Below, one piece after another: positions 1 to 35,480 of a DNA stretch of 35,480 bases. Numbering within the stretch: the first letter of the stretch is position 1; each line of letters opens with the position of its first letter. The DNA comes from a bacterium (lineage in GTDB: Bacteria > Auribacterota > UBA3054). The notes under the pieces are model-generated. The model was not told where the DNA came from. It saw only the letters and a program-made list of their open reading frames with translations, and searched no databases. The DNA is taken from positions 1 through 35,480 of the forward strand of contig JAFYHD010000003.1 of NCBI GenBank assembly GCA_017539325.1, written 5' to 3'. A program made the position numbers and the translations under genes.

Positions 1-30
1 ATAATAAATTGCTGTTTCAGAGGCAAAATA

Positions 31-948
31 ATGACAGTTAATAAAAGATCAAAGCCAAATTCATTATGGCATTTTTTCAGCTTTGGAACGTTTGTAAAAA
101 CTTTTCAATTTCAAAAAATATGGCTTAGTGATGTTGTTCAATCTAATGATAAATATGAATTGATATTGCACTATGCTCTTCTAAAAAGAATAACAGATAA
201 AATTAATGCTGATTTAGAAAAAAATAAAGACCTCTTGGAATGGTTTTTAAGAGAAGACAGAACAAAAGAAATGGCTGAACCTGGTTTATTATGGGCTTTT
301 TGTTTTGGAAGAGAATTAAGCAATTTGTGGATGTGGAAAGAATACGGCGACAATTTTTCTGGTGTCGCTGTCGAGTTTAATTATGACAAATTGATTTCCG
401 AGATTAGGCACTTGAACAAAGAGAATGACCTAATACAATTTGATCTATTTCCAGTTCAATATATTGATTTCGAAAACATTCCAGAAAATGTGATTGATAA
501 AGCTTTTAAAAAGATTGAAAAGTATAGAATTGATGAGCTAAATAAAAATGTAAATGAATTTTCCAAGATATTCGCACATTATAAAGAAAAAAGTTTTAAA
601 ATGGAAAAAGAATATAGGCTTGTGGCTATTAATAAGGCGAAGAAAGCAATAGACAAAAAATTGGACATAAAACATGATGAAATACTGGGGAATAATATTG
701 TCAATTTTTTAAATCAAACAATCATAATGGATAATAAAATTAAACACAGCGCAGATTTTAGATGCCATGTTAATAACGACAAAATTGTAACACATATAGA
801 ATGTCCGTTTAATTTAAAAGATGTAGTTCAGTCGGTTTGTTTTTGCGATGATCATAGTAAAGAAGAGATTGAGGGAATATTATTCCTAACTTTAGGAGAT
901 AATAATATCTCAGTTAAACCTTTTGAAACAGGGTATAATAAAAGATGA
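31..948 (+). CDS. DUF2971 family protein
   Basis: The 305-residue protein has the DUF2971 layout: an early 'WLSDVVQSNDKYE' segment (31-43) in place of the usual 'iwfs.p..fNDpfe', a core at 97-117 matching the family 'N.lMW.hYad...G..ieF' pattern (SNLWMWKEYGDNFSGVAVEF), a 'FPVQYID' strand near 140, and 'KMEKEYRLV' at 190-198 matching the family 'w..E.E.R' motif. The family has no settled biochemical function. It is frequent in accessory and defence-rich regions, which is general knowledge and not shown here. The start is supported by an AGAGG site at 19-23. The coding sequence is strongly AT-rich, unlike the genes right of 3,245, which suggests transfer. It overlaps the next gene by 4 nt (ATGA), so the two are probably translationally coupled. 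Confidence 0.75.
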   Translation: MTVNKRSKPNSLWHFFSFGTFVKTFQFQKIWLSDVVQSNDKYELILHYALLKRITDKINADLEKNKDLLEWFLREDRTKEMAEPGLLWAFCFGRELSNLWMWKEYGDNFSGVAVEFNYDKLISEIRHLNKENDLIQFDLFPVQYIDFENIPENVIDKAFKKIEKYRIDELNKNVNEFSKIFAHYKEKSFKMEKEYRLVAINKAKKAIDKKLDIKHDEILGNNIVNFLNQTIIMDNKIKHSADFRCHVNNDKIVTHIECPFNLKDVVQSVCFCDDHSKEEIEGILFLTLGDNNISVKPFETGYNKR

Positions 949-1577
949 ATTATTTGCTGAATTTAACTTTTGAAGAACTAAATAATTTTATTAAAAAGGA
1001 TTTATTACCATTAAGGTTAATCCCTAAGTCAACAGTTCAAAATGCATTTATAAGTTTTTGCAAAGAACGCGATGAGATATTAGTGGAATATATATGTACA
1101 AAAAGAGATGATGGGGCAGCAAGAAAAAGTCAAAAAGCGAGTTCGGTTTTTGACGGGATCAGGAGTGATATTGATAATGAATTATTTTTTGGCATAAAGT
1201 TTCATCAATCATATTATCAACCTTATTTTATTCATGATTATATTGTGACTGTTTCTTCGAAATTATTAGACCATTTAAGATTTTCTTTTAAGGCTATTCG
1301 AGTTTTTGACAAGGACAATAATATGAATGTTGATAATTTTTACAAAAAAATAACTATACAAGCCCATAAATTCAAACCTTTAAATTATGGTTTAATTGAA
1401 AGCGAAGTCGCTTTGTTTCAAATAAAATCTATTGACAAAAAAGAACTGGAAAAACATAATTTTAAGGTGGTTTCAAATACGCTTTGTTTGATTCTTAAGA
1501 TTCAGGAATTAAAATCATATATTAAATCCATAAATTTTATTGATCCAAAAGGACATGAAATTAAATCACTATGCTAA
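945..1577 (+). CDS. Hypothetical protein, middle gene of AT-rich operon
   Basis: I do not recognise this 210-residue protein. It is soluble-looking, has no signal peptide or membrane helix, and is rich in Lys, Phe and Ile. Residues 1-60 look helical, and the centre is rich in aromatic residues (FHQSYYQPYFIHDYI, about residues 87-101). Its start codon overlaps the stop of the upstream DUF2971 gene in an ATGA. A DUF2971-like gene begins 18 nt after its stop, so the three genes form one transcription unit. The base composition matches its neighbours and not the chromosome to the right. It could be a partner or specificity subunit for the flanking DUF2971-like proteins, but that is inference from gene order only. 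Confidence 0.65.
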   Translation: MNYLLNLTFEELNNFIKKDLLPLRLIPKSTVQNAFISFCKERDEILVEYICTKRDDGAARKSQKASSVFDGIRSDIDNELFFGIKFHQSYYQPYFIHDYIVTVSSKLLDHLRFSFKAIRVFDKDNNMNVDNFYKKITIQAHKFKPLNYGLIESEVALFQIKSIDKKELEKHNFKVVSNTLCLILKIQELKSYIKSINFIDPKGHEIKSLC

Positions 1578-1595
1578 AGCGATGGAATAGATTGT

Positions 1596-2342
1596 ATGTT
1601 TTATTATTGTCATCTAAATCTCTTTAAAGAAATTCTTGTTAATAAGGGAATTCCGTTTATAAGATCATATACCCCTAACTACATTATTATTAAAAATAAG
1701 AAGGGAGAAGATTTATTGATCAGCGTGAAACATTTCTTTAATTGTTTGCCATTTGTTAACTTCCCATCGCCATTTAAATTTCAAATAAGAAATGATTTTA
1801 GAAACGCTTCTGAACTAAAAAATTGTTTTGTTCGAATGTTTTTTGAGAATCCCAAGGATATAACTCGTTGGGAGGACCTAAATGGTATTGGTTTTGCTAT
1901 TGAATTCACAGATCGATTTCATGACTTCCAATCAGAAACATTGAAATGCTTTCCTATTGATTATAAAAAACTGCAAAGTAAGTTTTCTTCTCTGGAATCT
2001 TTTAAAAGAATAAATTTTGTCAAGGAAATTAGAGAATTGCCAGATGATTATATTAATAGGGAAGAAACAATAACTATTCAATATACGAAAGCTGTTAAAG
2101 GAGTTAGCATTTTTGAAATTGACGACAAGTCTTTTGAAATAGTATGGCCAAATATTCCCTTAAAATATGGTTATATAAATGAATTCGGTTTTGAGCGTTT
2201 TATTATTGGACCTGACACTAATATTAATAAAAATGCATTGAGAAAGATATTGGCTTTTTATAATATGTTTTTTGATTGGGGACTGATTAACGATAAAATA
2301 AAGAAGCTTGTGTATAAACTACGAGGCGTGGATTATTTGTGA
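1596..2342 (+). CDS. Divergent DUF2971-like protein
   Basis: At 248 residues this protein carries what looks like a degenerate DUF2971 core. Residues 76-105 (NCFVRMFFENP...RWEDLNGIGFAIEF) follow the family pattern of a strand ending in Cys/Phe, then a Trp-containing helix, then 'G..IEF'. The C-terminal 'ERFIIGP...NKNALRKIL' (about 200-219) resembles the family's closing strand-plus-helix 'i.lG.......i..ll'. The Met-Trp of the canonical motif is replaced by Arg-Trp, and the N-terminal 50 residues do not fit the family clearly. It is the third gene of the AT-rich operon. If the assignment is right, two different members of one family bracket an unknown protein. An unrelated fold with chance resemblance remains possible. 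Confidence 0.5.
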   Translation: MFYYCHLNLFKEILVNKGIPFIRSYTPNYIIIKNKKGEDLLISVKHFFNCLPFVNFPSPFKFQIRNDFRNASELKNCFVRMFFENPKDITRWEDLNGIGFAIEFTDRFHDFQSETLKCFPIDYKKLQSKFSSLESFKRINFVKEIRELPDDYINREETITIQYTKAVKGVSIFEIDDKSFEIVWPNIPLKYGYINEFGFERFIIGPDTNINKNALRKILAFYNMFFDWGLINDKIKKLVYKLRGVDYL

Positions 2343-2411
2343 TAAACTTGAAAATGCTGAAGCTTTATGCTTTTCGTCAATTTTAAATTTGATTGCTCAA
2401 ATACAAAGAAT

Positions 2412-3227
2412 TTAAATATCTTTAAAATTGTTCGGTTTACAATGTGATTCACATTTTCTACAATGGTTTTCCAATTTTATATAGTCATATTCATTTAGTA
2501 ATAGTTCCTTGTTAGATACTTCTTTGAAGATCCCATCTGATGAATATAGATCTTTGATCATTAAAACAAAAGAAGATAAAGAGGAATTAAGCGATAAATA
2601 TGGATCGAAAGAAATCTCTGCTTTTTCGCTATCATAATGAATATCGCACTGAAATTTATCTCTGGTTGTTTTGAATTCATCCAAACATTTTTCATAATCA
2701 TTCAAATAGCGTTCATATGAACTTATTAGCGTATTAATTTGATTTAACTCTTTTGTATCTAAAAGACCTCTTTCAGTTTCTTTTACGCGAACAGATTCTT
2801 TATACATGAACTCTGCTTGAATCAAAGCGCGTTCACATGTTTGGCAGTCAGCTGTATAAGTGTTAGGATTAAATTTATCAACAACTTCTTTGATTGTCAT
2901 ATTTTTTTTGTGTTCTTTTTCGTTTTCATAAATGACATAAAAGAGTTGTTCGGAAAATTTTACCGCAATTGCAATAAGTTTCATAAGTATGGACTCTCTG
3001 GCCGCATTAAGAACTGTTTTATCTCTAAAGTACTTGAAAACATCAATTATAAACGCGGCTAACACAGAAGCCAATAAACTGGCTAGTATTGCTAGCCCAA
3101 AATTTGGCCATGAAATGGTTTGGATGTTTTCTGTGTGTGAATAATGTAAGATTAATAGAATGATTAATACAATTAAAATTGTAGCTGTTATAAGATAAAA
3201 TAGACAACAAGGCTTAGCGTTTTTCAT
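2412..3227 (-). CDS. Hypothetical two-helix inner-membrane protein with Cys pairs
   Basis: This 271-residue protein has two predicted membrane helices (about 9-29 and 44-64) joined by a short polar loop. A long, largely helical soluble part of about 200 residues follows. It contains a CxxC pair (C128, C131), and the C-terminus carries C256xxC259xxxC263 with nearby His residues, which could bind a metal or form disulfides. Positive charges just after helix 2 (KYFRDK) favour a cytoplasmic C-terminal domain. No known family is recognised. It is convergent with the AT-rich operon (69 nt between stops) and has similar low GC. No clear Shine-Dalgarno sequence precedes the ATG. It may be an independent accessory gene or the membrane component of the neighbouring cassette. 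Confidence 0.6.
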   Translation of the reverse strand: MKNAKPCCLFYLITATILIVLIILLILHYSHTENIQTISWPNFGLAILASLLASVLAAFIIDVFKYFRDKTVLNAARESILMKLIAIAVKFSEQLFYVIYENEKEHKKNMTIKEVVDKFNPNTYTADCQTCERALIQAEFMYKESVRVKETERGLLDTKELNQINTLISSYERYLNDYEKCLDEFKTTRDKFQCDIHYDSEKAEISFDPYLSLNSSLSSFVLMIKDLYSSDGIFKEVSNKELLLNEYDYIKLENHCRKCESHCKPNNFKDI

Positions 3228-3246
3228 TTTTTTAATTTATATCAAG

Positions 3247-4380
3247 TTAAAAATCTGTCCCTTCCCTGAGTATGTTCAGGTAGGAGTCGTAGGAATAGAT
3301 GACGGTTTTGCGGGTTTTGGAGCTTGGTTTCAGAATGCCTTTGGTGCACATTAGCTTGACGTAATTCGCCATGGTGTTCCTGGAGCACTGCAGACATTCC
3401 GCGGCGATAGGGATCGTTATGATTGGGTTGCTTTCCAGGTGGGTGAGGAAGTTTTTTAGTTTTTGGTTGGGAAGCAGAGCTTCGTTTTTGGCGTGAAGGG
3501 CGTTAAGCTTTTTTATGGCGGCGGTGGCGTCCTGCGCGGTTTCGGCGATGCCTCTAAGGAAAAATTTTATCCACTGCTCGAAGGTGCCGTTGTTCCTTAT
3601 GTCACTTAGTCTGTCGTAGTATTCCATTCTGTTGGCTTTGAGATAGCAGGACAAATAAAGGACAGGGGAAGACAGAATTTTTTCCCTTATTAGGAACAAG
3701 GTTATAAGAAGCCTTCCTATGCGGCCGTTGCCGTCCAGGAAGGGGTGGATAGATTCAAACTGATAATGAATAAGAGCGGACTTGATGATAGGGTCCATGC
3801 CGTCTTCACGGTTAATGAACCGTTCAAGATCGTTCATGGCTTTCAGCATGTCCTTATAGTTCGGGGGAATGTAACGGGCGTTTTTCAGAGTGCTGCCGGC
3901 TCCTCCGATCCAGTTTTGAGATTTCCTGAACTCGCCAGGGGTCTTGTCGCAGCCTCTGATGCTCTTCATCAAAACGGCGTGAATTTCCCTTATAAGCCGG
4001 TTGCATAAAGGGAAGCCTTTCATTCTTTCTACGGCGAAATTGATCGCCCTGACGTAATTGACAACGTCTGAAACGTTAGCGTTGACGTTTTCGTCTATAG
4101 ACGGGTTGAAGATGTCGTCTATGGTGCACTGAGTGCCTTCTATTTGGGAAGAAACCAAGGCTTCCTTTCTAACGTACATTGATATGAAAAGATCGCGATT
4201 AGGGATTCCAGAGGACAAGCCTTCCAGAACGGAAATCTTTCTATACGCTTCGATCAAAAGCTGCTGCATTTCGGAATCGATCTCGATATCCGGAACAGGC
4301 GGCAGAGCGCAGGGGCGAAATGAATAATAGGTCATATCGCCGCTGAGGTTTTTGACAAGCTTTCCGGCTCTTTCGTTCAT
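3247..4380 (-). CDS. Fic family protein (probable AMP-transferase, class II type)
   Basis: The 377-residue protein contains the complete Fic active-site motif HPFLDGNGRIGR at 212-223, with catalytic His212. Such enzymes usually transfer AMP from ATP to a hydroxyl side chain of a target protein. Before it, SSQIEG at 77-82 matches the inhibitory (S/T)xxxE(G/N) helix, whose Glu blocks ATP orientation, so the enzyme is probably self-restrained. The N-terminal 100 residues fit the Fic_N domain. Residues about 308-370 look like a winged helix (ECLQCSRNTMANYVKLM), common in this architecture. A good Shine-Dalgarno (GGAG, about 4388-4391) precedes the ATG. A promoter with an overlapping palindrome lies upstream, and no separate antitoxin gene is adjacent. 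The target cannot be inferred. Confidence 0.9.
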   Translation of the reverse strand: MNERAGKLVKNLSGDMTYYSFRPCALPPVPDIEIDSEMQQLLIEAYRKISVLEGLSSGIPNRDLFISMYVRKEALVSSQIEGTQCTIDDIFNPSIDENVNANVSDVVNYVRAINFAVERMKGFPLCNRLIREIHAVLMKSIRGCDKTPGEFRKSQNWIGGAGSTLKNARYIPPNYKDMLKAMNDLERFINREDGMDPIIKSALIHYQFESIHPFLDGNGRIGRLLITLFLIREKILSSPVLYLSCYLKANRMEYYDRLSDIRNNGTFEQWIKFFLRGIAETAQDATAAIKKLNALHAKNEALLPNQKLKNFLTHLESNPIITIPIAAECLQCSRNTMANYVKLMCTKGILKPSSKTRKTVIYSYDSYLNILREGTDF

Positions 4381-4410
4381 GTTGTTTCTCCTTTTTTGAG
4401 TTTTCGACTT

Positions 4411-4440
4411 ATTTTAGCATAAGAAAACGCAAAAAATCAA
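4411..4440 (-). promoter_or_regulatory. Candidate fic promoter
   Basis: Read on the minus strand, TTGATT (4435-4440) and TAAAAT (4411-4416) are separated by 18 nt and lie 30-60 nt upstream of the fic ATG. The -35 element and spacer are covered by the palindrome at 4425-4454. Confidence 0.5.
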
Positions 4441-4454
4441 CTATTTTTGCGTTT
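4425..4454. promoter_or_regulatory. Perfect inverted repeat over the fic promoter (candidate operator)
   Basis: AAACGCAAAAA (4425-4435) and TTTTTGCGTTT (4444-4454) are perfect 11-bp arms around an 8-nt centre. The arms cover the -35 element and most of the spacer of the candidate fic promoter, the expected position for a repressor site. The Fic protein's own C-terminal winged helix is a possible binder (inference). An RNA hairpin is less likely because the element lies upstream of the predicted transcription start. Confidence 0.5.
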
Positions 4455-4462
4455 ATTGGCTA

Positions 4463-4504
4463 TATCACCTTAGTGATACAAGATGAGGTTAGAATTTGTC
4501 TTTG
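4463..4504. repeat. Repeat module copy A: palindrome plus relic gene end
   Basis: TATCAC-N4-GTGATA (4463-4478) is followed after exactly 9 nt by GTTAGAATTTGTCTTTG. The same arrangement, with the same 9-nt spacing, occurs at 9550-9591, where the second part is the real 3' end of the Panacea antitoxin gene. Here no intact gene follows. On the minus strand a short reading frame ending ...QTKDKF-stop resembles the antitoxin's C-terminus (...KLKGKF-stop). I interpret this as the leftover end of a lost paralogue, with the palindrome as an operator facing leftward toward fic. Confidence 0.55.
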
Positions 4505-4617
4505 GTTTGGATTTGTCGTATTTGAAGCTTTTGACTTTTCCGTTTTCACCTACAAGGATAGAAGGTTACTGTTGATATAATGCCCATATGATCTAATAAA
4601 ACCAACCGGGTTATGAT

Positions 4618-5541
4618 ATGATATACGGAAAAGAAATAAGCTGTCTTATGTCGAGCAAACAAGAGAATAATATCATCGCGCTGTTAGCTGTCGAAAAAGA
4701 CGGTTTGACGGCTGTTGAGATACATAAGCTCCTGTTTGTTTACGCGATGGAAGAGGAAGCGAAGCATTCCTGCGAGTTCATCCCTTACATTAAGGGATGC
4801 TATTCCCCAACTTTGGCGAGAACATTGTCAAAACTTCAGGAAAATCATTTCATTAAGGAAGTTGAGATTTCCGGCGTGCCCAAAATAGCCCTGACGGCTG
4901 AGGGAAAATGGTGCGCCATGGGGTTACAGGCGTCTGCCATAATGAATGAGTTCCTGAAGAGGTATACTTTTCGGGGAAATGATTTGCTAGAAGACGTGTA
5001 TTGCAGATATCCCTATTGGGCGATAAACAGCGCTATAGCCTCTACGGTTCTAAAAGACAAGCCTGAAGCTTTGAAGGCAATAAAGGACGCCAGACCTAAA
5101 GAAGGCCTTAAATTGGCTTCCATAGGGTACGAGGGAAGAAGCTTCGAGAATTATCTGAACGCTTTGATAAAGAGCGGTACGGATGTCTTGTGCGATGTTA
5201 GGAAAAACCCCATAAGCAGAATATATGGGTTCTCCAAATCTTCTCTTAAAAACGCCTGCGAGAAGTTGGGGATAGAATACAGGCATTTTCCGGAATTGGG
5301 TATTCCTGGCGAGTCAAGAAAAGAACTCAATACCCAGGATGACTACGATAAACTGTTCGCCTGGTATGAGAGAAACGTTTTGCCCAAGAACGATTCGTTT
5401 ATTGATGAATTGATCGAGCTGTTAGGAGCCGGGAAAAATATTGCTTTGACTTGTTTTGAAGCCGATCCCGCTCAATGTCACAGAACCAGGATCTTAAATA
5501 AAATATCTTTGAAAACGGGAATGGATTCTGTCTTGATATAG
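4618..5541 (+). CDS. Winged-helix (YwgA/Panacea-like) plus DUF488 fusion protein
   Basis: This 307-residue protein has two parts. Residues about 15-100 carry a 'KLLFVYA...FIPYIKGCYSPTLARTLSKLQ' pattern reminiscent of the helix-rich YwgA/Panacea-type domains ('kLlfl...f.py.yGpfs..l...L'). Residues about 165-295 are a clear DUF488 domain (ASIGYEGRSFENYLNAL, DVRKNPISR, FPELGIPGESR, and TCFEADPAQCHR with Cys279 and Cys287-His-Arg). DUF488 has no firmly known activity; the conserved Cys-His-Arg suggests catalysis or metal binding. A second in-frame ATG at 4648 is an alternative start, and neither start has a strong Shine-Dalgarno. A TATAAT-like -10 lies at 4576-4581. The next gene starts 2 nt after its stop. 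Confidence 0.75.
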   Translation: MIYGKEISCLMSSKQENNIIALLAVEKDGLTAVEIHKLLFVYAMEEEAKHSCEFIPYIKGCYSPTLARTLSKLQENHFIKEVEISGVPKIALTAEGKWCAMGLQASAIMNEFLKRYTFRGNDLLEDVYCRYPYWAINSAIASTVLKDKPEALKAIKDARPKEGLKLASIGYEGRSFENYLNALIKSGTDVLCDVRKNPISRIYGFSKSSLKNACEKLGIEYRHFPELGIPGESRKELNTQDDYDKLFAWYERNVLPKNDSFIDELIELLGAGKNIALTCFEADPAQCHRTRILNKISLKTGMDSVLI

Positions 5542-5543
5542 TT

Positions 5544-5828
5544 ATGGAAGTACCACGTAAAGAAAAGATACTGGTACTGGTAAAAACATATCCGACAAAA
5601 TCTAAAAAGTATATTGAAACGGTTTGTACTGCCGGTATCAGAGAAGATGGATCCTGGGTAAGAATATTTCCAGTCCCGTTCAGGAGACTGGAAGATTATC
5701 ATCGATTCAGCAAGTATCAATGGATAGAATGCTATCTTTATAAGACAAGCAAAGATACAAGGCCGGAAAGCTACCACATTGACGAAAGCAAAGAATTGTT
5801 ATTTGGAGAAAGAATCGGCAAAGAATGA
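5544..5828 (+). pseudogene. Truncated conserved partner of DUF488 gene (5' fragment)
   Basis: The 94 residues (LVLVKTYPTKSKKYIETVCTAG...WVRIFPVPFRRL...YQWIEC...RPESYHID) match the beginning of a conserved hypothetical family that often sits beside DUF488 genes. From memory, full-length members are roughly 230-250 residues. Here the frame ends at a TGA only 23 nt before the oppositely oriented fucosidase gene ends, leaving no room for the missing C-terminal part. The gene is therefore a 5' remnant cut by a rearrangement at about 5,825-5,850, or a functional short variant. It starts 2 nt after the DUF488 stop, so the original pair was an operon. Confidence 0.6.
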
Positions 5829-5851
5829 TTTTTGCTTTTTCTCGGACATAA

Positions 5852-7108
5852 TTATTTGGATTCCGGAGGGAATTTGAGTCTTATGATGGGAGGTTCGTCG
5901 GGGATATCGTCGATGGGGATGTCGTAGATGTGGAGGGAGGGTTCGTCGCGGTAGGTTGGGATGATGACTTCGGATTTGAGTTTGGTATTTGTGTTGAGGA
6001 GAATTGCTTCTTCGGGGAGGGTCTTGAGGGGGTGGAGGTCGATGCCGGTCTTGGTGAGGCCGTTGGGGTAGTGGAGGTAGAGGTAATCGGGGGTCTTGAT
6101 TATTTTGACATTTCTGTCGGATGTGAGATCGGTTACGATCTCACCGTGGAAGGAGGGTTTGACTTTTTTGTACCAGGCGCCGGTTTTGGAGAAGAGGTTT
6201 ATTGCTTCTTTTGGGAGGGTGCCGTCGCTTTTGGGGCCAATGTTAAGGAGGTAATTAGAGTCCTCGCAGAGGCAGCGGTCGATGGTTTTCGTTAGGTAGG
6301 ATTTCGTGCGGTAGTCTTCGTTTGCACGGTAGCCCCAGCTTTGGGCTCCTACGCTGTCGCAGGTCTCGGTCAGGGGGCGTTTCCTGTTGGCCCAGTCGCC
6401 GAAGTCGCGTTCCGGGGTGGAGTAGTCGCCTTCGTTGCCGCCCCAGCCGCGGTTGTTGATTTTGATGTTGGGCTGGAGTTTCCTTACGAGGGCGTTCATC
6501 TCGGGGTCGTCGACGTTGGGGGGAATGTCCCAGAAGAGGCAGCAGATCTCGCCGTAGTTGGTTAAGAGCTCGCTGAGCTGGGCTTTTACGTGGGCGCGGT
6601 ATTTGTCCATGTCGGGTTCGTCGCCGGGGTTTGGCTCCTTGAGCTGGTGGGAGCTTAGCTTGTTGTAGGCGTTGGGGTGGTGCCAGTCGGGGATGGAATA
6701 GTAAAGGCCGAATTTCATGTTGCGGCGTTTGCAGGCTTCGGAGAGCTCTTTAAGGACGTCTCTTTTGCAAGGGGTGTTCATGACGTTGAAGTCGGTGGTC
6801 TTCGTGTCCCACATGCAGAAGCCGTCATGGTGCTTAGAGGTGATGACGATGTATTCCGCGCCGAGGGACTCGGCGGCGTCTATGAACTTGTCCGGGTCGA
6901 AATGTTCGGCGGTGAACTTTGGGAGGTATTTTTCGTATTCGGCTTTGGAGAGGCCAAGCTTCATCCATTCCTGCTCGTGGTAGCCGCCGACCGAATAGAC
7001 GCCCCAATGGATGAACATGCCGAGACGGCGGTCGAACATCTGCCAGGGGTTGGAATAAGCCTGGAGAGAAACAAAGGGAAGCAGTAAGAGAAAGAGAGAT
7101 TTTTTCAT
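5852..7108 (-). CDS. Secreted alpha-L-fucosidase, GH29
   Basis: The 418-residue protein begins with a signal peptide (about residues 1-19, hydrophobic LFLLLLPFVSLQA) and then a GH29 catalytic domain. Visible hallmarks are the N-terminal 'RLGMFIHWGVYSVGGYHEQEW', the 'SKHHDGFCMWDT' segment (91-102), 'RDVLKEL', 'FGLYYSIPDWHHP' and 'TPERDF' (231-236). Asp194 in 'CLFWDIPP' sits where the family nucleophile is expected. The enzyme would release terminal L-fucose from glycans in the periplasm or outside the cell. It is slightly short for the family, lacking an obvious C-terminal carbohydrate-binding domain beyond the final beta sandwich. AAGGAG at 7117-7122 supports the start. It stands alone, without fucose-uptake genes nearby. 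Confidence 0.93.
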   Translation of the reverse strand: MKKSLFLLLLPFVSLQAYSNPWQMFDRRLGMFIHWGVYSVGGYHEQEWMKLGLSKAEYEKYLPKFTAEHFDPDKFIDAAESLGAEYIVITSKHHDGFCMWDTKTTDFNVMNTPCKRDVLKELSEACKRRNMKFGLYYSIPDWHHPNAYNKLSSHQLKEPNPGDEPDMDKYRAHVKAQLSELLTNYGEICCLFWDIPPNVDDPEMNALVRKLQPNIKINNRGWGGNEGDYSTPERDFGDWANRKRPLTETCDSVGAQSWGYRANEDYRTKSYLTKTIDRCLCEDSNYLLNIGPKSDGTLPKEAINLFSKTGAWYKKVKPSFHGEIVTDLTSDRNVKIIKTPDYLYLHYPNGLTKTGIDLHPLKTLPEEAILLNTNTKLKSEVIIPTYRDEPSLHIYDIPIDDIPDEPPIIRLKFPPESK

Positions 7109-7127
7109 ATGATGGCTCCTTATAATT

Positions 7128-7154
7128 ATTATACTAACTTACTCCGCAGATCAA
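7128..7154 (-). promoter_or_regulatory. Candidate fucosidase promoter
   Basis: On the minus strand TTGATC (7149-7154) and a consensus TATAAT (7128-7133) precede the fucosidase start by about 20 nt. The spacer is short (15 nt), so the -35 assignment is weak while the -10 is convincing. Confidence 0.4.
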
Positions 7155-7252
7155 GAAATAATGTCGGGAAAAAGAGACATGTTTATGGATGAATCGTTGA
7201 CGTAAGATAAAAAGATAAACTGTATAATGGTATTGATTAGAGATGATAATCG

Positions 7253-7274
7253 AGTGACAAAACTAGTGACAAAA
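7253..7274. repeat. Tandem AGTGACAAAA sites downstream of the AbiEi-like gene
   Basis: AGTGACAAAA occurs at 7253-7262 and again at 7265-7274, a 12-bp period. The reverse complement (TTTTGTCACT) shares TTTGTCAC with the perfect palindrome that overlaps the promoter of the AbiEi-like gene at 7957-7986. These may be extra binding sites for the same protein at the far end of its gene. The surrounding 7155-7340 holds no convincing gene. Confidence 0.4.
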
Positions 7275-7340
7275 TATATGTGTCAATACATATTAAAGAA
7301 TGACATTTAAAGACTTGTTAGCTATTCTTTTCATAATAAC

Positions 7341-7940
7341 CTATAGTGTGGAGATATATTCGTAGATCCAGGAAGTGGTGTAACGGGCTTCCTTTTTCAT
7401 TTTTTGAATTTCTTTTGGAGTGAATAAATTTCTCACCTGATTGGTGAATTTCTGATTAATATGGATCTTTCCAAGGGTTTTTAGGGCTTGGATAAATAGG
7501 GCAGTTTTAAACGAGAGATTTTTGATCTCTCGTTCTGGAACATGCTTGAAATAAAGTTTAATCTTTGAGTCATTCAATGGAAAACATTTATAGCTTCCAG
7601 TACTTGCATAACAATAGATTGCCGGCACCTGAGTGGAGAGGCCGAGCATATTTAAAGCAGCGTTGCCTTCGGGGATTATATCCCAACCGAAGTTGCGTGC
7701 TATAGCTTTGGCGACGAGATCCGGATCGGGTTTAACATATTCATTTATAAAGTTATTGTATTTGGATTTGTAATAAATTCCTCTGGCAATGCGGCCAATG
7801 AATCCTGAACGTTCCAAACGGGTTATGACCTTACGAACATTGACACGGTTCGTAAGGTCATAAAAGTCTGCTAGAACGAACGGCTCTTTGGTTTTGGCAA
7901 TTCTGTCTTTAATAGCTTGTGCGTAACTGTTTGTACTCAT
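7341..7940 (-). CDS. AbiEi-like antitoxin / DUF6088 family protein (orphan)
   Basis: The 199-residue protein begins with a winged helix-turn-helix (VLADFYDLTNRVNVRKVITRLERSGFIGRIARGIYY, about 22-57) and continues with the conserved 'PDLVAKAIARNFGWDIIPEGNAALNMLGLSTQVPA' region. This is characteristic of DUF6088/AbiEi-type antitoxins, which repress their own operon and counter an AbiEii-type nucleotidyltransferase toxin. No such toxin gene is next to it: only the fucosidase lies downstream and the divergent BI-1 gene upstream, so it appears orphaned or acts with a toxin elsewhere. The start is supported by an AGGAG site (7945-7949). A perfect palindrome lies immediately upstream. Confidence 0.75.
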   Translation of the reverse strand: MSTNSYAQAIKDRIAKTKEPFVLADFYDLTNRVNVRKVITRLERSGFIGRIARGIYYKSKYNNFINEYVKPDPDLVAKAIARNFGWDIIPEGNAALNMLGLSTQVPAIYCYASTGSYKCFPLNDSKIKLYFKHVPEREIKNLSFKTALFIQALKTLGKIHINQKFTNQVRNLFTPKEIQKMKKEARYTTSWIYEYISTL

Positions 7941-7956
7941 ATTTCTCCTATATTTT

Positions 7957-7986
7957 TGTCACAAATAATATATAATATTTGTGACA
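7957..7986. promoter_or_regulatory. Perfect palindrome upstream of AbiEi-like gene (candidate auto-operator)
   Basis: TGTCACAAATA (7957-7967) and TATTTGTGACA (7976-7986) form perfect 11-bp arms about an 8-nt A/T centre. The centre holds likely minus-strand -10 sequences (TATTAT/TATATT), placing the palindrome over the promoter, 17-46 nt upstream of the start codon. Autorepression by AbiEi-type antitoxins through inverted repeats is known for the family; its application here is inference. Confidence 0.6.
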
Positions 7987-8013
7987 TGAAATCAAGAGGG
8001 TTAATCTGATCGT

Positions 8014-8052
8014 TCATAAGTAAGCGGTCGCGAAACGGGAAAAATTGCGTTT
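8014..8052 (+). repeat. 39-bp direct repeat, copy 1
   Basis: The 39 bp from TCATAAGTAAGCGGTCGCGA to AAAAATTGCGTTT recur in the same orientation at 11043-11081 with a single mismatch (G8038 versus A11067). This copy is 74 nt upstream of the AbiEi-like start and 79 nt before the BI-1 start. It contains the palindromic hexamer TCGCGA. Confidence 0.85.
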
Positions 8053-8130
8053 TGTGGTTTGAAGATGATGAGGAAGTTAGGGTAAGAACGGAGTTTTGGT
8101 AAAATGGAGGGAAACAAACAGGAGGTAGTT

Positions 8131-8847
8131 ATGATCGATTTTCAGGATAGGATAAAAGACCACAGGTATGTCGGCACGGGAGAGGGGACGGTGTCTCGCG
8201 AGCGCGCGGTTTCCTCTATCTTCAAGATGGTGTACGGCTTGATGTTTTTGGGCTTGGCTTTGAGCGGGGGAGTGGCCTGGATGTTCTTTCGGACGGAAGC
8301 CTATAAGAGCGTGAACTTCACGCTGCTGATCGTTCTGGAATTGGCGCTGGTCATTATTTTGTCTTTTTGCTTCCAGAAGCTGTCGTATTGGGTGGCGCTG
8401 GGGATGTTCCTTTTGTATTCGGCGCTGAACGGAGCGACGCTGTCTGTTATTTTCCTTGCTTACCAGATAGGTACGATACAGAACGCTTTCTTTTTGACGG
8501 CGGGGATATTCGCCATTATGGCGATATACGGAACGGTTACGAAAGCGGACTGTTCGAAGGTGGGGTCTATCTGCGTCTTCGGGTTGCTTGGCATCATTCT
8601 CGCGTCTGTCGTGAACATCTTTCTGAAGAGTTCCGGACTGGACTGGGCGATATCTCTGATCGCCATTGCGGTCTTCACGGGGCTAACGATGTGGGACGCT
8701 CAGAAGATCAAAGCGCTGGCGAGCGTGGAAAGGGAACTGGGCAATGAGACGGCAAGGAAGCTGTCCGTTATGGGAGCGCTTATGCTGTATTTGGACTTTG
8801 TGAACCTGTTCCTTTCTTTGCTTAGAGTGATGGGAAGAAGGAAATAA
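8131..8847 (+). CDS. Bax inhibitor-1/YccA family membrane protein
   Basis: The protein (238 residues from the start chosen here) has about seven membrane helices and the BI-1/YccA signature. It begins with a short cytoplasmic tail (MIDFQDRIKDHRYVGTG), and the last helices carry 'GLTMWDAQKIKAL' and 'GALMLYLDFVNLFLSLLRVMG', where the conserved Asp pair typical of the family's pH-sensitive calcium leak channels is found. An upstream in-frame ATG at 8104 is possible, but the ATG at 8131 follows a strong GGAGG (8121-8125) at ideal distance and is preferred. The gene is convergent with the XRE gene (5 nt between stops). Its role is probably membrane ion homeostasis; in bacteria YccA also interacts with FtsH. 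Confidence 0.92.
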   Translation: MIDFQDRIKDHRYVGTGEGTVSRERAVSSIFKMVYGLMFLGLALSGGVAWMFFRTEAYKSVNFTLLIVLELALVIILSFCFQKLSYWVALGMFLLYSALNGATLSVIFLAYQIGTIQNAFFLTAGIFAIMAIYGTVTKADCSKVGSICVFGLLGIILASVVNIFLKSSGLDWAISLIAIAVFTGLTMWDAQKIKALASVERELGNETARKLSVMGALMLYLDFVNLFLSLLRVMGRRK

Positions 8848-8852
8848 GCTAT

Positions 8853-9515
8853 TTATTTTAGAGATGTAATGCGCGCCGGTTCAAACAGATCCTCTATCGA
8901 ACAGCCTAAAACTTGGGCTAGAGACTTGAGGTGCCATGCTTCGGCATGGTTTATGTTTTTCTTGCGCTGCTCGTAGAGCTGGATGGATCTTAAGCCTACT
9001 CCGGAGGCATTTGCCAACTCGGATTGCGAACAACCGTAAGCGGTTCGGATGCGTTTCAAACGCGTTTCCGGATGTTTTTCAAACATCATCCTGTCGACGT
9101 CGTCTGCGAAGCGATCTTCCGGAGCCTCATGGTAGATCTTGTACATTTGCATCACAGTCGTGAAAGGAAGCGTTTCGGAGATCTCCAGGAAGGTCCATTC
9201 AGATCTCCACTGATAATATGCTATGATCCAACCTGACCAATATGCTGGAGTTCTATGCATATTAGGCCTGGAAGGAGAGAAGTCCGTTCGGTCTGTTTTT
9301 TCCAACAATACATCCTGGGCCAATTCGATGCCGGATCTTCCATAGATAAGGATCTTATCGCCAGCTTCTATGCGGCGCGCGTATTTTGAAGTCGCGAAAA
9401 GCTGAAAGAATACGTCCGGATCTATTTTTAGATCGCTTACGGCGTAATCGGTCATATCGGCCAAACGATTCTGGACTTTATGAAGTAATGTTTCTGGGTA
9501 TGCGCTCATCTTCAT
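8853..9515 (-). CDS. XRE-family regulator with uncharacterised N-terminal domain
   Basis: Residues about 151-210 of this 220-residue protein are a canonical XRE helix-turn-helix (ETRLKRIRTAYGCSQSELANASGVGLRSIQLYEQ) followed by the usual 'L..LA.vLgc.iedLfEP' ending. The N-terminal 150 residues (including GRSGIELAQDVL and RTPAYWSGWIIAYYQWRSEWTF) form a conserved accessory domain that I recall from proteins adjacent to small DUF3990/DUF3791-type genes in other bacteria. I cannot confirm that here, and no such partner is adjacent. The palindrome ATATCACT-CT-AGTGATAT (9549-9566) lies 34-51 nt upstream, a likely autoregulatory site. The protein could be the antitoxin or regulator of a lost toxin. 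Confidence 0.8.
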   Translation of the reverse strand: MKMSAYPETLLHKVQNRLADMTDYAVSDLKIDPDVFFQLFATSKYARRIEAGDKILIYGRSGIELAQDVLLEKTDRTDFSPSRPNMHRTPAYWSGWIIAYYQWRSEWTFLEISETLPFTTVMQMYKIYHEAPEDRFADDVDRMMFEKHPETRLKRIRTAYGCSQSELANASGVGLRSIQLYEQRKKNINHAEAWHLKSLAQVLGCSIEDLFEPARITSLK

Positions 9516-9548
9516 TTCCTATTCTTTCTCTGATGATTACATTAAGAT

Positions 9549-9566
9549 ATATCACTCTAGTGATAT
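9549..9566. promoter_or_regulatory. Palindromic operator candidate between Panacea gene and xre
   Basis: ATATCACT-CT-AGTGATAT has perfect 8-bp arms with a 2-nt centre. It lies between the end of the antitoxin gene and the start of xre, inside a possible minus-strand promoter (TTGCTT, 17 nt, TATATC). A near-copy (TATCAC-N4-GTGATA) lies at 4463-4478 upstream of fic. Confidence 0.55.
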
Positions 9567-9591
9567 AAAAGCAAGTTAGAATTTGCCTTTG
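9550..9591. repeat. Repeat module copy B: palindrome plus antitoxin gene 3' end
   Basis: This is the counterpart of 4463-4504: TATCAC-N4-GTGATA, a 9-nt gap, then GTTAGAATTTGCCTTTG. Here the last block is the actual 3' end of the Panacea antitoxin gene on the minus strand. Confidence 0.55.
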
Positions 9592-10550
9592 AGTTTTGAT
9601 CTGATGTATTTGTTGGTGCCGGATTCGGTTGCGAGGTCGTATTTCTGATTGACGGCTTTGAAATACTTTTTTATGACTGACTTGGTGATTACGGAGTTGG
9701 GTTCCGCTTTCTTCCAGGGGTCTTCGCTGTGGGTGATGGTTTCCAGGGTTTTTCCGGAATAGGCTCCAAATGTAGCGGAGACTAGGTCGATGATTTGCTT
9801 TTCTTTGTCTGTTAAGGCGTCAGTGCTGCTGTTTAAGATGATGAAGCGGTCGTCGTCGATGGGGTTGTATTTGAAGCTTTTGAAGAGATGGTAGATCTCC
9901 TGGTAAACGGGGCCGTGAGGCCAGGCTTCGCATTCCTCGGGGAAGATGGGAGCGGATTCCAGGGCGAGGGAATATCCCTGGCAGAAGTAAAGGAGTTTTT
10001 GCAAGCCCAAGGGGGTTATCTCGCTAAGGTTGTTGAAAAGGCGGGCGATAGTTGAGCGGAGCTTGTCGGAAAAGGAGAATATCTTCTCAAGTTCGCAGGC
10101 GGTCTGGTAGGCTTTCCTATAGGCGGCGTTGGTGAGTTTGCTTTTGTTCTTCTCAAGCTGTTTCTTCATAAAGACGGGAGAAGCAAGGGCGGACCTTATT
10201 ACGGCGGAATGCTTTTTTGAAGGGAAACAGCCGATTAGATATCTGGATATGGTAACTTCTCCGAAGCCAAGTGCTAAAGATAGGGGAGCTTGCCCTATGT
10301 TGTAGAGATTAAACAGTGTTTTGATCTCATCAATAGACACCAGATTTTCAAATTGTCTGTATTGCTCGTCATATTCTTTGATTTTCAAATCGATTATTCC
10401 ATCAACATCCATTTCAGCCCCGCAGTACTGACAAATGGCTGATGAAAGAGAGAATTTATATGTTTTCCCTCTTATCTTTTTACGGTAAGGAGTTTTGATA
10501 ATTTTATATTCTCTGTTTTTGCGACATTCAATGCAAAAATCTTCTTTCAT
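9576..10550 (-). CDS. MqsA-type zinc finger / HTH / Panacea-domain antitoxin
   Basis: The 324-residue protein is modular. Residues 6-43 hold two Cys pairs (C6xxC9 and C40xxC43) of an MqsA-like zinc finger. Residues about 70-120 contain an HTH (GQAPLSLALGFGEVTISRYL). Residues about 155-300 are a Panacea domain (formerly DUF4065/SocA-like; LQKLLYFCQGYSLA at 183-196, then EAWPHGPVYQEIY). Panacea domains are known to neutralise many unrelated toxins, and the zinc finger and HTH normally bind the operator. The upstream toxin gene overlaps its start by 4 nt, so the pair is a toxin-first operon like mqsRA. The C-terminal 25 residues are Lys-rich. It probably acts as cytoplasmic antitoxin and autorepressor. 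Confidence 0.85.
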   Translation of the reverse strand: MKEDFCIECRKNREYKIIKTPYRKKIRGKTYKFSLSSAICQYCGAEMDVDGIIDLKIKEYDEQYRQFENLVSIDEIKTLFNLYNIGQAPLSLALGFGEVTISRYLIGCFPSKKHSAVIRSALASPVFMKKQLEKNKSKLTNAAYRKAYQTACELEKIFSFSDKLRSTIARLFNNLSEITPLGLQKLLYFCQGYSLALESAPIFPEECEAWPHGPVYQEIYHLFKSFKYNPIDDDRFIILNSSTDALTDKEKQIIDLVSATFGAYSGKTLETITHSEDPWKKAEPNSVITKSVIKKYFKAVNQKYDLATESGTNKYIRSKLKGKF

Positions 10551-10984
10551 TTTTTTCCCTCTTTAAAGTAATATTTTAATTTATATTTTTGCTCGTGGAA
10601 CGATATTATTATCACAGTGTTTTCTTTAGTGTTATTTATTTTTATATATAAAGAGATTAAAACTAACTTTTTACCAATCCTTTCCTCTAACAAGACATTT
10701 TTGCCGAATATATATAATAATTCATCCTTGTATTCAATATGTTTATTTTGGGAAACATTGGAAAAATCATCGAAATTTAAAGTTAAGATTATTTCTTTTG
10801 CTTTATTTTTGTCAATTATGTAATTCGTAAATAGGTCAATGTTGTTTTGTCTGTTTTTGTTTAGAGCGAAACGACAGAGACCAATTTTAATCTTTTGTCT
10901 TACTTCCGCCAGATAATCCTCAATGTGAGTCTTATCAACTATTATTCGTTTGCGACTATTATGATAGTATTTTTTGTTTTTCAT
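10547..10984 (-). CDS. MqsR-like toxin (putative mRNA interferase)
   Basis: This 145-residue basic protein has the layout of MqsR-family toxins: an N-terminal 'DKTHIEDYLAEVRQ' helix, a 'KAKEIILTLNFDDFSNVSQ' segment matching the family 'a...i..L...dF..s', then beta strands ending in 'NTVIIISFHEQKYK', the usual 'vvivSFke' terminus. MqsR toxins cleave mRNA in the RelE fold. Context strongly supports the call, since the next gene (4-nt overlap) encodes an MqsA-type/Panacea antitoxin. The length is somewhat greater than the roughly 100 residues of E. coli MqsR. The ATG lies directly against a candidate -10 box and has no Shine-Dalgarno, so the true start is uncertain. The gene is AT-rich relative to the antitoxin's C-terminal half. 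Confidence 0.7.
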   Translation of the reverse strand: MKNKKYYHNSRKRIIVDKTHIEDYLAEVRQKIKIGLCRFALNKNRQNNIDLFTNYIIDKNKAKEIILTLNFDDFSNVSQNKHIEYKDELLYIFGKNVLLEERIGKKLVLISLYIKINNTKENTVIIISFHEQKYKLKYYFKEGKK

Positions 10985-11033
10985 ATCATATTATTATGAT
11001 GGCTTTTTGTCAATATGCTATCTTGGCGATAGC
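10985..11033 (-). promoter_or_regulatory. Toxin-antitoxin promoter with two inverted repeats
   Basis: On the minus strand a consensus TTGACA (11008-11013), a 17-nt spacer and TATGAT (10985-10990) form a strong promoter. The -10 lies in the palindrome ATCATA-TTAT-TATGAT (10985-11000). A second palindrome, GCTATC-TTGGC-GATAGC (11017-11033), lies just upstream of the -35. Both are sensible sites for the HTH or zinc-finger part of the antitoxin. The annotated toxin ATG (10984) abuts the -10. Confidence 0.6.
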
Positions 11034-11042
11034 GGTATACTC

Positions 11043-11081
11043 TCATAAGTAAGCGGTCGCGAAACGAGAAAAATTGCGTTT
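11043..11081 (+). repeat. 39-bp direct repeat, copy 2
   Basis: Identical to 8014-8052 except for one base. It lies 59 nt upstream of the MqsR-like toxin start and about 40 nt beyond the end of rsmA, marking the border between the accessory island and the conserved lpxB-pdxA-rsmA operon. Confidence 0.85.
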
Positions 11082-11097
11082 GATTAGACTTAAACGC

Positions 11098-11123
11098 TAA
11101 AAAGAACGCACGTTAAAGCGTGC
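11098..11123 (-). terminator. Terminator of the nptA-lpxB-pdxA-rsmA operon
   Basis: GCACG (11108-11112) pairs with CGTGC (11119-11123) around a 6-nt loop. On the minus strand the stem is followed by GTTCTTTTTA (11098-11107). It begins at the rsmA stop codon, so it is a short intrinsic terminator. Confidence 0.55.
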
Positions 11124-11932
11124 TAAAAAGATTGAGCGAGGAGGAGGAAGGAATGGGGGTCTAGTTCCTCGGGACGGGAGGTGGGGGAGACGTTGGCCTG
11201 GGCGAAGGCTTCTGGGGTGATGTTGAGGGGCTTGAGGGAGGTTTGAAGCTGCTTCCTTCTTTGGGAGAAGGCTGTTTTGATGAGCTGCTGGGTTACGGCC
11301 CAGGTGGGAGGGTCGGGCCAGGTGATGGGGCCGATTTTGAGTATGGCGGAGTCGATGTGGGGCCTGGGGTAGAAGTTGTCCTGTTTGATGGTGGAGAGGC
11401 ACTCGGTTGGGCCTAGGATCTGAAGCATGGCGTTAAGGGCGCCGTATCTTGGATCTCCGGGCTTTTGGGCGAGGCGAAGGGCTTCTTCCTTTTGGAGAGT
11501 GAAGGTGAGGGATCGGAATGGGATATTTGTGCTGATGAGCTTGGTGATGATCTCTTTGACGATGTAATAGGGGAGATTGGCGACGACTTTGGTGCAGGAG
11601 GAGTAGTCTTTGGGATCAGCTTGGAGAAAATCTTGGTTTCGGATTTCGGTTTTTGTGCCGGGGTAGAGTTCGGGCCAGAGTGATGTGAGGCGCTGGTCTA
11701 TTTCGTAGGCGGTGACTTTTGCTCCGGCTTCTTCCATCATGCGGGTGAGGTGGCCTAAGCCCGAGCCTATCTCAAGGACGTGGTCGTTGGGCTGGATGTC
11801 GGCTGACGCGATGATCTTCTGGAGTTCCCTTTTGTGGAAGAGGAAGTTTTGGCCGAGGGAGCGCTTGGCTTGGAGTTCGTTTTTTTCGAGGAACTCCTTT
11901 AGGCTTGCGAGATGGTAGATGTCTGCGGTCAT
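11123..11932 (-). CDS. rsmA: 16S rRNA (A1518/A1519-N6)-dimethyltransferase RsmA/KsgA
   Basis: The 269-residue protein shows the full KsgA pattern: 'RSLGQNFL' at 24-31, SAM-binding 'VLEIGSGLGHLT' at 52-63, acidic ribose-binding Glu77 in 'AYEID', and the catalytic 'NLPYY' at 119-123. The C-terminal basic domain contains 'FYPRPHIDSAIL'. It dimethylates two adjacent adenines in the 3' loop of 16S rRNA late in 30S assembly. The start overlaps the pdxA stop by 4 nt, and the pairing with pdxA recurs in many bacteria. It is the last gene of a long operon and its stop codon lies at the edge of the terminator hairpin. Confidence 0.97.
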   Translation of the reverse strand: MTADIYHLASLKEFLEKNELQAKRSLGQNFLFHKRELQKIIASADIQPNDHVLEIGSGLGHLTRMMEEAGAKVTAYEIDQRLTSLWPELYPGTKTEIRNQDFLQADPKDYSSCTKVVANLPYYIVKEIITKLISTNIPFRSLTFTLQKEEALRLAQKPGDPRYGALNAMLQILGPTECLSTIKQDNFYPRPHIDSAILKIGPITWPDPPTWAVTQQLIKTAFSQRRKQLQTSLKPLNITPEAFAQANVSPTSRPEELDPHSFLLLAQSF

Positions 11933-12891
11933 GCCAGGCGGGCGGCTAGTTTGATGGCTTGGAGGGCGGAGTGGTGGTCGGCCTGGTTTTCGCCGGCGAT
12001 GTTGTAGGCGGTGCCGTGGTCGGGGGAGGTCCTTACGAAGGGGAGGCCTAAGGTAAGGTTGACGGCCTGGTCAAAGGAGAGAAGCTTGATGGGGATGAGG
12101 CCCTGGTCGTGGTACATGGCGACCACTACGTCGTACTTTTTGTTTTTTGCGAAGTGGAAGAGGGTGTCCGGGGGATAGGGGCCTCTTGCGTCGATGCCGA
12201 TTATCCTGGCGTCTTCCACGGCGGGGGCGATGATGTCTAGGTCCTCGGGGCCGAGAAGGCCGTTTTCCCCGGCGTGGGGGTTAAGGCCGGCTACGGCTAT
12301 TTTCGGTTCTTTGATGCCGAGATCTTTGGCAAGGCTGTCGGCCTGGACGATCTTGGAAAGGATCGCGTCGGAAGTTATGGCTGTGGGGACCTGGGAGAGA
12401 GGTATGTGGTGGGTGACAAGCACGACTTTAAGGTCAGGCGTGTAGAAAGCCATGGTCGCGTCGCTGGAGTTCGTTTCAGCGGCTAGAAAGTCCGTATGGC
12501 CCGCGTTCCTGTATCCTGCCATACGGATACCCTCCTTGTTGAGAGGGGCGGTGATTAGGGCACGCTGGGGGCCTTCCAGACAGTAGTGAGTGGCTTGCTT
12601 TAGACAGACCATGGCGAAATTGCCGCATTCAGCGGAAATGTGGCCGATCTCATAGTTGTCGGGAAGGGCTTCCTCGATCTCCTTGCTGGTGAGGAAGTCA
12701 GTCGGGGGTTCGAGGTCGAGATCCTCGGCGGTTTTCTTCCAAAAAGTTTCCGGGCCGACGAAGAGGAATTTCGCTTCTTCGGAGTCGAAGTCGTCCTGGT
12801 CGTTTTCTATAAGTTCGTTGTAGGCCTTGAGCATGACTTCCGGACCGACGCCGGCAATGTCGCCAGGAGTGATTATAAGTTCAAGAGGCAT
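11929..12891 (-). CDS. pdxA: 4-hydroxythreonine-4-phosphate dehydrogenase PdxA
   Basis: PdxA oxidises 4-phosphohydroxy-L-threonine with NAD in the DXP-dependent branch of pyridoxal phosphate synthesis. The 320 residues contain 'ITPGDIAGVGPE' at the start, 'AGHTDFLA' (130-137), and metal-ligand histidines in 'VTHHIPL' (161/162), 'NPHAGENG' (His206) and 'MYHDQGLIP' (His261), plus 'RTSPDHGTAYNIAG' near the end. Length and motif spacing match the family. The start codon lies 19 nt inside lpxB and the stop overlaps rsmA, so translation is probably coupled. Alternatives such as the PdxA2-type dehydrogenases are possible, but the pairing with rsmA favours PdxA. Confidence 0.95.
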   Translation of the reverse strand: MPLELIITPGDIAGVGPEVMLKAYNELIENDQDDFDSEEAKFLFVGPETFWKKTAEDLDLEPPTDFLTSKEIEEALPDNYEIGHISAECGNFAMVCLKQATHYCLEGPQRALITAPLNKEGIRMAGYRNAGHTDFLAAETNSSDATMAFYTPDLKVVLVTHHIPLSQVPTAITSDAILSKIVQADSLAKDLGIKEPKIAVAGLNPHAGENGLLGPEDLDIIAPAVEDARIIGIDARGPYPPDTLFHFAKNKKYDVVVAMYHDQGLIPIKLLSFDQAVNLTLGLPFVRTSPDHGTAYNIAGENQADHHSALQAIKLAARLA

Positions 12892-14090
12892 AGGATTTCT
12901 TTGGCGGCTTTGGTTCCGAGGTCGCCTTCGCCAAGGGAGGCTTTGACTTCTTTAAGATCGTTTACGGTCTTTTGGTAGGCGTTTTGGTCGTCCAGATATT
13001 TTTCGGCCCAGGGGACGATGCGTTCGGGAGTCATCTGGTATTGGATGAATTCCTGGACGATGCGTCTTTGGGCGATGATGTTGGCGAGGTTGATGAAGGG
13101 GATCTTCATGGCGATACGGGCCAGGAAGAAGGAAATGTAGTTGAGGCGGTAAAGGACAAGGATGGGCTTCTCCATTAGGGCGGCCTCAAAGGCCGCGGTA
13201 CCGGAAGTGACAAGAACTACCTTGCTAAGGTGGACGATGTCGTACATGGATTCGTCGATGAGGCGGTAGTTCTGCTCGAAGTTCTGGATATTGGTTTTCT
13301 TTATGGCGTTCAGGAGAAGTTCCTTGAGGTTCGGTCTGGCGCAGGAGATAAGGAAGAAAACGTTCGGGTGAGTCTTCCTTATGTCTTCCGCGCTTTTAAG
13401 CATGGTGGGGAAGATCCATTTGATCTCGTTTTCGCGGCTGCCGGGAAGGAGGGCGACGAGATCTCTGTTCTCAGGGATATTGTTTTCTGTTTGGAAATCT
13501 TTGTCGGGCTGGAATTCCTTTATCTTGTTGATGATCCAGTGGCCGATGTGCTTGATCTTTATTTTGCTGGGATATTTGAACTTGTGCTCGGTTATCTGGA
13601 GCGTGTCGTTTTGGACCTTCCATTCGCCGCCTTTTTCGTAGACGTCGACTTCGAAGGGGAACATCACCATCATAAGGGAAATGCATTCCCTTATGGTGTT
13701 GATCCTCGAATGTCCCCAGGCCCAGATCTGGGGGGAGACAAGGTAGATGAGGGGAAGGTCGGGGTAAAGCTTGTGGAGCTTTTTGGCAAGCGCAAGGTTG
13801 AAGCCCGGGTAATCGATGAAGACTACGGCGTCGGGACGGCTGTCCTTGATAGTCTGGAGAACGGAGTTGTAGACTCTCCGGATGCGGGGGTAGTGCTTGA
13901 TGACTTCTATGACGCCGATGACGGAAAGTTCGGTGATGTTGTGCGTGAGCGTAAGCCCGGCTTTTTCCATCTCGGCTCCGCCGATGCCGTAGAGCTCGAG
14001 GTCCGGCCTAGCGTCTTTAAGGGCTTTTACGGCGTGGGCGCCGCAAATGTCGCCGGAAGTTTCGCCCGCCACGAAGAAGATCTTAGGCAT
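12873..14090 (-). CDS. lpxB: Lipid-A-disaccharide synthase LpxB
   Basis: The 405-residue protein is a GT19 glycosyltransferase that joins UDP-diacylglucosamine and lipid X to make the tetraacyldisaccharide core of lipid A at the inner membrane. Recognisable elements are 'FVAGETSGD' at 6-14, 'GIGGAEMEKAGL', 'FIDYPGFNLALAKKL', 'YLVSPQIWAWG' and 'LLPGSRENEI', followed by 'VTSGTAAFEAALMEKPILVLYR' in the donor site. The gene shows that the organism makes LPS or lipid A. It starts 1 nt into the end of the TSUP gene and ends 19 nt inside pdxA, consistent with one polycistronic transcript. Confidence 0.97.
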   Translation of the reverse strand: MPKIFFVAGETSGDICGAHAVKALKDARPDLELYGIGGAEMEKAGLTLTHNITELSVIGVIEVIKHYPRIRRVYNSVLQTIKDSRPDAVVFIDYPGFNLALAKKLHKLYPDLPLIYLVSPQIWAWGHSRINTIRECISLMMVMFPFEVDVYEKGGEWKVQNDTLQITEHKFKYPSKIKIKHIGHWIINKIKEFQPDKDFQTENNIPENRDLVALLPGSRENEIKWIFPTMLKSAEDIRKTHPNVFFLISCARPNLKELLLNAIKKTNIQNFEQNYRLIDESMYDIVHLSKVVLVTSGTAAFEAALMEKPILVLYRLNYISFFLARIAMKIPFINLANIIAQRRIVQEFIQYQMTPERIVPWAEKYLDDQNAYQKTVNDLKEVKASLGEGDLGTKAAKEILCLLNL

Positions 14091-14479
14091 TACGGGCGTC
14101 CTTTGATTTTGATGATGGAGTCAACGAGCATGTAGATGCCGGCAATGATCGCGAAGATGGAGAAGTAGAGCTTAAGCTGCAGCGCGTCGAGGTTCCTGGC
14201 GATAAGGCTCGCAAGGTAGCTGAAGATTAGCATCAATATGACGAGCACCAAGGCGATCTTAATGTCGACCCAGCCTTTCTTGTAGTACTCCCAGACGGCG
14301 AAGAAGGTGACTGGGGGAAGCATGATGGCAAGGCTGGTGGCGACGGCCTCGTGCTGGCTGAACTTGCAGAAGTAGACAAGGCAGGGGACAAGTATGATGC
14401 CGCCTCCGATGCCAAAGAAGCCTGAGGCGAAGCCCGCTGCGGCGCCGATTATGATGATTATGAACCAATTGGTAGGCAT
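14090..14479 (-). CDS. Half-length TSUP (TauE/SafE) family permease
   Basis: The 129-residue protein has about four membrane helices and the signature 'GAAAGFASGFFGIGGGIILVP' of TSUP transporters, followed by 'HEAVATSLAIMLP'. Full-length TSUP proteins have about 250 residues made of two such repeats, so this is a single-repeat version that would need to dimerise. Half-size members are known and are often found in pairs, but no second copy is present here. Substrates in the family include sulfite, sulfoacetate and other small organic anions; none can be assigned. It sits 1 nt after the first Na/Pi gene and overlaps lpxB by 1 nt, so it is co-transcribed. Confidence 0.85.
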   Translation of the reverse strand: MPTNWFIIIIIGAAAGFASGFFGIGGGIILVPCLVYFCKFSQHEAVATSLAIMLPPVTFFAVWEYYKKGWVDIKIALVLVILMLIFSYLASLIARNLDALQLKLYFSIFAIIAGIYMLVDSIIKIKGRP

Positions 14480-14480
14480 T

Positions 14481-16901
14481 TTATTTCTTGTTCTGTTCTA
14501 GGCTGATGATGTAGGGAGAAATGAAGTTTATCCTCTGGGCGATGTTGAGAAGGTGGTCGCCGATCCTTTCGATGTTGCCGATGACGTCCAGGAAGAGGAT
14601 GGTAGCGTTGGGGGAGCACTGGCCGGCTTCCAGACGCTTCATGTGGTTGGCGGTCAGTTTGCGGTGCATCTGGTTGAGATCTTCTTCAAGGGCGACGGCT
14701 TTCCCGGCCGCTTCGCGGTCGGCGTTCTCCAACGCAAGCATGACCTGGTCGAACTGCTTCTGCAGAAGGTCGTTTATCTCGGTCAATTCCCGGATGGCGG
14801 TGTCGGAAAGGGAGATCTGCTCGTCCTTGCGCTTCTGGGCCAGCTCGAGGATGTTTATGGCAAGGTCACCGATACGCTCGATGTCGTGGGAAATGTGCAT
14901 CAGTTCGGGAAGCAGGGCGCCCTCGTCGTCGTTCAGGCTCTGGCGGGCGAGCGCCGAGGTGTAGCTCGTGATCTTCCTGTTGATGCTGTTGATGTCCTCC
15001 TCCCTTTTTCTGATCTTCTTTTCGAAGCGGACGCTGCCTTCGCAGAAGCAGAGATAGGCGTCGTCGCCGTTCTCGTCGGCGCGTTTAAGCATGAAGCGGA
15101 TCTCGCTGACGATCTGGGAGAGAGCCAGGGCGGGCGTTTTCAGAAGGCGCTCGTCAAGCATGGCGTGCTCGGATTCCACCGCTTCCTCCCTTACCGGTAT
15201 GAGCTTTTCGCAGATCCAGGCCAGGGTCCCGGTGAAGGGAACGAGGACGATGACGTTGAGAACGTTGAAGACCGTGTTGGCCATGGCGATGTGGCGGACG
15301 ATGTTCTCGTTGTGGCCGCCCAAGACTTCGCCGGCCGTCATGCAGTTGATGAGGTAGAGGAAGATCGGCTCGCCTTTGTAGAGAATATAAAAGAGCGGCA
15401 GCATGAAGAGCGAGCCGCCCACCTTGATGATCGTGTTGACAAGGGCCGCCCTACGAGCTTTCCTGTTGGCGCCGATGGCGGCGAGGTTGGCGGTGATGGT
15501 CGTGCCGATGTTACAGCCAAGGACCAGCGGGAAAGAGGTGTAGAAGTTGACCAGCCCGCTGCCTGCCAGAGCCATGACGACGCCGATCGTGGCGGCGGAA
15601 CTCTGCACAATCATGGTGGCGACGGTGCCTATGACAAGGGCCGCTATAATGTGCGTGAGAGGCATCAAGCCGTTGGCGGCCGGAGCGCAGTCGAAGGAGC
15701 GGAAAACGTTGACGAAAGTCGGCGAGGTCCTTAAGGGCACGAGCGTCTGGTTCATCATGTCCATGCCGAAGAAGAGAAGGCCGAAGCCCATTATGACGTC
15801 GCCCCAGTAGCGCCCGGCGGCTTTTTTGCTCGAAAGCCTGACGATCAAGCCGATCAGCACGCAGGGAAGCGCCACATCGGAAAGCCCGAAGGCCATGATC
15901 TGCGGCGTAATGGTCGTGCCGATGCAGCTGCCGAAGATAACGCTGATGGCCTGCTCAAGGTTCATTAAGCCGGCGTTCACAAAGCCTACGACCATGACGG
16001 TCGAGGCGCTGGAACTTTGGACTATGGCTGTTATGACGGTGCCGACGACGATGCCGGTGAACTTGTTCTTGACGAAGAGCTGAAGGATGCTTTTAAGCCT
16101 GGCGCCGGCAACGGACTGCAATCCTTCCGACATCATGGTCATACCTAAAAGGAAGAGCGCCATGCCGCCTAATATCGCGATGATGACGGAAGTGGTGTTG
16201 ATGACGACGGACTGGAAGTGCAGTCCTCGCATGTTGGAGACGCCCGGCATCTCCACTTCCGCTATGACTTCCGTTTCGCCGGTAGTCTTGCCGGCCGTTA
16301 TAAGAGTGCCGCCGGTGCCGGTCTCGTCGGTCTTGATCTCTTTCGCGGACAGCCGGCAGCCGGAGAAGGGGTCGATCGCGAAATGAATGGGAACATCCGG
16401 GAGCGGGTTACCGTCTTTGTCGTAGACCGTAAGCGAGAGCATATCCGGGCTCGTGCGGCCGGAAAGGATCTCCTGGCGGGTGTTGTGAAGGGAAAGGCCT
16501 GAAACGATCCTTATCTCACAGCTGACTTCGCCGAAGGGGGATTGCGCCACGGCGCTGATGTGGTGGTCGCCAGTGATCCTGCCGATAGAGACTTTTGCCT
16601 CGGCCGTGCCGCCGGCGTCGGTTTTGACCGCTTCGCCGCCGGGGAAGGTGATCTCGGGATCCATTTCGCGCTGACGGAAGATCACTTCCGCGTCGTTGAC
16701 AGGATCGCGCTGGCCCTTGCCGCCCAAAAGGCCGGGAACTAGGGGCCCCTCGACCTTTACTCTTAAGGTCACGTTCGTCATGGGCGGAACACAGACGACC
16801 GCTTCCCCTAAGGGCGAGATTGCTTCGGGATAATTCTCCTGCCCTTTGGAACAGCCGAGGAGGAGGATGGCGATGATCGTAGGTAAAAGATAGCGCATCA
16901 A
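14481..16901 (-). CDS. Na/Pi cotransporter lipoprotein with Ig-like and PhoU-like domains (paralogue 1)
   Basis: The 806-residue protein begins with a lipoprotein signal (LLLGC, Cys17). Residues about 30-235 contain two invasin/bacterial Ig-like repeats, marked by 'TDAGGTAEAKVSIGRITGDH' and 'TDETGTGGTLITAGKTTGET'. Residues about 237-580 are a NaPi-II (NptA-type) transporter with both substrate motifs intact: QSSS at 295-298 and QSSA at 433-436, plus GCNIGTT. Residues about 600-800 form a PhoU-like helical bundle (HISHDIERIGDLAINILE and IGNIERIGDHLLNIAQRI). It probably imports phosphate with sodium, with the Ig part in the periplasm and PhoU in the cytoplasm. Its start overlaps the stop of paralogue 2 by 4 nt. 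Confidence 0.88.
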   Translation of the reverse strand: MMRYLLPTIIAILLLGCSKGQENYPEAISPLGEAVVCVPPMTNVTLRVKVEGPLVPGLLGGKGQRDPVNDAEVIFRQREMDPEITFPGGEAVKTDAGGTAEAKVSIGRITGDHHISAVAQSPFGEVSCEIRIVSGLSLHNTRQEILSGRTSPDMLSLTVYDKDGNPLPDVPIHFAIDPFSGCRLSAKEIKTDETGTGGTLITAGKTTGETEVIAEVEMPGVSNMRGLHFQSVVINTTSVIIAILGGMALFLLGMTMMSEGLQSVAGARLKSILQLFVKNKFTGIVVGTVITAIVQSSSASTVMVVGFVNAGLMNLEQAISVIFGSCIGTTITPQIMAFGLSDVALPCVLIGLIVRLSSKKAAGRYWGDVIMGFGLLFFGMDMMNQTLVPLRTSPTFVNVFRSFDCAPAANGLMPLTHIIAALVIGTVATMIVQSSAATIGVVMALAGSGLVNFYTSFPLVLGCNIGTTITANLAAIGANRKARRAALVNTIIKVGGSLFMLPLFYILYKGEPIFLYLINCMTAGEVLGGHNENIVRHIAMANTVFNVLNVIVLVPFTGTLAWICEKLIPVREEAVESEHAMLDERLLKTPALALSQIVSEIRFMLKRADENGDDAYLCFCEGSVRFEKKIRKREEDINSINRKITSYTSALARQSLNDDEGALLPELMHISHDIERIGDLAINILELAQKRKDEQISLSDTAIRELTEINDLLQKQFDQVMLALENADREAAGKAVALEEDLNQMHRKLTANHMKRLEAGQCSPNATILFLDVIGNIERIGDHLLNIAQRINFISPYIISLEQNKK

Positions 16902-19246
16902 TCTTTCGTAAGAAGGGTTATGCGTTGAGCGATGTTGAGAAGGTGCCTGGTCATGCGGGACATGATCGTAACGGAGTCGTTGATAAGGACGGCGATCTTG
17001 ATGGAGCGCATGTCGGATTGGTCGCCGGCGGAGTATTCGCTCTGGATCTCGTTGTCAAGCTGCTCGAGCACTTTCCTGCGAATGATGAGCGTGGCCGTGA
17101 TGTCCTCCCTTTCCTTGCTTTTGCCTTTCAGGGCTCTCAGTATTTCGGAGCAGTAGAGGTCCATGGCGGAGAAATAATCCTCGATGGGCTTGACGGATTC
17201 CTTGTGGGCCAAAAGGTCCCTTTCCGCGCAGTTCTTCGCCATGTGCAGGAAGTTGACGGCGATGTCGCCGATACGCTCGATGTCGTGCGCCACGTGGATG
17301 TAGGCCGGGACGCGCTCGGCGTTTGCTTTGTCAACGTTGAATTCGGAGAGCCAGGTAAGGAAGGAGCTGACGTCGCGCTGGAAGTCGTCCAGGTCGTTCT
17401 CGTAATTTATGATCTCCTGGTCTTTGCTGAAATCGTTGTCCATGAAGGCATGGTAGGCGGAGCGCATCATGTCCTGGCCTTTCTCAAGAGCCTCGATAGT
17501 GATCCTCCTGAGCTGGGAGAAGGCGAGGTTGGGAGTCATGAGAAGACGCGTGTCGAGAACGTAGGTGCGTTCGTTTTCCATCGCCTTGACGGGAATGATC
17601 TTTTCACTAAGCTTAACGAGCAGGGAAGAGAAGGGGAGAAGCAGAAGCGCCGTCAGAAGGTTCACCATGGTGTGCGCCATGGCGGCGTGGCGGCCTAACA
17701 GGTCCCCTCTGAAAGCGTCGCCCGGGATGAAGGCGTCGAAGAAAAGCAAAGCTAGCGACCTGTCGCCTATTTTGATGAAGAAGCAGGCCGTGCCGAGGGC
17801 GACGGTGAAGAGGTTAATGATCGTGTGGATGACGGCGACGCGGTGCGCGGCCCTCGACGTTCCCTTGGCGGAAAGATGGACCGCGATGGATTTGCCAAGG
17901 TTGCAGCCGAGGATAAGGGGGCAGATGGTAGCCAAGTTCATCATGCCGGAGCAGGCAAGGATGATGACGGCGCCGACGGTCGCCGCGCTGCTTCTTAGCA
18001 GAGCGCTGACAAAGAAAGCGGCGAAGAAACAGTAAAGGAAGGGGAGGACCTTTCCGGTAGAGCAGTCGAAGACTTGGCCGATCTCTCTGAAGTATTCGCT
18101 GCCTGATAGGGGAGTCAGAGTCTCTTCCAAAAGGTAAAGGGCAAGGAAGACCGTGCCGAACCCGAAGAAGATCCTGCTGAGCGCGTGCCAGAAGTCGCCG
18201 CGGCGGCCGGGAACGAGCCTGAAGACGGCGCCAAGGATAAGGGCCGGCATGATAAGGCCGTAAAGCCGGCAGGCCATGATTTGGGGCGCGACGGTGGAGC
18301 CGATGTTGCAGCCAAGGATCAGCGGAACGGAAACGGAAAGGGAGAGCAGTCCCGCGTTCACGAAGCCTACGACCATGTCGCTGGCGGCGCCGGAGGACTG
18401 CAGAATGGCGGTTACGAAAGCGGCCTTGAAAAGGTCGGAGATCGGGCGGCGCTCCTTGGAGTTGAAGAGGGCTTTCAGTTTCTCGCTGACGGCCGTCCTC
18501 AAGCCGAAGGACATGAAGACCAAGCCGAGGAAGAAGAGCGAGAAGAAGCCGAGGAGTTTAAGAAGCAGGGCGCCCTTGTCGATGGTCTGGACTGTGAAGC
18601 AGAAGCTGTCGTAGGAGGGGACTTCCGCTCGGAGATAGCTTTTGCCGGAAACTTTCGCGCCTTTTATGAAGACTTTGACCTGGCCGTTTTCGTCGGAAGT
18701 CAAAGTGTCGGCGCTGAATTCTACTTTGGGCGAGGAACCCTCGCAGAAGAAGTGGACGGGAACGTCGGTTCTGGGACTCCCGTCGTCGTTGCAGAAACTG
18801 AGGGAAAGTGGTTCCTTGCTGGAGAGGCCGCTGACGGCCTGCTGATTGTCGCCCGTGACGAGTACGCCCCAGTGGAAAGAGAAAGTCGTTTCTTTCTTGG
18901 TGCCGTCAGGCAGACGGAAGCTGGCCTTGGCGTGGTGCGTGCCGGGAGTGGGCGCGATCTTTACCACCGCCTGGGCGAGGCCTTTTTCGTCGGACTGGAC
19001 GCTCTTCTCGTTGGGGAAAGTAACGGCGCCGTCGTCCGACTCGAAAGAAATTTTAACGCCCGGAACAGGCCTGCCGGAGGAATTGAAGACTTTGACCGCC
19101 ATGCACTGGATCTCGGTGGAATCGCCGAGGCAGCGGTTGGCGTCCTGCGCTTCAAGGCTGTCGGGAACTCCGCCCGATTGCGAGCAGGCGGATAGCAGAA
19201 GCGCTGCTGAAAGAAGTATGCCTAGGAGGCGTTGGGAGATTTTCAA
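16898..19246 (-). CDS. Na/Pi cotransporter lipoprotein, divergent paralogue 2
   Basis: The 782-residue protein has the same order of parts as its downstream neighbour: lipobox LLSAC (Cys21), two Ig-like repeats (residues about 45-220, with 'SDEKGLAQAVVKIAPTPGTHH' and 'SDENGQVKVFIKGAKVSGKS'), a NaPi-II core, and a PhoU-like tail (HVAHDIERIGDIAVNFLHMA). The substrate motifs have changed. The first is QSSG (283-286), and the second is RSSA (418-421), where the conserved Gln is Arg. 'GCNIGTT' has become 'GCNLGKS'. Such changes probably alter substrate or transport, and the protein might be a sensor or act as a heterodimer with paralogue 1. It heads the operon; the nifJ terminator lies 25 nt upstream of its start. 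Confidence 0.85.
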   Translation of the reverse strand: MKISQRLLGILLSAALLLSACSQSGGVPDSLEAQDANRCLGDSTEIQCMAVKVFNSSGRPVPGVKISFESDDGAVTFPNEKSVQSDEKGLAQAVVKIAPTPGTHHAKASFRLPDGTKKETTFSFHWGVLVTGDNQQAVSGLSSKEPLSLSFCNDDGSPRTDVPVHFFCEGSSPKVEFSADTLTSDENGQVKVFIKGAKVSGKSYLRAEVPSYDSFCFTVQTIDKGALLLKLLGFFSLFFLGLVFMSFGLRTAVSEKLKALFNSKERRPISDLFKAAFVTAILQSSGAASDMVVGFVNAGLLSLSVSVPLILGCNIGSTVAPQIMACRLYGLIMPALILGAVFRLVPGRRGDFWHALSRIFFGFGTVFLALYLLEETLTPLSGSEYFREIGQVFDCSTGKVLPFLYCFFAAFFVSALLRSSAATVGAVIILACSGMMNLATICPLILGCNLGKSIAVHLSAKGTSRAAHRVAVIHTIINLFTVALGTACFFIKIGDRSLALLFFDAFIPGDAFRGDLLGRHAAMAHTMVNLLTALLLLPFSSLLVKLSEKIIPVKAMENERTYVLDTRLLMTPNLAFSQLRRITIEALEKGQDMMRSAYHAFMDNDFSKDQEIINYENDLDDFQRDVSSFLTWLSEFNVDKANAERVPAYIHVAHDIERIGDIAVNFLHMAKNCAERDLLAHKESVKPIEDYFSAMDLYCSEILRALKGKSKEREDITATLIIRRKVLEQLDNEIQSEYSAGDQSDMRSIKIAVLINDSVTIMSRMTRHLLNIAQRITLLTKD

Positions 19247-19270
19247 AAGGTCCCTTGGGTATTTGTTTTT

Positions 19271-19300
19271 AAAAAGCGGAGCGGCGTGCGCCGCTCCGCT
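19271..19300 (-). terminator. Strong intrinsic terminator after nifJ
   Basis: AGCGGAGCGGC (19275-19285) and GCCGCTCCGCT (19290-19300) pair perfectly around a 4-nt loop. On the minus strand this is followed by a run of T (complement of 19271-19275). It lies 9 nt beyond the nifJ stop. The plus-strand side also has a T-rich tail (19301-19311), so it might work both ways. Confidence 0.85.
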
Positions 19301-19309
19301 TTCTCTTTT

Positions 19310-22300
19310 TTAGTCAAGCTTTATTTCAGAAAGTTTCTGATAGAGCTTGAAGCGGCGTTCCATCAGTTTCGCGCCTTTTTCGACCAGGGCTTCCGCGGTG
19401 GCGGGATCCTGGGCTTTCAGCTGACGGAAGCGGTTTTCGCCGAAGGCGTACTCGGCGTAAGGCAGCGTGGGCGCCTTAGAGTCGAGCTGCAGCGGCTGTT
19501 CCAGGGCAGGATTGTACCTGTAGAGGAGCCAGGCGCCGCTGTTGACGGCCTTCTGCTGCTCTCTGAGGCCGGTCGTCATGTTGATGCCGTGGGCGATGCA
19601 GTGAGCGTAGCAGATGATCAGCGACGGACCGTCGTAAGCTTCAGCCTCGTTGAAGGCTTTGACAGCCTGGGCGGGGTTGGCGCCCAAGGAGACGGAAGCG
19701 ACGTAGACGTTGCCGTAGGTCATGGCGATCATGCCGAGGTCCTTTTTCGGCATTCTCTTGCCGCCGGCCGCGAAGAGGGCCTTGGCGCCAAGCGGAGTAG
19801 CCTTGGACATCTGGCCGCCGGTGTTACTGTAGACTTCCGTGTCGAGGACCAGGATGTTGACGTTGCGGCCGGAAGCGATGACGTGGTCGAGTCCGCCGTA
19901 GCCGATGTCGTAAGCCCAGCCGTCGCCGCCAAGGATCCAGACGGATTTCTTGACGAGGTAGTCGGCCAGGGAGTAGAGCTGCTTGGCTTCCTGCTTGTCG
20001 CACTTAGAGAGGCGCTCTTTCAATTCAGCGACTCTGGCGCGCTGCTCTTCGATCTCAGTCTGGTTGGTCTGAGGAGCGTTCTTGATGGCTTCGAGGAGCG
20101 GCTTGCACTCGGCGGAGCATTCGCAGGCCAAGAGCTTGTCGATCAGTTCGAGCGCGAAGCCTTTGAACTTGTCGACGCCCAGTCTCATGCCGAGACCGAA
20201 TTCCGCGTTGTCCTCAAAGAGAGAGTTGGACCAAGCCGGGCCGCGGCCGTCGGCGCGCTGGCAGTACGGCGTGGTCGGCAGGTTGCCGCCGTAAATGGAG
20301 GAGCAGCCCGTCGCGTTGGCGATCATGGCTCTGTCGCCGAAGAGCTGGCTGAGGAGCTTCACATACGGAGTTTCGCCGCAGCCGGCGCAGGCGCCGCTGT
20401 ACTCGAACAGAGGACGGCGGAGCTGGCTGCCCTTGACGGTGGTCGGGTTGGTCAGTTCGGCTTTCGTTTCGGGGAGATTGAGGAAGAAGGCGTAGTTCTT
20501 GGCTTCGGCTTCTCTCAAAGGCTCCTGCTTCTGCATATTGATGGCTTTCTTGCCTTCCTCGGTCTTGGACTTGGCGGGGCACATCTCGACGCAGGCGCCG
20601 CAGCCCGTGCAGTCTTCCGGAGCGATCTGGACGGTGAACTTTAGGCCAGCGAAAGCGGGCGTCTTGGCGTCGGTGGACTTGAAGGTCTCGGGAGCGCCTT
20701 CGGCGGCTTTCGGCTCATAGGCCTTGATGCGGATGGCGGCGTGCGGGCAGTACAGGGAGCACATGCCGCACTGGATACAAGTATTGGGATCCCAGACCGG
20801 GATGTTGACGGCGATGTTTCTCTTCTCGTACTGCGTCGTGGCGGTCGGGAAGGTGCCGTCCACCGGCATGGCGGAGACAGGCAGATCGTTGCCGTTGCCG
20901 GCGATCATGACGCCCGTCACCTTCTGGACGAATTCCGGAGCGTCGGAAGGCACGGCGGGCTTCATCGGTTTCTCGGTGTTGACGACCATCTTGTCCTTCG
21001 GCATTTCGGAAACGGCCTGGAGACCGGCGTCGACGGCCTTGTTGTTCATGGCCACGACGGCTTCGCCCTTCTTGCTATAGGACTTGACGATGTATTCCCT
21101 GATCTTGGCGACCGCGGTCTCGGGATCCATGACCTTACTGATCATGAAGAAGGCGGTCTGAAGGATGGTGTTTGTCCTGCTGCCAAGGCCGATCTTCTCA
21201 GCTTCTTTGATGGCGTTGACCGTGAAGAAGCGGGCCTTCTTTTGGATCAGCTGTTCCTGGACCTTCTTGGGCAGATGCTGCCAGGTCTCTTCCGCGGTGT
21301 CATAGAGGGAGGAGACGAGGAAGGTGCCGCCTTCTTTCAGGTTGGAGAGCATGTCGTACTTCTCGAGGAAGGAGTACTGGTGGCAGGCGATGAAGTCAGC
21401 CTTCGTGATCAGGTAAGCGCTCGCGATGGGGTTCTTGCCGAAACGGAGGTGGGAGGTCGTCAAGCCGCCGGCCTTCTTGGAGTCATAGACGAAGTAGCCC
21501 TGGGCGTAGTTGTCGGTGTAGTTGCCGATGATCTTAATGGAGTTCTTGTTGGCGCCGACCGTGCCGTCGGAACCGAGGCCGTAGAACATGGCGCAGTAGG
21601 TGTCGGTGTTTTCCTCAGCCTGCCAGGCAGGATCGTAAGGAAGGCTGGTGCCCATAACGTCGTCGTTGATGCCGATCGTGAAGTGATTCTTCGGTTCTTT
21701 GGCTTCGAGGTTGTCGAGGATGCCTTTGCACATGGCGTCCGTGAATTCCTTGCTGCCGAGGCCGTAGCGGCCGCCGACCACCACGGGCATGGCAAAGGGC
21801 GCCTTGCCGGTCTGGACGGCTTCCGCCAGAGCGGAGCAAACGTCTTCGTAAAGCGGTTCGCCCTGGGAGCCGGGCTCTTTAGTTCTGTCGAGGACGGCCA
21901 CGCGCTTGACGGTCTTCGGCATGGCGGCCGCGAACATCTCGCCGGCAAACGGACGGAAGAGGCGGACTTTCACGAGACCGACCTTCTTGCCCTGCTTGGC
22001 GAGAGCGGTAACGACTTCTTCCATGGTGCCGGCGCCGGAACCCATGGCGACGACCACGTTCTCGGCTTCGGGATGACCGACGTACTCGTAGACCTTATAC
22101 TGACGGCCGACGATAGAGGCGAACTCATCCATGGCGGCCTGCACGAGCTGCGGGCAAGCCTGATAGTATTTGTTGACGGTCTCGCGACCCTGGAAGTAAA
22201 CGTCAGGGTTTTGGGCGGTGCCGCGCATAGAGGGCCTATCCGGGCAGAGGCCGCGCTTACGGTTCTCAAGCACGAGGTCGAAGGGAATCATCTTCTTCAT

Positions 22301-22870
22301 GTCTTCATAATCGAGGACCTCGACCTTCTGAATTTCATGAGAGGTACGGAAGCCGTCGAAGAAGTGCACGAAAGGAACTCTGCTGGTCAAAGTCGCTTTC
22401 TGGGCGATGAGGGCGAAGTCCATGACTTCCTGGACCGTGTTGGAGCAGAGCATGGCGAAGCCGGTCTGACGAACGGCCATCACATCGGAATGGTCGCCGA
22501 AAATGGAAAGACCCTGGCAGGCCAAGGCGCGGGCGGTGACGTGGAAGACCGTAGAGGTCAGTTCGCCGGCGATCTTGTACATGTTCGGGATCATCAGAAG
22601 CAGGCCCTGGGAGGCCGTAAAGGTCGTCGTCAAAGCGCCGGCGGTAAGGGCGCCGTGCACAGCGCCGGAAGCGCCGCCTTCGGACTGAAGTTCGGAAACG
22701 GAGGGGATGGTGCCCCAGATGTTGGGCTGATTCGCGGCGGATTTGGCGTCGGAGATCTCACCCATGGGGGAGGAAGGCGTGATCGGGTAAATGGCGATCA
22801 CTTCGTTTGTGGCGTGGGCCACGTGGGCGGCTGCGGTATTGCCGTCCATACACTCTTTTTTGCGAGCCAT
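19310..22870 (-). CDS. nifJ: Pyruvate:ferredoxin (flavodoxin) oxidoreductase, single-chain
   Basis: The 1186-residue fused enzyme converts pyruvate and CoA to acetyl-CoA, CO2 and reduced ferredoxin. The N-terminal domain starts 'DGNTAAAHVAHATNEVIAIYPITPSSPMGE'. Two [4Fe-4S] ferredoxin motifs follow (CIQCGMCSLYCP near residue 700 and CTGCGACVEMCP near 757). Then come the proximal-cluster cysteines (CAGCGETPY near 828 and ATGCSSIYGGNLPTTPY) and the thiamine diphosphate site (GDGWAYDIGYGGLDH near 983, with TEVYSNTGGQ further on). All expected cysteines are present. Length matches the family. AAGGA 5' of the ATG supports the start. This central anaerobic enzyme indicates a fermentative or strictly anaerobic metabolism. 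It is a single-gene unit with its own promoter and terminator. Confidence 0.97.
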   Translation of the reverse strand: MARKKECMDGNTAAAHVAHATNEVIAIYPITPSSPMGEISDAKSAANQPNIWGTIPSVSELQSEGGASGAVHGALTAGALTTTFTASQGLLLMIPNMYKIAGELTSTVFHVTARALACQGLSIFGDHSDVMAVRQTGFAMLCSNTVQEVMDFALIAQKATLTSRVPFVHFFDGFRTSHEIQKVEVLDYEDMKKMIPFDLVLENRKRGLCPDRPSMRGTAQNPDVYFQGRETVNKYYQACPQLVQAAMDEFASIVGRQYKVYEYVGHPEAENVVVAMGSGAGTMEEVVTALAKQGKKVGLVKVRLFRPFAGEMFAAAMPKTVKRVAVLDRTKEPGSQGEPLYEDVCSALAEAVQTGKAPFAMPVVVGGRYGLGSKEFTDAMCKGILDNLEAKEPKNHFTIGINDDVMGTSLPYDPAWQAEENTDTYCAMFYGLGSDGTVGANKNSIKIIGNYTDNYAQGYFVYDSKKAGGLTTSHLRFGKNPIASAYLITKADFIACHQYSFLEKYDMLSNLKEGGTFLVSSLYDTAEETWQHLPKKVQEQLIQKKARFFTVNAIKEAEKIGLGSRTNTILQTAFFMISKVMDPETAVAKIREYIVKSYSKKGEAVVAMNNKAVDAGLQAVSEMPKDKMVVNTEKPMKPAVPSDAPEFVQKVTGVMIAGNGNDLPVSAMPVDGTFPTATTQYEKRNIAVNIPVWDPNTCIQCGMCSLYCPHAAIRIKAYEPKAAEGAPETFKSTDAKTPAFAGLKFTVQIAPEDCTGCGACVEMCPAKSKTEEGKKAINMQKQEPLREAEAKNYAFFLNLPETKAELTNPTTVKGSQLRRPLFEYSGACAGCGETPYVKLLSQLFGDRAMIANATGCSSIYGGNLPTTPYCQRADGRGPAWSNSLFEDNAEFGLGMRLGVDKFKGFALELIDKLLACECSAECKPLLEAIKNAPQTNQTEIEEQRARVAELKERLSKCDKQEAKQLYSLADYLVKKSVWILGGDGWAYDIGYGGLDHVIASGRNVNILVLDTEVYSNTGGQMSKATPLGAKALFAAGGKRMPKKDLGMIAMTYGNVYVASVSLGANPAQAVKAFNEAEAYDGPSLIICYAHCIAHGINMTTGLREQQKAVNSGAWLLYRYNPALEQPLQLDSKAPTLPYAEYAFGENRFRQLKAQDPATAEALVEKGAKLMERRFKLYQKLSEIKLD

Positions 22871-22897
22871 AGCGTTCCTTTTTTAATTTGTGGTTAA

Positions 22898-22926
22898 AAA
22901 ATAGTTTTACACGAATTATTGATCAA
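22898..22926 (-). promoter_or_regulatory. Candidate nifJ promoter
   Basis: On the minus strand TTGATC (22921-22926), a 17-nt spacer and TATTTT (22898-22903) lie about 30-55 nt before the nifJ start. A consensus TATAAT slightly further upstream (22926-22931) is an alternative -10, but without a good -35. Confidence 0.4.
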
Positions 22927-22978
22927 TTATAGCAAATGCCCCGAGGCCTCCGCAAGGAGGAGTTTGGAGAGCGACCAC

Positions 22979-23008
22979 TTGATTTTTAACCGCCGTTTTT
23001 GATATTAT
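22979..23008 (+). promoter_or_regulatory. Candidate tRNA-Val promoter
   Basis: TTGATT (22979-22984) and TATTAT (23003-23008) are 18 nt apart, and the mature tRNA begins 25 nt after the -10. This is a good position for a tRNA promoter. Confidence 0.5.
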
Positions 23009-23032
23009 GTCCTCACATGTTTTTTGTGATGA

Positions 23033-23109
23033 GGGCGGCTAGCTCAGTTGGTTAGAGCGCATGCTCGACATGCATGAGGTCACTGGTTCAAATCCAGTGT
23101 CGCCCACCA
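23033..23109 (+). tRNA. tRNA-Val(GAC) with C33
   Basis: A full cloverleaf is visible. The acceptor stem is GGGCGGC with GTCGCCC (one G-U pair), the D arm GCTC/GAGC, the anticodon stem CATGC/GCATG, the T arm ACTGG-TTCAAAT-CCAGT, and the CCA end is encoded. The anticodon loop is TCGACAT, giving anticodon GAC (valine), but position 33 is C where U is almost invariant in bacterial elongator tRNAs. Confidence 0.93.
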
Positions 23110-23143
23110 TCTCCTTTCTTTTTAGACCAAAGCACACCTATTT

Positions 23144-24340
23144 ATGAAGGGAATCCTCTATCTATTATTATTCGCGGCGGTGCTTGGTGGAGGCTGGTAT
23201 GCCTATAAGTACTGGCAGGAATCTCAATCCGGCGCCAAAGTTGAAACCGTTCCTGTCGCTCCAGTTATCAAGCGCGACATAAGCGACGTTCTCGAGGAAA
23301 CAGGCACCATCAACCCGGTCAACAAAGTCGCCATCAAATCAGAAGTTTCAGGCCGCGTTCAAAACGTCTACGTTGAGGACGGGATGATGGTGACATCCGG
23401 CTTCGTCCTGGTGGAACTGGACAAGACGGACCTTCTCAACACCAGAAAAGACCTGGAGTATGAACTGAAGGAAGCGGAGCTGAACTACGACAGGGCCAAG
23501 ATCGATTACGACAGGAACAACGAGCTCTTTAAAAAGAAGATCATCTCCTACGACGCCTACGACCAGGTGAAGACGACGCTCGACCTGAGGTCCAATACGG
23601 TTCTGAAGGTCATAACGAAGCTCGACACCAACACCGACAACTTAAAGAAGACCACCATTTTCTCGCCCACGTCCGGCACGGTCCTCAACAAGAACATCGA
23701 AGTCGGCGAAATGGTCGTGGGAGCGAACTCCGTTTCAAGCGGCACCGAAATGATGACGGTGGCTGACCTCAAGGATCTGGAAGTCAGTTCCTATGTCAAC
23801 GAGATTGACGTGACCAGGCTGCACGTCGGGCAGAATATCGAGATAACCGTCGACAGCACGCCCGGCGTAGACTACAGCGGCGTCGTCACGCATGTGGCGC
23901 CCATGAGCAGCTCCAGCTCGGGTTCCTCCGCAGGCTCCTCCTCCTCGTCCTCAAGCAAGGACGGCTTCGAAGTGAGGATCGCCGTTAAAGGCGACGTCAG
24001 TCAGCTGAAGATGGGCATGACCGCCAATATCACCGCGATCCTGAAGGAAGTCAAGGACGCCCTGGCTGTTCCGCTCTCCTCGGTCTTCTGCGACAATTAC
24101 GAGCTTGCCCCCTCAAACCAGAAATATTACGTCTATGTGGAAAAACCTGCCGTGGCCTCCGACAACGGGAAACAGCCCGAGCAGGAATTTGAGAAAAGAG
24201 ACGTGACGATAGGCGTCACCGATACAAGTGGCGCCGAAATAAAGAGTGGACTGACTGAGGGCGAAAAAGTCGCCATAAAGCGTCCGCCTTCTATGAGCGA
24301 ACCTGTCCGCAATCACGATTGGATGCGCAGGGGACGTTAA
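23144..24340 (+). CDS. MacA/HlyD-type periplasmic adaptor of tripartite efflux pump
   Basis: The 398-residue adaptor begins with a membrane anchor (about 3-24) and continues with the barrel-sandwich hybrid half (EVSGRVQNVYVEDGMMVTSGFVLVELD). A helical hairpin follows (about 105-165), then the second lipoyl half (TSGTVLNKNIEVGEMVV), and a beta-barrel and membrane-proximal domain (LAVPLSSVF near 311). It would link the MacB-type transporter to the TolC-type channel. An unusual run of about 20 mostly Ser residues interrupts the beta-barrel (about 254-273). No Shine-Dalgarno is evident at the ATG. It is followed 17 nt later by a lipoprotein gene and is the first gene of the efflux operon. Confidence 0.9.
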   Translation: MKGILYLLLFAAVLGGGWYAYKYWQESQSGAKVETVPVAPVIKRDISDVLEETGTINPVNKVAIKSEVSGRVQNVYVEDGMMVTSGFVLVELDKTDLLNTRKDLEYELKEAELNYDRAKIDYDRNNELFKKKIISYDAYDQVKTTLDLRSNTVLKVITKLDTNTDNLKKTTIFSPTSGTVLNKNIEVGEMVVGANSVSSGTEMMTVADLKDLEVSSYVNEIDVTRLHVGQNIEITVDSTPGVDYSGVVTHVAPMSSSSSGSSAGSSSSSSSKDGFEVRIAVKGDVSQLKMGMTANITAILKEVKDALAVPLSSVFCDNYELAPSNQKYYVYVEKPAVASDNGKQPEQEFEKRDVTIGVTDTSGAEIKSGLTEGEKVAIKRPPSMSEPVRNHDWMRRGR

Positions 24341-24357
24341 AATTTTAAGGAGATAAT

Positions 24358-24927
24358 ATGAAAAAGGTCATACTTTACGCCGTTGCTCTCTTTACCCTTT
24401 TAGGCTGCAGCTATGGGAACGTCAGGATCACCAAGTCCGAGCGCTACACCTTCCAGCCGAGGCCCCGCTTCAGGATCAATTACAATGTCACGAACGATAG
24501 GGGAGAGAACATCACCCAGGAGATCCTCACCAACAATCCTGAGGAATGGCTTCTCTTCACCGAGATCTGCGACAAAGTCAAATTCGTACTGGAAGACGAG
24601 GACAAGGGCTACATCTGCGTGAACGACCCCTACGAGGAAGTCTCTTTTGTCGTCGACATCGGTTTTTCCGCTTTCTACCAGAAACGCGTGACGGAGGAAA
24701 TGCTCTGGAATCTCCCGACCGCCACGCTGCTGCCCGGCTGCGACAAAGGCGAGACGAGGGTCCACTATCTCTCCATCACCATGCTTGCCCCTCTGCCCGG
24801 CCTCAACGGCTTAGCCGAACTCTGGCGAGGCGAAACGATCTTAGAAGACCAGAACGAGACCATCTCCATTCCCTCGCTCCTCATGATCGAGGACATTCTT
24901 GACAATTTCCCCAAAGCTCTGCGCTGA
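24358..24927 (+). CDS. Lipoprotein encoded within the efflux operon
   Basis: The 189-residue protein has a classic lipobox (TLLGC, Cys17). The mature part ends with a strand and helix 'LWRGETILED...LLMIEDILDNFPKAL', which resembles the end of DUF4136-type lipoproteins ('vWrG.A.......i..iL..FP'). The remainder is too divergent for a firm assignment. The start has a strong AAGGAGA (24346-24352). It sits between the adaptor and the ATPase, 2 nt before the next gene, so it probably belongs to the pump as an accessory outer-membrane or periplasmic component. The role is inferred from position only. Confidence 0.75.
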   Translation: MKKVILYAVALFTLLGCSYGNVRITKSERYTFQPRPRFRINYNVTNDRGENITQEILTNNPEEWLLFTEICDKVKFVLEDEDKGYICVNDPYEEVSFVVDIGFSAFYQKRVTEEMLWNLPTATLLPGCDKGETRVHYLSITMLAPLPGLNGLAELWRGETILEDQNETISIPSLLMIEDILDNFPKALR

Positions 24928-24929
24928 TA

Positions 24930-25607
24930 ATGCCGAAAACGGTCGTTGAACTGATCGACATCTGCAAGACCTACGACACCGGCGCCGCCGCCTTCGAGGC
25001 CCTGCACAAGATAAACCTCGTTATCGAGGAGGGCGAGTTTTTGGCCATCATCGGCCCTTCGGGATCAGGCAAATCGACTTTAATGCACATTCTAGGCTGC
25101 CTTGATACTCCTACTTCCGGCAGAATGCTTTTGGAAGGAAAGGACATCAGCCGCATGAGCGCCAACGAGCTCTCAGCCGTCCGCAACAAAAGGATCGGCT
25201 TCGTTTTCCAAACCTTCAACCTGCTTCCGCGTTTCAACATTCTCCAGAACGTGGAGCTGCCCATGGTCTACGGCGGAGTCTCGCCCTTCGAGCGCAAAAG
25301 AAGGGCCATGGACATTCTTAAGATGGTGGGCCTGGATGACCGCTGGAACCATCTGCCGCAGGAACTCTCCGGCGGACAAAGGCAGAGGGCGGCCATCGCC
25401 AGGGCTCTCATCATGAATCCCGCCATGGTCTTCGCGGACGAGCCGACGGGCAACCTTGATACCAAGACCGGCGCCCAGATCATGGAGCTCTTCAAAGAGC
25501 TTAACAACGCCGGGCATACGATAATCTTAGTTACGCACGACAAGGACATCGCCGCCCAGACAAAGCGTCAGATCGAGATCAGGGACGGAAGGATAAAAGA
25601 GGCATAA
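24930..25607 (+). CDS. MacB/LolD-type ABC transporter ATP-binding protein
   Basis: The 225 residues contain Walker A GPSGSGKST (42-50), Q-loop 'FVFQTFNLLPRF', signature LSGGQ (146-150), Walker B 'MVFADEPTGNLD' and the H-loop in 'ILVTHDKD'. 'EPTGNLD' and the overall sequence place it in the MacB/LolD group, which powers mechanotransmission and not substrate channelling. The matching permease starts directly after its stop codon. In E. coli MacB both parts are one polypeptide; here they are separate. It acts at the cytoplasmic face of the inner membrane. Confidence 0.95.
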   Translation: MPKTVVELIDICKTYDTGAAAFEALHKINLVIEEGEFLAIIGPSGSGKSTLMHILGCLDTPTSGRMLLEGKDISRMSANELSAVRNKRIGFVFQTFNLLPRFNILQNVELPMVYGGVSPFERKRRAMDILKMVGLDDRWNHLPQELSGGQRQRAAIARALIMNPAMVFADEPTGNLDTKTGAQIMELFKELNNAGHTIILVTHDKDIAAQTKRQIEIRDGRIKEA

Positions 25608-26843
25608 ATGGGTCTTATTCACGGCATAATGGTTGGCTGCAAGGAAATGTGGGCGCACAAGATGCGCTCCTTCCTCACCATGCTCGGCGTCATATTGGGC
25701 GTCGCGGCATTGGCCGCGATGTTCGCCTTCATGGAAGGCATGATCGCCGACATGCAGAAGTTCATCCGTGAGACCGGCGGCGTCGAGCGCGTGACCTGCT
25801 CCAGCGACCAGATCCCGGAAGACCAGCTGCCTTTCTCCTCGCTGAACCGTCAGCGCCGCATGAAAGACATCCAGGCCCTCATGAACAACATTCCGGAGAT
25901 AGACGAGTTTTCGCCGGAAGTCACATTGGGCCGCGATTACCCCGTCCAGTACCTTAACAAGACCGTCAGGGTGGAAGTCCGAGGCGTGACGGTAGGGGAG
26001 CTGGCTCTCAGAAATTACGACGTGGAGAAGGGCCGCTTCATCTGCGACATCGACAGGGTGGAGCGCCAGAGAGTGGCGGTCATAGGAACTTATCCCTCCG
26101 ACGAACTGTTCGGCCAATACGCCAACCCTCTGGGCCGCACCATAAGGATCGGCAACAAGAATTTCCGGGTCGTCGGCGTTTTGAAGCACTACACCGCCGG
26201 CATGGGCGGACAGAACTGGATGAACTGGAAGAACCGCATCGTCTTCATCCCGATGGAGACCGCCTGGCTCTGCTTCACGCACAACAAGGACATCCCTGCC
26301 CTAGATATTCAGGTAAAAGACACCTCTAAGGTCGCGGAGATCTCGCAGCGCGCGCAGCAAGTCCTCTTCCATACTCACCGCCACATCAGCTGCCTGCAGA
26401 TGAGGACCAACGAGGAGATGGTCGAGAACTTCTCGAGCCGCACCGCCGCCTTCAACATAACGCTGGGCATCGTCGCCTCCATTTCTATGCTTGTCGGCGG
26501 CATCGGCATCATGAACATCATGCTGGCGTCCATCAACGAGCGCATCCGCGAGATCGGCATCAGAAAAGCCATCGGCGCCCGAAACATCGACATCCTGCTC
26601 CAGGTCATTGTCGAAGCCGTATTGTTGTCCATCCTGGGAGGGGTGCTCGGGGTGGGCGTCAGCCTATTGCTTACAAAATTCATTACTTTCTTCGTTAAAG
26701 AGAACCTTTCCGCGCCGATCGTGAAACCCGAGCAGCTGCTCTTCGCTTTCAGCGTATCCGTCATAGTCGGCATAGTTTTCGGTATTTTCCCGGCTTTCAA
26801 AGCCGCCCGTCTCGATCCTATAGAGGCCTTGCGTCACGAGTAA
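25608..26843 (+). CDS. MacB/FtsX-type ABC transporter permease
   Basis: The 411-residue permease has four predicted membrane helices. The first is near 20-45 (MRSFLTMLGVILGVAALAAMF), followed by a large periplasmic MacB-PCD domain (about 50-275). The last three helices lie near 285-400, with the FtsX signature 'GGIGIMNIMLASINERIREIGIRKAIGA' and the ending 'GIFPAFKAARLDPIEALRHE'. Together with the adaptor, ATPase and TolC-type protein it forms a MacAB-TolC-like efflux pump. Known substrates of such pumps include macrolides, lipopeptides and toxins; this one's is unknown. Its ATG directly follows the ATPase stop. Confidence 0.95.
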   Translation: MGLIHGIMVGCKEMWAHKMRSFLTMLGVILGVAALAAMFAFMEGMIADMQKFIRETGGVERVTCSSDQIPEDQLPFSSLNRQRRMKDIQALMNNIPEIDEFSPEVTLGRDYPVQYLNKTVRVEVRGVTVGELALRNYDVEKGRFICDIDRVERQRVAVIGTYPSDELFGQYANPLGRTIRIGNKNFRVVGVLKHYTAGMGGQNWMNWKNRIVFIPMETAWLCFTHNKDIPALDIQVKDTSKVAEISQRAQQVLFHTHRHISCLQMRTNEEMVENFSSRTAAFNITLGIVASISMLVGGIGIMNIMLASINERIREIGIRKAIGARNIDILLQVIVEAVLLSILGGVLGVGVSLLLTKFITFFVKENLSAPIVKPEQLLFAFSVSVIVGIVFGIFPAFKAARLDPIEALRHE

Positions 26844-26855
26844 GGCCTGATACCG

Positions 26856-26884
26856 TTGCGCCAAAAGTTCCGTTTTGGTATAAT
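26856..26884 (+). promoter_or_regulatory. Promoter before the TolC-type gene
   Basis: TTGCGC (26856-26861) and a consensus TATAAT (26879-26884) are 17 nt apart, leaving a leader of about 65-70 nt before the ATG at 26958. The small inverted repeat CCAAAA-N6-TTTTGG (26861-26876) lies between the two boxes and could be an operator or a weak terminator for the upstream genes. Confidence 0.55.
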
Positions 26885-26957
26885 TCTCCTAATATTTAGT
26901 TTGAAAATGTGTGTTCACTTCGCCCTAAAAAGCGAAATAACCTTTTGGTGCTAACTT

Positions 26958-29126
26958 ATGCATAAAAGATCTTATCTTGTGTTGGTAGGATTGCTCCTGC
27001 TGACTGTTTCCCTTGGTCTCATGGCGGAAGAAAACGAGACGATGTCAACGACCGACCTCGAACAGTCCGAAGCCGCGATGTTCAGCGAACTTGACGCTTT
27101 GACCGAAAAAGTCTTCACGGACATGGAAGCCGCTGAAAAGAACTCCGAGACCACTAACAAGGAAGTCAAGGAGATACAGTTCCAGGACGCCACCGCGCAA
27201 ACGCCGACTGGCACGGAGATCAAGCCTCCCACCGCTCCCGAAAAGAAGCAAGTCAACGAAGACGAATTGGAAATGATGTCCGAGCAGGACGTCAAGTTCA
27301 TTGAAAATAAAGTCCAGCAGGTGAAAAGCAATCCCATCGAGACTATCGACGAGAAACATTCGAATATCGAGTTCTCAGACAGGACGGACGTGCTCTTCCA
27401 AAATTCTTTCCAGAAAGACCTCGAGCCCGAGCTTCCTCCGGGAGCGCGCTTCTGGGAAGCCGCGACGCCGAGCGTTGAAACGCTCGGAAAGAACGTGGAC
27501 AAGAACTTGTTGGCCGGCGAAGTTGACGACGGTTTCATCCACACCAACGTTTACGTCAGGCTCCGCGACTGCATCACCATGGGCTTGGAAAAGAACTTGG
27601 GACTTACCATTGAGCGCTACAACCCCGAATACGCCAGGGAAGGCATCCGTATAGCCAAAGGCGCGTTTGACCCGTATTTCGCCGCCAGCATCCACTGGGA
27701 AGGCGCCAAGCAGCCCCGTCCTTACGTCAAGGTCCAGAGCTATAAGAAGAAATTCGCCGTGGGCCGCGATCCCCAGACCGGCCAGCCCATCTACAAGACC
27801 TTCAACATTCCCTACAACACCAAGCTGCACATCGGCAACTCTGAAACGGAAGGCACGACCTACAAGATGGGCATCCAGGGCAAGTTCGCGACCGGTATCC
27901 AGTACACCTTGGGCGCCGGCTTTACGCGCAGCTGGACCGACCAGAAGAACAACATGTGGGGCAACCCGCTCTTCAGTGCCGCCACGACGGTCAGCCTGGA
28001 AATTCCTATTCTGAGAGGCTTCGGCGTGGACGTCAACATGGCTCCCGTGAGAGTCGCCAGGAACAACTGGAGGATCGCCAAGGAATCCCTCGACGATTAC
28101 ATGCAGACCTTCATCACGCAGATCGTGGCCGACTACTGGACGCTCTATTATTGGCGCGAACAGACGGGCGCCGAGGAATACACCTTAGACCTCGCCAAGA
28201 ACCTTCTCTATGTGACTAGCAACAAGCGCGCCGTAGGATTAGTCGCCAGCAACGAAGTGATCCAGGCGGAAGCCAGGATCGCCAGCCAGGAACAGGCTCT
28301 CCTTTCCTCCCGCAACGCCATCAGGGACAGCGAAGACAATCTCCGCTACATCATCAACTTCGAGATGAACGATCTCTATCGTCCGAAAGCGCTCAGACCT
28401 TATCAGTACCATCTCGTTCCTCTGGAAAAACCGCAGGTCACGGACGTCAACTTAAACGAGGCTGAACTGATCGAGACCGCCCTTATCAAGAGGAAAACGC
28501 TGGAAGTCGCGAAACTGCAGCTGAAGAACGCCAAAGAGAATCTGAAGGTCGCCAAATCTAATCTGCTGCCGAAACTCTCCGTCGTGACTGAAGCCGGCTT
28601 CACCGGCGTCGGCAATACGCACGACAGGGCCTTCACTGACGAAGCGACCGGCCGCCACATGAACTGGATGGTGGGCCTCGACTTCGTGACGCCTGTCTTC
28701 TTCTGGAGCTTCGTGGGCGACTACCGCCAGGCCAAGTACGCCAAGGAACAGGCTACGCTTTCCGTTGAGAACGTCCAGCAGGCCATCACCATCGAGGTCA
28801 GGACCGCAATCAGAGCCGTCCAGACGAACAGGAAGCGCATCACGGCCGCCAGGGAAGCGACCAGGCTCGCTTACGAGCAGCTCTACTACGAGCAGGAAAA
28901 ATACAAAGCGGGCTTAGTCACGACCTACGAAGTTCTGGAACTCCAGAGCGACCTGGCCCAGGCTCTTTCCGCCGAGATCAAGGCGCTGGTCGACTGGCGC
29001 ATCTCGATGAGCGCGCTCTCGCGCGCCGTGGGCCTCGCCCTCGACTTCAACGATGTCGTGATAGAAGACTACTACAAGCTTCCCAAGAACGAAGAAGCTT
29101 ATTTCACTCGTTTCTTATTTCAGTAA
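26958..29126 (+). CDS. TolC-family outer-membrane efflux protein with long N-terminal extension
   Basis: The 722-residue protein starts with a signal peptide (LVLVGLLLLTVSLGLMA). It continues with a roughly 180-residue acidic, Thr/Glu-rich and probably partly coiled-coil segment with no recognisable domain, and from about residue 200 shows a typical TolC/OEP trimeric channel. The first OEP repeat starts 'VRLRDCITMGLEKNLGL'. The second contains 'LIETALIKRKTLEVAKLQLKNAKENLKVAKSNLLPKLSV' and the periplasmic helices 'YEQEKYKAGLVTTYEVLELQSDLAQA'. Usual members have about 450-500 residues. It is probably the exit duct for the MacAB-like genes just upstream. It has its own promoter but is followed 15 nt later by proS. 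Confidence 0.92.
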   Translation: MHKRSYLVLVGLLLLTVSLGLMAEENETMSTTDLEQSEAAMFSELDALTEKVFTDMEAAEKNSETTNKEVKEIQFQDATAQTPTGTEIKPPTAPEKKQVNEDELEMMSEQDVKFIENKVQQVKSNPIETIDEKHSNIEFSDRTDVLFQNSFQKDLEPELPPGARFWEAATPSVETLGKNVDKNLLAGEVDDGFIHTNVYVRLRDCITMGLEKNLGLTIERYNPEYAREGIRIAKGAFDPYFAASIHWEGAKQPRPYVKVQSYKKKFAVGRDPQTGQPIYKTFNIPYNTKLHIGNSETEGTTYKMGIQGKFATGIQYTLGAGFTRSWTDQKNNMWGNPLFSAATTVSLEIPILRGFGVDVNMAPVRVARNNWRIAKESLDDYMQTFITQIVADYWTLYYWREQTGAEEYTLDLAKNLLYVTSNKRAVGLVASNEVIQAEARIASQEQALLSSRNAIRDSEDNLRYIINFEMNDLYRPKALRPYQYHLVPLEKPQVTDVNLNEAELIETALIKRKTLEVAKLQLKNAKENLKVAKSNLLPKLSVVTEAGFTGVGNTHDRAFTDEATGRHMNWMVGLDFVTPVFFWSFVGDYRQAKYAKEQATLSVENVQQAITIEVRTAIRAVQTNRKRITAAREATRLAYEQLYYEQEKYKAGLVTTYEVLELQSDLAQALSAEIKALVDWRISMSALSRAVGLALDFNDVVIEDYYKLPKNEEAYFTRFLFQ

Positions 29127-29141
29127 GAATTAAGGAGTTTT

Positions 29142-30869
29142 ATGCGCTGGTCTAAGGCTTTGCTGCCCACCATGAAGGACAGCCCCAAGGACGCGGAGGT
29201 CATCAGCCATATCCTGATGGCCCGAGCCGGACTCATCAGGAAAGTCGGTTCCGGTCTGTACGAATATCTGCCGGCCGGACAGAACGTGCTTTTGAAGCTT
29301 GAAAAGATCATTAGGGAAGAGCTGGCGAAAGTCGACATGCAGGAAATACTGATGCCGATACTGGCCCCCAGTGAACTCTGGGAAGAATCCGGCCGCCGCT
29401 TCGCCTACGGCAAAGAAATGATGGTCGTCAGAGACCGCCACGATCACGACTACATCCTCTGCCCGACGCACGAGGAGACCGTGACCGACCTCGCCAGAAG
29501 GGAGATAAGATCCTATAAGCAGCTGCCTTTCGCGGTCTATCACATCCAGCTGAAATTCAGGGACGAAGTGAGGCCCCGTTTCGGCGTCATGCGCAGCCGC
29601 GAATTCATCATGAAGGACGGCTATTCCTTCCACACCAGCCAGGAAGACCTTGAAAGATATTACGCCATCGTCTGCGAAGCCTACAAGAAGATCTTCAAGC
29701 GCGCGGGATTGGACACCAGAGTCGTCATCGGGCACTCCGGCGCCATCGGCGGCAAGGTCGCGCACGAACTGATGGTATTGGCCAAGACCGGCGAATCGCT
29801 CATCCTTTCCTGCTCTGATCCGGAATGCGGCTACACCGCCACCGACGAAACGTCTGACGGCACGATTCTGGATCTTCCGCAGGAAGCCAACGACAAGCCG
29901 ATCGAGAAGGTCGCTACTCCGCACATGAACACCATTGAGAAGCTGGCGGAATTCCTTAAACTCAAACAGTCCCAGACCATCAAGGCCACGCTCTTCGACT
30001 GCGACGGCAGACTCGTCATCGTCTTCATAAGAGGGGACAGGGAAGTCAACGAAGCTAAGCTCTCTCGCTTGACCGGCTGCGCGCCGCAAATGGCGGGGGA
30101 CAAGCTCCTCGAGAATTTCAAAGGCAAAGTGGCCCCGGGCTTCTGCGGCCCCATCGACCTCAACAAAGTCGAAGGACTCACGGTCTATTTCGACAACACC
30201 GTGAGAAATTTGGTCGGCGCGGCTACCGGCGCCAATGAGGAAGGCTATCACTATGTCAACGTCACGCCTGCTAGGGATCTCCCTTGGGCCGAGTACACCG
30301 ATCTGGCCGTCATGGTGGAAGGCGACCTCTGCCCGAAGTGCGGCAAACCGATGACGGAATGCCGCGGCATCGAAGTCGGCAACATCTTTCAGCTCGGAAC
30401 GAAATATTCCAGCGCCATGGGCGCCACCTATTCCGACGAGAACAACGTGGAGAAGCCCTTCATCATGGGCTGCTACGGCTTGGGCGTCGGCAGAACGGTT
30501 GCCGCGGCGGTCGAGAGCTGCCACGACGAATTCGGCATCAAATGGCCGAAAGCCATTGCGCCTTACGACATGGTCGTGCAGATCCTTGACCTTGGCGACG
30601 AAGCCGTCGTCAAGAAGGCCGAGGAACTCTACGAAGCCCTGAAAGAAAAAGGCTATTCCGTTATCTTGGACGACCGCGACCAGAAGCCCGGCTTCAAGTT
30701 CAAAGACAGCGACCTCATCGGCTTTCCCGTGAGAGTGACCATCGGTTCCAAGAACCTCTCTAACGGCATGGTGGAAGTGAAGCGCCGCTGCGACGAAGGC
30801 AAAGGTGCGCTCATTCCGGCCGAGAGCGCTTTATCCGAAATTGAAAAGATCTACGAGACCTGTCCGTAA
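29142..30869 (+). CDS. proS: Prolyl-tRNA synthetase, bacterial type
   Basis: The 575-residue class II synthetase shows the bacterial ProS layout. The start is 'SKALLPTMKDSPKDAEVISHILMARAGLIRKVGSGLYEYLP'. Motif 2 is 'KFRDEVRPRFGVMRSREFIMKDGYSFH'. An inserted YbaK-type editing domain (about 225-390, with 'TIKATLFDCDGRLVIVFIRGD') follows, then motif 3 'GCYGLGVGRTVAAAVE' and a C-terminal anticodon-binding domain. The editing domain would remove mischarged alanine. AAGGAG at 29130-29135 supports the start. The stop lies 1 nt before argJ. Confidence 0.97.
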   Translation: MRWSKALLPTMKDSPKDAEVISHILMARAGLIRKVGSGLYEYLPAGQNVLLKLEKIIREELAKVDMQEILMPILAPSELWEESGRRFAYGKEMMVVRDRHDHDYILCPTHEETVTDLARREIRSYKQLPFAVYHIQLKFRDEVRPRFGVMRSREFIMKDGYSFHTSQEDLERYYAIVCEAYKKIFKRAGLDTRVVIGHSGAIGGKVAHELMVLAKTGESLILSCSDPECGYTATDETSDGTILDLPQEANDKPIEKVATPHMNTIEKLAEFLKLKQSQTIKATLFDCDGRLVIVFIRGDREVNEAKLSRLTGCAPQMAGDKLLENFKGKVAPGFCGPIDLNKVEGLTVYFDNTVRNLVGAATGANEEGYHYVNVTPARDLPWAEYTDLAVMVEGDLCPKCGKPMTECRGIEVGNIFQLGTKYSSAMGATYSDENNVEKPFIMGCYGLGVGRTVAAAVESCHDEFGIKWPKAIAPYDMVVQILDLGDEAVVKKAEELYEALKEKGYSVILDDRDQKPGFKFKDSDLIGFPVRVTIGSKNLSNGMVEVKRRCDEGKGALIPAESALSEIEKIYETCP

Positions 30870-30870
30870 T

Positions 30871-32073
30871 ATGGCGAAGAAGAATGAAAAGAAAGGCGCC
30901 CTGTATCCTCTTGGATTCATGGCCGCCAGCATCAACTGCGGCATCAAGGAAAAGAAGAACGACCTGACGCTCCTGGTCTGCCCGAAAGGCGCGACAGCCG
31001 CGGCTACCTTTACGCAGAACCTCTGCTGCGCCGCTCCCGTCATCTTATGCAAAGAGCATCTTAAGAGCGGAACGTTCCGGGCCGTCATCGTCAATTCCGG
31101 CAACGCCAACGCCGCGACAGGGGAGAGAGGCTTCGAGGATGCCAAGGCGACCGCCTGCAAACTGGCGGAAACGCTGGGCTGCCCCGTGAACGAAGTCTTT
31201 GTTTCAAGTACCGGCTGCATCGGCAAATTCCTGCCGGTCGAGAAGATCCTGAAGGGCATCCCCGAGATCGTCCTTAAGCTTGAGGATTCTCCCGAGGCCG
31301 AAGAAGCAGCGGCACAGGGCATACTGACGACCGACCTCGTCAAAAAGCAGTCCAAGAGGGACGCCAAGCTCAGCAAAGGCACGGTGAGAGTGGGCGGCAT
31401 GTGCAAAGGCTCCGGCATGATCGCGCCGAATATGGCGACCATGCTGGCCTATATAACGACCGACGCGAAGGTCGAGCCCGAAATTTTGCAGGCGCTCTTT
31501 TCAAAAGCGGTCAAGGCGAGCTTCAACCACGTTTCCGTGGACGGCGACACCTCTACCAACGACAGCGCTTTCCTTTTCGCTTCCGGCGAGAGCGGCGTTC
31601 CCGTCAAGACGAAAAAAGACCAGGCGGCCTTCTATCAGGCCCTGGAAGAAGTCTGCGTGGACCTCGCCAAGTCAATCGCCAGAGACGGCGAGGGCGCCAC
31701 GAAGTTCGTGGAAGTGACGGTCGAAGGCTGCAAGGACGACAAGGACGCTGAAGTGATCGCCAAGACCATCGCCAACAGCCCGCTCGTGAAAACATCCATC
31801 TGCGGCGGCGATCCCAACTGGGGCCGCATTCTGGCGGCCGCCGGAAGGGCCGGCATTCCTTACGATCAGTACGACGTCGACCTCTACATGGGAGATCTCT
31901 GCGCGGCCAAGGGCGGCATGAATTCCGGCGTGCCAAGGGAAAAGCTGGCCAAAGAGTACGGCAAAAAGGAAGTCAAGATAAGGCTCGTCATAGGGAAGGG
32001 GAAAGGACGCTTCACGGCCTGGACCTGCGATATGACGCACGGCTATATCGACATCAACGTCGACTACACATAG
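30871..32073 (+). CDS. argJ: Bifunctional glutamate N-acetyltransferase/amino-acid acetyltransferase ArgJ
   Basis: ArgJ transfers acetyl from N-acetylornithine to glutamate, recycling the acetyl group in arginine synthesis; many members also use acetyl-CoA. The 400 residues from the ATG at 30871 show 'NSGNANA' (75-81), 'SSTGCIGKFLP' and the autocleavage site 'MATMLAY', with the nucleophile Thr190 that becomes the N-terminus of the beta chain. The frame is open 66 nt upstream (30805), but that part overlaps proS and has no family similarity, so the ATG 1 nt after the proS stop is preferred. No other arginine genes are in the window. Confidence 0.95.
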   Translation: MAKKNEKKGALYPLGFMAASINCGIKEKKNDLTLLVCPKGATAAATFTQNLCCAAPVILCKEHLKSGTFRAVIVNSGNANAATGERGFEDAKATACKLAETLGCPVNEVFVSSTGCIGKFLPVEKILKGIPEIVLKLEDSPEAEEAAAQGILTTDLVKKQSKRDAKLSKGTVRVGGMCKGSGMIAPNMATMLAYITTDAKVEPEILQALFSKAVKASFNHVSVDGDTSTNDSAFLFASGESGVPVKTKKDQAAFYQALEEVCVDLAKSIARDGEGATKFVEVTVEGCKDDKDAEVIAKTIANSPLVKTSICGGDPNWGRILAAAGRAGIPYDQYDVDLYMGDLCAAKGGMNSGVPREKLAKEYGKKEVKIRLVIGKGKGRFTAWTCDMTHGYIDINVDYT

Positions 32074-32084
32074 TCCGTTTTCCC

Positions 32085-32113
32085 TTGACTTTCAAATAGC
32101 CTTTCAATATAAT
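32085..32113 (+). promoter_or_regulatory. Near-consensus promoter of the tRNA-Thr/tRNA-Tyr unit
   Basis: TTGACT (32085-32090), a 17-nt spacer and TATAAT (32108-32113). The first tRNA begins 25 nt after the -10, so this is the tRNA promoter and argJ is not part of this unit. Confidence 0.8.
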
Positions 32114-32138
32114 ATCCCCATGCTTTGAAAATCGTAGA

Positions 32139-32214
32139 GCCGGAATAGCTCAGTCGGTAGAGCGGCGGTTTTGTAAACCGCAGGTCATCGGTTCAAGTCC
32201 GATTTTCGGCTCCA
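32139..32214 (+). tRNA. tRNA-Thr(TGT)
   Basis: The cloverleaf has acceptor GCCGGAA/TTTCGGC (one G-U pair), D arm GCTC/GAGC, anticodon stem GCGGT/ACCGC with loop TTTGTAA (anticodon TGT), and T arm ATCGG-TTCAAGT-CCGAT; CCA is encoded. Confidence 0.96.
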
Positions 32215-32241
32215 GATCTTTAAAACGAAAATTAAACTCGT

Positions 32242-32326
32242 GGAGGGGTACCGAAGTGGTCAAACGGGGCAGACTGTAAATCTGTTGGCACTGCCTTCGA
32301 TGGTTCGATCCCATCCCCCTCCACCA
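32242..32326 (+). tRNA. tRNA-Tyr(GTA)
   Basis: An 85-nt class II tRNA with acceptor GGAGGGG/CCCCTCC, anticodon region CAGA-CTGTAAA-TCTG (anticodon GTA), a long variable arm (TTGGCACTGCCTTC region) and T arm GATGG-TTCGATC-CCATC. CCA is encoded. It is separated by 27 nt from tRNA-Thr; the Thr-Tyr order recalls the thrU-tyrU arrangement beside tuf in other bacteria, but no tuf follows. Confidence 0.96.
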
Positions 32327-32385
32327 TTTTATTTCGTGGGAATTTACGACAATTGCTCCACGTTAAACAGTGCTAAAAGTCAAAA

Positions 32386-32418
32386 GGTCCGTTGCTTTTA
32401 GCAGCGGACCATTTTTTT
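32386..32418 (+). terminator. Intrinsic terminator after the tRNA pair, abutting metX
   Basis: GGTCCGTTGC (32386-32395) pairs with GCAGCGGACC (32401-32410; one G-U) over a 5-nt loop and is followed by seven T (32412-32418). The T run ends 3 nt before the preferred metX ATG, which is unusually close. Confidence 0.85.
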
Positions 32419-32421
32419 ACC

Positions 32422-33660
32422 ATGGTGAACGCCAAGAAAACTGAGAATGAGAACACGAGCTGGGAAGACCCGAGCGTAGCGTCGCTCTCTAGCGACGAAG
32501 GCCCGCGTCTTATCAGCGTTAAGCAGGTCCTGCACATTGCCGAGCCCTTCAAGCTTGAGAACGGAGAGAGCCTTCCTGAACTCGACGTGGTCTACGAGAC
32601 TTTCGGCGCTTTGAACGACAAGAAGGACAACGCCATTCTCGTCATACACGCTCTGACGGGCGACTCGCACTGCTGCGGCTACTACACGTATTATCCCAAA
32701 GAGAAAGCCGGCTGGTGGAGCAATCTCATAGGCCCCGGCAAAGCCATCGACACGAACAAGTATTTCGTCATCTGCACCAACAATCTGGGCGGGTGCTCGA
32801 ACGACGTCTATCCGCCCGTCGAGGGCGCGCCGCCGCACACCACCAATCCCGCCTCCATCGATCCCAGGACCGGCAAGCGCTACAACATGACCTTCCCGGA
32901 ATACACCTTCGGAGACGCCGTCAACGTGCAGAAGCTGGTCGTCGACCACTTCGGAATAAAACGTCTTCTGGCGGTCGTGGGCGGCTCGATGGGCGGCATG
33001 ATGACGCTGGAATGGGCGAGAAGATATCCCGACAACTTAAGCTGCATAATAGCGGTCGCGACCAACGCGCACCTTTCCCCGCAGGGGATCGCTTTTTCGG
33101 AAGTGGAACGCCAGTCCATAAGATTGGACCCCAAATGGAGGGGAGGCGACTACCCCGACAACGATCCGCCCGCCAAAGGGCTCGGCGTGGCAAGGATGAT
33201 CGCGCACATAACCTACCTTTCCCAGCAATCAATGCGCGCCAAATTCGGGCGCCGCAAGCAGCAGAGGGACGGCAAAGTGACGGACCAGTTCGAGGTGGAG
33301 AGCTACCTCGAGCACCAGGGTACGACGTTCGTGAAGCGTTTCGACGCCAACAGCTACCTCTACATCACGGAAGCCCTGGACGACTACGACCTCATCAGGG
33401 AAGGGGAGACATTAGACGACGCCGTTTCCAACTTCAAATGCCTTACCTTGATGCTCTCTTTCAGGACCGACTGGCTCTTCCCGACCAAGGAAACGGCCGA
33501 GGTCGCGGAAGCTTTGCGCCGCCAGGGAAAAATAGTAGAATTTAACGAGGTGGACAGCGACAAAGGCCACGACGGCTTCTTGATCGACTACCAGAAATAC
33601 GAAAACTTAGTCTCCTGCTTTTTGGAGAGGGTTTACCGCAATTACAACAAGAGCTTTTAA
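32422..33660 (+). CDS. metX: Homoserine O-acetyltransferase MetX
   Basis: MetX acylates homoserine with an acyl-CoA (usually acetyl) as the first committed step of methionine synthesis. The alpha/beta-hydrolase fold shows 'VIHALTGDSHCCGY' (74-87), the nucleophile elbow GGSMGGM with Ser189, and a C-terminal Asp/His pair in 'FRTDWLFP' and 'KGHDGFLID'. The 413 residues include an N-terminal tail of about 30 residues and a slightly enlarged 'NLGGCSNDVYPPVEG' loop compared with common members. The ATG at 32422 is chosen because the open frame further up (TTG at 32392) runs through a terminator hairpin. No Shine-Dalgarno is visible. Succinyl-specific relatives cannot be excluded from motifs alone. 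Confidence 0.93.
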   Translation: MVNAKKTENENTSWEDPSVASLSSDEGPRLISVKQVLHIAEPFKLENGESLPELDVVYETFGALNDKKDNAILVIHALTGDSHCCGYYTYYPKEKAGWWSNLIGPGKAIDTNKYFVICTNNLGGCSNDVYPPVEGAPPHTTNPASIDPRTGKRYNMTFPEYTFGDAVNVQKLVVDHFGIKRLLAVVGGSMGGMMTLEWARRYPDNLSCIIAVATNAHLSPQGIAFSEVERQSIRLDPKWRGGDYPDNDPPAKGLGVARMIAHITYLSQQSMRAKFGRRKQQRDGKVTDQFEVESYLEHQGTTFVKRFDANSYLYITEALDDYDLIREGETLDDAVSNFKCLTLMLSFRTDWLFPTKETAEVAEALRRQGKIVEFNEVDSDKGHDGFLIDYQKYENLVSCFLERVYRNYNKSF

Positions 33661-33661
33661 T

Positions 33662-33742
33662 ATGCTAGTCTGGAACGCCCTGAATATTTCCGCCCTTCTT
33701 TTGCTGGCCCTGATGCTGGTCTACTGGTACCGCACCTGTTAA
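33662..33742 (+). CDS. Putative 26-residue membrane microprotein
   Basis: An ATG one base after the metX stop opens a 26-codon frame ending in TAA. The product has a continuous hydrophobic stretch (ALNISALLLLALMLVYW) flanked by Trp/Tyr and a terminal Arg-Thr-Cys, typical of a single membrane helix. It is too short for normal gene calling. Tight spacing to metX suggests translation by re-initiation. Its stop overlaps the stop of the convergent amidohydrolase gene by 2 bases. No family is recognised; a chance ORF is possible. Confidence 0.4.
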   Translation: MLVWNALNISALLLLALMLVYWYRTC

Positions 33743-35030
33743 CGGCCGGCAAGCCTTTTCACGCTTTCCCTTGCTTTGGCGACGATCTCCTCCTCGCCTT
33801 CCACTTTCCGTCCTTTCATGATGATCCTGCCGTCGCAGATGACGGTGTCCACGCACTCCGGGCTGGCCGAGTAGACAAGGTTCGACACGAGGCTGTAATT
33901 CGGGACCAGGCAGGGGATGTCAGTGTTTATAAGAAGACAGTCCGCCGCTTTCCCGACTTCCACGAAACCGCCGTCGACTCCCGCGGCCAGGGCGCCCTGG
34001 CGCGTGGCGAAGGAAAGATCTCGCTGGCCGGGGCGATCGTCGTGTCGTTGTGGAAACCCTTGGCCAAATAAGCGGCCCCGCGCATCACGCCGAACATCGA
34101 AAGGTCGTTGCTGGAGCAGCAGCCGTCGGTCCCCAGAGCCACTTTTACGCCGCGCTCTCTTATTCTCGCGTAAGGAAAGACGCCGGAAGCAAGTTTAAGG
34201 TTAGAAAGGGGAACGTGCACCGCGACCGATCCGCTTTCCGCTATAAGGTCGATATCCTCGTCGGTCAGATGGACGCAGTGGGCGAGGAGCGTGTTTTCCC
34301 TAAGGATCCCGAGTTTCATTAGCCAGGCCGTGGGAGTGAGGCCGTGCTCACCGATGCAGTCGGCGACTTCCTTTTCGGTCTCGGAGCAGTGGATGTGGAT
34401 GTTGAGCCCGAATCTTTCGCTGGTCTCGACGACCTCGCGCAAGGTTTTTTCGTTCACCGTGTAGACGGCGTGGGGGGAGTAGGCGATCTTGACTCTGCCT
34501 CTGAACTCGTCGATCCTTTCCAAACACTCCCTGTTGAGCTTGTTGGCGTTGCTGTTGTTGCTCAAAGTAAGGAGGCCGATGCGCGCCCTTATTCCCATTT
34601 CCTTGGCGGCCCTGGCGGCGTCGAGGGGGAACCAGTACATGTCCTCGAAGTGGACGGTTCCGCTTTTGATCATCTCCAGGATCGCCAGCCGCGTCCCGTT
34701 GTAGATGTCTTCGCCGGTCATTTTGGCTTCGAAGGGCCAGACGTATTCGTTTAGCCACTTGAAGAGCTCCATGTCGTCGGCGTAGCCGCGCATGAGGCTC
34801 ATGGCCGCGTGAGTGTGAAGATTGTAGAAGGCGGGGACGATCGCCATGCCGCGCGCGTCCAGGACGTTTTCCGCCGGCAGGGGAGAGAGATTTGGGGCGA
34901 TCTCGCTGAAAAGGCCGTCTCTAATCCTAACGTCGACAACTTCGCCGAATCTCACGGCGCCTTTTATGAGTATGCCAGGATCGTTTTTCATGCCTATTAT
35001 CTTACCATAATCCGAGATTGAAAAAAGCAT
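33739..35030 (-). pseudogene. Frameshifted MtaD-type (methylthioadenosine/S-adenosylhomocysteine) deaminase
   Basis: The gene reads as an amidohydrolase of the MtaD/TrzA/AtzA group: metal motif 'HTHAAMSLMRG', 'HCSETEKEV', 'LAHCVHLTDEDI', 'SNLKLASGVFPY' and 'ALGTDGCCSSND'. Frame 1 (residues from 35030 or, better, the ATG at 34991) loses homology after 'IAPASEIF'. The expected continuation 'SFATRQGALAAG...EVGKAADCLLINTD' is in the next frame, from about 34015 down to the TAA at 33739-33741. Restoring one base in the short A run at 34014-34016 (T run on the coding strand) rejoins the two parts. The catalytic region is intact, but the C-terminal strands that complete the fold would be lost. It may be a true mutation, an assembly error, or less likely a programmed shift. 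Confidence 0.85.
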
Positions 35031-35047
35031 ACGGTTTTTGCTACAAT
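35018..35047 (+). promoter_or_regulatory. Candidate fhs promoter
   Basis: TTGAAA (35018-35023), an 18-nt spacer and TACAAT (35042-35047), followed 16 nt later by AAGGAG and the fhs ATG. It is divergent from the amidohydrolase gene. Confidence 0.55.
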
Positions 35048-35076
35048 TCAGTAAATTAATAACAAGGAGTTAAACT

Positions 35077-35480
35077 ATGCTGTCTGACATCGAGATCGCC
35101 CAAAGCTGTAAGATGAAAAAAATCTCCGACCTTGCTTCCGAATGGGGAATAGGGGAGGACGAACTGGAACTTTACGGCAAATACAAAGCCAAACTGAACG
35201 AGAATCTCTTCGCGAGACTGAAAAACGAAAAAGACGGCAAACTTATCCTTGTCACGGCCATCAACCCGACGCCCGCCGGGGAAGGCAAGACCACCGTGTC
35301 GGTAGGCTTGGCGCAGGCCATGAACAGGCTTGGCAAGAAGACCATGCTGGCATTGAGGGAACCCTCACTGGGCCCGGTCTTCGGCGTCAAAGGCGGCGCG
35401 GCGGGTGGCGGCTACTCGCAGGTCGTCCCGATGGAGGACATCAACCTCCACTTCACCGGTGACATCCACGCCATCACCGC
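35077..35480 (+). CDS. fhs: Formate-tetrahydrofolate ligase, 5' part
   Basis: The first 134 codons are present and the gene continues beyond the window. Visible are '[18 protein letters not shown]', '[29 protein letters not shown]' containing the P-loop-like ATP site, '[36 protein letters not shown]' and the beginning of 'IHAIT', all characteristic of FTHFS. The enzyme activates formate to 10-formyl-tetrahydrofolate for purine synthesis or acetogenic-type one-carbon metabolism. AAGGAG (35064-35069) fixes the start. Full length is usually about 555 residues. Confidence 0.97.

What the first reader, a model, noticed from the sequence alone, without database searches (positions are those of the whole stretch)
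31..2342. Compact AT-rich three-gene cassette with two DUF2971-like proteins around an unknown protein
The genes are tightly coupled (4-nt overlap, then 18 nt). They share a base composition far lower in GC than the rest of the window and lie at the edge of a toxin-antitoxin-rich island. Two members of one poorly understood family bracketing a protein of no recognisable family is an arrangement I do not know. A defence or toxin-antitoxin module is a reasonable hypothesis, and this is the best candidate here for an undescribed system.
Basis: partly seen in the sequence, partly recalled or inferred. Interest (0 to 1): 0.62.

Follow-up and report, generated by a model that had tools for sequence, protein, structure and literature searches.

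The report
Three-gene cassette with predicted ADP-ribosyltransferase
Three tightly packed, AT-rich genes at the end of an uncultivated bacterium's contig, inside a cluster of phage-defence-like genes, encode one protein of the uncharacterised DUF2971 family that looks like an ADP-ribosyltransferase (an enzyme type often used as a toxin), an unknown protein, and a probable diverged, motif-poor relative of the first, so this may be a small toxin-based defence module of a kind not yet described.

Summary
The three genes are real and at the stated coordinates (31-948, 945-1577, 1596-2342; 4-nt overlap, then an 18-nt gap; 27-29% GC). Gene 1 is a genuine DUF2971 protein that keeps every residue invariant in its family. 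Gene 3 misses Pfam's DUF2971 model. It is, however, weakly but repeatably a diverged DUF2971 relative (0 of 5000 shuffles; above 146 real controls) that seems to have lost most conserved residues. Gene 2 matches nothing. No homologue of genes 2 or 3 was found in about 940 genomes, in pattern scans of 85,000 species genomes and of viral contigs, or in plasmids and phages, so co-occurrence cannot be tested: this is a single case. The window is a whole contig, so the cassette starts at an assembly edge and may be incomplete. A fourth, convergent AT-rich gene lies next to it. New here: fold and sequence evidence places DUF2971 near the ADP-ribosyltransferases DarT and Tpt1, though no fold match is significant alone. 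Most likely mechanism (confidence 0.4): gene 1 is an ADP-ribosyltransferase effector restrained by gene 2 and/or the pseudo-enzyme gene 3, acting as a toxin-antitoxin-like phage-defence module. The main rival is a stand-alone DUF2971 gene beside unrelated cargo.

The parts
31..948 (+). Gene 1: DUF2971 protein (305 aa), family invariants intact (N39 D40 W102 Y105 G111 Y144 K185 E192 E194 R196); predicted ADP-ribosyltransferase-like fold; putative effector/toxin
   Evidence: Pfam PF11185 E 1.3e-9; PADLOC PDC-S31 E 3.9e-8; alignment of 20; AF2 pLDDT 81.7, pTM 0.81; Foldseek top hits Tpt1 and DarT (not significant singly); profile match at ART motif I
945..1577 (+). Gene 2: orphan protein (210 aa), start overlaps the stop of gene 1 by 4 nt; by position the candidate antitoxin/partner (inference)
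   Evidence: No family in Pfam, PADLOC or PHROGs, no PDB sequence match, no homologue; coding bias
1596..2342 (+). Gene 3: probable diverged DUF2971 relative (248 aa) keeping W92, G99, Y123; L replaces the invariant Y; the ND and K..ExExR motifs are not recognisable; candidate pseudo-enzyme
   Evidence: hmmsearch --max 10.1 bits, 0 of 5000 shuffles; hhalign 24.3, 0 of 146 real controls; motif table; AF2 with DUF2971 rows: mean pLDDT 60, 80-91 in the best core blocks
2412..3227 (-). Convergent AT-rich gene (271 aa, two predicted N-terminal membrane segments by eye, then a long soluble part); may or may not belong to the same acquired block
   Evidence: ORF, GC 30%, no family above a cut-off

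Best explanation
The three genes are the visible end of one acquired operon in a defence/TA island. Gene 1 is a catalytically competent DUF2971 enzyme with an ADP-ribosyltransferase (ART) fold of the DarT/Tpt1 kind. When released or triggered, for instance by phage infection, it would transfer ADP-ribose from NAD+ to a nucleic acid or a protein and stop growth or phage replication. Gene 2, translationally coupled to it, and gene 3, a motif-depleted relative that probably binds but does not catalyse, would restrain it or sense the trigger. Shown: gene layout, DUF2971 identity and intact motif of gene 1, defence-island context. Supported but not proven: ART fold of DUF2971; gene 3 as a diverged DUF2971. 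Inferred only: toxicity, substrate, the roles of genes 2 and 3, single transcript, phage defence.
For: Gene 1: DUF2971 E 1.3e-9 and PDC-S31 matches; all family-invariant residues present. ART fold: confident AF2 model. Its best PDB fold matches are Tpt1 (7yw4) and four DarT structures (7omv, 7omw, 7omx, 7omy) among the top ten, with the ART toxin TreTu (8s2n) at rank 31. In profile-profile alignment DUF2971 versus DarT scores 30.1 and versus Tpt1 25.9, against 26.8 for DarT versus Tpt1; column-shuffled profiles reach at most 14.6 and reversed ones about 11. The aligned stretch is the same in both, the beta1-alpha1-beta2 'LYHYT...IL' region. The invariant ExExR lies where strand 194-201 begins, as an ART catalytic Glu would. 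Gene 3. Coupling: 4-nt overlap and 18-nt gap. Context: Fic, DUF488/M19, AbiEi-like and Panacea genes in the same 11 kb; DUF2971 elsewhere beside DUF1016, PemK, AAA_13, HsdM, Bro-N and SLFN_AlbA/RecG-C genes and in a satellite phage.
Against: No Foldseek hit reaches E 0.001 and the TM-scores are modest. The sequence match to ART families is one short motif. With the two divergent members L063 and L064 left out, the DarT comparison drops to 17.3, still above shuffles. Gene 3's similarity is remote and absent from Pfam; its model was built with DUF2971 rows and is biased towards that fold. Genes 2 and 3 have no homologues, so neither linkage nor purifying selection is tested. In 20 other loci DUF2971 stands without such partners. 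Neither the CmdTAC partner (SecB) nor the DarTG partners (macrodomain, NADAR) are present by Pfam. The operon may be cut at the contig edge.
Confidence: 0.4

Rival explanations
1. Gene 1 is a stand-alone DUF2971 effector, as in most genomes, and genes 2 and 3 are unrelated AT-rich cargo of the same island that happen to be adjacent and co-oriented.
For: All 20 DUF2971 loci examined lack a tandem paralogue and recognisable gene 2 or 3; DUF2971 also sits alone on IncI plasmids; the next gene, 2412-3227, is AT-rich too but on the other strand.
Against: The 4-nt overlap and 18-nt gap suggest co-translation; gene 3 is itself DUF2971-like, an unlikely coincidence for an unrelated neighbour.
Confidence: 0.35
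2. Gene 3 is a decaying duplicate of a DUF2971 gene (a relic) and gene 2 an orphan reading frame under little constraint; only gene 1 works.
For: Gene 3 seems to lack most family-invariant residues; no homologues of genes 2 and 3 exist in the collections searched.
Against: Full-length open frames with coding-type GC by codon position in all three; genes 1 and 3 share no detectable pairwise similarity, so this is not a recent duplicate; long AT-rich frames without stops are unlikely by chance.
Confidence: 0.12
3. DUF2971 is not an ART but another fold, such as a nuclease or a nucleotide-binding domain, so the module, if it is one, works differently.
For: Foldseek E-values 0.2-1.1 and probability at most 0.35; DarT and Tpt1 match only at one motif; single DarT/Tpt1 sequences mostly do not outrank all controls.
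Against: Fold and sequence evidence independently point to the same two ART families, at the same motif, with shuffled and reversed controls far lower.
Confidence: 0.25

Closest known systems
DUF2971 (PF11185) / PADLOC candidate PDC-S31
   Same: Gene 1 carries the whole domain and all invariant residues
   Different: Normally a single gene; here followed by an orphan and a diverged relative
DarTG (DarT1-NADAR, DarT2-DarG)
   Same: ART-type toxin gene with its partner in one operon; gene 1 model resembles DarT; similar motif I; DarTG shown to protect against phage (PMC11543638)
   Different: Gene 1 is not in the DarT family; gene 2 is not a macrodomain or NADAR by Pfam; third gene present
CmdTAC (toxin, antitoxin, SecB-like chaperone)
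   Same: Three-component system with an ART-type toxin (PMC11618068)
   Different: No SecB-like protein among genes 2 and 3 by Pfam; gene 3 looks like an ART/DUF2971 relative instead
Tpt1/KptA RNA 2'-phosphotransferase
   Same: Best single PDB fold hit of gene 1 and a shared motif-I stretch
   Different: Different conserved residues; no housekeeping context

Membership tests
DUF2971 (PF11185), gene 1 | Pfam gathering score reached over the whole domain | tested here: met
   39.7 bits against cut-off 22, profile 1-89 of 89
DUF2971 (PF11185), gene 1 | Family-invariant residues ND, W..Y, G, Y, K..ExExR | tested here: met
   Alignment of 20 proteins, motif table
DUF2971 (PF11185), gene 3 | Pfam gathering score reached | tested here: not met
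   No DUF2971 hit up to E 1
DUF2971 superfamily (remote), gene 3 | Profile similarity above controls, collinear with the family | tested here: met
   10.1 bits, 0 of 5000 shuffles; hhalign above 146 real controls, residues 2-126 on profile 12-137; the absolute hhalign probability is only 7%
DUF2971 superfamily (remote), gene 3 | Conserved, presumably catalytic residues | tested here: not met
   W, G and Y kept; L for Y; ND and K..ExExR not aligned by hmmalign; MAFFT places one E at the second E and T at the R
ADP-ribosyltransferase superfamily, gene 1 | ART fold | tested here: inconclusive
   Top PDB matches are Tpt1 and DarT but E 0.19-1.1
ADP-ribosyltransferase superfamily, gene 1 | Motif I stretch shared with ART families | tested here: met
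   hhalign 30.1 (DarT) and 25.9 (Tpt1) versus at most 14.6 in shuffles
ADP-ribosyltransferase superfamily, gene 1 | NAD+-dependent transfer activity | not testable with these tools
   Needs biochemistry
CmdTAC | SecB-like chaperone component | tested here: not met
   No SecB hit in Pfam for genes 2 and 3 at E up to 1
DarTG | DarT-family toxin plus macrodomain or NADAR antitoxin | tested here: not met
   No DarT (PF14487) match in the host genome; no macrodomain/NADAR in gene 2
Toxin-antitoxin / abortive-infection system | Toxicity of one gene neutralised by another | not testable with these tools
   Needs expression in a laboratory strain
Conserved three-gene system | Co-occurrence of the three genes in other genomes | tested here: inconclusive
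   No homologue of genes 2 or 3 found

The most novel reading that the evidence does not exclude
DUF2971 is an unrecognised branch of the ADP-ribosyltransferase superfamily used in phage defence, and this cassette is an undescribed three-component form of it in which an active transferase is paired with a catalytically dead relative of itself and an orphan antitoxin.
Probability: 0.27. Interest if true: 0.72.

Novelty: new variant of a known kind. Interest (0 to 1): 0.45.

Why it matters
DUF2971 is common (21 of 289 sampled genomes; conjugative IncI plasmids) but has no function: only one paper in the open-access library names it, in a frameshift list. If DUF2971 is an ART family, a large set of candidate defence genes gains a testable biochemistry (NAD+-dependent modification) and specific residues to mutate. 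The cassette would add a design in which an active enzyme is kept with an inactive relative of itself.

Tried and rejected
Homologue searches for genes 2 and 3: translated searches in about 940 genomes from several phyla, plasmids, phages, viral contigs and genome contigs by exact 8-residue patterns: nothing real; a few E about 0.004 hits are short and low-scoring, several interrupted by stops, and all but one fall mainly in the unrelated gene 2412-3227. Gene 2 as a DUF2971 relative: rejected (0.2 bits, 2235 of 5000 shuffles as good). Foldseek of the gene 3 model: uninformative, model too poor. Foldseek of gene 1 against viral models: weak hits to mostly unnamed proteins, no help. PDB sequence searches with genes 1-3 and the DUF2971 profile: nothing. 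A degenerate-pattern scan with the 20-protein alignment was not possible; with four close members it gave two viral loci without genes 2 or 3. My first DarT/Tpt1 profile comparison had wrong-strand sequences and was redone; one Tpt1 row (L073) is still not a Tpt1 frame and adds noise. The weak Pfam/NCBIfam hits of gene 2 (DUF6559, OPT) and gene 3 (haemagglutinin) are far below cut-offs. Promoter and terminator scans gave only consensus matches of no weight in such AT-rich DNA.

Full report
Observation. The window is the whole 35,480-base contig C175 of a 2.0-Mb draft genome. Three + strand ORFs lie at 31-948, 945-1577 and 1596-2342, with a 4-nt overlap and an 18-nt gap. Their GC is 26-29% (GC3 0.21-0.25). 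Elsewhere the window rises from about 42% to 59%, apart from short AT-rich stretches such as 10547-10984. The frames are not chance and show coding-type composition. Two qualifications: the convergent gene 2412-3227 (-) is almost as AT-rich (30%) as the three genes, and gene 1 begins 31 bases from a contig end with its frame open upstream. The upstream extent of the operon is therefore unknown, although an AGAGG-like ribosome site precedes the ATG at 31 (sequence).

Gene 1. It is a DUF2971 protein (Pfam 39.7 bits against a cut-off of 22), matches the PADLOC phage-defence candidate family PDC-S31 (E 3.9e-8) and phrog_1762. Against 19 DUF2971 proteins from unrelated genomes it keeps every invariant position: D40, Y105, Y144, K185, E192, E194, R196, and the nearly invariant N39, W102, G111. 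AlphaFold2 with this alignment gives a good model (pLDDT 81.7, pTM 0.81).

What DUF2971 is. No solved relative exists by sequence. Foldseek against the PDB gives no significant single hit. The first, second, fourth, sixth and tenth matches, however, are all ADP-ribosyltransferase superfamily members: Tpt1 7yw4 and four Thermus DarT structures, with TM by target length 0.43-0.46 for DarT; the Rhs toxin TreTu is at rank 31. To test this by sequence I fetched DarT (PF14487) and Tpt1 (PF01885) proteins from sampled genomes and compared profiles. DUF2971 versus DarT scores 30.1, DUF2971 versus Tpt1 25.9, and DarT versus Tpt1, two accepted members, 26.8. Column-shuffled DUF2971 profiles reach at most 14.6 and reversed ones about 11. 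The aligned piece is the first strand-helix-strand 'LYHYT....IL' of DUF2971 against 'YHIT...IL' of DarT and 'YHGT' of Tpt1, the NAD-pocket motif I of this superfamily (placement from general knowledge). The DarT score depends partly on two divergent members, L063 and L064; without them it is 17.3. Taken one by one, most DarT and Tpt1 sequences do not outrank all of 146 unrelated real proteins, although most of them match at this same place. The invariant ExExR of DUF2971 sits at the start of strand 194-201, where ARTs carry the catalytic Glu (E160 of Thermus DarT, E152 of DarT1). I put the ART assignment of DUF2971 at about 0.7. It rests on weak but independent lines that agree.

Gene 3. Pfam, PADLOC and PHROGs see nothing. 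A profile of 20 DUF2971 proteins scores it at 10.1 bits with filters off, above all 5000 shuffles of itself (best 7.5) and above every other ORF in the 20 loci outside the DUF2971 genes (best 8.1). A profile without gene 1 gives 9.8 bits. hhalign ranks it above 146 real control proteins with a collinear alignment of residues 2-126 to profile positions 12-137, but its absolute probability is only 7%. It keeps W92, G99 and Y123 of the DUF2971 core and has Leu at the invariant Tyr; the ND and K..ExExR motifs cannot be placed by hmmalign, and MAFFT retains at most one E of the ExExR. An AF2 model made with DUF2971 rows reaches pLDDT 80-91 only in the best core blocks and 60 overall; since those rows bias it, I use it only as 'not contradictory'. 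Gene 3 is thus probably a diverged relative without the catalytic set, i.e. a pseudo-enzyme (about 0.75). Genes 1 and 3 have no pairwise similarity, so this is not a recent duplication.

Gene 2. No family, no PDB relative, no relation to DUF2971. Its role is inferred from position only.

Distribution. Neither gene 2 nor gene 3 has a homologue in about 940 genomes searched by translated search, in pattern scans of 85,000 species genomes and IMG/VR, in plasmids or in phages. Gene 1 has no close relative either; the nearest are about 25-35% identical on part of its length, on Enterobacteriaceae and Rhizobium plasmids and a streptococcal satellite phage. DUF2971 as a family occurs in 21 of 289 sampled genomes. 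In 20 such loci it has no tandem paralogue and no gene 2/3 counterpart, but in six it lies beside genes typical of defence or TA loci: DUF1016/SNase, PemK, AAA_13 (1-nt overlap), HsdM, Bro-N and an SLFN_AlbA/RecG-C protein. No control without DUF2971 was counted for that proportion.

Context. Bases 1-11,000 hold a SoFic-type Fic (3247-4380), DUF488 PDC-M19A with a short PDC-M19B piece (4618-5828), a DUF6088/AbiEi-like protein (7341-7940) and a Panacea (SocA-like) antitoxin with an AT-rich partner (9576-10984), interspersed with ordinary genes; housekeeping genes (of the rsmA, pdxA and lpxB type, named from their sequence by eye) follow.

Mechanism. I think it most likely (0.4) that gene 1 is an ART effector kept in check by its co-translated neighbours and released by infection or stress, as CmdT is and as DarT is countered by its partner (PMC11618068, PMC11543638), with gene 3 as a substrate- or partner-binding pseudo-ART and gene 2 as antitoxin or sensor. 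Layout and motifs are shown; fold and gene 3 kinship are supported; toxicity, substrate, regulation and defence are inference. The chief rival (0.35) is a solitary DUF2971 gene next to unrelated cargo. Membership in CmdTAC or DarTG is not supported because SecB, macrodomain and NADAR partners are absent by Pfam, which does not exclude a similar way of working.

Verdict. The finding is a real but single, edge-truncated cassette. Its lasting value may be less the arrangement than the lead that DUF2971 is an ADP-ribosyltransferase family.

Noticed in passing
window 9576-10984 (-): A fused antitoxin-like protein (MqsA-like zinc finger/HTH start plus SocA/Panacea domain) overlaps by 4 nt a 145-aa protein of 26% GC with no family: a likely Panacea toxin-antitoxin pair with an unrecognised toxin.
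   Followed up: partly
window 4618-5828 (+): PDC-M19A (DUF488) followed by only about the first 90 of about 250 positions of PDC-M19B: the second gene of a candidate defence pair appears truncated next to a fucosidase-like gene on the other strand.
   Followed up: no
window 7341-7940 (-): DUF6088/AbiEi-like antitoxin-type protein with no obvious AbiEii-type toxin in the adjacent listed ORFs.
   Followed up: no
window 14481-19246 (-): Two tandem Na+/Pi-cotransporter/PhoU proteins overlapping by 4 nt, both with an N-terminal bacterial Ig-like (Big_1-type) region, an unusual fusion.
   Followed up: no
L042:2319-5422 (+): DUF2971 gene overlapping by 1 nt the end of an AAA_13 ATPase gene, an ATPase-plus-effector layout that could be a DUF2971 defence system of its own.
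   Followed up: no
L054:2167-5810 (+): On an E. coli IncI plasmid a DUF2971 gene sits directly behind the relaxase gene nikB; DUF2971 matches occur on 58 plasmid records, 55 of them conjugative.
   Followed up: no
L063 and L064: Two divergent DarT-family proteins have DUF2971-like N-termini (FYHYT, LYHFT) and may be intermediates between DarT and DUF2971.
   Followed up: partly
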